From: Candidatus Saccharimonadota bacterium
Lineage (GTDB): Bacteria; Patescibacteriota; Saccharimonadia; Saccharimonadales; Saccharimonadaceae
Direction of reading: 5' to 3'
DNA length: 46,845 nt
Assembly: GCA_030523715.1 (NCBI GenBank)
Contig: JAUNHY010000002.1
Location: 52,332-99,176, forward strand
Each line of letters starts with the position of its first letter. The first letter of the stretch is position 1. The notes beneath the pieces were generated by a model. The model was given only the letters and a program-made list of their open reading frames with translations. It made no database searches and had not been told where the DNA came from. Below, one piece after another: positions 1-46,845 of the stretch. The translations under genes and the position numbers were made by a program.

Positions 1-765
1 GATACTCCAATCGAGGCCAACGAGTATATCCGCGATGGCGACGGCTCATCTCGCGTAGCCACCTTCGGCGATTTCCGTAAAGAAAACGTCACCAGGGAAG
101 ATCTCGCTCGTATCCGCGCCCTCTACATCCCAGGCGGTATCGAAACTGAAGACGTTGAAGAAATCATGAACACCCCTACTGGTCTCGAAGGTAAAAACAT
201 TACAATCGTTGACGAAGTATCTCGCAGTGGCTCCACACTTGCCATTGCTAAATACCTCGTCTCACAAGCCATCCCAGAAGCCAGCAGCGTCAATGGCTAC
301 ACTTTTTGGGAAGCCGGTTTCCAAAAACATCCGTACAGCGACGAACGCCAAATGCGCGGCGTACCAGTTTGGTATGACGCCCATACCCACGTTGGCCGCG
401 GTATCGGCGACGTTAACGAGGCTTCATTTGCTAAACGTTACGAAGAACGCCCAAATCCAAAAACTCGTGCCCAAAAATTCGGCGCCTTTGTCCTCGGTGA
501 ATTCATTAATCTCGCCGAAGAACCAGGCAACCGTTCACGTCAGTTAGCTAAAGAAATCAAAACCATGCGTAAAGAATGGGACGCCGGCCACATCATCATG
601 CCAATGCCGTCTCATTACGATGATGAAAAATGGCAAGAGCACACTATGGAGCAGGGCGTACAATTCGTCCCACCAGATGAGCATAAACCAGCTCCAAAGA
701 ATTCATATCTTGCCGTAATGGACGACATCCACCGCCGTCCGCCCGTGCCCCCACATTCAGTCTAA
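1..765 (+). CDS. Phosphoribosyltransferase-like protein, 5'-partial
   Basis: The reading frame is open from the first base of the window, so the start lies upstream; 254 codons and a TAA stop are visible. Around visible residues 67-78 there is a hydrophobic strand followed by VDEVSRSGST, the PRPP-binding loop typical of type I phosphoribosyltransferases (acidic pair, then small residues and S/T). The remaining 170 residues are polar, rich in Pro, His and acidic residues near the C-terminus, and I recognise no second domain. The substrate cannot be told. An internal ATG at 166 would cut off the strand before the PRPP loop and is not the true start. A hairpin terminator follows directly. I am confident of the fold call but not of the reaction. 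Confidence 0.6.
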   Translation, partial: DTPIEANEYIRDGDGSSRVATFGDFRKENVTREDLARIRALYIPGGIETEDVEEIMNTPTGLEGKNITIVDEVSRSGSTLAIAKYLVSQAIPEASSVNGYTFWEAGFQKHPYSDERQMRGVPVWYDAHTHVGRGIGDVNEASFAKRYEERPNPKTRAQKFGAFVLGEFINLAEEPGNRSRQLAKEIKTMRKEWDAGHIIMPMPSHYDDEKWQEHTMEQGVQFVPPDEHKPAPKNSYLAVMDDIHRRPPVPPHSV

Positions 766-773
766 AAAAGAAT

Positions 774-810
774 AACTCCGCCAGCCTCGATAACAGCTAG
801 CGGAGTTTTT
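774..810. terminator. Bidirectional intrinsic terminator between convergent genes
   Basis: Inverted repeat with arms at about 774-785 and 796-807 (one mismatch), A-rich on the left and a T run at 806-810 on the right. It can end the upstream plus-strand gene. It overlaps the last codons and the stop of the minus-strand gene that ends at 797. Confidence 0.75.
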
Positions 811-1129
811 GCATCAGAGACGGCGGAGCCTGCAGGAATACCTCAATAGAATCAAGGTGCGGTTCTCTATCATAGAGTTTAATTTCAATCTGGCGATACT
901 CGCCAACCGGCACACCCAAAAGGCAACCATACAGCCAATGCTGTCTCTTACCAAGGTGCACGTTTCGCGTCACGCGAAACGTCATTTCAACATTGTCACC
1001 TTGTTCGTTCTCAACGACAATCTTCTTTTCGGAGCCAACCTCGGCATCCTCAAATGCACTACGATCGTTGTCGGTAAAAGCGTAGCGTTTTTTCTTCAGT
1101 TCGCTGTCATCAAAAACAAACTTCGTCAT
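797..1129 (-). CDS. Small hypothetical protein, possibly acquired
   Basis: Encodes about 110 residues with no motif I recognise: charged and beta-rich, no signal peptide and no membrane segment, so probably cytoplasmic. I chose the ATG at 1127-1129 because a strong purine run (AAGGGGG, at about 1139-1146 on the plus strand) sits 7-9 bases upstream. The alternative GTG at 1136-1138 would overlap that ribosome site. A near-consensus promoter lies just upstream (1172-1200). Leucine CTG and valine GTG codons are used here, while neighbours such as groEL use CTC/CTT and GTC/GTT, which suggests a different codon history. Stop TAG falls inside the terminator hairpin. Function unknown. Confidence 0.6.
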   Translation of the reverse strand: MTKFVFDDSELKKKRYAFTDNDRSAFEDAEVGSEKKIVVENEQGDNVEMTFRVTRNVHLGKRQHWLYGCLLGVPVGEYRQIEIKLYDREPHLDSIEVFLQAPPSLMQKLR

Positions 1130-1171
1130 CTTTTTCACCCCCTTCGAAAAAAGACTCCGGCAACGAACAGG

Positions 1172-1200
1172 ATTATATCATAGTTTTACAAAAAAGTCAA
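1172..1200 (-). promoter_or_regulatory. Sigma70-type promoter for the 797-1129 gene
   Basis: On the minus strand TTGACT (1195-1200) is separated by exactly 17 bases from TATAAT (1172-1177), with an extended -10 (TGATATAAT). It closely resembles the promoter at 5132-5160. Confidence 0.8.
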
Positions 1201-1211
1201 TAATGCTTATC

Positions 1212-1586
1212 TTAGAAAGCCAACTTATCGCGAATCGCCTTAAACTCATCTTCGCGCAAAGATAGAGTTTTGCCATACTCCCAAGTTTCATCAATCGGGG
1301 AAAGGTGTACATGCGCATGTGGCACATCGGTTCCGACCACCTTCATTACAATCCGACGGCCCGTCACTTCTTCCATGTGCTTCGCAATCTTCTTTACCGA
1401 AGCCCAAAGCGCATTCCAATCTTCTTCCTCGAGCTCGTAAATCTTATCTACCTCGGCTTTTGGCACCACCAAAGTATGACCTTTCACCTCTGGATTTATA
1501 TCCAAAAACGCAAAAGTCTTCTCATCTTCATAAATCTTATAGCAGGGAATCTCGCCATTAATGATCTTCGTAAAAATACTCGCCAT
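1212..1586 (-). CDS. HIT family nucleotide-binding hydrolase
   Basis: A 124-residue histidine-triad protein. The active-site motif HAHVHL is at residues 90-95, with the middle histidine expected to attack the alpha-phosphate of nucleotides such as ApnA or AMP-lysine. The N-terminal pattern (SIFTKIINGEIP, then FLDINP and GHTLVVPK) is the classic Hint/HIT beta-sheet region. The start is the ATG at 1584-1586, preceded by AAGGAGT at a good distance; a longer frame from 1613 would read through that ribosome site. Cytoplasmic housekeeping enzyme; exact substrate unknown. Transcribed away from the divergent metallophosphoesterase gene. Confidence 0.93.
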   Translation of the reverse strand: MASIFTKIINGEIPCYKIYEDEKTFAFLDINPEVKGHTLVVPKAEVDKIYELEEEDWNALWASVKKIAKHMEEVTGRRIVMKVVGTDVPHAHVHLSPIDETWEYGKTLSLREDEFKAIRDKLAF

Positions 1587-1637
1587 CACAACTCCTTTTT
1601 CTCTATTATACAAAATCCTGCATGTTAAACTAAGAAC

Positions 1638-2195
1638 ATGAAAGCGCTCGTTCTTGCCGACCGCAGGCCAAAAATCGATCTCGTTCAGACCATCTATGAC
1701 GAAAACATCGAAATCGTTATTTCATTAGGAGATTTTGCCAGGGAAGACCTTTTGCCCCTAGAACAGATCAAACATATTCCAAAAATCGGCGTTTACGGAA
1801 ACCACTGCAGTGGCAACTACATGGATGAAATCGGAATCATGAATATGCACGCTGCTACCTGGCAATTTGGTGGTAAATCTTTCGCCGGCCTTCAAGGCTG
1901 CGTTCGCTATAAGTCCAATCCCGCCGCAATCATGTGCACCCAGGATGAATGCTGGCAAATTCTTGCCAACTACCCCCAAGTTGATATCTTTATTACCCAT
2001 TGTCCGCCGCGCGGCATTAACGACGAGGCAGAAATCGCCCATCAGGGTTTTGATGCGCTCCTAGATTATATCGAGAAAAAACCACCGCAAGTCTTATTGC
2101 ACGGCCACACCTACCCAGACGAACAGACTCTTATCCGTCAGCACGGCCCTACGCGCATCGAATACGTTTCCGGCCATCGTATCATCGAACTATAA
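1638..2195 (+). CDS. Calcineurin-like metallophosphoesterase
   Basis: A 185-residue protein with most motifs of the binuclear metallophosphoesterase fold in order: GD at 31-32, GNH at 54-56, a histidine in THCPP at 121, and GHTYP with His157. Motif I, normally DxH, reads D8-R-R, so one metal-ligand histidine is missing; that could lower metal site occupancy or indicate a variant subfamily. The protein is cytoplasmic, with no signal peptide. There is no Shine-Dalgarno sequence: an extended -10-like TGTTAAACT ends 6 bases before the ATG, predicting a leaderless mRNA. Substrate (nucleotide, phosphodiester or protein) not deducible. Confidence 0.85.
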   Translation: MKALVLADRRPKIDLVQTIYDENIEIVISLGDFAREDLLPLEQIKHIPKIGVYGNHCSGNYMDEIGIMNMHAATWQFGGKSFAGLQGCVRYKSNPAAIMCTQDECWQILANYPQVDIFITHCPPRGINDEAEIAHQGFDALLDYIEKKPPQVLLHGHTYPDEQTLIRQHGPTRIEYVSGHRIIEL

Positions 2196-2265
2196 CCCAT
2201 CCAAAAAATGCCTTTCTGGCGCATTCTAAGGCTCTCTGAGACGTTTTTTATGATAAAATGATAGA

Positions 2266-2353
2266 GGAAGCGTGGCCGAGTGGTTGAAGGCGCACGACTC
2301 GAAATCGTGTGGGCCGAAAGGTCTCGGAGGTTCGAATCCTCTCGCTTCCGCCA
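2266..2353 (+). tRNA. tRNA-Ser (anticodon CGA)
   Basis: Acceptor arms 2266-2272 (GGAAGCG) and 2343-2349 (CGCTTCC) pair perfectly, followed by discriminator G and an encoded CCA at 2351-2353. The anticodon loop CTCGAAA gives CGA, which reads UCG. The long variable arm (GGGCCGAAAGGTCT region) is typical of serine tRNAs. A -10-like TGATAAAAT ends 6 bases upstream. Confidence 0.95.
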
Positions 2354-2355
2354 CA

Positions 2356-2382
2356 AAAAAGACCGATAGGTCTATTTTTTGT
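2356..2382. terminator. Terminator after tRNA-Ser, usable in both directions
   Basis: A run of A, then AGACC-GATA-GGTCT, then a T run (ATTTTTTG). It lies directly after the tRNA CCA end and also just beyond the stop of the minus-strand gene at 2388, so it could end both transcripts. Confidence 0.8.
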
Positions 2383-2387
2383 AGATT

Positions 2388-2591
2388 CTACTGTTTTGGC
2401 CCTTCCGCTAGCTCATCCCAGCCATTCTTTTTTGGTTCGGATTCATCTTCTTCATCATCCTTTTCGTCAAAGTTCCAACCATTATCGTAATTATTCCCAG
2501 CTTTATCCACTAAAGAATTATCATAACCATCCGGCACTTCGCGCCCCCAAGCCGGATTCGTCCCTGGAATAAATTTCTTCTCACCACTCAT
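2388..2591 (-). CDS. Small acidic hypothetical protein
   Basis: 67 residues, very acidic in its second half (runs of D and E), with Asn/Gly/Trp-rich segments; no membrane segment and no known motif. Start taken as the ATG at 2589-2591 because AAGGAG (complement of 2598-2603) lies 6 bases upstream; an ATG at 2597 would abut the ribosome site. A TACAAT -10-like element lies a little further upstream. Stop TAG. The strong ribosome site supports a real gene, but the function is unknown. Confidence 0.6.
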   Translation of the reverse strand: MSGEKKFIPGTNPAWGREVPDGYDNSLVDKAGNNYDNGWNFDEKDDEEDESEPKKNGWDELAEGPKQ

Positions 2592-2629
2592 AATCATCTC
2601 CTTCTTATCCTATTGTACAAAAACCAACA

Positions 2630-2656
2630 AAAAACGCCCAGATGGGCGAGTTTTGA
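2630..2656 (-). terminator. Terminator of tRNA-Arg
   Basis: Stem CGCCC / GGGCG around a short AGAT loop at 2635-2649, with A/T runs on both sides. On the minus strand it lies immediately downstream of tRNA-Arg and ends in a T run. Confidence 0.8.
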
Positions 2657-2665
2657 TTCGAAATA

Positions 2666-2742
2666 TGGTATGCCCGATACGATTCGAACGTACGACCTTC
2701 AGCTCCGCAAGCTGACGCTCTATCCAACTGAGCTACGGGCAC
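2666..2742 (-). tRNA. tRNA-Arg (anticodon GCG)
   Basis: Read on the minus strand, the 5' arm GTGCCCG (ending at 2742) pairs with CGGGCAT (one G-T pair), followed by A and an encoded CCA (2666-2668). The anticodon stem TCAGC/GCTGA encloses TTGCGGA, giving GCG, which would read CGC (and CGU if the first G is modified or wobbles). D-loop (AGCTCAGTTGGATAGAGC) and T-loop (GTTCGAATC) are canonical. Confidence 0.95.
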
Positions 2743-2878
2743 ATATGTGGATAGTACCCACTTAATGTAAGTACTTGTCCACCGTCAAAGATTAAAAGAT
2801 CATCGCGCTTCCATCTCTTTCCGCGTGATGGAGCATATTATAGCACATTTAGTCAAGAGATGGTATACTATTTTTATC
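2743..2878. other. Intergenic region with tRNA-Arg and Mur-like gene promoters
   Basis: No gene is visible. On the plus strand TATACT (2864-2869) lies 9 bases before the ATG at 2879. On the minus strand an extended -10 (TGCTATAAT, about 2836-2844) faces the tRNA about 95 bases away, and TACTAT lies 8 bases before the tRNA 5' end. An imperfect inverted repeat (GTGGA...TCCAC) occupies about 2746-2782. Which minus-strand element serves the tRNA is uncertain. Confidence 0.4.
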
Positions 2879-3613
2879 ATGGCAGAGAAGAAGAAATCCG
2901 GAATCAAACCAAAACTCCAAAAAGCCAAAGCAAAGTTTTTTGCAACTTATTACAGCGATCCAGCTAAAGACATCAAAATTATTGCCGTCACCGGCGACAA
3001 AGGTCGCGACATTACCGCACATTTTCTTCAGAATATTCTCAAAAATCGCGATGCCAAAACTGGCTTGATTATCGATCCAAAATCCACTTCCGACCTCTAT
3101 AAGCAGCTCTACAAAATTTGGCGCACCGGTGCCGACCATGCCGTCATCTCCATCGATAGCAACGGCCTTGCCAATCATTTCTTCTACGGCTTACCAATCC
3201 ATATTGCTATTATTACCGATAACACTGAGCCAAAAACTCCTTCCTCAATTTTGCCTTCCACCAACCCGGAAGAAGCCAAGGCTATCCTCTTCAACACTCA
3301 GCCGTACTTCAGTATCCTCAATCGTGACGACGCCAATTATGACCTCTTTGCCAAATATCCAACCAAGACTGCAACCTTTACTTACGGCCATAGCGCCGAC
3401 GCCGACCTTTGCATTAATCGTTTTAAACTTTATCCAACCGCTATCGAAGCCAACGTCACCTATAGTGGCCAAAAATTCGATTTAGCCAGCTACGCCACCG
3501 GCGAAGAAGCCACCCACTACATGGCTGCCGCCGCACTTGCTGGTTTTGCGCTCGACTTCGACAGAGACACCATCGTAGATGGTATCGCCGATTACGAACC
3601 TAACACAAAATAA
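2879..3613 (+). CDS. Degenerate Mur-ligase-like protein without intact ATP loop
   Basis: 244 residues. Residues 31-60 match the start of a Mur ligase central domain (strand, then the P-loop position), but the expected GTNGKTT reads GDKGRDIT (39-46), so the lysine and the following threonine that bind ATP are absent. Further on, SILNRDDANYDLF and the segment ending ALAGFALDFDRDTIVDGI align in order with the MurE-like protein at 5194-6456 (its VINADDPSAKFF and LACVAVGKRLGLTDEEIAKGI). The C-terminal amino-acid-binding domain is missing. It is therefore best read as a catalytically dead Mur paralogue, perhaps a scaffold or regulator. It lies 8 bases before the pentein gene, so the two are probably cotranscribed. 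The ATG at 2879 has no ribosome site; TATACT ends 9 bases upstream. The longer frame from 2825 crosses the promoter and is rejected. Confidence 0.75.
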   Translation: MAEKKKSGIKPKLQKAKAKFFATYYSDPAKDIKIIAVTGDKGRDITAHFLQNILKNRDAKTGLIIDPKSTSDLYKQLYKIWRTGADHAVISIDSNGLANHFFYGLPIHIAIITDNTEPKTPSSILPSTNPEEAKAILFNTQPYFSILNRDDANYDLFAKYPTKTATFTYGHSADADLCINRFKLYPTAIEANVTYSGQKFDLASYATGEEATHYMAAAALAGFALDFDRDTIVDGIADYEPNTK

Positions 3614-3621
3614 GGATTTTT

Positions 3622-4473
3622 ATGATCAATCAGAGACTTTTGGTATCTGGTGCCGACTATTTTGCAGACACCTACGAGATTAACCCATACTACACCAGTA
3701 AGGGCATTGATGTTAAAAAGGCCATGGCCGAGCATGCCAGTATCCTCGAATGTTTCAAGGAAGCCGGCATCGACATCATTAAAGTCGACCCGCCAAAAGA
3801 TTGCCAAGACGGCGTCTATACCGCCAACTGGGCCCTCGTCAAAGATGGCGTCGCCGTAATGGCGCGTCTGCCAGAAGCTCGCAAGGCCGAAGAAGCTTAT
3901 GCGCGCAAATGCCTCGAAAATCTTGGCATCAAATGCATTGACGTTCCTGGCAATTATCTATTTTCTGGACAAGGCGATTCACTTCGCTGCGGAAATTATT
4001 TATTCGGTGGCCGTGGTTATCGCTCCGATCCCGAAGCTCAGCAATTTGCCGCCGAAACCCTCGGCCTCAAACTTATTCAAGTTCATGCCAAGCCACAACT
4101 TAATGAAGATGGCACCGAACACATTAATCCATTCACCAACCACGCCGATAGTTTCTGGTATGACCTCGACCTTGCCATTTCCGTCATCGACGAACATACC
4201 ATCGCCTATTGCCCAGATGCACTCGACGAAGAGTCCAATCAAAAAATCGAAGCCATCACCGACCTCGATAAAATCAAAGTTGATTTCGAAGAATGTACCA
4301 AAGGTTTTGCTAACAATCTCGTTAGCACTGGTCGCGATGTCATAATGTCAAATAAGGCTCCAAAACTCCAAAAGGAGCTCGAATCTCGTGGCTTCATCTG
4401 CCTAACTCCAAACGTCACCGAGCTCAAAGAGGGCGGTGGATACATTCGCTGCGTCAGTCTCTGGATTAGCTAA
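3622..4473 (+). CDS. Pentein-family protein (amidinotransferase/dimethylargininase-like)
   Basis: 283 residues. The C-terminus GGGYIRCVSLWIS carries the catalytic cysteine (Cys277) expected in arginine-modifying penteins (arginine deiminase, DDAH, amidinotransferases). His174 in NHADSFWYDLDL fits the catalytic histidine position. SGQGDSLRCG with GGRGYRSD (115-135) resembles the acidic substrate-binding stretch plus the R-T/S loop of the family. No signal peptide. It follows the degenerate Mur-like gene by 8 bases, with a modest AAGGAT ribosome site. Likely substrates are guanidino compounds such as arginine or methylated arginine, but the exact reaction (deimination, hydrolysis or transfer) is not determined by what I can see. 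Confidence 0.8.
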   Translation: MINQRLLVSGADYFADTYEINPYYTSKGIDVKKAMAEHASILECFKEAGIDIIKVDPPKDCQDGVYTANWALVKDGVAVMARLPEARKAEEAYARKCLENLGIKCIDVPGNYLFSGQGDSLRCGNYLFGGRGYRSDPEAQQFAAETLGLKLIQVHAKPQLNEDGTEHINPFTNHADSFWYDLDLAISVIDEHTIAYCPDALDEESNQKIEAITDLDKIKVDFEECTKGFANNLVSTGRDVIMSNKAPKLQKELESRGFICLTPNVTELKEGGGYIRCVSLWIS

Positions 4474-4486
4474 AAGCATAAAAATA

Positions 4487-4516
4487 GCGCCGGCACCCCC
4501 AAGCCGACGCTTTTTT
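4487..4516 (+). terminator. Intrinsic terminator after the pentein gene
   Basis: GCGCCGGC at 4487-4494 pairs (one mismatch) with GCCGACGC at 4503-4510 around an ACCCCCAA loop, followed by six T. Confidence 0.85.
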
Positions 4517-4527
4517 GTAGTGAAAAA

Positions 4528-5070
4528 TCAGTCTCTGTATTTGCTGCGCAACCACTTGATCGACGGTTCATGCGCCATGTTCAACATGCGCAGATCCAGC
4601 AACTCAGTCATCATGGCGTCCAGTTCCTGCGTATTCAGGCTCATCATCTCCGGATACAGGTCGCAGTAGCCATGTGCCGTTTCCGGCGGATTCACATTCG
4701 CCTCCAGAATCTTCGCCTCACGGCCATGCATGACCATATTGAACACAACGACCTTCTTGACGCGACGATTGTTGATGCGCTTTGCAATCGGACGATAGAG
4801 CCCGTCGAACTCATCCGCCAGCTCTTCCAACGCCCAAATCTCTGGGTTGTTCAGCACGTAATGGTCGCCATGGGAATCGACCCCAATCACCACCATATGT
4901 GCACGCTGCGTCTTTATCCACGTTTGACCACGTAGATATTTGGCGACATCCGCCAAAATGTTCTCTAAGGACCTGCGTCCCCAGTTCTCCTCGCTCTCAA
5001 AGCTGAAGTGATACACTCCGCTGTTGCGATCGAGATAGAAGTCCGCCACCGGACTCGCTTTTTCACTCAT
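4528..5070 (-). CDS. Hypothetical protein with atypical codon use
   Basis: 180 residues, no signal peptide or membrane helix, no family recognised. A central stretch (HMVVIGVDSHGDHYVLNNP) and later VVVFNMVMHG look like alternating beta strands of a globular alpha/beta protein. The start is the ATG at 5068-5070, with AAGGG about 11 bases upstream; two GTG codons nearer that site (up to 5082) are alternatives. About half of its leucines are CTG and many valines GTG, unlike the CTC/CTT and GTC/GTT of nearby genes, and it is one of only two genes here that stop with TGA. Together with its own near-consensus promoter this suggests a cassette of foreign origin. Function unknown. Confidence 0.65.
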   Translation of the reverse strand: MSEKASPVADFYLDRNSGVYHFSFESEENWGRRSLENILADVAKYLRGQTWIKTQRAHMVVIGVDSHGDHYVLNNPEIWALEELADEFDGLYRPIAKRINNRRVKKVVVFNMVMHGREAKILEANVNPPETAHGYCDLYPEMMSLNTQELDAMMTELLDLRMLNMAHEPSIKWLRSKYRD

Positions 5071-5131
5071 AAAGAGCACCACCCTTCTCAGTTCTCATAT
5101 TTTGCCGCAAAAAGCAGCTAGAACTCTATAT

Positions 5132-5160
5132 ATTATATCACAGATAGCACAAAAAGTCAA
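5132..5160 (-). promoter_or_regulatory. Sigma70-type promoter for the 4528-5070 gene
   Basis: Minus strand TTGACT (5155-5160), 17 bases, TATAAT (5132-5137) with TG one base before the -10. Aligned base by base with the promoter at 1172-1200 it matches over the -10, the -35 and the A/T-rich stretch beside the -35. Confidence 0.8.
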
Positions 5161-5193
5161 TCATGGTACTCAAATGTCATGTTGTTTTGGATA

Positions 5194-6456
5194 TTATTTC
5201 TTCTTTAGTACCTGTTTGAGCGCTTTTTCAATCTCATCTTGTTCGTAATAATCATGTGCGCCATCCGCACGCTCAATCGTCTTCTCGTTGCCTTTACCAA
5301 GGAAGAGCACCGTGTCGCCTTTTTTAGCCATCTTGCAACACTCCAAAATTGCCGTCGGTCGGTCCACAATCATAAACAAATCTTTATCGTCTTTTTTACC
5401 TTGTTCGCGCGCACCCCCTGCGATCATCTCAAGAATATCCATCGATGGCGTGTCTCGGTCGTCTTCTTCGGTCAGCATCACAATATCTGCATACTTACCC
5501 GCAATTTCCCCCATCGGTTTACGTTTCGAAGGATCACGACGACCGCCTGCTGACCCAAACATCACAATCAAACGCCCCTTCGTCGCTTTTTTCATATCTG
5601 GTAACAGCTTTTCAAAAGCATCCGGCGTATGTGCATAGTCCATAATCGCCGTAAAATCTTGGCCACGATCAATTTTCACCATCCGGCCTTCAACCTCGCG
5701 CAAAGCGTAAATACCTTTCGCAATCTCTTCATCAGTCAAGCCAAGGCGCTTACCAACCGCCACGCAGGCCAGGGAATTAGAAACATTAAATTGACCAGCT
5801 ATACGCGTTTTAATCTTCAAATTCTCAGATGAAATATAATACTCAACTCCATCTGGCATCAATTTCACCTTCGAAGCCTTTAACTTACCGCCCTTAATGC
5901 CATAAGTCGTATATTCCTTAATATCCGTTTCAAAGAATTTTGCCGACGGATCATCCGCATTAATCACGCCGTAGCGCGCCTGCTTAAACAATTTTCGTTT
6001 CGCATCACGATAGCGCTCAAAAGTGCGATGGTAATCTAAATGCTCATGCGTCACATTCGTCATTACGGCGATATCAATCGGTACACCCAAATCACGATGT
6101 TGCGACAGGGCATGACTTGTCAGTTCTAAAACCAAATATTCCGCACCAGAGTTCACAATTGTCTTGATACGTTCGTTCAACAACTTTGAATCGACCGTCG
6201 TCATGTGCTCCATCTGTTCGTGAATGTCATTTACGCCCCAACCAACCGTCGTCATCACGCCAGTTTTATGTCCAGCCTCATTCAGCATCTTCCAAATCAT
6301 AAACGAAGTTGTCGTTTTTCCATTTGTGCCCGTCACGCCAATTACGGTCAATTTCTTAGCCGGAAATCCGTATTTTGCGCCCCAAAATGCCGCTTTGCCG
6401 ACATGATAAGGAATTACTAAACTATCATAAAAAGGAATTTTCTCTTTAATGCTCAT
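5194..6456 (-). CDS. MurE-like Mur ligase lacking the N-terminal domain
   Basis: 420 residues, cytoplasmic. The ATP-binding loop GTNGKTTT is at 43-50. Later TNVTHEHLDYH and AKRKLF (likely the carbamylated lysine), VINADDPSA, and near the C-terminus FLGKGNEKT follow MurE order. MurE enzymes are usually about 480-500 residues, with a UDP-MurNAc-binding first domain; here only about 35 residues precede the P-loop, so that domain is missing. The DNPR specificity motif of MurE is replaced by EEDDRDTP, so neither the amino acid nor the acceptor can be predicted. It could act on a peptidoglycan precursor or another conjugate. TAATAT ends exactly 6 bases before the ATG and no ribosome site is seen, so translation is probably leaderless. 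It is 14 bases downstream of the GtrII-like gene. Confidence 0.85.
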   Translation of the reverse strand: MSIKEKIPFYDSLVIPYHVGKAAFWGAKYGFPAKKLTVIGVTGTNGKTTTSFMIWKMLNEAGHKTGVMTTVGWGVNDIHEQMEHMTTVDSKLLNERIKTIVNSGAEYLVLELTSHALSQHRDLGVPIDIAVMTNVTHEHLDYHRTFERYRDAKRKLFKQARYGVINADDPSAKFFETDIKEYTTYGIKGGKLKASKVKLMPDGVEYYISSENLKIKTRIAGQFNVSNSLACVAVGKRLGLTDEEIAKGIYALREVEGRMVKIDRGQDFTAIMDYAHTPDAFEKLLPDMKKATKGRLIVMFGSAGGRRDPSKRKPMGEIAGKYADIVMLTEEDDRDTPSMDILEMIAGGAREQGKKDDKDLFMIVDRPTAILECCKMAKKGDTVLFLGKGNEKTIERADGAHDYYEQDEIEKALKQVLKKK

Positions 6457-6470
6457 ATCTTTATATTACC

Positions 6471-8096
6471 TTATTTATTGAGTATCGGGGTAAATATCGG
6501 ATGAATCGTACCATAGTAAGCCGGTCGCGCCTGTTCTTTCATATCAATACAAACCAAATTGCGCTCGTTTATTTTTTCCTTACTTTCACGAATCGTGTAG
6601 TAATAATTATCACGCAGCACCTCATATTCGCCCTTTGAGCAATCGTAATCCGCATCAAACCAGTCATGCACCCAACTAGTGTTAATGTCGCTGTAATCAA
6701 AAAGACGATAATGACCTAGCGCATCGCTATTCACCCCTTCCTGCGCAATAAAGAACACATACTTTGCCGCTGGGAAAATCCTAAAATGCTCGGTCATTAC
6801 CGCCGAAAATCCGCCACTACCCGTAATTCTAAATGAATGGTTACCATACGCAGCACTCGTTGTATATATTTCCGCTAAATCCTTCGAAATCATCGTCACG
6901 CGTATCGTATCATGCTCATATTGACTCGCTAATGCATTTCCAAAACTCCACGAAAAAGTCATAAAACTATAAAGCAGAAGAATCACTGGCGCATATATTA
7001 GCCATCTAAATTTCATCTTTTTCTTCGATATTACCGACCAACATATCAACATAAATAACGATAACGCCAAGCAAAACCCCATCATCGAACGTCCATTCAC
7101 TGGGAAATCAACCAACGCAATATACGGACCAATCCCTACGACCGCTACAATCGGCAAGAACATAAACATCATCGCCCCCGCATGCCAACTTTTTCTTTGT
7201 TTACCCACAAGCACTATCATTGCTAATCCAATTATCGCCAACAATATCATCCACCAAGTACGCAAAGAATCTATTGCGCATTTCAAAATCAATGCCAAAT
7301 TGCTCATTATGCCACTAAACATATCCGAAATCGCAAAAGTCGAAATATTTCTATAGAACTTGCCATCTTTAACCAAGAAATAAACGAGTGCCGACACTGC
7401 AAAATAAGATAAAATAAACAAAATCGTTTGGAAATAATTGTGTTTCTTTTTATCCAGTCTATCCTTTACCAACAATGCTAGCCCAATTGCCAAGAATACA
7501 CCACCGGCCGCCTGAAAACTCATCCACATTGCCAGCACACAAACTAAAATCACTAGCAACTTCAGCACAAACTTCAGAATACTTTTAAAATTACCTTTCA
7601 TTAAATCCGACCAGTGTATTTTGTCCCAGAATAATACATATGGAAGAACGCTTACGAAAATCGCCATCGCCATGCATGGCGCATCAAATTCATACATCCA
7701 CGCATTTATCATAAAAGGACATAATGTTATAAAACTCGCCATCAATAGTGGCCAAAAAGACTTTTTAACACTCTTCGGATCACCCACGAACAGCTTCACC
7801 AACATCATGCTTGTCGCCGCCATAAACATCATAGCCACAATCTGCGGAATCGGCGAGATGTCAAACAACTTAAAGCTCTGGTGCAAGATATAGCTCAATA
7901 TACTCGATGCATAACGATTAAAATCAAATATCCAGGCGTCGCCATAAATTGCCCGATATAAATCATCCGTAAAAGTATAATGGTCGCGCAGGATAGTAAT
8001 TAACGCTATCAGATTCAATGCCAACAAAAACAGAAACGGTTTATAATAAGTCTTCACAAAAACACCAATCTGGCGTCCCATTCTCCTCCACATCAT
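6471..8096 (-). CDS. GtrII-like membrane glucosyltransferase
   Basis: 541 residues with about ten to twelve hydrophobic helices and a soluble C-terminal part of roughly 130 residues. After the first helix, TDDLYRAIYG (43-52) and NRYASSILSY (60-69) match the GtrII/Glucos_trans_II pattern: an acidic pair facing outside that takes sugar from an undecaprenyl carrier, then an R-x-L/A-S segment. AWMYEFDAP further on also fits. Such enzymes add glucosyl side branches to a surface glycan. The ATG at 8096 is preceded by TATTAT at exactly 6 bases and no Shine-Dalgarno. It is adjacent to, and on the same strand as, the MurE-like ligase, suggesting an envelope role. Sugar and acceptor not determined. Confidence 0.8.
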   Translation of the reverse strand: MMWRRMGRQIGVFVKTYYKPFLFLLALNLIALITILRDHYTFTDDLYRAIYGDAWIFDFNRYASSILSYILHQSFKLFDISPIPQIVAMMFMAATSMMLVKLFVGDPKSVKKSFWPLLMASFITLCPFMINAWMYEFDAPCMAMAIFVSVLPYVLFWDKIHWSDLMKGNFKSILKFVLKLLVILVCVLAMWMSFQAAGGVFLAIGLALLVKDRLDKKKHNYFQTILFILSYFAVSALVYFLVKDGKFYRNISTFAISDMFSGIMSNLALILKCAIDSLRTWWMILLAIIGLAMIVLVGKQRKSWHAGAMMFMFLPIVAVVGIGPYIALVDFPVNGRSMMGFCLALSLFMLICWSVISKKKMKFRWLIYAPVILLLYSFMTFSWSFGNALASQYEHDTIRVTMISKDLAEIYTTSAAYGNHSFRITGSGGFSAVMTEHFRIFPAAKYVFFIAQEGVNSDALGHYRLFDYSDINTSWVHDWFDADYDCSKGEYEVLRDNYYYTIRESKEKINERNLVCIDMKEQARPAYYGTIHPIFTPILNK

Positions 8097-8122
8097 ATAA
8101 CTATAATATCATTTATCGAATA

Positions 8123-8836
8123 TTAATGAGGTAAGCTCAAGATAATACCAATTACACCAATAAGATTATTAATGAAGTGAATTGTCATCGAAGCAACGAT
8201 GTTTTTATCGGTCTTAAGGTAGCACATCGCAAAGAACAAACCGAGAATAACATAAAGAATCGTCACTACGCCAATTCCGTGCATTAAGCCAAATATCAAT
8301 GACGAAACTACAATAAATACAACCCTATTCTTAATAACCGAATCGAGAGAATACCTAAATACCAACTCTTCTACCACTGGCGCAAATACAACCGTGCCTA
8401 ATGCCGTTAAAATTAAAGCTTGCCCCATCGATTCCGTAATCGACGATTGATTAGTCATTTCGACACCTAGAGCTTCAAATAGGGCCGTCAGTCCAAAATT
8501 AATCACTAGCAGCAACGCCGTCATACCACCCACAAACAACCACTGTTTTTTCTTCATGCGCCTAAAATCTTCTGCAATCTTTTTCCTATACATAATGCAG
8601 AAAATAACAAATATAATTCCAGTTATCGCTATAGATATTGCCGTCATTAAGCCAGTGTCGACCTCGATATTCATTTCCTCTAATGGAGTATTTGAGTTCG
8701 CGGCATCTATCCCAGCTTTTACGCCAGACGCAAAACTTCCTATAAAAATCGCCGCTATCTGTAAAGCCGCATAAATAATTATCGGCTTCCAGTCTTTTTT
8801 ATTTTCTTTTTTCGCCACCGCTTTTTTAGTCGCCAT
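8123..8836 (-). CDS. CPBP family intramembrane metalloprotease
   Basis: 237 residues with about seven or eight hydrophobic helices after a Lys-rich cytoplasmic N-terminus. The three family motifs are present in order: EELVFR (Glu156, Glu157, Arg161), a histidine in GLMHG (His186), and HFINN (His220 with Asn223/Asn224). These residues form the catalytic and metal site in Rce1/ABI-type proteases. The family includes bacteriocin-immunity and protein-maturation proteases; the target here is unknown. AAGGAT precedes the ATG, which is 1 base beyond the stop of the upstream gene at 8838, so the two are translationally linked. Confidence 0.9.
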   Translation of the reverse strand: MATKKAVAKKENKKDWKPIIIYAALQIAAIFIGSFASGVKAGIDAANSNTPLEEMNIEVDTGLMTAISIAITGIIFVIFCIMYRKKIAEDFRRMKKKQWLFVGGMTALLLVINFGLTALFEALGVEMTNQSSITESMGQALILTALGTVVFAPVVEELVFRYSLDSVIKNRVVFIVVSSLIFGLMHGIGVVTILYVILGLFFAMCYLKTDKNIVASMTIHFINNLIGVIGIILSLPH

Positions 8837-8837
8837 A

Positions 8838-9434
8838 TTATCCTTTCGATAATTTAATTTTATTATCTTTAATATATTTTAGAGTTGCTGCGTTATAACC
8901 AAGTGCAATCTTTGGACAAATCGGCGCAATTCGCTCCATTACATCGCGCGCCTTTGCAGTAGAAATTCCAGAGGGAATACTAATTATATCGCCCCATTTA
9001 TCAACTAGACGTAATCCCCCCGCCACAGGTACAAAATTATAAGATTGCGTATATGGATATGCTGCCAGGATATCGCTTAATTTTCGAATAGTCGTACTAT
9101 CCTTCATCGACATAATATATTTATCCGAAATCATCAGATATTTATCCTCATATATCTTTTCAGACGACAATAATTCATTTATCATCGCCGCAACTTTATC
9201 TACACTCTCGTATTTTCGGAATATTTTATTTTTCTGTGGCGTTGCTAATTTGTAAACACAATATGCGGCAATCGCAATAAATATCACTGAAAGAATCCAC
9301 CACGTTGACGATTCCTCGTCGGTTAAGGCTAACCAAATTCCTAATACTCCAAACAGCAAAACTACCACTAAAGTCATAACTATGCCAGCCCCACCACCAG
9401 CATCATGGAGCAATCTCTTTTTTATATCTTCCAT
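8838..9434 (-). CDS. Two-helix membrane protein of unknown function
   Basis: 198 residues. Two adjacent hydrophobic helices at about 19-40 and 47-66 form a hairpin in the membrane; the remaining 130 residues are soluble and mixed alpha/beta, with no motif I recognise. I chose the ATG at 9432-9434: TATAAT (complement of 9441-9446) ends exactly 6 bases upstream and there is no ribosome site, so this looks leaderless. The longer frame from 9614 would run back across the groES promoter and is rejected. The gene is divergent from groES and directly upstream of the CPBP protease gene (1-base gap), implying cotranscription. Confidence 0.7.
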   Translation of the reverse strand: MEDIKKRLLHDAGGGAGIVMTLVVVLLFGVLGIWLALTDEESSTWWILSVIFIAIAAYCVYKLATPQKNKIFRKYESVDKVAAMINELLSSEKIYEDKYLMISDKYIMSMKDSTTIRKLSDILAAYPYTQSYNFVPVAGGLRLVDKWGDIISIPSGISTAKARDVMERIAPICPKIALGYNAATLKYIKDNKIKLSKG

Positions 9435-9481
9435 AAAAATATTATATACCATAAGCTTAATCGGGGCAGTTTTAGATAAAA

Positions 9482-9508
9482 CTAGCACTCGGCGCTTGAC
9501 AGTGCTAA
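9482..9508. promoter_or_regulatory. CIRCE element (HrcA operator)
   Basis: CTAGCACTC, nine bases, CAGTGCTAA: the CIRCE inverted repeat (TTAGCACTC-N9-GAGTGCTAA) with one mismatch in each arm. Its right arm overlaps the groES -35, the position expected for HrcA repression of the chaperonin operon. hrcA itself is not in the window. Confidence 0.9.
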
Positions 9509-9524
9509 TACGTCGCGCTACACT
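9496..9524 (+). promoter_or_regulatory. groES-groEL promoter
   Basis: TTGACA (9496-9501), 17-base spacer, TACACT (9519-9524). Transcription should start near 9531, leaving a short leader with AGGAGG at 9544-9549. Confidence 0.85.
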
Positions 9525-9554
9525 TGATTTATACCAAAATATTAGGAGGAAAAC

Positions 9555-9809
9555 ATGGCAATTAAACCTCTTGCCGACCGTGTCGTTGCAAAGAAAGATG
9601 CCGCTCTCGATCAAACCGCTTCCGGTATCTTACTTGGCGAAGCAAAAGAGAAGCAAAATACCGCAGTCATTGAATCTACTGGCCCAGATGTAAAAAACGT
9701 CAAAAAAGGCGATCGCATCCTCTATCGCGAATATTCCGCTACAGAAGTTAAAGTAAATGGGGAAGAATATCTCATTATCAAAGAAGAAGATATTCTTGCC
9801 ACACTATAA
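9555..9809 (+). CDS. groES: Co-chaperonin GroES
   Basis: 84 residues, starting MAIKPLADRVV and containing SGILLGEAKEKQNTA (mobile-loop region) and the GDRILYREYSATEV strand, all diagnostic for Cpn10. It caps the GroEL ring and encloses the folding chamber. Slightly shorter than the usual 94-97 residues, with compression in the loop and roof region. AGGAGG at a good distance supports the ATG at 9555. First gene of a two-gene operon; groEL follows after 11 bases. Regulated by the CIRCE element upstream, so heat or misfolding stress should induce it. Confidence 0.97.
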   Translation: MAIKPLADRVVAKKDAALDQTASGILLGEAKEKQNTAVIESTGPDVKNVKKGDRILYREYSATEVKVNGEEYLIIKEEDILATL

Positions 9810-9820
9810 GGAGTTAACTA

Positions 9821-11446
9821 ATGGCAAAGAAAGTATTTTATGATGCCGAAGCCCGCGAAAAAGTTCTCGGTGGCGCTAAGGCACTTTATGACGCCGTCAA
9901 GGTTACTTTTGGCCCAAAGGGTCGCAATGTTGTTATAGAAAAAAGCTATGGCGCACCAACCATTACCCATGATGGCGTAACCGTCGCCGAAGCTATTGAT
10001 CTTGGCAAAGAAGATGACGAAACGCTAGGTTATGAAATGGGCGCTAAGCTCATTAAAACCGCCGCACAAAAGCTCAATAAAGTCGCCGGTGATGGTACTA
10101 CCACTGTAACCGTTCTTACCTACAACATTATTGCTGAGGCTAATAAGCTCATTGCAGCTGGCCACAATCCGATGGATCTCCGCAAGGGCATTGAAGCCGC
10201 TGGCGCCGAAATCATTAAAGGCATCAACAAGACCGCCGAAAAAATCGATGGCGATAGTAAAAAGATCGCTGAAGTTGCCACCATTTCCGCTGGCGATGCC
10301 GAAATCGGTAAACTTATCGCCGATGTTATCGAAAAAATCGGTAAAGACGGTGTCGTTACCGTCGAACAAGGCCAAGGCCTCGAGATGCAGTCTGAAATCA
10401 CCGAAGGTTTCACTTATGATAAAGGTTTCGCTTCTGCATTCTTCGTGACTGATCCAAATCGCCAAGAAGCCACCTTCGATAAACCAGAAATTCTTATTAC
10501 CGATAAGAAAATCTCCGCCGTCAACGATATTGTTCCTTTCCTTGAAAAAATGGCTCAAACCGGTCGCAAAGATCTTGTTATTATCGCCGAAGAAGTCGAA
10601 GGTGAAGCACTCAGCGTCCTCGTTCTCAATAAACTCAAAGGTGTATTTAATACGCTCGTTCTTAAAGCTCCAGCTTTTGGTGATCGCCGTAAGGAAATCA
10701 TGGAAGATATCGCCGTACTAACTGGCGCTACAGTAGTTTCCACAGATAAGGGCATGAGTCTCGAAAATTCCGGTCTCGAAGTCCTCGGTTCTGCCCATAA
10801 GATCATTGCCACCAAGGACGAAACCACCATTATTAAGGGTGCAGGGAAGCAATCCGAAGTTAAAGCTCGTATCGCTCAAATCGAGGCGCAGGCCGAAGCT
10901 TCCACCTCCGATTACGAAACTGGCGAGTTTAATAAGCGCGCAGCTGCACTCAAAGGCCGCGTCGCCGTTATTAAAGTCGGTGGTGCTACCGAAACCGAAA
11001 TCGACGAGAAAAAATATCGCGTCGACGACGCCGTTGCCGCCACTAAGGCTGCCCTCGACGAAGGCATCGTTCCGGGCGGTGGTGTTACGCTTGTTAACCT
11101 TAGTAAGAAGCTCAAAGATGACAACGCTGGTGCAACCATCCTCAAGAATGCGCTCAAAACTCCATTCACTCAAATTATGGAAAATGCCGGCCTCAACAGC
11201 CAGGCTCTCTTAGCCCAAGTAGAATCCGCTAAAGACGGGCAGGGCATTAATGTTATGGCCCCAGAGAAAGGTCTCATCGACCTTAAGAAAGAGGGTGTTA
11301 TTGATCCAGCTCGCGTTACTCGCGAAGCTGTCCAAAACGCTGTCAGTATTGCTGCGACCACAATTACTATGGGTGCACTCATCGTTGAACTTCCAGAAAA
11401 AGAAGACAACGCGGCCGCCGGTGCCGGTATGGGCGGAATGTACTAA
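9821..11446 (+). CDS. groEL: Chaperonin GroEL
   Basis: 541 residues, full length for Cpn60. Characteristic stretches include VTFGPKGRNVVIEKSYG near the N-terminus, AGDGTTTVTVL (nucleotide site), the apical-domain region around LVLKAPAFGDRRKE, and the C-terminal GAGMGGMY tail that projects into the cavity. It folds cytosolic proteins with GroES in an ATP-driven cycle. AAGGAG lies upstream of the ATG. Codon use is rich in C-ending codons (CTC, ATC, GCC), as expected of a highly expressed gene here. A strong terminator follows. Confidence 0.98.
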   Translation: MAKKVFYDAEAREKVLGGAKALYDAVKVTFGPKGRNVVIEKSYGAPTITHDGVTVAEAIDLGKEDDETLGYEMGAKLIKTAAQKLNKVAGDGTTTVTVLTYNIIAEANKLIAAGHNPMDLRKGIEAAGAEIIKGINKTAEKIDGDSKKIAEVATISAGDAEIGKLIADVIEKIGKDGVVTVEQGQGLEMQSEITEGFTYDKGFASAFFVTDPNRQEATFDKPEILITDKKISAVNDIVPFLEKMAQTGRKDLVIIAEEVEGEALSVLVLNKLKGVFNTLVLKAPAFGDRRKEIMEDIAVLTGATVVSTDKGMSLENSGLEVLGSAHKIIATKDETTIIKGAGKQSEVKARIAQIEAQAEASTSDYETGEFNKRAAALKGRVAVIKVGGATETEIDEKKYRVDDAVAATKAALDEGIVPGGGVTLVNLSKKLKDDNAGATILKNALKTPFTQIMENAGLNSQALLAQVESAKDGQGINVMAPEKGLIDLKKEGVIDPARVTREAVQNAVSIAATTITMGALIVELPEKEDNAAAGAGMGGMY

Positions 11447-11475
11447 AACATCTCCTAATCCAAAACCTCACACAA

Positions 11476-11503
11476 AAAACACCCCCACAAGGGGGTGTTT
11501 TTA
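11476..11503. terminator. Bidirectional terminator between groEL and the serpin gene
   Basis: AAAACACCCCC-ACAA-GGGGGTGTTTTT, a perfect inverted repeat with A and T runs on both sides; ends both convergent transcripts. Confidence 0.93.
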
Positions 11504-11507
11504 TATA

Positions 11508-13394
11508 TTACTCAACTGGAGTTGGTTCGTAGATTGCACCGGTGAACCAAATCTCGCCAGTATCCTTATCACGGATTAGATAAATAAACGGCTTATCAAA
11601 GATTAAATCAATCGTCTCAATTGGGACATCCCACGAATAATCATAAGGAGTGCCACTTCCTTTTCCGCCTATAGCCGTTGCGGCGACCGCCCTTATGCCT
11701 AAGTTCGAAAACTCAATATCAGACTTCTGCGCGAATAAATCAATATAATCACCGCCATTCTCAAACATACCAGAAAGATTAGCATCCTCAGAGAAAATTT
11801 CACTAATTCCTATCTTTTTCATGTCTGGAATAAGATCATCGAACCCGTAATCATATTTAAAGACCGGTATGCGCCCTTTAATCTGAGTAATAACACCGTC
11901 AGTAAAGTTTTCTTCTTTGATTTCCTTTAAGTTGTTAATTAAAGTACCGACTTCTTCTGCTTTTAGGCTCTTTATATATTCGCCGAGCTTAGTTTCTGTT
12001 GGCATTATTGCAATATATTGCAAAGTAGTACCATCATATTCGCGCAAATCCTTTGCAAATACTTTAGTATCGTCGTCAACATAAAACTGATAATCAGTCG
12101 AATAATCTACGCTCTTGTAGCTCTTTGCAATTTCGGTCATATATTTATCAAGGAATGATTTAATTTCTTCTTCAGAAGTAATGTCGCTGCCATTCTGTTT
12201 GGTATTTTCAATAACGTTCTTTGCTTCGTCTGACTTCAACCATTTTCGATAATCAGCTTCAACCGTGCTTCGAATCGTATCACTACCGAGCGTACTAACG
12301 ATATCATACCTATTTATACTTGCACCTATCGCTAAACCCTGAACATCTTCCTTATTATTCTCATCGCTGCCGAAAGATATAGAATTCCCATTTAAATTAG
12401 CTAGACCTACCGAATCGGCATATTTTTCATGCGCATAATCAACTTCGTAATCTAAGCAAGGAATATCGTCTTTATTATTTGTGTCTAAAGAGCATTGAAT
12501 CATATTTTTCCATGCCATATCTATCGCTAAAGCATTCACGAGTACGAAGTCCCGGCCTTCAACTTGCTCGTCCTGTAAGAAATTCTTGATTATGCCCAAC
12601 GTATTCTTTTCAACCCAATCATTTATGGTTTTGGCGTTTTCAAACTTATCCGACACAATATTCGCATCATAGTTTGTCTTTAAACCATCAATGTAGCTAT
12701 CCAATACTTCATCTTTTTTACTTTCGTTCACAAAGAAAGCGTTCGCTAATGAACGATGATCGTTATTCTCATATTTCTTTATTTCATAATCGGCCATTAC
12801 CTTAGTAATTTCACTCTTAGAAGTTCCGCCAGCACCTTCTTTTAGCATTCCAAGCGCATATTTAATCGAGAGTGGGCTATAAACGATATTCTCATCATCT
12901 TCATTTTCGTCCGCACTCTTTAATAAGAAAAGATCAAAGTCACTTAGGCTATTACTCATCGTCAAATCTAGAACTACTGGTTCATCTATCACAACAACAT
13001 CCGAATCGTCTGGTTCTTTATTTAAGAGAACAAATACTGCAATACTACTCCCCAACAAAACGAGCAAAGCAATCAACAATACGATAATTAAAGGCTTTTT
13101 TGATTTCTTTTCAGACGGTTTAACTTCATCATCTGACGTAGAATTAGTCGGTACTTGCACCCCTTCAGCAGCCGGACTCACATCGGCAGCTTCAACCGAC
13201 CCTTCGACTTCGGTGTGCTCTTCAACAGGGGGCTCGGTAGGAATTTCTTCAGCCGAAACATCGGCCGGCACCTCAGCTTCATCAGCAGTATCCTTAGCTA
13301 TTTCAACGTCATCACTGTTACTTTTTTCGATTTCCTCAAGTTGTTCCTCTAATAACTTTTTATCATCCTCAAGAGGTAACTCATCGTTATCCAT
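11508..13394 (-). CDS. Membrane-anchored serpin
   Basis: 628 residues. Residues 1-100 are a cytosolic tail, acidic and Pro/Ala-rich with a Lys cluster before the membrane; 101-124 is a single transmembrane helix followed by acidic residues, so the rest is probably extracellular. From about 145 onward a serpin domain follows: SPLSIKYALGMLKEGAGG (helix B/C signature), then at 566-598 a reactive-centre-loop-like segment starting GIRAVAATAIGG, and the C-terminal FDKPFIYLIRD with FTGAI strands. The AVAATA hinge has the small residues needed for loop insertion, but the usual Thr-Glu after the first Gly reads Ile-Arg; whether it still inhibits proteases is open. The bond cleaved (P1) may be around Lys578-Ser580. 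GAGG lies before the ATG. A likely role is protecting the cell surface from foreign serine proteases. Confidence 0.85.
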   Translation of the reverse strand: MDNDELPLEDDKKLLEEQLEEIEKSNSDDVEIAKDTADEAEVPADVSAEEIPTEPPVEEHTEVEGSVEAADVSPAAEGVQVPTNSTSDDEVKPSEKKSKKPLIIVLLIALLVLLGSSIAVFVLLNKEPDDSDVVVIDEPVVLDLTMSNSLSDFDLFLLKSADENEDDENIVYSPLSIKYALGMLKEGAGGTSKSEITKVMADYEIKKYENNDHRSLANAFFVNESKKDEVLDSYIDGLKTNYDANIVSDKFENAKTINDWVEKNTLGIIKNFLQDEQVEGRDFVLVNALAIDMAWKNMIQCSLDTNNKDDIPCLDYEVDYAHEKYADSVGLANLNGNSISFGSDENNKEDVQGLAIGASINRYDIVSTLGSDTIRSTVEADYRKWLKSDEAKNVIENTKQNGSDITSEEEIKSFLDKYMTEIAKSYKSVDYSTDYQFYVDDDTKVFAKDLREYDGTTLQYIAIMPTETKLGEYIKSLKAEEVGTLINNLKEIKEENFTDGVITQIKGRIPVFKYDYGFDDLIPDMKKIGISEIFSEDANLSGMFENGGDYIDLFAQKSDIEFSNLGIRAVAATAIGGKGSGTPYDYSWDVPIETIDLIFDKPFIYLIRDKDTGEIWFTGAIYEPTPVE

Positions 13395-13451
13395 TTTTTG
13401 ACCTCATAATTATCTGTAATTATTATACCAAAATACTCATGCTTAACCCTA

Positions 13452-13480
13452 TTGCTTACATTCAAAAACGATGTTATAAT
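13452..13480 (+). promoter_or_regulatory. Promoter of the small zinc-finger gene
   Basis: TTGCTT (13452-13457), 17 bases, TATAAT (13475-13480). Predicted start near 13487 gives a leader of about 45 bases with GGGAGG before the ATG at 13534. On the other strand TATAAT (complement of 13422-13427) serves the serpin gene. Confidence 0.65.
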
Positions 13481-13533
13481 AACCAAGCTCCATGTCGCGA
13501 GAGTTCTTTTGAGTTCGAAAGGGAGGTAGTGGA

Positions 13534-13746
13534 ATGAAGTTATCATCCATTCTTGAATCGATTCGCAGCAAAACTAGACACGCGGGCGAAAAACCCACAT
13601 GCAAATCCGACAAAACTCGGCTCAATGATCGTGTTTGTCCCTACTGTAATGGCAGCGGCATCGACAATAGCCATCCGGCCAACACCTTAACCATGCAGCC
13701 CCAGCGTTGCAGTGTTTGTGGTGGCCGTGGCCGCATCCCGCTCTAA
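13534..13746 (+). CDS. Small DnaJ-like zinc-ribbon protein
   Basis: 70 residues: a basic 30-residue N-terminal part, then two CxxCxGxG-like motifs, CPYCNGSG (around 36-43) and CSVCGGRG (around 59-66). Four cysteines in this arrangement bind one zinc ion, as in half of the DnaJ central zinc domain. Without a J domain it may be a stand-alone zinc ribbon for protein or nucleic acid binding. GGGAGG is 8-9 bases before the ATG and the gene has its own promoter and terminator, so expression is likely. Precise role unknown. Confidence 0.75.
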   Translation: MKLSSILESIRSKTRHAGEKPTCKSDKTRLNDRVCPYCNGSGIDNSHPANTLTMQPQRCSVCGGRGRIPL

Positions 13747-13773
13747 TCAATCTTTCGACTCGTCAACCATCGT

Positions 13774-13797
13774 CCGCCCCAACCCGGGGCGGTTTTT
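13774..13797 (+). terminator. Terminator of the zinc-ribbon gene
   Basis: CCGCCCC (13774-13780) pairs perfectly with GGGGCGG (13786-13792) followed by five T. Confidence 0.92.
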
Positions 13798-13803
13798 CCA
13801 TGC

Positions 13804-13835
13804 AAAAATACCACCGGAGGAGTGGTGGTATTTTC
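13804..13835 (-). terminator. Terminator of the 13851-14360 gene
   Basis: AAAATACCACC and GGTGGTATTTT arms (13805-13815 / 13824-13834) around an eight-base loop; on the minus strand it lies just after the TAG of the gene ending at 13851. Confidence 0.85.
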
Positions 13836-13850
13836 CTAGATTAGATTTGT

Positions 13851-14360
13851 CTATTGCTGGTCGGTGCTGATATTCATCTGAATGCCGAGCTTGTCGATAC
13901 ATTCAACGATATAAACCAATGCCTCACCCTTAGTTTTCTCGTCTTCAATCTTACGAGCAGAGTTATAGGCCGGTTCGATGCAAGCCTTATCTTCAGTAAG
14001 TTCAATAATATCTTTATAAATCATGAATTTCTTGTCTGGTGCAATATCCACCTTCTCAAGAATCGGGCGAAGATCACTCAAAGCCATTGATTTGACTTTA
14101 TCAAGATCTGGATCACCATACATAGCCTTCGTCTCTACAGGAATACCATCAATAGTATTTGGCATAGCTGGGGCAGCCGGCACGCTTGGTGCTGGTGCTG
14201 GAGGCAATACATTATCAGATGCGCCACCTTCCGCTGCTACCTTATTTGTAATTTCGGCTACTGGATCTGCACCTGCTGCAGCTCCTCCGCCATTTGTAAT
14301 ACTATTGATTGCTTGTTGCAACTCATCTTGAGTTGCGCCATTGCCATTTGCTTGGTCCAT
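13851..14360 (-). CDS. Hypothetical protein with Ala/Pro-rich N-terminal linker
   Basis: 169 residues. The first 75 residues are low in complexity (Gly, Ala, Pro, Asn; an APAPSVPAAPAMP stretch) and likely disordered. The C-terminal 95 residues look like a compact helical domain with conserved-looking acidic and lysine residues. No signal peptide. The start is the ATG at 14358-14360, which has AAGGTG 6 bases upstream; the GTG at 14369 overlaps that site. Own terminator. I recognise no family; a role as an adaptor or binding protein would be speculation. Confidence 0.65.
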   Translation of the reverse strand: MDQANGNGATQDELQQAINSITNGGGAAAGADPVAEITNKVAAEGGASDNVLPPAPAPSVPAAPAMPNTIDGIPVETKAMYGDPDLDKVKSMALSDLRPILEKVDIAPDKKFMIYKDIIELTEDKACIEPAYNSARKIEDEKTKGEALVYIVECIDKLGIQMNISTDQQ

Positions 14361-14415
14361 TTTGCCCACCTTTTATAATTATCTAATCTATTATTTTTAT
14401 AATAACACGCTTATG

Positions 14416-14877
14416 CTAAATTCTCAACCAACGAACAATTTTATCAACTAAATCAAGTTTCACTTCTTCCATTGGCAAATGATCACCAAAGACATCTACA
14501 ATTTGTTCACCCTCAGTCTCTGGGAAATAAACTCTTAGCCTTAAACCGAAACGCTTCTTTGGCACTAAAACAATTGAGTAATGTCCACCATCATTTAAAA
14601 CGCCGAAAGATTTGTAATCGGAATATAGATGTAAATTATTACCCTCCGTAAGGCCCTTCTCGTCAAGAGAGTAGTGCAACATACGCGGCGGACGCATTAC
14701 GTAAATCATCAGAGCAATTGCAGCCAGTACAATCGCCGGAATAAAAAGCCAATCCTGCAATAAAATCGCGATTGCAATCAATGCAATCACTGCGAGAGCG
14801 AAACCGACATACCAAACAGAATTCTTTTTCCGCTCAATATATTCGCGAGCCTCCCAATTAACCATAGTCTTTGCCAT
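14416..14877 (-). CDS. Small membrane protein, possible PH-like C-terminal domain
   Basis: 153 residues. Two helices at about 21-40 and 43-62 form a membrane hairpin; the C-terminal 85 residues are beta-rich, resembling the bacterial PH-like domain that follows such hairpins, although I see no definitive motif. The ATG at 14875-14877 has TACAAT (complement of 14884-14889) ending exactly 6 bases upstream and no ribosome site, so it should be leaderless. The longer frame starting at 14925 reads through the promoter. Stop TAG. Confidence 0.7.
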   Translation of the reverse strand: MAKTMVNWEAREYIERKKNSVWYVGFALAVIALIAIAILLQDWLFIPAIVLAAIALMIYVMRPPRMLHYSLDEKGLTEGNNLHLYSDYKSFGVLNDGGHYSIVLVPKKRFGLRLRVYFPETEGEQIVDVFGDHLPMEEVKLDLVDKIVRWLRI

Positions 14878-14913
14878 AAGCTTATTGTAACATCTTTTTT
14901 GCAAGAAAATACA

Positions 14914-14940
14914 AAAAATACCCACTTATGTGAGTATCTT
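14914..14940 (-). terminator. Terminator of tRNA-Ser(GCT)
   Basis: On the minus strand GATACTCAC-ATAA-GTGGGTATT with a following T run; one mismatch in the stem. Directly downstream of the tRNA. Confidence 0.75.
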
Positions 14941-14941
14941 T

Positions 14942-15034
14942 TGGCGGAGGGTGAGAGATTCGAACTCTCGCACCAGCTTTCGCCAGTCTAACGATTTAGC
15001 AAACCGTCCCCTTCAGCCACTTGGGTAACCCTCC
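14942..15034 (-). tRNA. tRNA-Ser (anticodon GCT)
   Basis: Minus strand GGAGGGT (from 15034) pairs with ACCCTCC, then G and an encoded CCA (14942-14944). The anticodon stem ACGGT/ATCGT (one G-T pair) encloses TTGCTAA, giving GCT, reading AGC/AGU. The long variable arm (CTGGCGAAAGCTGGT region) is typical of serine tRNAs. Length 93. Confidence 0.95.
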
Positions 15035-15091
15035 AATACAGATTATTTTATCACATTTTACCTGAAAAATAATATATAATAAGAGTAGAAA

Positions 15092-15298
15092 ATGTGGCAT
15101 ATTGACCTAGTGAATAGTTATGCGCGTTATTGCGGCATAGTAGACGGCGTAGTCTACCGAGGTAAATACAAAGGAGAGGAGTATTACGAGTCCAATAATT
15201 ATTGGGGTTACAATACTTACTTCATATTTGGCACTCATGGCCCTCGCATGGCAACCAATAAAGAAATCAACGATTTTATCGTCTCTAAATACAGATAG
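15092..15298 (+). CDS. Small hypothetical protein, aromatic-rich
   Basis: 68 residues, unusually rich in Tyr, Asn and Gly (NNYWGYNTYFIFG), no signal peptide or membrane helix, no family recognised. TATAAT (15075-15080) ends 11 bases before the ATG and there is no Shine-Dalgarno, so the leader would be about 4-5 bases. Stop TAG; the promoter for the next pilin gene begins 8 bases later. Being short and unrecognised it is of moderate certainty, but promoter placement supports it. Confidence 0.55.
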   Translation: MWHIDLVNSYARYCGIVDGVVYRGKYKGEEYYESNNYWGYNTYFIFGTHGPRMATNKEINDFIVSKYR

Positions 15299-15306
15299 GG
15301 CGGGAC

Positions 15307-15335
15307 TTGATTTTTTTAAACTTTTGCGGTATAAT
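15307..15335 (+). promoter_or_regulatory. Promoter of the first pilin gene
   Basis: TTGATT (15307-15312), 17 bases, TATAAT (15330-15335). Start near 15342; the 26-base leader has AAGGAT at 15348-15353, rather far (14 bases) from the ATG. Confidence 0.8.
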
Positions 15336-15367
15336 CAATCTAACTCTAAGGATAAGTAATTAATAAA

Positions 15368-15769
15368 ATGAAACATACTTTCAAAAAAGCAGGCCAGATC
15401 CTAACGGGCGCAGCAGCAACCGTCACCATTTTGGCTGGTCGCGCAATGGCGACAATTAATAATTACGAAAACCCTGCTATGGCCGGCGCCGAAGCCGCTC
15501 GTGGAAACGGTATGCCGGAGAACCTCATCGGTGTCGATGGTGTCTTTACGAAGCTTACCAACACTGTCCTTTATGCCGTTGGTATCATTTCCGTTGTTAT
15601 GTTAATTATTGGTGGTATTCGTTATGTTATCTCCGCTGGCGACAGCAAGAAGGTCACCGATGCCAAAAATACTATTATGTACGCTATCATCGGTTTAATT
15701 ATCGCGATCCTTTCTTACGCAATCGTTAACTTTGTTATCACCGCAGTTGGCGGTCAACCAACCGTTTAA
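15368..15769 (+). CDS. VirB2-like T4SS pilin protein (copy 1)
   Basis: 133 residues. N-terminal signal-like segment (basic, then a hydrophobic stretch ending at AMA around residue 28), a short hydrophilic part, then two hydrophobic helices (about 67-88 and 105-127) linked by a short polar loop SAGDSKKVTDAKNTIMYA. This helix-loop-helix with GD(P/S)(G/K)K(V/I) followed by K-x-TIMYA is shared with the minus-strand proteins at 17.1-19.9 kb and is the T4SS_pilin/TrbC-VirB2 pattern. It should insert in the inner membrane and polymerise, or form part of a reduced secretion channel. The gene is separate from the six-gene array, with its own promoter. Confidence 0.85.
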   Translation: MKHTFKKAGQILTGAAATVTILAGRAMATINNYENPAMAGAEAARGNGMPENLIGVDGVFTKLTNTVLYAVGIISVVMLIIGGIRYVISAGDSKKVTDAKNTIMYAIIGLIIAILSYAIVNFVITAVGGQPTV

Positions 15770-15772
15770 TAC

Positions 15773-16435
15773 TTATCCACTTTTTGCCAATACGGCAATA
15801 CTTATCTTTTGACACCCATATGCTCGCAGTTTATTACAGGCTGCGAGCATACTACTTCCGGTAGTCCAAACGTCATCCAAAAGCAAATAGTTCGCTTCTG
15901 TATCGATATTGTTTTTAACTATATAGGCCGACTCGGCCTGTTTTTTACGCATCTTCTCGTCTGCGCCCACTTGTACAGCTTTATTGCCGCGTCGTAATAC
16001 AGAACTAATCCTCGAAGAGCAACGTCGCTCAATTTTCCGAGCAAGCAGCCCAATATGATCAAAACCGCGCTCTCTTATATGTCTTTCAATGGTAGGCAGA
16101 GGAACGATTTTATATACATCATCATCCAGAACTTCGACCATTAAATCGGCCAGAACATCCGCACAGGCTCGCACAGATTGATATTTATAAACACTAATTA
16201 AAGTCTTCAATGCACCCTCGCGCAACCCAACACGAAATTGCTTATTAAAGGGGAGAATACAATCCTCGCAATGCTCGTTTTTTAATCAATTACCACAGCT
16301 TATACAACGCGGCTCGTGCAGGGAAATAATGTATTTTTTACAACAATTGCACAGTATTCCACCAACTTTTGCACAAGAAATACAGAAATGCGGACAAAAA
16401 ATTTCCGGAATCTGCATAATTATTGTATTTTTCAC
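15773..16435 (-). pseudogene. comF: comF-like gene interrupted by an in-frame TGA
   Basis: One frame of 221 codons runs from a GTG at 16433-16435 (GGAGG 7 bases upstream) to the TAA at 15773, broken only by TGA at codon 50 (plus strand 16286-16288). Before the break are cysteine pairs (FCPHFCISC, CNCC, CISCGN); after it CEDC continues the zinc-finger pattern, then YKYQSVR and the PRPP motif LLLDDVWTTGSS. This is the ComF layout (zinc finger plus phosphoribosyltransferase fold), linked to DNA uptake. The downstream part could be made alone from a TTG at 16225 (150 residues), but that would lack the zinc finger. Readthrough, reinitiation, a real nonsense mutation or a sequence error are all possible. 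The stop codon is 3 bases past the end of the convergent pilin gene. Confidence 0.8.
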
Positions 16436-16454
16436 AACATTTCCTCCATTTTTC

Positions 16455-16483
16455 TTGATTTTAGAGAATAACCTCCATATAAT
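16455..16483 (+). promoter_or_regulatory. Promoter of the Hsp20 gene
   Basis: TTGATT (16455-16460), 17 bases, TATAAT (16478-16483). Transcription would start near 16490 and GGAGG lies at about 16507-16511. No CIRCE repeat is visible here. Confidence 0.8.
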
Positions 16484-16522
16484 AAAGCTTAAGAGTGTAA
16501 TTTAGTGGAGGAAAATAAATTT

Positions 16523-17032
16523 ATGGCTCGCAAACAAGACGAAATGAGCTTAGACGATGAGCTCACTGCCGCCTTTTTAGAGGGCGACAATTCTGGTATA
16601 GTTGCAGAAGAGGAACCGGTGGAAACTCCTGACAACACTCCAGAAGCAGCCGCAGAAGAAGATTACGTCGATGATGACAACGGTTGGGATGAAGATGCAG
16701 ATAATCTCCCGGGTCAGTTAGCTGTCGACGTTTACGAAACTGCCGACAAACTTATCATTAAAGCTCGTACTGCTGGTATTGAGCGCAAAGATCTCGATGT
16801 TTCTATTTCCGACAACATCCTTACCATCTCTGGCGTTCTCAACGGCGGGGAAGACGACAAAGCCACTCAATGGCATATTCAGGAATGCTACTGGGGTGAG
16901 TTCAGCCGCACTATTGCTTTGCCAGTACAGGTCAAAGAAGATGGCGTAGAAGCCGTCCTCAAAGATGGTGTCCTTACTATCTCCTTCGAGAAGGAAAAGA
17001 CCGAAGCGCCAAAGCGCATCATGATCAACTAA
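16523..17032 (+). CDS. Hsp20 / alpha-crystallin small heat-shock protein
   Basis: 169 residues. The first 75 residues are acidic and low in complexity; from about 80 the alpha-crystallin domain follows: LAVDVYETADKLIIKARTAG, DLDVSISDNILTISG, the WGEFSRTIALP strand, and the GVL-T-I motif (DGVLTISFEK) near the end. ATP-independent holdase that binds unfolding proteins as oligomers. The start is the ATG at 16523, 11 bases after GGAGG; a GTG at 16505 would overlap that site. The acidic N-terminal region is longer than in most sHSPs. Own promoter and terminator. Confidence 0.93.
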   Translation: MARKQDEMSLDDELTAAFLEGDNSGIVAEEEPVETPDNTPEAAAEEDYVDDDNGWDEDADNLPGQLAVDVYETADKLIIKARTAGIERKDLDVSISDNILTISGVLNGGEDDKATQWHIQECYWGEFSRTIALPVQVKEDGVEAVLKDGVLTISFEKEKTEAPKRIMIN

Positions 17033-17044
17033 TTATAGCTGAGT

Positions 17045-17075
17045 AAAAATCCACGGTTCAGCCGTGGATTTTTGT
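17045..17075 (+). terminator. Terminator of the Hsp20 gene
   Basis: AAATCCACGG / CCGTGGATTT arms (17047-17056 / 17062-17071) with a TTCAG loop and a T run. Confidence 0.93.
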
Positions 17076-17082
17076 TACCATC

Positions 17083-17109
17083 AAAAAAGAGCCCGAAGGC
17101 TCTTTTTTA
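17083..17109 (-). terminator. Terminator of the pilin gene ending at 17110
   Basis: AAAAAAGAGCC-CGAA-GGCTCTTTTTT, perfect stem, immediately past the stop on the minus strand. Confidence 0.92.
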
Positions 17110-17421
17110 TTAGGCTACAAGCATATTAATTACGAAGTTTGTAATCGCGAAAGCCAAGATAACAATTACGAGGCCAATTACGCCATACATAATCGTATCC
17201 TTACCTTTCTTAACCTTGCCAGGATCACCCTGGGAAGTAGCGTAGTTAACACCACCAAGGATAATCATAACAACGGCAACAATACCAATTACACCATAAA
17301 CAGCGCTCAAGATAACACCAATCATCTTAGTTAAATCGGTTTCAGCGCCAACACCACTGTTAACTTCAGTCAAACCGCTCAAAGCGTTGCTTGCAGCGTT
17401 TCCGAATAATTCTTTAATCAT
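17110..17421 (-). CDS. VirB2-like T4SS pilin protein (copy 2)
   Basis: 103 residues, without an obvious cleavable signal peptide: a 30-residue polar N-terminus, then two helices (about 34-58 and 78-100) around the loop TSQGDPGKVKKGKDTIMYG. The loop and helices match copies 3-5 closely, and an 89-base stretch is nearly identical at DNA level to copy 3. AAGGAG is 12 bases from the ATG, rather far. Terminators on both sides make it a separate transcription unit. Likely inner-membrane pilin or channel component of the adjacent secretion locus. Confidence 0.85.
   Translation of the reverse strand: MIKELFGNAASNALSGLTEVNSGVGAETDLTKMIGVILSAVYGVIGIVAVVMIILGGVNYATSQGDPGKVKKGKDTIMYGVIGLVIVILAFAITNFVINMLVA
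17183..17271. repeat. Near-identical DNA block shared by two pilin genes (copy A)
   Basis: This 89-base block matches 17599-17687 with a single difference that I can see (G/A near 17218). Sequence on either side diverges, including at synonymous positions. It encodes the conserved QGDPGK loop and part of both helices, pointing to recent gene conversion or duplication. Confidence 0.85.
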
Positions 17422-17481
17422 TTTTTATATTATCTCCTTATCTATAATAAACATAACATATTTGGCTTTATTATGCTAATA

Positions 17482-17508
17482 AAAAACACCCCCTTGCGGG
17501 GGTGTTCC
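17482..17508 (-). terminator. Terminator of the pilin gene ending at 17523
   Basis: AACACCCCC-TTGC-GGGGGTGTT with an A run on the plus strand (T run on the minus strand). Confidence 0.92.
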
Positions 17509-17522
17509 TAAAATCTATTAGA

Positions 17523-18032
17523 TTAGCTCGTACCGAGCATACCAATAATGAAGTTGATGATCGCAAAGGCGAGAATCGCAATTACGAGACCGATAATGCC
17601 ATACATAATCGTATCCTTACCTTTCTTAACCTTACCAGGATCACCCTGGGAAGTAGCGTAGTTAACACCACCAAGGATAATCATAACTACAGCAACCATA
17701 CCTACGACGAAGATAACACCATTGATGATAGTGCGGATCATCGTGTTGAGGTCATTACCATTACAGCTATCTGGATCGGATGCAAGAGAACCAGCTTGAG
17801 CACAGTCAGCAGAGCTCTTACCATAAATGGTTACATTCTTTGCAGATTTACCAGTACCTTCCTTAACGGTTACACACTTAACGGTATAATCGCCAGTCTT
17901 GGACGTACTAAGGTTTGGATAGGTCTTACCGCTACCTACGCAGTCCTTGATGGCTGCGAAAGTACCCGCTGTAATTACCAAAGCGGCAAATACAGACGCG
18001 ACTGCACCTTTAATAATTTTATTTGCTTTCAT
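17523..18032 (-). CDS. VirB2-like T4SS pilin protein with extended ectodomain (copy 3)
   Basis: 169 residues. The start is the ATG at 18030-18032 with AAGGAG 5 bases upstream; the frame extends to 18053 but that would read through the ribosome site. A signal-like helix (about 10-26) is followed by an 80-residue polar region with four cysteines (possible disulfides if exported), then the paired helices around TSQGDPGKVKKGKDTIMYG. The polar region makes it the largest single-domain pilin of the set and could be surface-exposed or specific for a partner. Carries the DNA block shared with copy 2. Confidence 0.85.
   Translation of the reverse strand: MKANKIIKGAVASVFAALVITAGTFAAIKDCVGSGKTYPNLSTSKTGDYTVKCVTVKEGTGKSAKNVTIYGKSSADCAQAGSLASDPDSCNGNDLNTMIRTIINGVIFVVGMVAVVMIILGGVNYATSQGDPGKVKKGKDTIMYGIIGLVIAILAFAIINFIIGMLGTS
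17599..17687. repeat. Near-identical DNA block shared by two pilin genes (copy B)
   Basis: Partner of 17183-17271, same orientation, one visible difference over 89 bases. Confidence 0.85.
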
Positions 18033-18105
18033 TTGTTCTCCTTTTATTAACATTCGAAAACCTTAACTTTATTTTAACATAACTATTTTGAAAAAATACA
18101 AATAA

Positions 18106-18396
18106 TTACAGTGCCTTAATCACAAAGTTTACAATTGCAAAAGCGAGCAGGGCAACGACGATGCCAATTACACCATATAATATAGTGTTCTTTCCTTTCT
18201 GAATCTTACCCGGATCGCCCTGAGATGTAATATAAGATACGCCACCTAGAACAATCATCACCACGCCAACTACGCCAATAATGCCAAAAACCACATTTAA
18301 AGCAGTGGTAACCGTACTACTTGCATCAGTTTGTGCGCCAGTACCCGCACCGGCCTGACTAATTTGACTTTCGATTGATGCTATTAGTGTTTTCAT
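18106..18396 (-). CDS. VirB2-like T4SS pilin protein (copy 4)
   Basis: 96 residues, the shortest of the set and without a cleavable signal peptide. A 28-residue polar N-terminus precedes two helices (about 31-54, 72-95) around TSQGDPGKIQKGKNTILYG. AGGAGG lies directly before the ATG. Ten bases separate it from the upstream gene ending at 18407, so copies 4-6 are probably one transcript. Function as for the other pilin-like proteins. Confidence 0.85.
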   Translation of the reverse strand: MKTLIASIESQISQAGAGTGAQTDASSTVTTALNVVFGIIGVVGVVMIVLGGVSYITSQGDPGKIQKGKNTILYGVIGIVVALLAFAIVNFVIKAL

Positions 18397-18406
18397 TCTC
18401 CTCCTA

Positions 18407-18778
18407 TTAACTCAATGCACTTAAGATTAGGTTCGTAATCGCAAAAGCAGCTAGCGTAACTACTAAGCCAATTATGGCATACATAATAGTATTCTTGGCG
18501 GACTGAATCTTACCAGGGTCGCCCTGGGAAGTCATATATTTTACACCACCAACTACAATCATCACGACTGCCAAAATACCAATCAAACCGTAAATTACGG
18601 TTAGCACACTACCAACCTTAGACATCATATCGTCTTCTGTGCCTTTGCCACAAATAATATCGCGGTTCGGCAAGTCTGCTGGACAATCGACTGTACTACT
18701 TGATGCAAATGCTGGCATGCTAATAAAACTACAAGCTGCCATCATTAATCCAATAAATGCTATTTTAATCTTATTCAT
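18407..18778 (-). CDS. VirB2-like T4SS pilin protein (copy 5)
   Basis: 123 residues with a clear signal peptide: basic start, hydrophobic core and a likely cut after AFA at about residue 25. The mature part has two or three cysteines (CPADL, IICGK), then two helices around TSQGDPGKIQSAKNTIMYA. GGAG is upstream of the ATG and overlaps the end of the preceding coding sequence (1-base gap from the gene ending at 18780), which implies translational coupling. Confidence 0.87.
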   Translation of the reverse strand: MNKIKIAFIGLMMAACSFISMPAFASSSTVDCPADLPNRDIICGKGTEDDMMSKVGSVLTVIYGLIGILAVVMIVVGGVKYMTSQGDPGKIQSAKNTIMYAIIGLVVTLAAFAITNLILSALS

Positions 18779-18779
18779 T

Positions 18780-19436
18780 TTATAATGCTCCTGCTACTGT
18801 ATTTACGATTGCTACCGCCATCAGTGAGATAGCTAAACCAATTGCGGCATACATAATCGTCTGTTTTGCTTTCTGAACAGCGCCAGGATTACCGGCACTC
18901 GTAGTATATTGAATACCACCAATCACAATCACAATTACTGCGATAATCGCCGCCCACGTAAAGGCATGATTCATTGCCGTCGTAAAGATGTTACCATTCG
19001 CCGCACCCTCAGCCACAATATCGGAAACCATGCCACTAATCGTAGAGGAAAGCATACAAATTGCTAAACCAATCAGCGAATTCATAATTGTCTTCTTGCC
19101 ACGTGCAACCTTACCAGGATCACCATTTGCCAACATATACTGAAAGCCGCCCCAAATTACGAAACAAATCGAAAGATAACCTACAATACCCAACACCATA
19201 CTCACAAGGTTTAACACAACAAGCCAAGCATTTTTACGAATATTATCTTCGCCCTTAAATGCGTCACTCGGAACCTCGCACGGATCGCCCGTCGCGATAC
19301 CATCATACCAAGCCCTTAAGCCAAGTACGTGTCCACCCGTGTTGCACCCCGCGGCATAAGTATTTGCCGGAATGACGGCTGCCGACACTGCAATCGATGC
19401 TATGAAGGCCGCTAGTAGTAATTGTAGTTTTTTCAT
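18780..19436 (-). CDS. Double-domain pilin-like protein (copy 6)
   Basis: 218 residues with a signal peptide (likely cut after TYA, about 28), a polar stretch, then two complete pilin units in one chain. Unit one has helices around ANGDPGKVARGKKTIMNS (about 100-117); unit two has helices around SAGNPGAVQKAKQTIMYA (about 175-192). That gives four membrane helices where its neighbours have two, and both loops keep the N/D-P-G-x-V...K-x-TIM pattern. AAGGAT lies 6 bases before the ATG. It could be a fixed dimer, cap or base of a pilus or channel. Head of the run of closely spaced genes 18780-18106. Confidence 0.88.
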   Translation of the reverse strand: MKKLQLLLAAFIASIAVSAAVIPANTYAAGCNTGGHVLGLRAWYDGIATGDPCEVPSDAFKGEDNIRKNAWLVVLNLVSMVLGIVGYLSICFVIWGGFQYMLANGDPGKVARGKKTIMNSLIGLAICMLSSTISGMVSDIVAEGAANGNIFTTAMNHAFTWAAIIAVIVIVIGGIQYTTSAGNPGAVQKAKQTIMYAAIGLAISLMAVAIVNTVAGAL

Positions 19437-19461
19437 TAATATATCCTTATATTATTATTTA

Positions 19462-19887
19462 TCAAAAGAATCCTGCTGTTTCTCCGCCCGGCAAGAATAA
19501 CTCGACTAATAATCCTGCCAAACCAAATATTGCTATACCTATAACTATATCAATCAAGCGACGCCTTGCTTGGGCTACCTGTGCCTCATTATCACGCGCC
19601 GACAAGATAATAAAACCACACCAAATAATACCAATCGTACCAACTACGCCTACGCCAGCAACCAAAATCCGTACCACCATGTGTATAATTTCAAAAATAC
19701 CGTCACCATTATCTTTACTACACCACGAATTCGGTAATAGAGAAGTACACTCACCCTCTTCCGCCTCGGCAAGTTGCGTAGTAGCAGAAGAAGAAGAAGC
19801 GTAGCTTATTGGAGCAAAACCAACATTTAAAACCAAGGCCAAACTAGCGGCTAGAATAACAAATATATTTTTTATCTTGGTTTTCAT
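19462..19887 (-). CDS. Divergent pilin-like membrane protein (copy 7)
   Basis: 141 residues with a signal peptide (likely cut after SYA, about 31), a short polar region with two cysteines, then two helices around SARDNEAQVAQARRRLIDI, a loop where the GDPGK pattern has been lost but spacing and charge are kept. The protein ends FLPGGETAGFF. I chose the ATG at 19887: TATTAT lies 8 bases upstream and no ribosome site exists, so this looks leaderless; the frame extends to 19920 across the promoter. First gene of the minus-strand array, divergent from the VirB6-like gene. Confidence 0.75.
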   Translation of the reverse strand: MKTKIKNIFVILAASLALVLNVGFAPISYASSSSATTQLAEAEEGECTSLLPNSWCSKDNGDGIFEIIHMVVRILVAGVGVVGTIGIIWCGFIILSARDNEAQVAQARRRLIDIVIGIAIFGLAGLLVELFLPGGETAGFF

Positions 19888-19988
19888 ATAGTTATATAAT
19901 AACAAACCTTGAAAAATCATGAACGATTCTTTATAAAATTATATCATAAGCAAGATATACTTTTAGGTTAAAAACCCTATTATTATAC

Positions 19989-20017
19989 TTGACTAAAAAG
20001 CTTATGTGTGATATAAT
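19989..20017 (+). promoter_or_regulatory. Strong promoter of the VirB6-like operon
   Basis: TTGACT (19989-19994), 17 bases, TATAAT (20012-20017), with TG one base before the -10. The ATG at 20027 is only 9 bases from the -10, so the mRNA has a leader of 0-3 bases. Confidence 0.88.
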
Positions 20018-20026
20018 ACAATAGCT

Positions 20027-22771
20027 ATGGGCAAGAGTGTGCGAAACTTTACCATATCCCTTATAGCGGCCGTAATCAGCCTATTTACCCTTAACGGCCC
20101 AGTTTTTGCTACGGCCCAAGAAACTACCCCTGTTACTTCAATCTCGGCATCCGTCTCTACTCAGACTGTCTTAACTACCTTTGCTACCCCTACGACTCAA
20201 CCAGAAGAAGAGAAGGATGATAATGACACTTCTACCGAAGATAGTAGTACTTGTTATGATCAGGTTGGCGGTATTGGCTGGCTCATTTGTCCTGGTACCA
20301 GTTTCCTAGCTAACGTTATCGATGGCGCCTATGATGTCCTCGAAAATCTCATCAAAGTAAATCCTGTTTCTCTCGAGGACGATGCTCCAATCCATGTTGT
20401 TTGGCGTTACCTCCGCAATATCACCAATGTTATCTTTATTATCTTCTTCCTTGTCATTATCTATTCTCAGCTTACTGGCTTTGGCATCAATAATTACGGT
20501 ATTAAACGCACACTTCCACGTATTATTATTGCCGCTATTCTCGTTAACTTAAGCTTTGTTATCTGTATCCTCGCCGTAGATGTTAGTAACATCGTCGGCA
20601 TGTCACTCCGTGGCGTCTTTGAGAAGGTTGAAGCCGACGCCATCGCAAATAGTACTATCAGCCAAGCCGCCGCCGACACGTCTGTTGCCGGCATTGTCGC
20701 TACTATCTTAGGCGTTGGCACTATCGGTACAGTTGGTGCTCTTGCTGTTTCTGGTGGTTGGGCAGGCTTACTCTGGCTCTTAATCCCAGTCATCTTGTCT
20801 GGCGCTATTGCTATTATTTCTGCGGTTGTTACTATGGCCGCCCGCCAAGCCCTTATCCTCCTTCTTATTATGATTTCACCACTCGCATTTGTGGCTTATC
20901 TCTTACCAAACACAGAGAAGTGGTTCCAAAAGTGGTACCAGCTCTTTATGCGCATGATTATCTTCTACCCAATGTTTAGTTTCCTCTACGGCGCCTCTCA
21001 GCTCGCTGGTCTCGTCATGATTACCTCCGCTACCAACTGGCTCGGTGTCGTTCTTGGTATCGCTGTTCAGGTCTTACCGCTCTTTATGTCAATTCCACTC
21101 ATGCGCATGTCTGGCACTATTCTTGGTCGCGTCGACGGATTCATCCGCCGCACGGGTGCTCCACTCCAGGGTATGACTCACCGCTACGCCGACGAACGCC
21201 GCATGCTTGCTAAACAACGCCAGCTCGCCAGCAACAGCTATCTCCCATCTACTCGCCTAGCTCAATATCTTGAACAGCGCAAACTCAACCGCCGTCTCGA
21301 TACCGAGGAAGCTCTTGCGGCTGGCCACAAACAACGCATGGCAAACTACAACCGTAGCATGTATACCGGTAGGGGACAGCTCAGCCGTCGCGGTCTAAAT
21401 CGCTACTACAATATGCAACGCAACCTCGAGGCCGACAATGTTATCACTCAGACTAATATCGACTTTGATGAAGGTTTTGCCAGTGATGGCACCGATGCTC
21501 GCGTTCGCACTCGCGACCTCCATCGCATCGAAACTATTAATACTAATCTTATTCGCAACGTCGACGACGCAATGATTAATCGCGTCCGTCAGCGTACGGT
21601 CGATCTCGATAATACTCGTAGCCGTGCCGAACGTATCCGTGAAGGTGCCCGCGATGAGCATTCTCAAATTCATCGCCAAATTACTACCGCCTTCAATATT
21701 CCAAATAGTTCCAACGATCCAGCTCAGCAACGTGCTATCCAAAAATCCATCAACGCCACACTTTCTGATGCTATTACCGATAGCCATAAAGTTGATGCTA
21801 TAGCCAAGAGTAACTATATGGAACTCTACGATGATATGCCGGCTGGCCCAGGTATTATGCATCAGCTCGAAGACGCTATTCGCACCGGCGATTACAACTC
21901 CGCTTCTGCTGCAACCTTAATCATGGCTAAGCGCGGTGACCACGGTGATATTATTCGCACCATGGTTGACCATTCCGCCGAATTCGCCGACGATTTCGCA
22001 ATGCAGAAAGCTATGGCCGATACTGGCCTCAGTCTCAAGCATGACAACATTTATATGTGGGCTTGGTCTAAGGCGAATATGATTCGCCGCGGTATGAGCG
22101 CTACCAATGATGGCGTCACGCCATACATCGATATGCGCAGCTTCTTGTCTGGTCAAGATCTTCCAACTGATAGAGATCACGATGCGCTTCGCAAGGCAAA
22201 TCTCACCCAAATCTTTACCGACCTTACCAGCTGGGCACCGCTCGCTTCACAGGACCGCACCGTTTACAAGGAAATGCTCAAGCTCATCCAAGATGGTACT
22301 ATTCCGCTCTCGCACGATAGAGAAGGCAACACTACCTTTCCATTACTATTCCCAGAAAAATACATTCGCTCCGCCGCCGTGTCTGGCCAGATGGATGGTG
22401 AACAGCTTGGCACTTTGAACGCCCTCTTAACCGGTGGCTTCAAACGTGGCGCCGATCGTCAGAGTGACTTCTTTATGTCGCATCAAGACATTATCCACAA
22501 CCAGATTATGAGCTATGTCAACAACATGGTTGCTAACCAGCTTGTCACCTCCAAGAGCTCTACTATTATGGACATGAACGCTGCCTTGCTCGCTATTCAC
22601 CCAGACGAATACGTTGAACGCACTGTTGATGGACAGACCATGCGCGTCAGCCGCGAACTCTTCGAAGCCTTCGATAAAGAGCGCGTTGCTCTTAACAAGC
22701 CAAGTGCTATCAACCAGCGCAACTCTATGAATAAGTCTATCCGCGAAATGCTCGATATTAGTCTCGATTAA
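20027..22771 (+). CDS. VirB6/TrbL-like T4SS polytopic membrane protein
   Basis: 914 residues. Signal peptide ending near residue 29 (VFA), an acidic Thr/Ser-rich ectodomain to about 75, then six or seven hydrophobic helices between roughly 130 and 370, including a Gly/Ala-rich pair and the MISPLAFVAYLLP segment followed by KWFQKWYQLF, a pattern seen in TrbL/VirB6-type proteins. Residues from about 375 onward form a 540-residue polar, Arg/Asp/His-rich tail, probably cytosolic and helical. VirB6 proteins form the inner-membrane part of the DNA or protein channel. The long tail is not a standard VirB6 feature and may be a lineage-specific docking platform. No ribosome site; leaderless start under a strong promoter. 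Confidence 0.82.
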   Translation: MGKSVRNFTISLIAAVISLFTLNGPVFATAQETTPVTSISASVSTQTVLTTFATPTTQPEEEKDDNDTSTEDSSTCYDQVGGIGWLICPGTSFLANVIDGAYDVLENLIKVNPVSLEDDAPIHVVWRYLRNITNVIFIIFFLVIIYSQLTGFGINNYGIKRTLPRIIIAAILVNLSFVICILAVDVSNIVGMSLRGVFEKVEADAIANSTISQAAADTSVAGIVATILGVGTIGTVGALAVSGGWAGLLWLLIPVILSGAIAIISAVVTMAARQALILLLIMISPLAFVAYLLPNTEKWFQKWYQLFMRMIIFYPMFSFLYGASQLAGLVMITSATNWLGVVLGIAVQVLPLFMSIPLMRMSGTILGRVDGFIRRTGAPLQGMTHRYADERRMLAKQRQLASNSYLPSTRLAQYLEQRKLNRRLDTEEALAAGHKQRMANYNRSMYTGRGQLSRRGLNRYYNMQRNLEADNVITQTNIDFDEGFASDGTDARVRTRDLHRIETINTNLIRNVDDAMINRVRQRTVDLDNTRSRAERIREGARDEHSQIHRQITTAFNIPNSSNDPAQQRAIQKSINATLSDAITDSHKVDAIAKSNYMELYDDMPAGPGIMHQLEDAIRTGDYNSASAATLIMAKRGDHGDIIRTMVDHSAEFADDFAMQKAMADTGLSLKHDNIYMWAWSKANMIRRGMSATNDGVTPYIDMRSFLSGQDLPTDRDHDALRKANLTQIFTDLTSWAPLASQDRTVYKEMLKLIQDGTIPLSHDREGNTTFPLLFPEKYIRSAAVSGQMDGEQLGTLNALLTGGFKRGADRQSDFFMSHQDIIHNQIMSYVNNMVANQLVTSKSSTIMDMNAALLAIHPDEYVERTVDGQTMRVSRELFEAFDKERVALNKPSAINQRNSMNKSIREMLDISLD

Positions 22772-22833
22772 TTTCGCAAAAAATAACCTTATATTGAGCC
22801 CAAAATATATTGCGTTTATGCTATTATATAAGT

Positions 22834-24105
22834 ATGGCTCAGTATAAGGTCCCTCAAGATGTTGAGGCCGACGATAAACTCCTCGGACCTTTTAGTTTTC
22901 GGCAGTTTATATACCTTTTGATTGCTGCCGCTCTGATTGCCGTTGCGGTCCTTCTTTTTCGAGTCTTTCCACTTTTAGTTATTCTTCCGTTGCCATTCGT
23001 CTTATTTCTATTAGCACTTGCACTCCCGCTCAAGAAAGATCAGCCAATGGAGACTTATCTTTCCGCCGTTATTTCTTATTACATGAAGCCACATAACCGC
23101 ATTTGGGAACCAGGTGAACCAGAATCAACTATCGTAATTACAGCACCAAAGAAAACCGACGAAATTCACCTTAAGGATCTTAACCAAGACGAAGCAATGC
23201 ATCGCCTTTCCTTCCTTGCTGATATTGTCGATACCGAAGGCTACGCTATTAAAGGTGGTAGTACTAATGGCATTAGAGAAGACGTTATTGCTGAAGCAAA
23301 CGCCACCAAAGACATCTTTGAAACTCAATATGCTGCCTTTAGCCAACAGAATTTCCAACAAACTGTCGATACTCACCATGCCGAACTCGTAAATCAAATG
23401 CGTGACGCAATCGCAAAGAATAGCGCCCAAGTATCGCAAAACACTACTATTAGCCATACTATTTCAACTGGCCCGACTCCACCAAAAGTGGATTACAATG
23501 ATGTTATTGCTGCCGCCGAGCCAGCTGCGCCAGTTACACCAGTTACGCCACTACCACAATATCCGCAACCTACTCCTGTCGCGCAAACTGCTCCAAATCT
23601 TTCACCACCGAATTTCGTCACTAATGCTATGCAAGCAGCACCAGTTGCCGTCGGTGTAGCAACGGCTACGCCAACTACCGGCCCAACGCTCGAATCAATC
23701 CAGGCCGAACTAAATAACCTCCCACCACTACCTGGCACCACTCCAGATCCGTCCACAGGAGCCAGCCTCACAACCGAACAAAACACTAACCCGCTCGCCG
23801 AAGAATCAGTTTCTGCAAACGATAATATTATCAAGCCTGATCTACCTCTTCCAGACGACGTTGTCGAGCAAATCGCCGAAGAAGAAAAACCCTCTACCGA
23901 ATATATTCCAGCCGACGTCGCCGCCCGCCTTGGCAAAGACGACGAAGAAGATACTGGTCGCGTCGACCAAACTTCGCAAACCACTCCGAGCCAAGATATA
24001 ATTGATCTCGCAAATAATTCCGATTTCTCGATTGAAACTATTGCCCAACAGGCAAAACGTATCAATGATAAGCAAGATAATGAAGTTTATGTATCATTAC
24101 ATTAA
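22834..24105 (+). CDS. PrgI-like T4SS membrane protein with long disordered tail
   Basis: 423 residues. The start AQYKVPQDVEADDKLLGPFSF (split for length: AQYKVPQDVEAD, then DKLLGPFSF) and the following two helices (about 28-46 and 50-70) match the PrgI family, small membrane proteins encoded next to VirB4 in Gram-positive conjugation loci. Residues 75-180 are polar and partly helical; 190-400 are Pro/Thr/Ala-rich and acidic, likely disordered. TATTAT ends 6 bases before the ATG at 22834 and there is no Shine-Dalgarno; the frame starting at 22810 reads through it. Nine bases later the TraC-like gene begins. Probably a VirB3-type channel partner of VirB4. Confidence 0.8.
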   Translation: MAQYKVPQDVEADDKLLGPFSFRQFIYLLIAAALIAVAVLLFRVFPLLVILPLPFVLFLLALALPLKKDQPMETYLSAVISYYMKPHNRIWEPGEPESTIVITAPKKTDEIHLKDLNQDEAMHRLSFLADIVDTEGYAIKGGSTNGIREDVIAEANATKDIFETQYAAFSQQNFQQTVDTHHAELVNQMRDAIAKNSAQVSQNTTISHTISTGPTPPKVDYNDVIAAAEPAAPVTPVTPLPQYPQPTPVAQTAPNLSPPNFVTNAMQAAPVAVGVATATPTTGPTLESIQAELNNLPPLPGTTPDPSTGASLTTEQNTNPLAEESVSANDNIIKPDLPLPDDVVEQIAEEEKPSTEYIPADVAARLGKDDEEDTGRVDQTSQTTPSQDIIDLANNSDFSIETIAQQAKRINDKQDNEVYVSLH

Positions 24106-24114
24106 GGAGTAAAC

Positions 24115-25002
24115 GTGCAACCAAATCAACAAGGATTCCCGATGCAGCAAAACCCACAAATAATGGGTGGCGCGCAGCCGATGACGGGACAACCACAATT
24201 CACTGGAACCCCTATGGGGCAACAAACCATGCAGCCTGGCGCCGTTATTACGAGTCAAGCCGCACCTGGACAGCAACCAGCCGTCCAACCACAAGTTAAA
24301 GAAAACTCAAATTCCACACAGGCCACGCTGCTTATTTCTGAGCTGCGCGACTCAATGGTAATTATGAAAGACGGCTCTTTCCGTGCCGTCGTTGCATGTA
24401 AATCTATTAACTTCGACCTCATGTCCGAAACTGAACGCGAGGCCGTCGAATACTCCTATCAAAACTTCTTAAACTCCTTAAACTTCCGCGTTCAAATCTT
24501 AATTCGCTCCCAACGTGTGGATATCGGCCCATACATCGAGCGCCTCTCCGAACTCCGTCGCAATAATGATAATATGCTTCTCGGTATCCTTATGGATGAC
24601 TACATTAACTTCATCGATATCTTGAGTCAGGAAGCAAACATTATGGATAAATCCTTCTTTATTGCTATTCCATATTACACAACTTCCGAAGCAGAGAAAG
24701 CCGTCGAGCAGACCAAGAACCTCTTCGCAACTTTCAGCAAGAATAAAGCTCCAGCTATTACCCGTATTAATCGCGATACTTACGATAAAGCTGTTACAGA
24801 AATCAATAACCGCGTCGAAGCCGTTATTTCCGGTCTCTTCTCAATCGGTATTCATTCCGTTCGCTTAAACACCAAGGAGCTCGGTCAGCTTTACTACAAC
24901 TTCAATAACCCAGATACCGCTGTCCGCGAACCACTTGGTGACTTCAATAAGCTCGCACATCTTTATGTCAGAAAAGGCGACAAGCCGGAGGGAACTAACT
25001 AA
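24115..25002 (+). CDS. TraC-like protein (N-terminal half of a split VirB4)
   Basis: 295 residues starting at GTG, with AAGGAG 6 bases upstream. The first 60 residues are Gln/Pro/Gly-rich. From about 65 onward (TQATLLISELRDSMVIMKDGSFRAV, shown here as TQATLLISELRD then SMVIMKDGSFRAV) it matches the N-terminal domain of TraC/VirB4 proteins that precedes the ATPase domain; no Walker motifs are present. Its last base overlaps the ATG of the VirB4 ATPase gene (TAATG), so the two subunits are made together. Likely membrane-proximal partner of the ATPase. Confidence 0.8.
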   Translation: MQPNQQGFPMQQNPQIMGGAQPMTGQPQFTGTPMGQQTMQPGAVITSQAAPGQQPAVQPQVKENSNSTQATLLISELRDSMVIMKDGSFRAVVACKSINFDLMSETEREAVEYSYQNFLNSLNFRVQILIRSQRVDIGPYIERLSELRRNNDNMLLGILMDDYINFIDILSQEANIMDKSFFIAIPYYTTSEAEKAVEQTKNLFATFSKNKAPAITRINRDTYDKAVTEINNRVEAVISGLFSIGIHSVRLNTKELGQLYYNFNNPDTAVREPLGDFNKLAHLYVRKGDKPEGTN

Positions 25003-26819
25003 TGGCAAAGAAACAGCAACAACTCAGCGCCGCAGATATTGCCGCGCAAGCTCAACTTCAAGAAGAAGTCGAGATTCAGAAAGCGTTCGAAACCGGTATT
25101 ACAACCTTGCGCGATCTTATTTCGCCATCCAGTATCGAAATTCACTCCGACTATTTCCGTCTTGGTACTAAATACGGCCGCACTATCTATGTTTATGGCT
25201 ATCCACGCACGCTTTATACCGGCTGGCTCAGCTCTATTATTAATATTGACGAAGTTATCGATATTTCCATGTATATTTACCCGGTCGATACTGGCGTCAT
25301 TATGAAGAACCTCTCCAAGAAGGTAACTCAGCTCGAAGCGAGTATGAATATCAATAGAGAGAAAGGTAAAGTCCGTGACCCAGAGCTCGAAGCTGCCATC
25401 TCTGATGCTGAGGAACTCCGCGATCAGCTCCAGGTTGGTGCCGAGAAATTCTTCCGCTATGGCCTTTATGTCACTATTTACGCCGACTCCCTCGATGAAC
25501 TTCAGTTTGTACAACACAAAATTGAAACTATCTTTGGTCAACAAATGGTCTTCAGTAAAGTCGCTAGCTCTCAGCAAGAGCAGGGCATGAATACCACTAT
25601 GCCACAATGTACTGACCAACTTCAGATTCGCCGCAACATGAACACTGGCGCTATTTCCACCAGCTTCCCATTCACCTCGGCTGACCTTACTCAGGAGAAG
25701 GGTATTCTCTATGGTATTAACATGCACAACAACGGTCTTGTTATCTTCGACCGCTTCTCACTAGAAAACGCCAACATGGTTGTCTTCGCGAAGTCTGGTG
25801 CAGGTAAATCATTTACTGTCAAGCTTGAGGCTCTTCGTTCCATGATGGTGGGTACCGAAGTTCTTATTATCGACCCAGAAAACGAGTATCAGAAGCTTTG
25901 CGACGCTGTTGGTGGAGCTTATATCCGCCTCAGTCTTAACTCCGATGTTCGTATTAACCCATTCGATTTGCCAAAGGTCGTTGACGCCGAAGATGCCAAC
26001 GATGCGCTACGTTCAAACCTCGTTACGCTCCACGGTCTCTTCCGCTTAATGCTCGGTAGTGCCACTGGCGGTGGTGCTATCCTTACTCCAAATGAGGAAG
26101 CTGATCTCGATCAGGCACTCATTGATACTTATGCTCGTGCTGGTATCACTAACGATCCACTTACACATAATTCCACTCCACCAACTATTATTAACTTGTT
26201 CGATACCTTGCTTCACATGGGTGGTACTGGTCCAAGCCTTGCTCAGCGTCTCCGCAAATACACTACTGGTACCTTCGCTGGTATTTTCTCCCAGCAATCG
26301 AACATCGATATTAATAACCAGATGGTCGTCTTCAACATTCGCGACCTCGAGGATGAGCTCCGCCCAGTAGCTATGTATATCGTCCTATCGCATATTTGGA
26401 ACATCACTCGCGCCGATCAGCGCAAGCGCCTCCTCCTCGTTGATGAGGCCTGGCAGCTCATGAAGTACGAAGATTCCGCAAACTTCCTCTTTAGCCTCGC
26501 TAAGCGTGCTCGTAAGTATTATCTTGGTCTCACCACTATTACACAGGACGTTGAGGACTTCATGTCATCCAAGATGGGCCGCGCCATTGTAGCAAACTCA
26601 TCCATGCAGCTACTTCTCAAGCAGTCAAGCTCCGCCGTCGATGTTCTGTCTGATGTCTTTAAGCTTACCGATGAAGAGCGCAAGCGTCTCAGTAACTTCC
26701 CAGTCGGGCAAGGTCTCTTCTTTGCCGGTCAAAACCACGTCCATATTCAAATTATTGCATCAGAAACCGAGGAAAGTCTCATTACGACTAACCCAGCTGC
26801 AAAAGAAGGTGCTCGCTAG
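25002..26819 (+). CDS. virB4: VirB4-family T4SS ATPase
   Basis: 605 residues. Walker A AKSGAGKSFT at 263-272, Walker B RLLLVDEAW at 476-484 (Asp481, Glu482), and conserved IIDPENEY (289-296) and TITQDVEDF (about 512-520), typical of the VirB4/TraC/HerA superfamily. The first 240 residues hold the remaining part of the N-terminal domain with a coiled region around 105-145. It powers secretion or pilus assembly at the cytoplasmic face. The start codon overlaps the previous stop, so translation is coupled; TAG ends the gene 11 bases before a separate strong promoter. Confidence 0.95.
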   Translation: MAKKQQQLSAADIAAQAQLQEEVEIQKAFETGITTLRDLISPSSIEIHSDYFRLGTKYGRTIYVYGYPRTLYTGWLSSIINIDEVIDISMYIYPVDTGVIMKNLSKKVTQLEASMNINREKGKVRDPELEAAISDAEELRDQLQVGAEKFFRYGLYVTIYADSLDELQFVQHKIETIFGQQMVFSKVASSQQEQGMNTTMPQCTDQLQIRRNMNTGAISTSFPFTSADLTQEKGILYGINMHNNGLVIFDRFSLENANMVVFAKSGAGKSFTVKLEALRSMMVGTEVLIIDPENEYQKLCDAVGGAYIRLSLNSDVRINPFDLPKVVDAEDANDALRSNLVTLHGLFRLMLGSATGGGAILTPNEEADLDQALIDTYARAGITNDPLTHNSTPPTIINLFDTLLHMGGTGPSLAQRLRKYTTGTFAGIFSQQSNIDINNQMVVFNIRDLEDELRPVAMYIVLSHIWNITRADQRKRLLLVDEAWQLMKYEDSANFLFSLAKRARKYYLGLTTITQDVEDFMSSKMGRAIVANSSMQLLLKQSSSAVDVLSDVFKLTDEERKRLSNFPVGQGLFFAGQNHVHIQIIASETEESLITTNPAAKEGAR

Positions 26820-26830
26820 AGAGTGGGGTA

Positions 26831-26859
26831 TTGACTTTTTAGCACGAGTGTGCTATAAT
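26831..26859 (+). promoter_or_regulatory. Strong promoter with an inverted repeat between -35 and -10
   Basis: TTGACT (26831-26836), 17 bases, TATAAT (26854-26859). The spacer contains TAGCAC-GAGT-GTGCTA (26840-26855), a perfect six-base-arm inverted repeat placed like a repressor operator. The arms resemble a CIRCE half-site, although the spacing differs from CIRCE. Confidence 0.8.
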
Positions 26860-26865
26860 AATAGT

Positions 26866-26912
26866 ATATACATTACTTGCAAAGAATCTCCGAAAACCCC
26901 GGAGATTTTTTG
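26866..26912 (+). ncRNA. Possible short RNA or attenuator leader
   Basis: The promoter at 26831 predicts a start near 26866. Only about 20 bases later a perfect stem (AATCTCCG / CGGAGATT, 26885-26892 / 26900-26907) with a T run follows. The transcript would be about 47 bases, with no room for a gene. It may be a regulatory RNA, or an attenuated leader for the surface-protein gene at 26949, or the hairpin may simply end the VirB4 transcript. Confidence 0.4.
26885..26912 (+). terminator. Intrinsic terminator between virB4 and the surface-protein gene
   Basis: Eight-base perfect stem with AAAACCC loop and six T. Genes downstream have their own -10-like element (TAAAAT, 26933-26938). Confidence 0.88.
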
Positions 26913-26948
26913 CATTTTTCAGCTAAATATTATAAAATATAAACATCT

Positions 26949-29708
26949 ATGGTCTCCACACCAAACAGCGGCCGCTACCGCGGTGAGCATGATCCATATA
27001 ATAATATGGAGAGTGCTGATATTCGCCCAGGATACATCGCTCGTCAAGAGCTTTCCGAGGCAGAGCAGGGTGCTAGCGATAAATCTAACGTTAGCTCCCA
27101 GGATTCGATTAGGACTAATTCTCGTGGTGGCCGTACTCTTGTGCGCGAAAATGCAACTCAGAATGCAAAATCTTCCGAACAGAATCAAAAATCTAATAAC
27201 TTCATCAATTCCGTTAAAGGGAAGAATGGTAAAAATGGCGGCAAACGCGGTTTTCTAAAGAAAACCGGCCCAATCGCTATTATTACAAGCCTTCTTCTTG
27301 GCGGTGGCGCTTTCTTTTACGGTGCTCAGTCTATGCTCGGCCCGCATCTATCATCGCTCTACACCAACGCCACTGATGTGCAGTTTAGTTCTTATAATTT
27401 CCGCAACGCTCGCATTATGTCTTATATGCTTGATGGTGGTGGTCAAATCAAAATCAGCAACTTCACTACCAAATACACTACTTTTACGCCATACATGCAG
27501 AGTCGTCTCAAGAGTAAAGGTATCGAAGTTGGCCATCTTAATTCTAGTGGCGAATTTGTTTCTGGCCAAGCCATCTTCGGCAATTCTACTGTTCTGAAAT
27601 ATGATAACGAAATTATTGATGCTAGCCACTTCCAAGACGCTTTTGCATCTAACGCAAATTTCCGCGAATCCTACTATGAAGCTAAGCGTGGTCGCATCGC
27701 TGGATTCTTCGATGACGTCTCGATGAAATATTATGACCAAAAAGGCGCCACGCGTGACATTTTTGACGATTATAAATCTACTGGCGACACCGATGTTGAC
27801 ACGGTTGAATTTAAACAAACCGTCTCCGACTACGTCGTTGGCGCCGACGGTTCCGTAAGTACTATTCGACATGGCGTGGACGAAGAAACCCAAGAAGAAT
27901 ATCTCGATAAATCCGAAGAAGTTAGTACTAAAAATGTCGATGGCGACACACCAGAAGTTAAGGCGCGCTCAATGGTTAATAGCATCGCCGCTAAAGTTTC
28001 CTCCGTCGGTGTACCAGTCTGTTCCGCACTTCGTATTGCCAACCTTGCCGCCGTTGCAGTTTCCGCCTATCAAATCTATCAATCCATCGCATACTTCTTA
28101 AGTCTCATGGAGCCAATCAGCAAAACTATGGCTGGCGAAGGCGATCAATCCGCCATTAATGAGACTCTCAACTTCATGACATCGCAATACACTACTAAAG
28201 TCGACTATGTTAATTCTGACGGCAAACAACAGACTAAAAACGTCACCGGTTCCATGCTCGAATCCACTGGCTCCAAACTCATCATGGGAAACACTAAATC
28301 CCCAGCCAGTGAAACCGCTCCATATTCATTTGACAACATTACTAAAGCCGCAACCACTATCGCTATCAGTACCGGCGCTACAAATGTTGTTTGTTCTGGT
28401 GTCATGGCCGCCAGCGCCATTGTTTCACTTGCTTCTGCTGGCGTTCCTGGCGGTAAACTCGCAACTTTCGCCGTTAGTATGATTGCAAAAACTATTGGCG
28501 GTGTCGTAATTACCGGCGTTGTCGCCGCTATTGTTAGCGCTATTATTCCTTATGTCGCCAAGATTTTCGCAAGCAACATTTTTGAAACTTATACTGGTAT
28601 TCCAGCCGGCGAATTATTCTCTCAGGGCGCCGCTACCGCCAATTTCTCGCTTGCAACTCAAGGTAGCGCTTATATGCCTTCCGATACTGAAGCAGTTAAA
28701 ACCCAAAATCGCAAAACTACTTTAGCGCTCGCTCAGGAAGCTGAAGTTGACCGCCTTAATCGTAGCCCATTCGATATCACTAGCACTAATACTTTTATGG
28801 GCTCACTATTGTCTAAGTTTTCCTACATGGCTTATTCCAGTAATATTGTAAGTGCCGTTAGTTCATTTAATAACATTACTGTAACCGCTATTCGCAAACT
28901 CACTCCAGCTTCTTCTGCCGCCGACGAAGAATTAATGTACACCTCCAATTATTCCGAATGTCGCGGCAATTCTAACGCCGCTTGTGATATGTATGGTCTC
29001 CCAATTGTCACTTCCGACTATTCCACTATTGATATTAAACCAGACGACCCAACTTACGAGTCTGTCGTTTCAAGAAATCTCGATAGTAACGGCAATATTA
29101 AAGAAGGCTCCGAGCTCGCAAAATTTATTAATTTCTGTAAAAACCGCAATTCACCTTGGTTCGTAAAAGATGCCAATATTCTTAACGCTCTCCAAACCGA
29201 CTTCGGTATCGTCGTAAATAATATCCCGTACGTAAATGATATTCTCGACATTGTTAATGCCGCCGAGGATGTCGCTAACGAACCATGGGCCACCGGCGAT
29301 ATTTGTATGAATACTTCCAGCAACTCACGCTGGGATAGTGAATTTAAATATTACCAACGCTACATCGAAGATATGCGCATTATTGGCGGTATGGAAGAGG
29401 AGACCGGCGGTAGCAACCCAGTCCTCGCCTACGAAGCAAAATATGAAGCTACTCACCCAATTGACACTTCCTTTGAAGGTACACTCGCACGCATTTCTGG
29501 TCTCACTAAAAATGATGTCGCTTTTCTAATGGAATACACTCGCTACTCTACCGAAATCGCCAATTATGATCCATCTGAACGTTATAGTTTCGTCGAAGTT
29601 TCCGAACCAGAAAAAATCCATTTCGAAGAAAATATTATCCCAGATTATTCCACGGTAATTACTAAATCCGAGCCGATCTTTATTGATAAACGGAACTACC
29701 TCGTATGA
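26949..29708 (+). CDS. Large membrane/surface protein of the T4SS locus
   Basis: 919 residues of no family I recognise. Residues 1-108 are polar, with Gly/Lys-rich GKNGKNGGKRG just before a helix at about 110-132, an orientation that keeps the N-terminus inside. A 220-residue exported polar domain follows, then two hydrophobic zones (about 355-390 and 470-545, the latter Gly/Ala/Val-rich and able to cross the membrane several times), then a 370-residue C-terminal domain with paired cysteines. The ATG at 26949 has an A/T-rich -10-like element about 10 bases upstream and no ribosome site. Its TGA stop overlaps the ATG of the next gene (ATGA), so the two proteins are coupled. Could be a channel subunit or surface adhesin acting with the hydrolase. 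Confidence 0.7.
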   Translation: MVSTPNSGRYRGEHDPYNNMESADIRPGYIARQELSEAEQGASDKSNVSSQDSIRTNSRGGRTLVRENATQNAKSSEQNQKSNNFINSVKGKNGKNGGKRGFLKKTGPIAIITSLLLGGGAFFYGAQSMLGPHLSSLYTNATDVQFSSYNFRNARIMSYMLDGGGQIKISNFTTKYTTFTPYMQSRLKSKGIEVGHLNSSGEFVSGQAIFGNSTVLKYDNEIIDASHFQDAFASNANFRESYYEAKRGRIAGFFDDVSMKYYDQKGATRDIFDDYKSTGDTDVDTVEFKQTVSDYVVGADGSVSTIRHGVDEETQEEYLDKSEEVSTKNVDGDTPEVKARSMVNSIAAKVSSVGVPVCSALRIANLAAVAVSAYQIYQSIAYFLSLMEPISKTMAGEGDQSAINETLNFMTSQYTTKVDYVNSDGKQQTKNVTGSMLESTGSKLIMGNTKSPASETAPYSFDNITKAATTIAISTGATNVVCSGVMAASAIVSLASAGVPGGKLATFAVSMIAKTIGGVVITGVVAAIVSAIIPYVAKIFASNIFETYTGIPAGELFSQGAATANFSLATQGSAYMPSDTEAVKTQNRKTTLALAQEAEVDRLNRSPFDITSTNTFMGSLLSKFSYMAYSSNIVSAVSSFNNITVTAIRKLTPASSAADEELMYTSNYSECRGNSNAACDMYGLPIVTSDYSTIDIKPDDPTYESVVSRNLDSNGNIKEGSELAKFINFCKNRNSPWFVKDANILNALQTDFGIVVNNIPYVNDILDIVNAAEDVANEPWATGDICMNTSSNSRWDSEFKYYQRYIEDMRIIGGMEEETGGSNPVLAYEAKYEATHPIDTSFEGTLARISGLTKNDVAFLMEYTRYSTEIANYDPSERYSFVEVSEPEKIHFEENIIPDYSTVITKSEPIFIDKRNYLV

Positions 29709-32161
29709 AAAACACTCTAAAAATCATCGCTTCCATGTTTTTCATTTGGCTCCTCGTTTGCCAACCAGCTTTTGCCGCTGATATGCCAGATTCAAGTATT
29801 CTTGATTATTACAACCGCAACGGTATTTATTATTACAATCCAAGCGGGAAGTGCGATAGTGACGAAAAAGTCTGTTCGTCTAATGATGGTTCCGATTTAA
29901 CTGTCATTGGCGACTCTATTCTCGCCGACGAATCCACAAAAGAGAAGATGAAAGCAAAATTTGATCATCTTCCAGAAAATAGTTACGATGCTGTAATTAG
30001 TCGCAACTGGTCGCAAGGTCTTGAAATTGCTCGTCAAACTACACTAAAAGGCACTGTGCTTTTCGAGCTCGGCTCTAATAATGTTGATGGACTTTCTCAA
30101 AAAGATATCGATGACCTCGTTAAAATAGTCGGCAACAACCGCAAAATCGTCTTAGTAACCAACTATGGTACTGCCGCACAATATCAAAAAGGTTACAACC
30201 AAAACAATGAATTATTTAAGAAAAATGCCGAGACAAACGAAAACATCATCGTTGCCGACTGGGCTGCCAAAGCTGCCGCCGAACATGCCAATATGGATTC
30301 TATGACTGTTCACCCCGCAGATAATGCTGCCCGCGATTTATATGTCGAAGTAATTTACGACGCGCTTAACACTTCTTGTGTTTCTGGCCGCGCCGTTATT
30401 AAAGGCACAACTGCCGCCGAAAAAGTCTGGTCCGGCCTTACTTCACTTGGTTTTACCGACGAACAAACTGCCGGCATCATGGGCAACATGCAACATGAAA
30501 GCAACTCCTTCAATCCAGTCCAGCATGAGGGCAGCCAATATCGTAAATATTGGCCAATGGATCTTGGTGGTAATTCCGAAAAAGCCTATGGCCTTGGTCT
30601 TATCCAATGGTCATTTGGCCGCCGTATTAATATGTATAACTACATTAAAGAACAGGCACCAGATCTGCTCAAATTCTTTAATTCTCCAGAACAATACAGT
30701 ATGAAAAACGGCAGTATTTATGGTTGCAATGGCGATTGTTTTATTGAGGCCGTTGGTGATCAAATCGCCGACCAAATCTACTCACTTGAGTTAACCTTCC
30801 TTTATGACGAACTAAATAGTCATAAAAGTTACTCTGGCATTTTTAATCAACAATCCGTTTATGATTCTGCAAAGTTTTTCCTTGAGCATGTCGAAATTCC
30901 ACAAAATCCTCAAATTGAACATCATATGAATCGCGCCACCGATGCGCAAAAATGGTACGATCAATTCCATGGCACTACTATTTCTGGCACTGGCAGTCGT
31001 CGTGGTAGTGGCAGTGGTTCAAGCAGTGGTCAACAATATCTCTCCGGCTCCAATAAAGATTACGAAGGAAACCAAATTCTCTCCGACGATCAAATGTCAA
31101 AAATAAACCAATATAAACCGCTCTATGAAAAAATCGTCGAAGGAACTCAGATTCCATGGCAAATTATGGCTACTATTCATTATCTCGAAAACGGTTTATC
31201 GCGTACCACGAGTCACGACCCACTCTGTAATAATGGGCAGTGTAGCAACGGTATCTTCCAAGTCATTACTAAACAATATGAAGCCGGCATAGAAGTTACC
31301 GACGAGCAGTTCGTCCAAATGGGTAAAGATGCTATCGCAGCCGAGTTAAAGATTTATTCTAGCGGTATAAACTTCAAAAATAGTGATGATGTAAAACGTT
31401 TCTTCTTTACATATAATGGCAAAGCTCAAAAATATATCCAGCAAGCTCGCGATTTAGGTTTTAGTGAAAAAGAAGCCAATAATGGTGAAGGTTCACCATA
31501 TGTTATGAACCGTGCCGATCAACAACGCGACCCAAATCACAATAAAACTACTTGGGGTCAAATTAAACAAGATCACGGCCCGCTCGAATACCCAGCCAAC
31601 CAACATTATGGTGCCTTTATTATTTATCAAGTCCTCGGCGGCACGGCGAGTGTAAATGGCTGTAGTACTGGTATTTCTGGCGCCGGAAATATGGATCTTA
31701 ACCAAACTGCGCTTGATCTTGCTTGGCCTGTTGGTGACCCACACGTCGGCACTATGACGCCAACCGATAATTATCGTCGCGCCTATACGCAAGTTGGTCT
31801 CGATGGTATTATGCCTGGCGGTTCCAGCTGCGATGTTTTCGTTTCTACGGTCGCACGCTATTCCGGAGTTGACCCAGATTTTGCTTGTTGTGGCGTCCAG
31901 GGTACAAATATTCCATATCTCGAAAAATCTCCTAAGTGGGAAGAAATAAAATATACTAATCCAAACGACACATCATTCTTACGCCCAGGCGATGTATTAA
32001 CAGTTCCTGGACACATTAAGATGTATGTGGAAAAAGATGGTAAAGCCATGACCGCTCAGGCTTCTTATGGTGATCACTCCGGCGAACTTAGTAACGGCGT
32101 CCGCTTAGTTGACTCAATTGGTCGTGGCAATTATCGTGTTTGGCGTTATAAAGGTAACTAA
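29705..32161 (+). CDS. Secreted cell-wall hydrolase with four putative enzymatic domains
   Basis: 818 residues. Signal peptide, cut near residue 24-25 (AFA). Domain 1 (about 62-225): SGNH esterase/acyltransferase-like, with GDS (Ser71), ELGSNN (121-126) and His203. Domain 2 (about 235-420): phage-tail-type lysozyme, with HESNSFNP (Glu265) and GLGLIQWS. A Ser/Gly linker (424-445). Domain 3 (about 465-645): lytic-transglycosylase-like, Glu495 in HYLENGLSR, with NGIFQV. Domain 4 (about 665-818): NlpC/P60-CHAP-like cysteine peptidase, GGSSCDVFV (Cys709) and GHIKMYV (His770). It could remove acetyl groups, cut glycan and cut peptide, ample for boring through a neighbour's peptidoglycan or for assembling the secretion machine. 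Overlaps the previous gene by four bases; its last bases overlap recF on the other strand. Confidence 0.82.
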   Translation: MKNTLKIIASMFFIWLLVCQPAFAADMPDSSILDYYNRNGIYYYNPSGKCDSDEKVCSSNDGSDLTVIGDSILADESTKEKMKAKFDHLPENSYDAVISRNWSQGLEIARQTTLKGTVLFELGSNNVDGLSQKDIDDLVKIVGNNRKIVLVTNYGTAAQYQKGYNQNNELFKKNAETNENIIVADWAAKAAAEHANMDSMTVHPADNAARDLYVEVIYDALNTSCVSGRAVIKGTTAAEKVWSGLTSLGFTDEQTAGIMGNMQHESNSFNPVQHEGSQYRKYWPMDLGGNSEKAYGLGLIQWSFGRRINMYNYIKEQAPDLLKFFNSPEQYSMKNGSIYGCNGDCFIEAVGDQIADQIYSLELTFLYDELNSHKSYSGIFNQQSVYDSAKFFLEHVEIPQNPQIEHHMNRATDAQKWYDQFHGTTISGTGSRRGSGSGSSSGQQYLSGSNKDYEGNQILSDDQMSKINQYKPLYEKIVEGTQIPWQIMATIHYLENGLSRTTSHDPLCNNGQCSNGIFQVITKQYEAGIEVTDEQFVQMGKDAIAAELKIYSSGINFKNSDDVKRFFFTYNGKAQKYIQQARDLGFSEKEANNGEGSPYVMNRADQQRDPNHNKTTWGQIKQDHGPLEYPANQHYGAFIIYQVLGGTASVNGCSTGISGAGNMDLNQTALDLAWPVGDPHVGTMTPTDNYRRAYTQVGLDGIMPGGSSCDVFVSTVARYSGVDPDFACCGVQGTNIPYLEKSPKWEEIKYTNPNDTSFLRPGDVLTVPGHIKMYVEKDGKAMTAQASYGDHSGELSNGVRLVDSIGRGNYRVWRYKGN

Positions 32162-33177
32162 AGCTCTTTATCTACTCGCATTTCTTCAGGCACAGCCGTA
32201 CTCGTAATAATCATCTGATAGTTTTTAAAATTACTTATTAAATGTTTTTGCCGCTCATCATCTAGCTCAGAAAATATATCATCCAATAATACAACCGGTT
32301 TCTTTCCGGTCGCATCTTCCAATATTTTCGATTCTATAAATTTTAGTGCCAAAATTATACAACGCATCTCGCCACGTGATGCAGATCCGTCAGCCTTTTT
32401 ATTATTAAAAATAAATTCATAATCATCACGATGTGGACCAAAAGTTGTATGACCTAAATATAAATCTTTCTGAAAATTATTTTGCAGGATTTGTAGATAT
32501 TTATTTTCATCACAAACATCACCTAAATATTCAATCTTACAATTATCATTATTTTTTGCGATATTTTGATAAGTTTCAGTTAAACTTTCATTTATTTTTC
32601 GTAAATATTTAACGCGTTTTTTAATAATTTCCGCGCCATAATTAGCGCACATTACATCCCACGAAAAGAAATCATCCGCCGAAATATTTTCAACCTTCAA
32701 TAAATCATTTCGCTGCTTTAGGGCCTTATTATATTTCGATAACGCAATCCCGTAATTATCGTCAATTTGTTTAAATAATTCATCAAAATAATCACGCCGC
32801 CGCGACGGGGAAGATTTAATTAAATAAATATTATCTGGTTCAAATAAAACAACCGGATAACGATTTTTCTTCGGTAATCGTAGACTTTTTTTACCATCAA
32901 TTTCAAATTCTTTTTTGCGCCCATCATAACGAATTATTATTTTTTGCGCATCAATCAAATCTATTTCCGCCCGAAAAAACTCCGCCTCATTTTTAAGAAT
33001 TTCTTTATCCACAGCCTTAAAGCTTTTTCCGCGTAAAGCTAAATAAATCGCTTCTAAAATCGAGGTTTTTCCACTGCCGTTTTCGCCAATAATCAACGTC
33101 GTTGGGCGATTACAATCCAACTCAAACTCACTATGGCAGCGAAAATTTCTTAAACTAACTTTTTGAACAATATTCAT
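32158..33177 (-). CDS. recF: DNA replication/repair protein RecF
   Basis: 339 residues, slightly shorter than the typical 360-370. Walker A GENGSGKTS at 31-39, the RGEMRC signature-like stretch in the second half, and VVLLDDIFSELDDERQ (Walker B and D-loop) near the C-terminus. An ABC-type ATPase that loads RecA at gaps. Its ATG overlaps the dnaN stop (TAATG), giving tight coupling, and its TAG overlaps the stop of the convergent hydrolase gene. Coding is notably A/T-rich compared with the plus-strand genes. Confidence 0.95.
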   Translation of the reverse strand: MNIVQKVSLRNFRCHSEFELDCNRPTTLIIGENGSGKTSILEAIYLALRGKSFKAVDKEILKNEAEFFRAEIDLIDAQKIIIRYDGRKKEFEIDGKKSLRLPKKNRYPVVLFEPDNIYLIKSSPSRRRDYFDELFKQIDDNYGIALSKYNKALKQRNDLLKVENISADDFFSWDVMCANYGAEIIKKRVKYLRKINESLTETYQNIAKNNDNCKIEYLGDVCDENKYLQILQNNFQKDLYLGHTTFGPHRDDYEFIFNNKKADGSASRGEMRCIILALKFIESKILEDATGKKPVVLLDDIFSELDDERQKHLISNFKNYQMIITSTAVPEEMRVDKEL

Positions 33178-34283
33178 TAACTTTTAAGCGGCATAATAAT
33201 ATGCGTATAATCTTGACTATTCTGATTTCTAATCACAACCGGCGCGAGTTTTCCACTTAAACCAAAGATAATTTTACCTTCAATTGTAGAATTTAATGCA
33301 TCAAGTAGATATCGTGAGTTAAGTGCAACTTTTCCGTCGGTTTTAATACCTTCCGCTTCCATCGCAGCTGTATTTTCACCAAGCTCGCTTGCTACCGCAC
33401 TCACGGAAAAATTATTTTCATCTTTATTTGCTTCACAGGTAATTGATCCACCACTTTCACGCGCAAATAATGCAGCAACCTTCGTCATTCTAATCAACTC
33501 CGCTTTATCTAATAAAATATCCGAATCGGAGGTTTTTGGAATTAACTGGCGATAATCAGGGAAACTCGCATCAATTAATTTAGAGGTTATTTCAATTTCA
33601 CCCATACGGAATCGAATCTGTGTATCAGTAATTAATACCTCAATCTCGTCCATACTATCTGCAATAGAACGTAAAACTTCCTGTAAAGCATCACGTGGCA
33701 CAATGGCTTTTATTTCACTCTTAACTTTATCAACAAATTTACGATCCGCTAGACGATAACCATCCGTTGCCGCGATATATAACGAACCTTCAAACGTATT
33801 AAAATACACACCAGTTAAAGCTGGACGCGTCGTGTCGTTGCTAGCCGCAATAATGACTTGATTAACAGCTTCTTTAAAGATATCCACACCTATCTTAAAA
33901 GTAACTGCCTCTTTTTCATTAATTTTCGGTAATTCCGGAAAATCATCTGCCAAAATACCATTAATTGTAGATTTATACTTTCCAGCCGAAATTGTTAATT
34001 TATCCCCATTTGTTTTTAAAGTAACCGGTTCTTTTGGAAGATTAGAAACAAACTCTGCCAAAAGTTTTGCTGGTACGGTAATAGTTCCATTTTTCTTTGC
34101 TTTTGCATTTACATACTCAACAGTTGCAAGTTCCATATTGGTCGCTGTTAAGGTAAGTTGTTTTTCTTCAGCCCTTAAGAGTACATTACTTAAAATTGGT
34201 AAACCAACTTTTGTACTCGCCGCAACTCGACTTACTACACTTAATGCCTTAGCAAGTCTGTCTTGTAAAACTTCTATCTCCAT
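33177..34283 (-). CDS. dnaN: DNA polymerase III beta subunit (sliding clamp)
   Basis: 368 residues, full length. The three-domain clamp is evident from MEIEVLQDRLAKALSVVSRV, LPILSNVLLRAEE, a central RPALTGVYFNTFEG stretch with ATDGYRLA, and the C-terminal HIIMPLKS. It encircles DNA and tethers the replicase. AGGAGG precedes the ATG. Located in dnaA-dnaN-recF order, the usual origin arrangement. Confidence 0.97.
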   Translation of the reverse strand: MEIEVLQDRLAKALSVVSRVAASTKVGLPILSNVLLRAEEKQLTLTATNMELATVEYVNAKAKKNGTITVPAKLLAEFVSNLPKEPVTLKTNGDKLTISAGKYKSTINGILADDFPELPKINEKEAVTFKIGVDIFKEAVNQVIIAASNDTTRPALTGVYFNTFEGSLYIAATDGYRLADRKFVDKVKSEIKAIVPRDALQEVLRSIADSMDEIEVLITDTQIRFRMGEIEITSKLIDASFPDYRQLIPKTSDSDILLDKAELIRMTKVAALFARESGGSITCEANKDENNFSVSAVASELGENTAAMEAEGIKTDGKVALNSRYLLDALNSTIEGKIIFGLSGKLAPVVIRNQNSQDYTHIIMPLKS

Positions 34284-34519
34284 TTTTCCTCCTTTAGAAG
34301 TTTCCTTCCTTATTATTAAAAATAGTAGTAGTTATAGTAGTTCTATGTGGAAAAGGTGTAAAACTTATCTTTAACAGATAAGAAACGAATAAATTAATAG
34401 TGCAAAACTTGTCGATAAATTTCTGTAAAACTTTTGTGGATTTCTTATTATTTTGGGTAAAACTCCAAACTAGATTTTTTTGCACATTTTTCTTCCACGC
34501 ATTTTGCACACTTTTTCCA
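34284..34519. other. dnaA-dnaN intergenic region, candidate origin part
   Basis: 236 A/T-rich bases with no gene (an 85-codon frame on the minus strand is low-complexity and unlike any family). DnaA-box-like nonamers: TGTGGAAAA (34346-34354), TGTGGATTT (34435-34443), TTTTGCACA (34478-34486 and 34502-34510) and TTTTCCACT (34513-34521, crossing into the end of dnaA). Between them TGYAAAACTT-like elements recur at 34357, 34401, 34424 and 34456. Confidence 0.55.
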
Positions 34520-35905
34520 CTAATTTGCATAAATTTTCTCCCGCAGGTCACTAATCTGTGAGCGAAGGTTAAAATCAGTTTTCAGAGATTTTTCCACAAC
34601 TTTTATACCATGCATAATAGTAGTGTGATCTTTATTAAATTCATTTCCGATTTTAACCGTACTAAGTCCAAGCTGATCTTTCATAAGATACATTGCAATC
34701 TGACGCGCCGATTTTATATCTTTTACGCGGCTCGTACCGTATAAATCTTTAGAATTAAGATTATAATATTTTGCCACCTTATCCACCACTTGTTTTGGCG
34801 AAATAGAGCGTCGCTTCGTATTTTCACTTGGCGAATTAATCAATCCTTCCGATATTAAATCATCCGGCGAAATACCGCGCATTTCCGATAGTAAAAGAAT
34901 TGAATTTAATTGTCCTTCCAAGTCGCGGATATTAGTCTGAATATTCTTAGCTAAAAATTCCACTGCATTATCACCGATTTCAGCATTTAGTAACTCTGCT
35001 TTAGCCTTTACGATTGCGCAGCGTGTCTCAAAATCCGGGAACTGAATATCTACTGGCACCCCCATCATTAAACGAGAAGCCAGACGTTGATCAACAGTTG
35101 CAATCTGATTTGGTAATCTATCACTACTAACTATAATCTGCTTACCGCGCTGGTGTAGATCATTAAAAGTGTGGAAAAATTCTACCTGAGATTTATCCTT
35201 ACCTTCAATATATTGGAAATCATCCACTATTAAGACATCAACTTTGCGATATTTTTCCGTAAAACCATCGAGTTTTTTACGCATCGCCTCAACGAATTCA
35301 TGATAAAACTGCTCAATCGTCACATAAAGCACTTTCATTTCTGGATGTTGGGCTAAAATCTCATTTCCGATAGCTTGAATTAAATGTGTTTTTCCTAAAC
35401 CAGAACCACCATAAAGGAAATATGGGTTATAACGCATGCCAGGATTTTCCACAATTGCGTGTGCCGCACTTACGGCAAGATCATTGTTACTACCAACAAT
35501 ATAATTATCAAAACGATAATTTGGATTTAATCCAGACTCGGAATTATTTTTCGAAACAGGTTTATTAATTGATACTACCGGGCGTGTATAATTGGAGCCA
35601 GTTTTTATTACTGGGGTTTCTATTGGTAATACTTCAACTGCGCGTTTAACGGTAGTTTTATTTTTTGTATCGTCAATAATTATTTCCATTGTGGCATATT
35701 CAATACCACCTGCCTGGAGCGCATCTTTGAGGATTTTATTATATTTACCCTCCATATTTGCTTTAACAAACAAATTTTTAGCCGCCAAAATAAGATTTCC
35801 ATCCTCATTTGTGACAAATTTGAGGTTTTTAAAATAGGTCTCAAAAGCCATGTCGGTCACACGGGTTTTCAACTCATCCAGCACTGTCTGCCACTCGTTG
35901 GGCAT
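34520..35905 (-). CDS. dnaA: Chromosomal replication initiator DnaA
   Basis: 461 residues. Domain I at 1-75, a Lys/Asn-rich linker to about 128, the AAA+ ATPase from 130 with Walker A GGSGLGKT (166-173) and Walker B VDVLIVDDFQYI, and domain IV with the DNA-binding signature DHTTIMHGIKVVEK near the C-terminus. It opens the origin and regulates its own gene. The ATG at 35903-35905 has AAGGAGG 6 bases upstream; the frame extends to 35947 but crosses that site. Upstream TATAAT (complement of 35930-35935) and the box TTTTCCACA (35940-35948) between -10 and -35 suggest autorepression. Confidence 0.98.
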   Translation of the reverse strand: MPNEWQTVLDELKTRVTDMAFETYFKNLKFVTNEDGNLILAAKNLFVKANMEGKYNKILKDALQAGGIEYATMEIIIDDTKNKTTVKRAVEVLPIETPVIKTGSNYTRPVVSINKPVSKNNSESGLNPNYRFDNYIVGSNNDLAVSAAHAIVENPGMRYNPYFLYGGSGLGKTHLIQAIGNEILAQHPEMKVLYVTIEQFYHEFVEAMRKKLDGFTEKYRKVDVLIVDDFQYIEGKDKSQVEFFHTFNDLHQRGKQIIVSSDRLPNQIATVDQRLASRLMMGVPVDIQFPDFETRCAIVKAKAELLNAEIGDNAVEFLAKNIQTNIRDLEGQLNSILLLSEMRGISPDDLISEGLINSPSENTKRRSISPKQVVDKVAKYYNLNSKDLYGTSRVKDIKSARQIAMYLMKDQLGLSTVKIGNEFNKDHTTIMHGIKVVEKSLKTDFNLRSQISDLREKIYAN

Positions 35906-36133
35906 CTCCAACCTCCTTCTATTGAGATAATTATATGACTTTTCCACAGGTTTTTGTAGATGAAAATATTATTTTCTAATATATTTTTATACTAACAGAT
36001 AAGATTTTTCCCCAACCAGGGCCAAAACAGAGAAGTGCGCATGTGGAAAAACCCTTGAAAAATGTGTAAAAAATCAGTATAATAGACATAATTCTTTTAA
36101 TAAAACAATAATTATAAAGTCAGGAAATAACTT
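35906..36133. other. dnaA-rpmH intergenic region, candidate oriC
   Basis: 228 bases between the divergent dnaA and rpmH genes, where gene polarity switches. TTTTCCACA at 35940-35948 and its complement TGTGGAAAA at 36042-36050 flank a very A/T-rich stretch (about 35960-36010) suited to strand opening. TGTGTAAAA at 36063 is a weaker box. Promoters for both divergent units are here. Confidence 0.6.
36055..36083 (+). promoter_or_regulatory. rpmH promoter
   Basis: TTGAAA (36055-36060), 17 bases, TATAAT (36078-36083). A DnaA-box-like TGTGGAAAA ends 5 bases upstream of the -35, so DnaA could influence it. Confidence 0.82.
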
Positions 36134-36271
36134 ATGCCAAAACGTACTTATCAACCACACAAGCGCCAACGCAAAGTTGAGCATGGTTTCCGCAAGCGCA
36201 ATTCTACCGTAAATGGCCGCAAGGTTCTTGCTCGCCGTCGTATTAAAGGTCGTGCACGCTTAACGGCCTAA
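36134..36271 (+). CDS. rpmH: 50S ribosomal protein L34
   Basis: 45 residues (starting [14 protein letters not shown]) with the HGFRKRNST and [13 protein letters not shown] segments that define L34. Very basic, as expected for an rRNA-binding ribosomal protein. AGGAAA lies before the ATG at 36134. It precedes rnpA by 4 bases, the common rpmH-rnpA-yidC order. Short, so easily missed by automatic calls. Confidence 0.96.
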
Positions 36272-36275
36272 TCGA

Positions 36276-36617
36276 ATGATTGCGAAGAAATTCCGTTTTC
36301 ATTCCAGGGGTGGTGTTCGATACACTTACCAAAATGGTAAAACTATTAGGGGTTCCAAAATCTCATTAGTTTTTGCGGATAATACTCGCAACCATCAACG
36401 CTACGCTGTTGTAGTTAGTAAAAAAATATTAAAGTCTGCCGTAGGGCGTAATCGTATTCGTCGTCGCATGTATGAAGCGATTCGCGCTGAGCTTCCAAAA
36501 ATTCAGAAGCCGGTAGACTGTATTTTTATTGTTTATTCAAAAGATATTCTTGATTCGGACTTTAAAGAGATTCGCACCCTTGTTCATAATTTACTCCAAG
36601 AGGCGAATATATTATAA
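36276..36617 (+). CDS. rnpA: Ribonuclease P protein component
   Basis: 113 residues. The RNR motif region KSAVGRNRIRRRMYEAIR (about 51-68) is present, with the usual R-F-H-x-R-G-G opening (FRFHSRGG). It binds the RNase P RNA and helps remove tRNA 5' leaders. The P RNA gene is not in this window. Cotranscribed with rpmH. I see no strong ribosome site, so it may rely on coupling to rpmH translation. Confidence 0.96.
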   Translation: MIAKKFRFHSRGGVRYTYQNGKTIRGSKISLVFADNTRNHQRYAVVVSKKILKSAVGRNRIRRRMYEAIRAELPKIQKPVDCIFIVYSKDILDSDFKEIRTLVHNLLQEANIL

Positions 36618-36643
36618 TTATCTTATTAGTGTAGAGGAGTTAT

Positions 36644-37759
36644 ATGTTTAGTTTTCTAGATATGATTATTGTGCGCCCGATCGTAAACGTCCTCTTTTTG
36701 ATCTATAGCGTAGTCGGCGACTTTGGTCTTGCTATTATCTTGTTCACTATCTTAATTAAGCTGCTCACCTGGCCACTCATGAAGCGCCAAATCAATCAGA
36801 CCAAGATGATGCGTAAAATTCAGCCAGAGCTAGCCGAGATAAAGAAAAATTGTAAAGGGAACCGCCAGATGGAATCGCTCCAGATGATGGATCTTTATAA
36901 AAAGAATAATATAAAGCCATTTAACTCTGTTTTAACGCTTTTAATTCAGTTCCCAATCTTTATTGCACTCTTTACAGCTATTAACGTTTCTGTCCGTCCT
37001 TGCGCCGTAAATGATGATTATAATGTTCCAATTAATACCTGTACAAATAAAAAGGATATTACATATTCTGTAGAGCATTCTGCCTATCCATTTGTCCGCC
37101 CGCTCAATAATATTAATACTCTTATAAATCAGCAGAACGAATATTTCCGTGCTTACGAGAAAGATGCCGAAAATGCCAAATATGAGTTTGAACCAAAACT
37201 CTTTGGCTTAGTTGATCTTTCTACACGTCCAAGTGAGCTTTTCCACGAGTTTTCCGTTAGTAATTTAATTATCTTCCTCTTTGCCGTCGCTAGTGCCGCC
37301 ACTCAGTTTATTATGGCGCGTCAGCAGGATGTAACCCGTAAGAAAGGTCAAAAGAAGCGTGGTTTCCGTCAAATGATGAAAGAGGCTGCCGAAGGTAAAG
37401 ATATCTCTCAAGATGAAATAAATGCTATGTCGCAGTCTCAAATGACTTATATGATGCCAGTTATGATGTTCTTTATTATGTTCACGCTTCCTGGTGCCAT
37501 TGTTCTCTATTATCTATTAAATACCGGCATTACAGTCTTCCTTCAAAAGATTGTCCTCAGTCGCAATCTCGAGAAGATGGAAGAATCTGCCGATAAGAGT
37601 GTCCTTAAGGAGCTTCGTGATGCTACGAAGAAAATCCAAGAGGCAGAAATTATTGAAGAACCAACAAAATCCACGCATTATGCGTCAGATAAGAAAAATA
37701 AAAACGAAAAAACCCACATTACCCGCATTAAGGCATCGGATAAAAAGAAAAGGAGATAA
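36644..37759 (+). CDS. yidC: Membrane insertase YidC/Oxa1
   Basis: 371 residues with no cleavable lipoprotein signal. Helices at about 20-45, 95-115, 205-225 and 275-310 enclose the core (GDFGLAIILFTILIKLLTWPL, here split as GDFGLAIILFT and ILIKLLTWPL; the hairpin RKIQPELAEIKK; later QMTYMMPVMMFFIMFTLPGA). It inserts proteins into the inner membrane with or without SecYEG. A polar segment of about 90 residues between helices 2 and 3 is larger than in Gram-positive YidC, and the tail is basic. GAGGAG 4-5 bases before the ATG. Confidence 0.95.
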   Translation: MFSFLDMIIVRPIVNVLFLIYSVVGDFGLAIILFTILIKLLTWPLMKRQINQTKMMRKIQPELAEIKKNCKGNRQMESLQMMDLYKKNNIKPFNSVLTLLIQFPIFIALFTAINVSVRPCAVNDDYNVPINTCTNKKDITYSVEHSAYPFVRPLNNINTLINQQNEYFRAYEKDAENAKYEFEPKLFGLVDLSTRPSELFHEFSVSNLIIFLFAVASAATQFIMARQQDVTRKKGQKKRGFRQMMKEAAEGKDISQDEINAMSQSQMTYMMPVMMFFIMFTLPGAIVLYYLLNTGITVFLQKIVLSRNLEKMEESADKSVLKELRDATKKIQEAEIIEEPTKSTHYASDKKNKNEKTHITRIKASDKKKRR

Positions 37760-37762
37760 TAT

Positions 37763-38224
37763 ATGAACACCGATGAATCAATCCGCTTTGCGGCAAAATA
37801 CCTCGAGGACCTCTTATCCTTCTTTGGTATTAATGTTGCGGTTTATTCAACTATCGAGGATGATGTAATTCAGCTCTCAATTCCATCTACTAGCATGAAT
37901 TCGCTTCTTATTGGCAAAAACGCCAATAACCTTCGCGCTCTTCAGCATGTCCTTATGATGACTCTTATTGCTCGCAACGCTGAGGTTACCCGTGTAAATA
38001 TAGATATTGCCGATTATAAGCGCCAGCGTGCCGACAAAATCGAGCACCAGGCAGAGAAGTGGATTTCTGAAGTCCGCCGTAGTGGCCATGAGAAGATTCT
38101 CGACCTTAATGCTGCCGATCGCCGTGTTGTCCACCGTTACGCCAGCGACTATTCCGACATTGAAACATTCTCCACTGGCGAAGGCCGCGAACGTCGCCTC
38201 CATATCGTTAAGAAAGAAATATAA
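37763..38224 (+). CDS. jag: KhpB/Jag-type RNA-binding protein
   Basis: 153 residues: a KH domain (roughly 20-85, with the LIGKNANNLRAL stretch in the GXXG position) and a C-terminal R3H domain containing DRRVVHRY. The usual N-terminal Jag domain is absent, so this is a trimmed version. It likely binds RNA together with KhpA and influences cell-wall or translation control. It starts 3 bases after yidC; a terminator follows. Confidence 0.92.
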   Translation: MNTDESIRFAAKYLEDLLSFFGINVAVYSTIEDDVIQLSIPSTSMNSLLIGKNANNLRALQHVLMMTLIARNAEVTRVNIDIADYKRQRADKIEHQAEKWISEVRRSGHEKILDLNAADRRVVHRYASDYSDIETFSTGEGRERRLHIVKKEI

Positions 38225-38235
38225 TAATGTGAAAA

Positions 38236-38258
38236 AGCACCCCGAAAGGGGTGTTTTT
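38236..38258 (+). terminator. Terminator of the rpmH-jag operon
   Basis: GCACCCC-GAAA-GGGGTGT, perfect except the outer pair, followed by six T. Confidence 0.93.
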
Positions 38259-38259
38259 T

Positions 38260-38472
38260 GTTTTCCACAACAAAATCACCAAATTTAAACCATTTCAACT
38301 ACTGCCCAACAGAGTATGTATAATATTTCACGAAAATTGCAAATATATTAAAATAATCCACCTGTGCAAAACATACACCTAAATAGTGGGAAAATTTCTC
38401 ACCTATTACGCCAACCAACAGACCATCAAAAAGCCCCTCACGAAAGAGAGGCTTAAAAGGCGCTAGAATCGA
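38260..38472. other. Intergenic region between jag and the LCP gene
   Basis: 213 bases with no gene. Holds TTTTCCACA at 38261-38269 (same nonamer as the origin boxes), TATAAT at 38319-38324 without a good -35, and the LCP terminator at 38427-38455. Confidence 0.4.
38427..38455 (-). terminator. Terminator of the LCP gene
   Basis: On the minus strand AAGCCTCTC / GAGGGGCTT (one mismatch) with a following T run. Confidence 0.8.
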
Positions 38473-40281
38473 TTATTCGCCGTGAGAAAATCCATTCCCA
38501 ACTATTACGATAAAGTCGCAGGAATAGCTTGACAGAGCCTCAGGAAGCTCAGTAATTAAGTCAACATTATAGAGCTTCAGAAGCGCCTCAGCGGTCTTTG
38601 GTTTATTAGCGGTAACTTGATACACTTTTACACCATCAAAGCCGCCTAGGCCGCTTGGTGCGTTTCCAGTCTCAGAAATAATATATCCTTTGCCTTCGAG
38701 ATAAGTTTTTTCGTTAGCTGCAATTCCATAGGCGGAAGTGCCATTCAAGACCACTACCTTTGCCATCTCGGAAGTGAAGGCTTCGCCACTCAACTTACGC
38801 TTCATATAAGTATGAATATCGGAATAGTTGCCAACACCTCTAGTTGGAATTACATAAGAAATACCATTAATATTAGCAGTTGTCAGTAAAGCACGTGGCT
38901 TATCAACGGTATCATAAAGTGAAATCGTCTCTAAGCCAGAGAAGTCAAGATTAGTGCCAAGCTTCACGATTGTCTTAATCTCGGTGTCCTTAAAGTTAGT
39001 ACGTAGGTTATCGCCTACTGCAGATTTAATTGCCATTACTTTAGCGAGATCAAGTTTAGAGTTCTTTGCTTTCTTAGCAATTGCCTCAATAATTCTCTGT
39101 TGGAAATACTCGCGTGAGAAGTTACCATTTCCGGCACCATAACCACCATAAGCATTGCGGGCACGGGCTACACCGAGCGCTTGTTCACCATTAAGGTGTA
39201 CAACTTCACCATTCGGGAATTGAATATGATATTTATTACGTTTACCATCCGCTAGACCACGCTTATCGGTAGTAACAATAGTGGTTTCTGGGCCATCCCA
39301 AGTTTGATTCCCGTAAAGGAATACCACATCGATACCACCAAGCGCATCCACAATCTGAATCAACGCTTGCCAGTTTGCGTGTACATGATACTGAATATCT
39401 ACACCAAACACCTGTTCAAACACGGCCTCGAGCGCCAAAGCGCCTTCTTCCTCATATTTACGCTTTTCTTCGTCGGTAGATTTTTTATTAACCTTCAAGT
39501 ATTTACACCAGAAAACCTCATTAATCTTACCAGTAGAAGTACAAGTACTACTCTTGAGGTCGCGTGGTAAGCTAACTGCCTTCATGTCGCCAGTTTCTTG
39601 ATCGATACTCAACATTAACATTGAGTCTGTCAGATAACCGCCATCCCAATTTGGGTCATCCATCTTATAACCTTCAGTACCAAACACGAGAATATTTGTA
39701 CGACCATTCTCATCTTTTTCGAGTGGAGTGTCTGGATCAGAGAAGAGTACATTTACGATATTTCCACCATCGGTAACCTGATTTACAAAATCATTCAAAT
39801 AGTGGTACAACCATAAACCACCACCAATCAATAAGCCCAAGATAATAAGAAGAATAATCCACCTAACAATATGGCGTTTTTTCTTACCGGTTTTTGGTTT
39901 TTTAATCTTGGCTTTCTTGTCTTTCTTCTTTTTTGACCAACCTTTAGTTTTTTCATCTTGGGATACTTCCACGAGGTCGGTCGGATCTACATCTTTCACT
40001 TCGCTTAAAAATTCCTTCACAGCTTCTTTATTTTCAAATTCATCGTCAACTTCAGCAATAGACTCTTTTTCAGCTTTATTTAGACGCTCAAGTTTTTCAC
40101 CCTCGGCAATCATAGCTCGGAGTTCGGCATTAGAATCAGTAATACCAAGCTGTCTAGCGGCGGTCTTTTTCGCAGTTGTTCGGCGCTTCATTACAGAGCT
40201 AGTTGTAGCGCGGCTCCGTCCACTCGCATTTCCACGCCCACCAGTTGTTCTCCGTTGAAGTCCATCAATAGACTTATTCAT
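38473..40281 (-). CDS. LCP (LytR-CpsA-Psr) family phosphotransferase
   Basis: 602 residues. Basic, low-complexity cytosolic N-terminus (1-138, with a Lys-rich GWSKKKKDKKAKIKK stretch), a single helix at 141-160, then the exported LCP domain: DSMLMLSIDQETG, SLPRDLKSS and YHVHANWQALIQIVDALGG. A LytR_C-type domain follows near the end (VVLNGTSAYGIAANEKTYLEG split as VVLNGTSAYGIAA and NEKTYLEGKGY). LCP enzymes attach glycopolymers to peptidoglycan. TAAAAT ends exactly 6 bases before the ATG and partly overlaps the stop of the upstream gene, so a leaderless transcript is likely. The N-terminal tail is longer than usual. Confidence 0.9.
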   Translation of the reverse strand: MNKSIDGLQRRTTGGRGNASGRSRATTSSVMKRRTTAKKTAARQLGITDSNAELRAMIAEGEKLERLNKAEKESIAEVDDEFENKEAVKEFLSEVKDVDPTDLVEVSQDEKTKGWSKKKKDKKAKIKKPKTGKKKRHIVRWIILLIILGLLIGGGLWLYHYLNDFVNQVTDGGNIVNVLFSDPDTPLEKDENGRTNILVFGTEGYKMDDPNWDGGYLTDSMLMLSIDQETGDMKAVSLPRDLKSSTCTSTGKINEVFWCKYLKVNKKSTDEEKRKYEEEGALALEAVFEQVFGVDIQYHVHANWQALIQIVDALGGIDVVFLYGNQTWDGPETTIVTTDKRGLADGKRNKYHIQFPNGEVVHLNGEQALGVARARNAYGGYGAGNGNFSREYFQQRIIEAIAKKAKNSKLDLAKVMAIKSAVGDNLRTNFKDTEIKTIVKLGTNLDFSGLETISLYDTVDKPRALLTTANINGISYVIPTRGVGNYSDIHTYMKRKLSGEAFTSEMAKVVVLNGTSAYGIAANEKTYLEGKGYIISETGNAPSGLGGFDGVKVYQVTANKPKTAEALLKLYNVDLITELPEALSSYSCDFIVIVGNGFSHGE

Positions 40282-40290
40282 TACACTATT

Positions 40291-41640
40291 TTAACACAGC
40301 AAGCGCTTTTGCCCCACCCAGTACAAGATAGGGGTCATAAGATAAATATGTAAAACATTCGGAAAACCCGAAAAGAAACAAAGCGTAATTACATAGGCAA
40401 CAATAATCGGAACTAATAGTACGCCGCCTTTTAATTTATATATATTTTTACAAATTATAACGATAAGAATAATTAAAAAGATAATTCCAACTACCCCAAG
40501 CTCTAATAATATATTTACATATTCATTTTGAACGATTTCTTTGCTACCTATTTCTTCGGAGTAACTACTCATGGCGACTCCAGCGCCACCAATTCCTACC
40601 CCAAGGTATTTATTATTTGCACTCCAAGTTCCAAAGGCGATTTCATTCAAGTTCAGCCGAACATTAGTTGACTCTTCAATATATCCCGAGAAGGTCGACT
40701 GTTCACCTTCGGTAGAAACTTGTTCGCGTAAATCTACTTTTCCAAGCGTAATTTGGTGGATTGATCGCTGAATCCCTTGCGCAAAATTTTCAGACGTTGG
40801 TGACATCTCGGCCCATAAACCTTGCAATAATAATCCACAACCGCAACCCAAAATCGCGGGCACTAGCAGCCAAAATGCGTGCTTAGATTTATCGCGGACC
40901 AGTAAAACTACTCCCATTACGGCTCCAGCTAATCCGAATGCGTATAAAGCTCCGCGCGAGAAGCAAATATATAATGTCATAATTAAGAAAATTGACAAGC
41001 CAACATAACCGAACAATGTTCGCTTGCTAACTTCGTCTTTTATGGCATTATATAAAACTAACAGAGATATTAACGCTGGCGCAATCAATAAATTACCCAT
41101 AAATTGTGGCTCGATCGCTAGGCCATTTGGATGTGGAAAACCTAGCACGGTATAGACGCAGCCCGGACAGAGTAATGAAAGTTCTGTATTTGCGCCTAAA
41201 ACATCCGCAAAGCACTGCACGATACAAATTATCGAAACCAGCACACTCATCGCCATATAAACGCTCAAAACGCGCTTTAAGTAATCTTTTTCGAACTTAA
41301 TATTAATAATATTTACCACGCTCATGAAAATTAGCCACAGAATCCCGGCTGTCAGTACGCCGCGCAATGGGTTGGCCGACCAAAAGATAGATAATACGGC
41401 AAATACCGGGAAAAGCAGAATCAGAACGGATTTTCTTACTCCATAATGAGTTAAAATCGCTGGCATCTTAAACATACTAATACAGCCAAAAATTGCCAGC
41501 CAAATCAGCGGCAAAGACAACTCAAAATTCATCGAATCATTCGCGCCGAGTCGAATTACTGGATAGTAAGAGAAAAACACCACAATTGGCAGCAAATAAA
41601 TTAGTAAACTCTCAGCCTTACTTAGCGACTTTTTCATCAA
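40291..41640 (-). CDS. O-antigen ligase-like polytopic membrane protein
   Basis: 449 residues with about eleven or twelve hydrophobic helices, and a large polar loop (about 275-345) between two late helices, the layout of the Wzy_C/O-antigen ligase family. Stretches such as CFSRGALYAF and GVGIGGAGVAM fit the family, in which conserved Arg and Gly residues line the catalytic site. It could join a lipid-linked glycan to an acceptor or to another chain. It overlaps the 3' end of the GT4 gene by 23 bases, so translation is coupled; start could be the ATG at 41640 or at 41637. Confidence 0.75.
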   Translation of the reverse strand: MMKKSLSKAESLLIYLLPIVVFFSYYPVIRLGANDSMNFELSLPLIWLAIFGCISMFKMPAILTHYGVRKSVLILLFPVFAVLSIFWSANPLRGVLTAGILWLIFMSVVNIINIKFEKDYLKRVLSVYMAMSVLVSIICIVQCFADVLGANTELSLLCPGCVYTVLGFPHPNGLAIEPQFMGNLLIAPALISLLVLYNAIKDEVSKRTLFGYVGLSIFLIMTLYICFSRGALYAFGLAGAVMGVVLLVRDKSKHAFWLLVPAILGCGCGLLLQGLWAEMSPTSENFAQGIQRSIHQITLGKVDLREQVSTEGEQSTFSGYIEESTNVRLNLNEIAFGTWSANNKYLGVGIGGAGVAMSSYSEEIGSKEIVQNEYVNILLELGVVGIIFLIILIVIICKNIYKLKGGVLLVPIIVAYVITLCFFSGFPNVLHIYLMTPILYWVGQKRLLC

Positions 41641-42715
41641 TAAACTTCTTTAACTTTTTCTTAAAGTTTTCCACGTCATATTCTTGTGCGCTTTTTGCAA
41701 TAAAGTCCTGATCTAGCTTTAATTTTTCAAAGTCTTTCAAAGCCTGCGCTAAAGAATCCACAGTTTGCTTCCCAAACAAAAGCCCATTTTTCTTATTTAT
41801 CACATAATCTTTTGCACCACCTTTAGCGTACGCAATTACCGGGCAACCCGCCGAAAGCGCCTCTACTGGCGCTATTCCAAACGGCTCCATACTCGGGAAG
41901 AGAAAAGCTTCCGCGTGCCAGAGTTCTCTCGCTAAATCTTCTGTGCTCATAAACGGCAAAAAGCGAATCAAATCCGAACCATTGGCGGCTTTAACTAAAT
42001 TCTCATGTTCTGGCCCTTCGCCAATTACAGTTAGTTTCTTACCGGCCTTAATGCAGGCTTTTATTGCTAAATCTTGGCGTTTCCAGGATACCTGGCGAGA
42101 AAAGTTAATAAAACCATCTCTTGTTGTATTTTTTACAACAGGAAACTTATCCGTGTCTACTGGCGGCGCAATTACAGTCGCTTCACGCTTATAATATCTC
42201 TTAATCATATTTGCTGCATAAGAGGAAATTGTCACAAAATAATCTGGTCGTTGCGCAGCATAATAATCCGCATTTTTTAATGGCTTTACAAAGCGTTTAA
42301 AGAAAAAACGCACTATCGGATTTAAAATCCCAAAGCCTGGATTTTTTACGTAATCATCATACATTTGCCAATAATATTGTGTTGGCACGTGACAGTAGCA
42401 AATATGCGTCGTCTTAGTGCCGCACTTAATCGACTTTGCTTCCGCGCCAGTTACAGAAATCACTAAGTCGTACTCAGATAAATCTAGATTATCAAAATAA
42501 TGTTGGCGCAACATTGGAATTAAACGGCGGATTTTTTTCGGAAAATGCTGTAAATATCCCGTGCGCACATCCGCATCTTTAAACCAATCTATTCCTTTTG
42601 GGTTATATTGGGACGTATAAATCGGCGCATCAGGATACATCTCATGTATCGCCAATAACACCTTTTCTGCACCACCCACATTCGTCAGCCAATCACAAAC
42701 AATCGCTACTTTCAT
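41618..42715 (-). CDS. GT4-family glycosyltransferase
   Basis: 365 residues with GT-B fold features: an N-terminal CDWLTNVGGAEKVLL (glycine-rich acceptor loop), the central PPVDTDKF hinge, and the C-terminal EPFGIAPVEALSAGCPVIA with the E-x7-E motif that grips the nucleotide sugar. Several GT4 mannosyltransferases have this pattern; the sugar donor is uncertain. TATAAT (complement of 42724-42729) is 8 bases before the ATG and no ribosome site is seen, so leaderless. Divergent from galE with only 36 bases between start codons. Its end overlaps the O-antigen-ligase-like gene. Confidence 0.9.
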   Translation of the reverse strand: MKVAIVCDWLTNVGGAEKVLLAIHEMYPDAPIYTSQYNPKGIDWFKDADVRTGYLQHFPKKIRRLIPMLRQHYFDNLDLSEYDLVISVTGAEAKSIKCGTKTTHICYCHVPTQYYWQMYDDYVKNPGFGILNPIVRFFFKRFVKPLKNADYYAAQRPDYFVTISSYAANMIKRYYKREATVIAPPVDTDKFPVVKNTTRDGFINFSRQVSWKRQDLAIKACIKAGKKLTVIGEGPEHENLVKAANGSDLIRFLPFMSTEDLARELWHAEAFLFPSMEPFGIAPVEALSAGCPVIAYAKGGAKDYVINKKNGLLFGKQTVDSLAQALKDFEKLKLDQDFIAKSAQEYDVENFKKKLKKFIDEKVAK

Positions 42716-42751
42716 TTGTTTAGATTATACCAAACCATTATACTTATATGT
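42716..42751. promoter_or_regulatory. Divergent promoters between the GT4 and galE genes
   Basis: Plus strand: TTGTTT (42716-42721), 17 bases, TATACT (42739-42744), 7 bases from the galE ATG. Minus strand: TATAAT (complement of 42724-42729), 8 bases from the GT4 ATG. Only 36 bases hold both promoters, so RNA polymerase can probably serve only one at a time. Confidence 0.65.
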
Positions 42752-43762
42752 ATGAACGGTAAGATTTTAGTAACAGGGGGAACGGGGTATATCGGCTCAC
42801 ATACAGTCGTCGAACTTCTTAACGCCGGCTACGAAGTCGAAATCCTCGACAATTTATTTAATAGCAAAATTGAAGTCCTCGATCGCATCGATCGAATTAC
42901 GGGTAAAAAGCCAAAGTTTTACAAGGCAGATCTCTTAGATCGTGTAGCGCTTGACGATATTTTTGCAAACACCAAGTACGATTCTGTTATTCACTTTGCT
43001 GGCCTTAAGGCTGTTGGTGAGTCTGTCCAAAAACCACTCGAATACTACAAGAATAACGTCGATGGTACCATCAACCTTCTTCAGTCCATGCAGGAACATG
43101 GCGTCAAAAAGATTATCTTTTCTAGCTCCGCCACAGTTTACGGTGTTCAAGAATCCCCAGAATATGTCGAAACCATGACTACTGGCGGACAACTCTCAAA
43201 CCCATACGGCCGCACCAAATATTTTATCGAAGAAATTATGAAAGATCTCTGTACGGCCGACCCAGAGTTCCAGGTTGCCTTATTGCGCTACTTCAACCCA
43301 ATCGGTGCCCATCCATCCGGCTTACTTGGTGAAGATCCAAATGGCATCCCAAACAACCTTATGCCAATCGTGATGCAAGTTGCACGTGGTCAGCGCGAAA
43401 AACTCGGCGTCTATGGCAACGATTACCCAACCAAAGATGGTACTTGTCGCCGCGATTATATCCATGTTGTAGATCTCGCCAAAGGTCACATGGCTATGCT
43501 CGACCATATGCAGCCAGGTGTTTCTATCTTCAATCTTGGTTCTGGCGAACCAAATTCCGTCATGGAAATTATCGCTGCCTTCGAGAAGGCTAGTGGCAAA
43601 GAGCTTCCATACGAAGTAGTCGCACGTCGTGCTGGTGATCTTCCAGAGTTCTGGGCCAATCCTGCCAAAGCCAAGGCTGAGCTCAGCTGGCAAACCGAGC
43701 TCACTATTGATGATGCAATGAAGGATACGCTAAACTTTATTAGCCACGAATCAAAACAATAA
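42752..43762 (+). CDS. galE: UDP-glucose 4-epimerase
   Basis: 336 residues. Rossmann motif VTGGTGYIGSH at 7-17, the catalytic Ser-Ser and Tyr-x3-Lys (FSSSATVYG, then PYGRTKYF), FNPIGAHPSG, and GTCRRDYIHVVDLA, all diagnostic of GalE. It interconverts UDP-glucose and UDP-galactose (or the N-acetyl forms), feeding the glycosyltransferases around it. I chose the ATG at 42752; the frame from 42716 crosses the promoter. Its last 23 bases overlap the convergent GT2 gene and no terminator is seen. Confidence 0.96.
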   Translation: MNGKILVTGGTGYIGSHTVVELLNAGYEVEILDNLFNSKIEVLDRIDRITGKKPKFYKADLLDRVALDDIFANTKYDSVIHFAGLKAVGESVQKPLEYYKNNVDGTINLLQSMQEHGVKKIIFSSSATVYGVQESPEYVETMTTGGQLSNPYGRTKYFIEEIMKDLCTADPEFQVALLRYFNPIGAHPSGLLGEDPNGIPNNLMPIVMQVARGQREKLGVYGNDYPTKDGTCRRDYIHVVDLAKGHMAMLDHMQPGVSIFNLGSGEPNSVMEIIAAFEKASGKELPYEVVARRAGDLPEFWANPAKAKAELSWQTELTIDDAMKDTLNFISHESKQ

Positions 43763-44642
43763 TTTTTGCACCAAGCAACACAAAAGGGTTTTCGCAACGT
43801 ATTTTCTCGCGAAGACTCTTTTTTGAGCGCGCCACTGCTAACGCATGAGAGATTTTGAAGCGTAAATGTAATTTCTTTAGAAGTTTTTGCGCATGTTTAG
43901 AAGGATTGCGCCCCACAAATACTTTTATATCGGCAAAATTCTTTTCCCAATTTTCCCAGCGCAGGGATGATTCAGATACAACCGATGTCGGCGTTCCATA
44001 ATTATAGGTATAAAGTGGATCTGGCACAAAGTTTATCTCGCCATCGCCCGCCGCTTTTAGATAATCTAAGACAAATTTTGTATCTTCCGCAAAATCTAGC
44101 TTCACATCAAAATGCACTTTGCCGCGCTTTATTACGGACATGTCGTAAATTTTATTCACACAGGAGTATAAATGCGCATCCTCCACCATCAGGCGCAGAA
44201 TATATTCTTCCCATTTTTCGCCATCCCGGCGCGGGGAAGCTGGCTCAGTAAATTTATCCACAATCTTATTTGAATGCAGATAGTTCTGGCGAATTCCGCA
44301 AACCGCCAAACAAGTATCTTCTTCAGAAATCGCTTCGAGCATCTTAGATAAGAATAAGTCTGCCACATCGTCGTCGGAGTCCAAAAATACTACATAATCT
44401 CCAGTTGCTTCTTCTAAACCTCGGTTGCGCGATGTCGCAGTGCCATGGTTTTCCTCCTGATGTAGTACCTTTACGCGCTTATCTTTCTTGGCGACTTCAC
44501 GTACCTTTTTTAGACTATCGTCTGTGGAATTATCATCAACACAAATTATTTCTAAATCACGCACTTTATTGTTTAGGAGTTGCTTTACTAGCTCCGCGCA
44601 AGATTCCCCTGTATTAAAGAAAGGAATAATTATCGATACCAT
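43740..44642 (-). CDS. GT2-family glycosyltransferase
   Basis: 300 residues. MVSIIIPFFNTGE (nucleotide-sugar binding strand), CVDDNSTDDS, ATSRNRGLEEATGDYV and the metal-binding FLDSDDD (DxD) are typical of GT-A family 2. Predicted cytosolic, with a basic C-terminal end that may contact the membrane. The ATG at 44640-44642 is exactly 6 bases from TATAAT (complement of 44649-44654) with no Shine-Dalgarno, so leaderless; a longer frame to 44693 reads through the promoter. Divergent from the exporter gene. Confidence 0.92.
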   Translation of the reverse strand: MVSIIIPFFNTGESCAELVKQLLNNKVRDLEIICVDDNSTDDSLKKVREVAKKDKRVKVLHQEENHGTATSRNRGLEEATGDYVVFLDSDDDVADLFLSKMLEAISEEDTCLAVCGIRQNYLHSNKIVDKFTEPASPRRDGEKWEEYILRLMVEDAHLYSCVNKIYDMSVIKRGKVHFDVKLDFAEDTKFVLDYLKAAGDGEINFVPDPLYTYNYGTPTSVVSESSLRWENWEKNFADIKVFVGRNPSKHAQKLLKKLHLRFKISHALAVARSKKSLREKIRCENPFVLLGAKIIVLIRG

Positions 44643-44695
44643 AGGGCTATTATACCAGTGCTGGGGCACTCTAGTTATGGTAAAATAGAGCATAT

Positions 44696-45511
44696 ATGAG
44701 TAATATGCCTCAGGTGTTTAACCGTCGTAATCGTGTGCTCTTAAAAGAGCTTAGCAAGACGGATTTTAAACTTCGTTATCAAGGGTCGGTTTTGGGCTAT
44801 CTTTGGGCAGTTTTGCGCCCAATGCTCCTCTTTCTGATTCTTTATGTTGTCTTTAGCAAGATTTTACGTTTTGGCGCAGACATTCCGCATTATCCAGTCT
44901 ATCTGCTTTGCGGCACTATCTTCTGGAACTTCTTTACAGAGTGTACCAATATGGGCATTCAGTCTATCGTTATGCGCGGCGATCTAATTCGTAAGCTCAG
45001 TTTTCCAAAGTGGATTATTACCATCTCTACCACCTCTACGGCAGTAATTAACCTCTTTATCAATATCTGTGTCTTGATTATTTTTGCGCTTTTCAATGGT
45101 GTTACTCCAAGCTGGACTTGGCTACTTGTGCCAGTCTCAATTATCGAAATTTACTCACTCGCTCTTGGCATTGCTTTCTTGCTTGGTTCTATTAACGTCA
45201 AATATCGTGATATAGCATCCATTTGGGAAGTTATGATTCAAGCCTTATTCTACTGTGCGCCAATCATCTACCCAGTCTCGATGGTGGCAAATTACAGTGT
45301 TTTGGCCGCCCGCATTGTGCTCTTAAACCCAATCGCGCAGGTAATCCAGGATGTCCGCTATAACCTTATTACAAACACAACTATCACGACCTGGAATTAT
45401 GAAGGCTCTTGGTGGAGCAAGATGGTCCCAGTTGTTCTAGTAGTTGTCGTATTCTTCGCTGGCGCTATCTATTTCCGCAAGAAATGTAAATACTTTGCGG
45501 AGGAGGTTTAA
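44696..45511 (+). CDS. Polysaccharide ABC exporter permease (Wzm/TagG type)
   Basis: 271 residues with six hydrophobic helices. KELSKTDFKLRYQGSVLGYL, split as KELSKTDFKLRY and QGSVLGYLWAVLRPM, is the amphipathic gate helix and connecting region of ABC2 exporters of O-antigen and teichoic acid; NVKYRDI and FYCAPIIYP come later. It moves lipid-linked glycan across the inner membrane. TAAAAT (44681-44686) ends 9 bases before the ATG and no ribosome site is seen. The ATP-binding partner starts 1 base after its stop. Confidence 0.92.
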   Translation: MSNMPQVFNRRNRVLLKELSKTDFKLRYQGSVLGYLWAVLRPMLLFLILYVVFSKILRFGADIPHYPVYLLCGTIFWNFFTECTNMGIQSIVMRGDLIRKLSFPKWIITISTTSTAVINLFINICVLIIFALFNGVTPSWTWLLVPVSIIEIYSLALGIAFLLGSINVKYRDIASIWEVMIQALFYCAPIIYPVSMVANYSVLAARIVLLNPIAQVIQDVRYNLITNTTITTWNYEGSWWSKMVPVVLVVVVFFAGAIYFRKKCKYFAEEV

Positions 45512-45512
45512 T

Positions 45513-46277
45513 ATGTCTAAAGTTATGCTTGCTGAGCACGGTGGTGATGTTGCAATTCGTGTTAAAGATCTTCACAAGAGCTTCAAGCTTCCAACTGAGC
45601 GGGCTTGGGGCCTCAAACAAGCCATCTTTAACCGCCTCAAGGGCATTAAGGGCTACAAACGTCAGCAGGTTTTGCGCGGTATCGATTTTGAAGTAAAGAA
45701 AGGCGAATTTCTCGGCATTATTGGCCGCAACGGTTCTGGTAAATCTACGCTTCTTAAGGTCCTTTCTGGTATTTACGTACCAGACAAGGGGGAAGTAGAC
45801 GTTTATGGTACACTTATTCCATTTATCGAGCTTGGTGTAGGTTTTAACCCGGAGCTAACTGGCCGCGAAAATATTTATCTTAACGGTGCGCTACTTGGTT
45901 TTTCAAACAAAGAAGTCGACGAAATGTACGACGAAATCGTCAAGTTTGCCGAGCTCGAAGAATTTATGGACCAAAAACTCAAAAATTATTCTTCTGGCAT
46001 GCAAGTTCGTCTCGCGTTTTCGATTGCAATTCGTGCTCGCGGTGACATTCTTGTGCTCGATGAGGTTCTCGCCGTTGGCGACGCCGCTTTCCAAAAGAAG
46101 TGCAACGATTATTTCGAAAAGCTCCGCGACAACAAGCAGACTATCATTCTAGTTACGCACTCTATGGATAATGTTCGTAAATTCTGTAGCCGTGCGATTT
46201 TAATTGAAAACGGGAAAATCACTTGCGAAGGCGACCCAGCAAAAGTTGCCAAAGCTTACGAAAACCTATGGGCCTAA
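45513..46277 (+). CDS. Polysaccharide ABC exporter ATPase (Wzt/TagH type)
   Basis: 254 residues: Walker A GRNGSGKST, Q-loop region FIELGVGFNPELTGREN, signature YSSGMQVRLAF, Walker B ILVLDEVLAVGD and the switch histidine in VTHSM. It lacks the C-terminal carbohydrate-recognition domain found in some Wzt proteins, so chain termination must be handled elsewhere. GGAGGAGG lies 6 bases before the ATG at 45513; the frame extends to 45444 inside the permease gene and is not used. It overlaps the next glycosyltransferase gene by ten bases. Confidence 0.94.
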   Translation: MSKVMLAEHGGDVAIRVKDLHKSFKLPTERAWGLKQAIFNRLKGIKGYKRQQVLRGIDFEVKKGEFLGIIGRNGSGKSTLLKVLSGIYVPDKGEVDVYGTLIPFIELGVGFNPELTGRENIYLNGALLGFSNKEVDEMYDEIVKFAELEEFMDQKLKNYSSGMQVRLAFSIAIRARGDILVLDEVLAVGDAAFQKKCNDYFEKLRDNKQTIILVTHSMDNVRKFCSRAILIENGKITCEGDPAKVAKAYENLWA

Positions 46278-46845
46278 GAGTTCTTATTACTCACCCTTTC
46301 CTATATGAAATAAATGGCGCCACAAATGTCGCGCTTGAGCTCGCTGAATATCTTCAAAACCATGGCGATAAAGTCACGGTCTATACAAATGTTTTTGACT
46401 ATCCCATCAAGCAATATTTTGACGAGAAAAATATTCATGTCGATATTGCCCGCAAATATCCAAAATACCACCTCAAAGATTTTGATATCGTTTGGATAAA
46501 TTCGCAGACCTTTCCAATTAGTTTGTTAGAAGAGCTGGGCGATGCCGAAAAAGCCAAGCATGCACCAAAATTTATTTTCATGCATATGTCCGCACAGGAA
46601 TATTGTGCCGACGAGATGCCGTATATATACCAGTTCGAAGAAAAACTATCGTCACTCTCACTTTTTGTATCCGAAGAAGCGTTGGAGTTTAATGAAAAAT
46701 TCTTCGAAAAGATGCCGCCAACGGATTTTTATCGTAATCCAGCGCCAGAAAGTTATTTAATAGAGCGCAAAAACCTTCCAAAAATTCCACGTAAAGTTTT
46801 AGTAGTTTCTAATTTTCCATGCGGCGAGTTACGCGACATAAAACC
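46268..46845 (+). CDS. Glycosyltransferase, GT4-like, 3'-partial
   Basis: 192 codons are visible before the window ends. The start GLRVLITHPFLYEINGATNV, then ALELAEYLQNHGDKVTVYTN, resembles the acceptor domain of GT-B enzymes (a strand, a Gly/Ala loop, then helix and strand). KVLVVSNFP near the window end is where the second domain would begin, so the nucleotide-sugar motif is out of view. The ATG at 46268 lies inside the last codons of the exporter ATPase gene, showing coupling. Sugar specificity unknown. Confidence 0.75.
   Translation, partial: MGLRVLITHPFLYEINGATNVALELAEYLQNHGDKVTVYTNVFDYPIKQYFDEKNIHVDIARKYPKYHLKDFDIVWINSQTFPISLLEELGDAEKAKHAPKFIFMHMSAQEYCADEMPYIYQFEEKLSSLSLFVSEEALEFNEKFFEKMPPTDFYRNPAPESYLIERKNLPKIPRKVLVVSNFPCGELRDIK

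Follow-up and report, generated by a model that had tools for sequence, protein, structure and literature searches.

The window analysed here, a stretch of 46,845 nucleotides from a Saccharibacteria genome of 0.89 Mb (that of a tiny organism, probably one living on other bacteria), contains seven genes for VirB2-like pilins, one on the plus strand and six on the minus strand, beside a type IV secretion system (T4SS) locus, just as the preliminary description had stated. The genes, their neighbours and the evidence for each assignment are as follows.

15368-15769, plus strand: P1, VirB2-like pilin with a signal peptide (PF18895, E=5.5e-11)
15773-16225, minus strand: phosphoribosyltransferase, a conserved neighbour lying between P1 and the array (PF00156)
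16505-17032, plus strand: HSP20 small heat-shock protein, a conserved neighbour (PF00011, E=2e-18)
17110-17421, minus strand: P2, VirB2-like pilin without a signal peptide (PF18895, E=3e-14; also above the NF045849 cut-off)
17523-18053, minus strand: P3, VirB2-like pilin with a signal peptide and a four-cysteine ectodomain (PF18895, E=7e-13)
18106-18396, minus strand: P4, VirB2-like pilin without a signal peptide (PF18895, E=5e-14)
18407-18778, minus strand: P5, VirB2-like pilin with a signal peptide (PF18895, E=8e-14)
18780-19436, minus strand: P6, 218 aa, pilin domains P6a and P6b in one protein with a cysteine-bearing ectodomain (PF18895 over two stretches, E=2e-21)
19462-19887, minus strand: P7, divergent pilin with a signal peptide, adjoining VirB6 (PF18895, E=1e-6)
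20027-22771, plus strand: VirB6-like polytopic membrane protein, 914 aa (position, topology and blastp to the counterpart in relatives)
22810-24105, plus strand: PrgI (VirB3-like; PF12666, E=8e-12)
24115-25002, plus strand: TrsD (VirB4 N-terminal-like; NF041427, E=3e-7, below the cut-off)
25002-26819, plus strand: VirB4 ATPase (PF19044, E=1.5e-29)
29705-32161, plus strand: secreted phage-type lysozyme protein (PF18013, E=8e-22), a probable wall-opening VirB1 analogue
34520-35947: a gene that we take, from its sequence, to be dnaA

The locus has the VirB4, PrgI and TrsD homologues expected of a Patescibacterial T4SS (MPF-FATA-like), VirB4 and PrgI scoring above their cut-offs and TrsD below its own; the 914-aa VirB6-like protein had no match in Pfam or NCBIfam. 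The open reading frame of P7 at full length runs from 19462 to 19920 (minus strand), and an internal ATG at 19887, which opens the signal peptide, is likely the start, in agreement with the end coordinate given earlier. The seven genes encode eight pilin domains, P6 supplying two. All seven exceed the cut-off of the Pfam model T4SS_pilin, PF18895 (29.1-76.2 bits against 26.6), with E-values of 2e-21 to 1e-6, so that these matches are not due to chance, and five of the seven exceed the cut-off of the NCBIfam model NF045849. Against the Pfam TrbC/VirB2 model PF04956 (cut-off 27.9 bits), P2, P5 and P7 scored 24.1, 23.8 and 25.2 bits, respectively, and the other four gave no match; since all these scores fall below the cut-off, we term the proteins 'VirB2-like' and do not file them as VirB2. 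The VirB2-like identity proposed for the family was upheld by the PF18895 matches, the three sub-threshold PF04956 scores and the VirB6-PrgI-TrsD-VirB4 genes directly downstream. Membership of an unrelated holin-like or generic membrane family, which had been named beforehand as one possible refutation, was not borne out: each copy has PF18895 as its best Pfam hit, and T4SS genes lie alongside. Chance open reading frames were ruled out by the E-values, conservation and dN/dS ratios.

The VirB2-type layout of two hydrophobic helices flanking a short positively charged loop is present, as seen in AlphaFold models of P3 and P6 and in the sequence, where the K/R-containing loop between the helices reads GDPGKVKKGKDT. 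The GDPGK...TIMYG loop motif at first ascribed to all copies applies to the others and not to P7, in which the motif is absent and the corresponding stretch is ARDNEAQVAQARRRLIDIVIG. P7 is only 13-20% identical to the other array domains, which are 27-76% identical among themselves; the upper value, that between the P2 and P3 domains, suggests that these were duplicated or converted rather recently. The N-termini differ as strongly as had been described, there being none in P2 and P4, a signal peptide in P1, P5 and P7, and an ectodomain with cysteines in P3 and P6. The model of P3 (pLDDT 80, pTM ~0.5) has a small alpha/beta ectodomain followed by a long helical hairpin (residues 102-133 and 139-174), and that of P6 (pLDDT 80, pTM ~0.5) has two helical hairpins. 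Comparison with solved structures was uninformative as proof of a VirB2 fold, as the matches were generic helical hairpins from many unrelated chains; the Aeropyrum pernix conjugation pilin (8dfu_0; Z 7.6, 72 residues, rmsd 3.3) ranked level with unrelated hairpins. A search of the sequences of solved structures with a P3 profile found no pilin, the sole match being a weak one to a MacB transporter (E=0.29).

The presence of several pilins at one locus, whose rarity had been implied at the outset, turned out to be commonplace in this phylum. Patescibacterial VirB2 arrays, of which 441 have been described, contain 2-11 pilins each and are abundant in Saccharimonadia (PMC12102498). The number of PF18895 matches per genome had a median of 8 in 45 same-genus genomes and of 6 in 117 genomes of the phylum, 108 of which had at least two. 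These medians and the published arrays together make a seven-pilin array ordinary for the phylum.

To compare the array with its counterparts, 80 VirB4 loci were fetched from other genomes. Synteny and gene trees, which the preliminary description had named as a check, gave a conserved locus order, P1(+)-phosphoribosyltransferase-HSP20-minus-strand pilins-VirB6-PrgI-TrsD-VirB4, and position-specific clades for P1, P6a and P6b. P1 was present in 48 of the 51 loci in which the phosphoribosyltransferase was visible, HSP20 formed the array boundary in 54 relatives, and the relatives' arrays held 3-7 minus-strand pilin genes. In a tree of 395 pilin domains, all plus-strand pilins (50/50) fell into one P1 clade (support 0.985), the P6a domains formed a clade of 63 members (0.928) with the P6b domains grouped apart from it, P7 formed a clade of 27 members (0.968; 0.968-0.999 with five fused homologues from the same genome included), and P5 grouped with fused homologues (0.857-0.859). 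P2-P4 made up one group whose copy number varies among genomes. In about 11 loci P6 is replaced by two adjacent single-domain genes, one sorting with P6a and the other with P6b, and this fusion and fission suggests that P6a and P6b act as partners. We dropped the view that every slot is universal, P7 included: a P7-type gene adjoins VirB6 in only ~20 of 66 relatives, which belong to this genus or to a small number of further genera, and P7 is therefore not an obligatory member of the array. Most of the array copies belong to ancient classes at fixed ancestral positions, a feature that appears to be new, no account of it having been found in the open papers searched.

Where dN/dS could be calculated for like-for-like slots, it was ~0.04-0.3 (dS was often saturated), so the array copies look maintained by purifying selection at the measurable slots. 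P1 is the slowest-evolving pilin (~88-93% identity between close relatives, against values down to ~40-88% for the other pilins) and P7 the fastest. These data bear on the idea that the paralogues form a pool of alternative pilins serving antigenic or host-range variation, as has been put forward for Bartonella Trw and as in the suggestion that pilin variation fits Patescibacteria to different hosts (PMC12102498). The marked differences between pilins of one array, the mid-array copy number that differs by genome, the apparently recent P2/P3 event, and the speed at which ectodomains and P7 outpace VirB4 (56% against 98% identity between the window and L051) would all accord with such a pool. 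However, alternative pilins should mix, and P1, P6a and P6b stay separate clades over the sampled loci; moreover, no calculable like-for-like dN/dS lay near 1, in a whole-gene computation that would miss local positive selection. We therefore regard a variation pool as unlikely. The distinct roles envisaged earlier gain support from the position-locked clades and from the selection on measurable slots, and the fixed classes turn 'many pilins' into separate roles that are open to test.

Our current working hypothesis, to which we assign a probability of roughly 0.6, is that the genes form the array of a chromosomal Patescibacterial T4SS with specialised VirB2-like pilins that build a heteromeric pilus or channel. 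This hypothesis takes in the observed family membership, locus context, fixed classes and purifying selection, along with the enzyme fusions found elsewhere in the genome. It is weakened by the variable number of P2-P4, which simple duplication would explain as well, by the limited occurrence of P7 beside VirB6 and by the frequent saturation of dS. The pilins would lodge in the membrane as hairpins, with both N- and C-termini outside and the K/R-rich loop inside, VirB4 and TrsD would extract them on a VirB6 platform, and together they would build a single heteromeric pilus or channel for attachment to, or exchange with, the host bacterium. The bulk subunits may be P1 or the P2-P4 group; P6a and P6b would form a matched pair, while P7 would be a special subunit at the tip or base. 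The mixed filament that had been suggested agrees with the fusion and fission of P6a and P6b; its assembly is something that we infer.

The hairpins might instead serve mainly as parts of a channel or inner-membrane complex in a monoderm T4SS without an external pilus. Pili are generally absent from Gram-positive T4SSs (PMC12857230), and the filaments of TM7x have been attributed to type IV pili (PMC12206443); in the array itself, P2 and P4 have neither signal peptide nor ectodomain and P6 is a fused double hairpin. Membership of a pilin family and the large exported domains of several copies speak against this reading, and we consider it rather improbable.

At least six further proteins with a pilin domain are encoded outside the array in the same genome. 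One P5-type copy bears two Big_2 domains and an esterase-like domain, and five P7-type copies bear papain-like, C39-like or NlpC/CHAP-like domains, these being assigned partly by Pfam and partly by eye. By a hand count of matches to a P7-type profile, at least 58 dispersed long P7-type fusions occur in 20 of the 45 same-genus genomes; the profile has matches in 243 of 294 genomes of the class, some of them in long frames in other genera. Among 48 long proteins that were read, two of which (L167 and L168) lie within the array, the extra domain follows the hairpin in 28 and precedes it in 20. Pfam domains among them include VanY (6), Big_2 (5) and C39_2 (4), and one or two each of lysozyme, GH114, NAGPA, endolysin-like, PHB esterase and tyrosine phosphatase domains, and many of the 48 contain no named Pfam domain. 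Fusion at either end to exported enzymes would agree with a topology in which both termini are outside, and the enzymes probably act outside the cell. Fused copies also occur in arrays: the P5 slot of L052 and L054 bears Big_2 and SGNH-like domains, and a VanY-bearing P7 copy lies inside the array of L063 and inside that of the L067 contig (the domains of L054 and L063 were recognized by eye from their counterparts in L052 and L067). Fused T4SS pilins were absent from the literature searched (main texts of open-licence papers), and on that basis the dispersed enzyme fusions of P7-type, and less often P5-type, pilins appear to be new.

The weaker step in our hypothesis is that these dispersed P7- and P5-type pilins, with their wall-degrading and other enzymes, may share the assembly slot of the array pilins; the T4SS would then display or deliver the enzymes where it meets the host. 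We consider such a mounting of enzyme-bearing pilins plausible. The hairpin of the dispersed fusions could instead be a convenient membrane anchor that was borrowed from the T4SS locus and has nothing to do with the machine; a two-helix hairpin suffices to anchor a protein and many of the fused domains are those of ordinary surface hydrolases, and for these proteins we hold this to be a real possibility, somewhat short of even odds. A plain anchor fits less well with the VanY-bearing P7 inside arrays, or with the invariance of the loop and helix residues T24, G26, A37, N40, R50 and G57 of P7 across array and fused copies in a 15-row alignment. In addition, fused P7 domains are closer to the array P7 encoded in the same genome than to those of others, by a mean excess of 10 points (permutation p=5e-5); the excess was positive on average in 16/16 genomes (38 fused domains), L167 and L168, whose fused copies stand in tandem within the array, having been left out. 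This tracking could reflect recent duplication, gene conversion or co-evolution, and does not require physical interaction.

A gene for a single-TM partner often stands beside a C-terminal fusion (18/28, against 6/75 controls drawn from other long genes of the same loci; Fisher p=1.6e-8), and less often beside an N-terminal one (6/20, p=0.017). The partner proteins are of 110-270 aa with one N-terminal TM helix, and phmmer linked 21 of 24 of them, a result that the common TM region may explain in part; an immunity or chaperone role is our guess. It is tempting to view the Saccharibacteria T4SS pilin domain as a mounting module for polymorphic enzymes that are carried to the host, the single-TM partners protecting or chaperoning the producer. 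Fused P7- and P5-type pilins would then be built into the pilus or into its base, and what they bring to the host cell would be cell-wall hydrolases, glycosidases, esterases or phosphatases. We put this 'cargo pilin' view forward as tentative and consider it doubtful; if enzyme-bearing pilins do use the machine, their genes would provide a sequence-readable list of candidate cargo for bacteria living on bacteria.

Several known systems invite comparison. The Mbov_0395-family pilin-like protein of Mycoplasma ICEs, the subject of model NF045849, resembles the five pilins that exceed that cut-off, and differs in belonging to a conjugative element. Evolved VgrG and PAAR effectors of type VI secretion systems join a structural subunit to a fused enzyme, a build like that of the fused pilins, although the machine is unrelated and delivery by pilins is here a suggestion. 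A functional precedent, which counts in favour of our hypothesis, is Candidatus Southlakia epibionticum ML1, whose T4SS pilin series (SEML1_0006-0019) is reported to be essential for growth on the host (PMC10633639) and in which essential peptidase and lysozyme homologues are reported just downstream of virB4 (PMC12102498). The likeness lies in a pilin series placed within the T4SS cluster and in genes of those two kinds following virB4; that organism has six pilins by one count (PMC12857230), reported as essential, whereas our seven genes and eight domains are known from sequence. In Bartonella Trw and Anaplasma there are also many VirB2 paralogues per T4SS locus, and these tandem copies are, as cited in PMC12102498, read as antigenic variation, in contrast to the clades locked to position described here. 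The Patescibacterial VirB2 arrays, most of whose loci are without a relaxase (PMC12102498), share with ours the phylum, the Pfam family, the VirB4/TrsD/PrgI/VirB6 neighbourhood, divergent tandem pilins and a position near dnaA. The fused pilins noted here were not found in the text of that study, and the array copies that it treats as variable paralogues fall, in our analysis, mostly into fixed classes.

The pilin domains of P2 and P3 (17110-18053, minus strand), two of the VirB2-like pilins of the array, are 76% identical in protein (DNA, 170/219) and yet follow unrelated N-termini, a combination that points to a recent duplication or conversion. The four-Cys ectodomain of P3 (17526-18053, minus strand) is found again in the same genome on a non-pilin single-TM protein (locus L136, 3380-4084, minus strand), with 49% identity across 82 residues. 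In nearly all relatives, P1 is separated from the other array pilins by the phosphoribosyltransferase and HSP20 genes (15773-17032).

Some genes for fused pilins, whose pilin domains are joined to enzymes or other domains, are adjoined or overlapped by genes for small proteins that have one TM helix and an acidic exported domain. These domains are of several types. Examples from loci L132 and L134 are:

L132:7759-8343, small single-TM partner
L132:11038-11628, small single-TM partner
L134:7080-7616, small single-TM partner

Two further genes of the window encode membrane proteins:

11508-13394, minus strand, membrane-anchored serpin (PF00079, E=4e-44)
26949-29708, plus strand, membrane protein of 919 aa, its gene flanked by virB4 and the gene for the lysozyme

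The serpin, which has a long, acidic N-terminal region and whose gene adjoins groEL, is unusual for a genome so small; a Pfam search with the 919-aa protein gave no match.

In genomes of other Patescibacteria, the pilin domain lies within very large open frames:

G389, contig C1:86515, 3312 aa
G329, contig C86:11220, 1588 aa
G343, contig C1:505966, 1243 aa

Judged from these frames, fusion of the pilin domain to very large proteins may therefore be phylum-wide.
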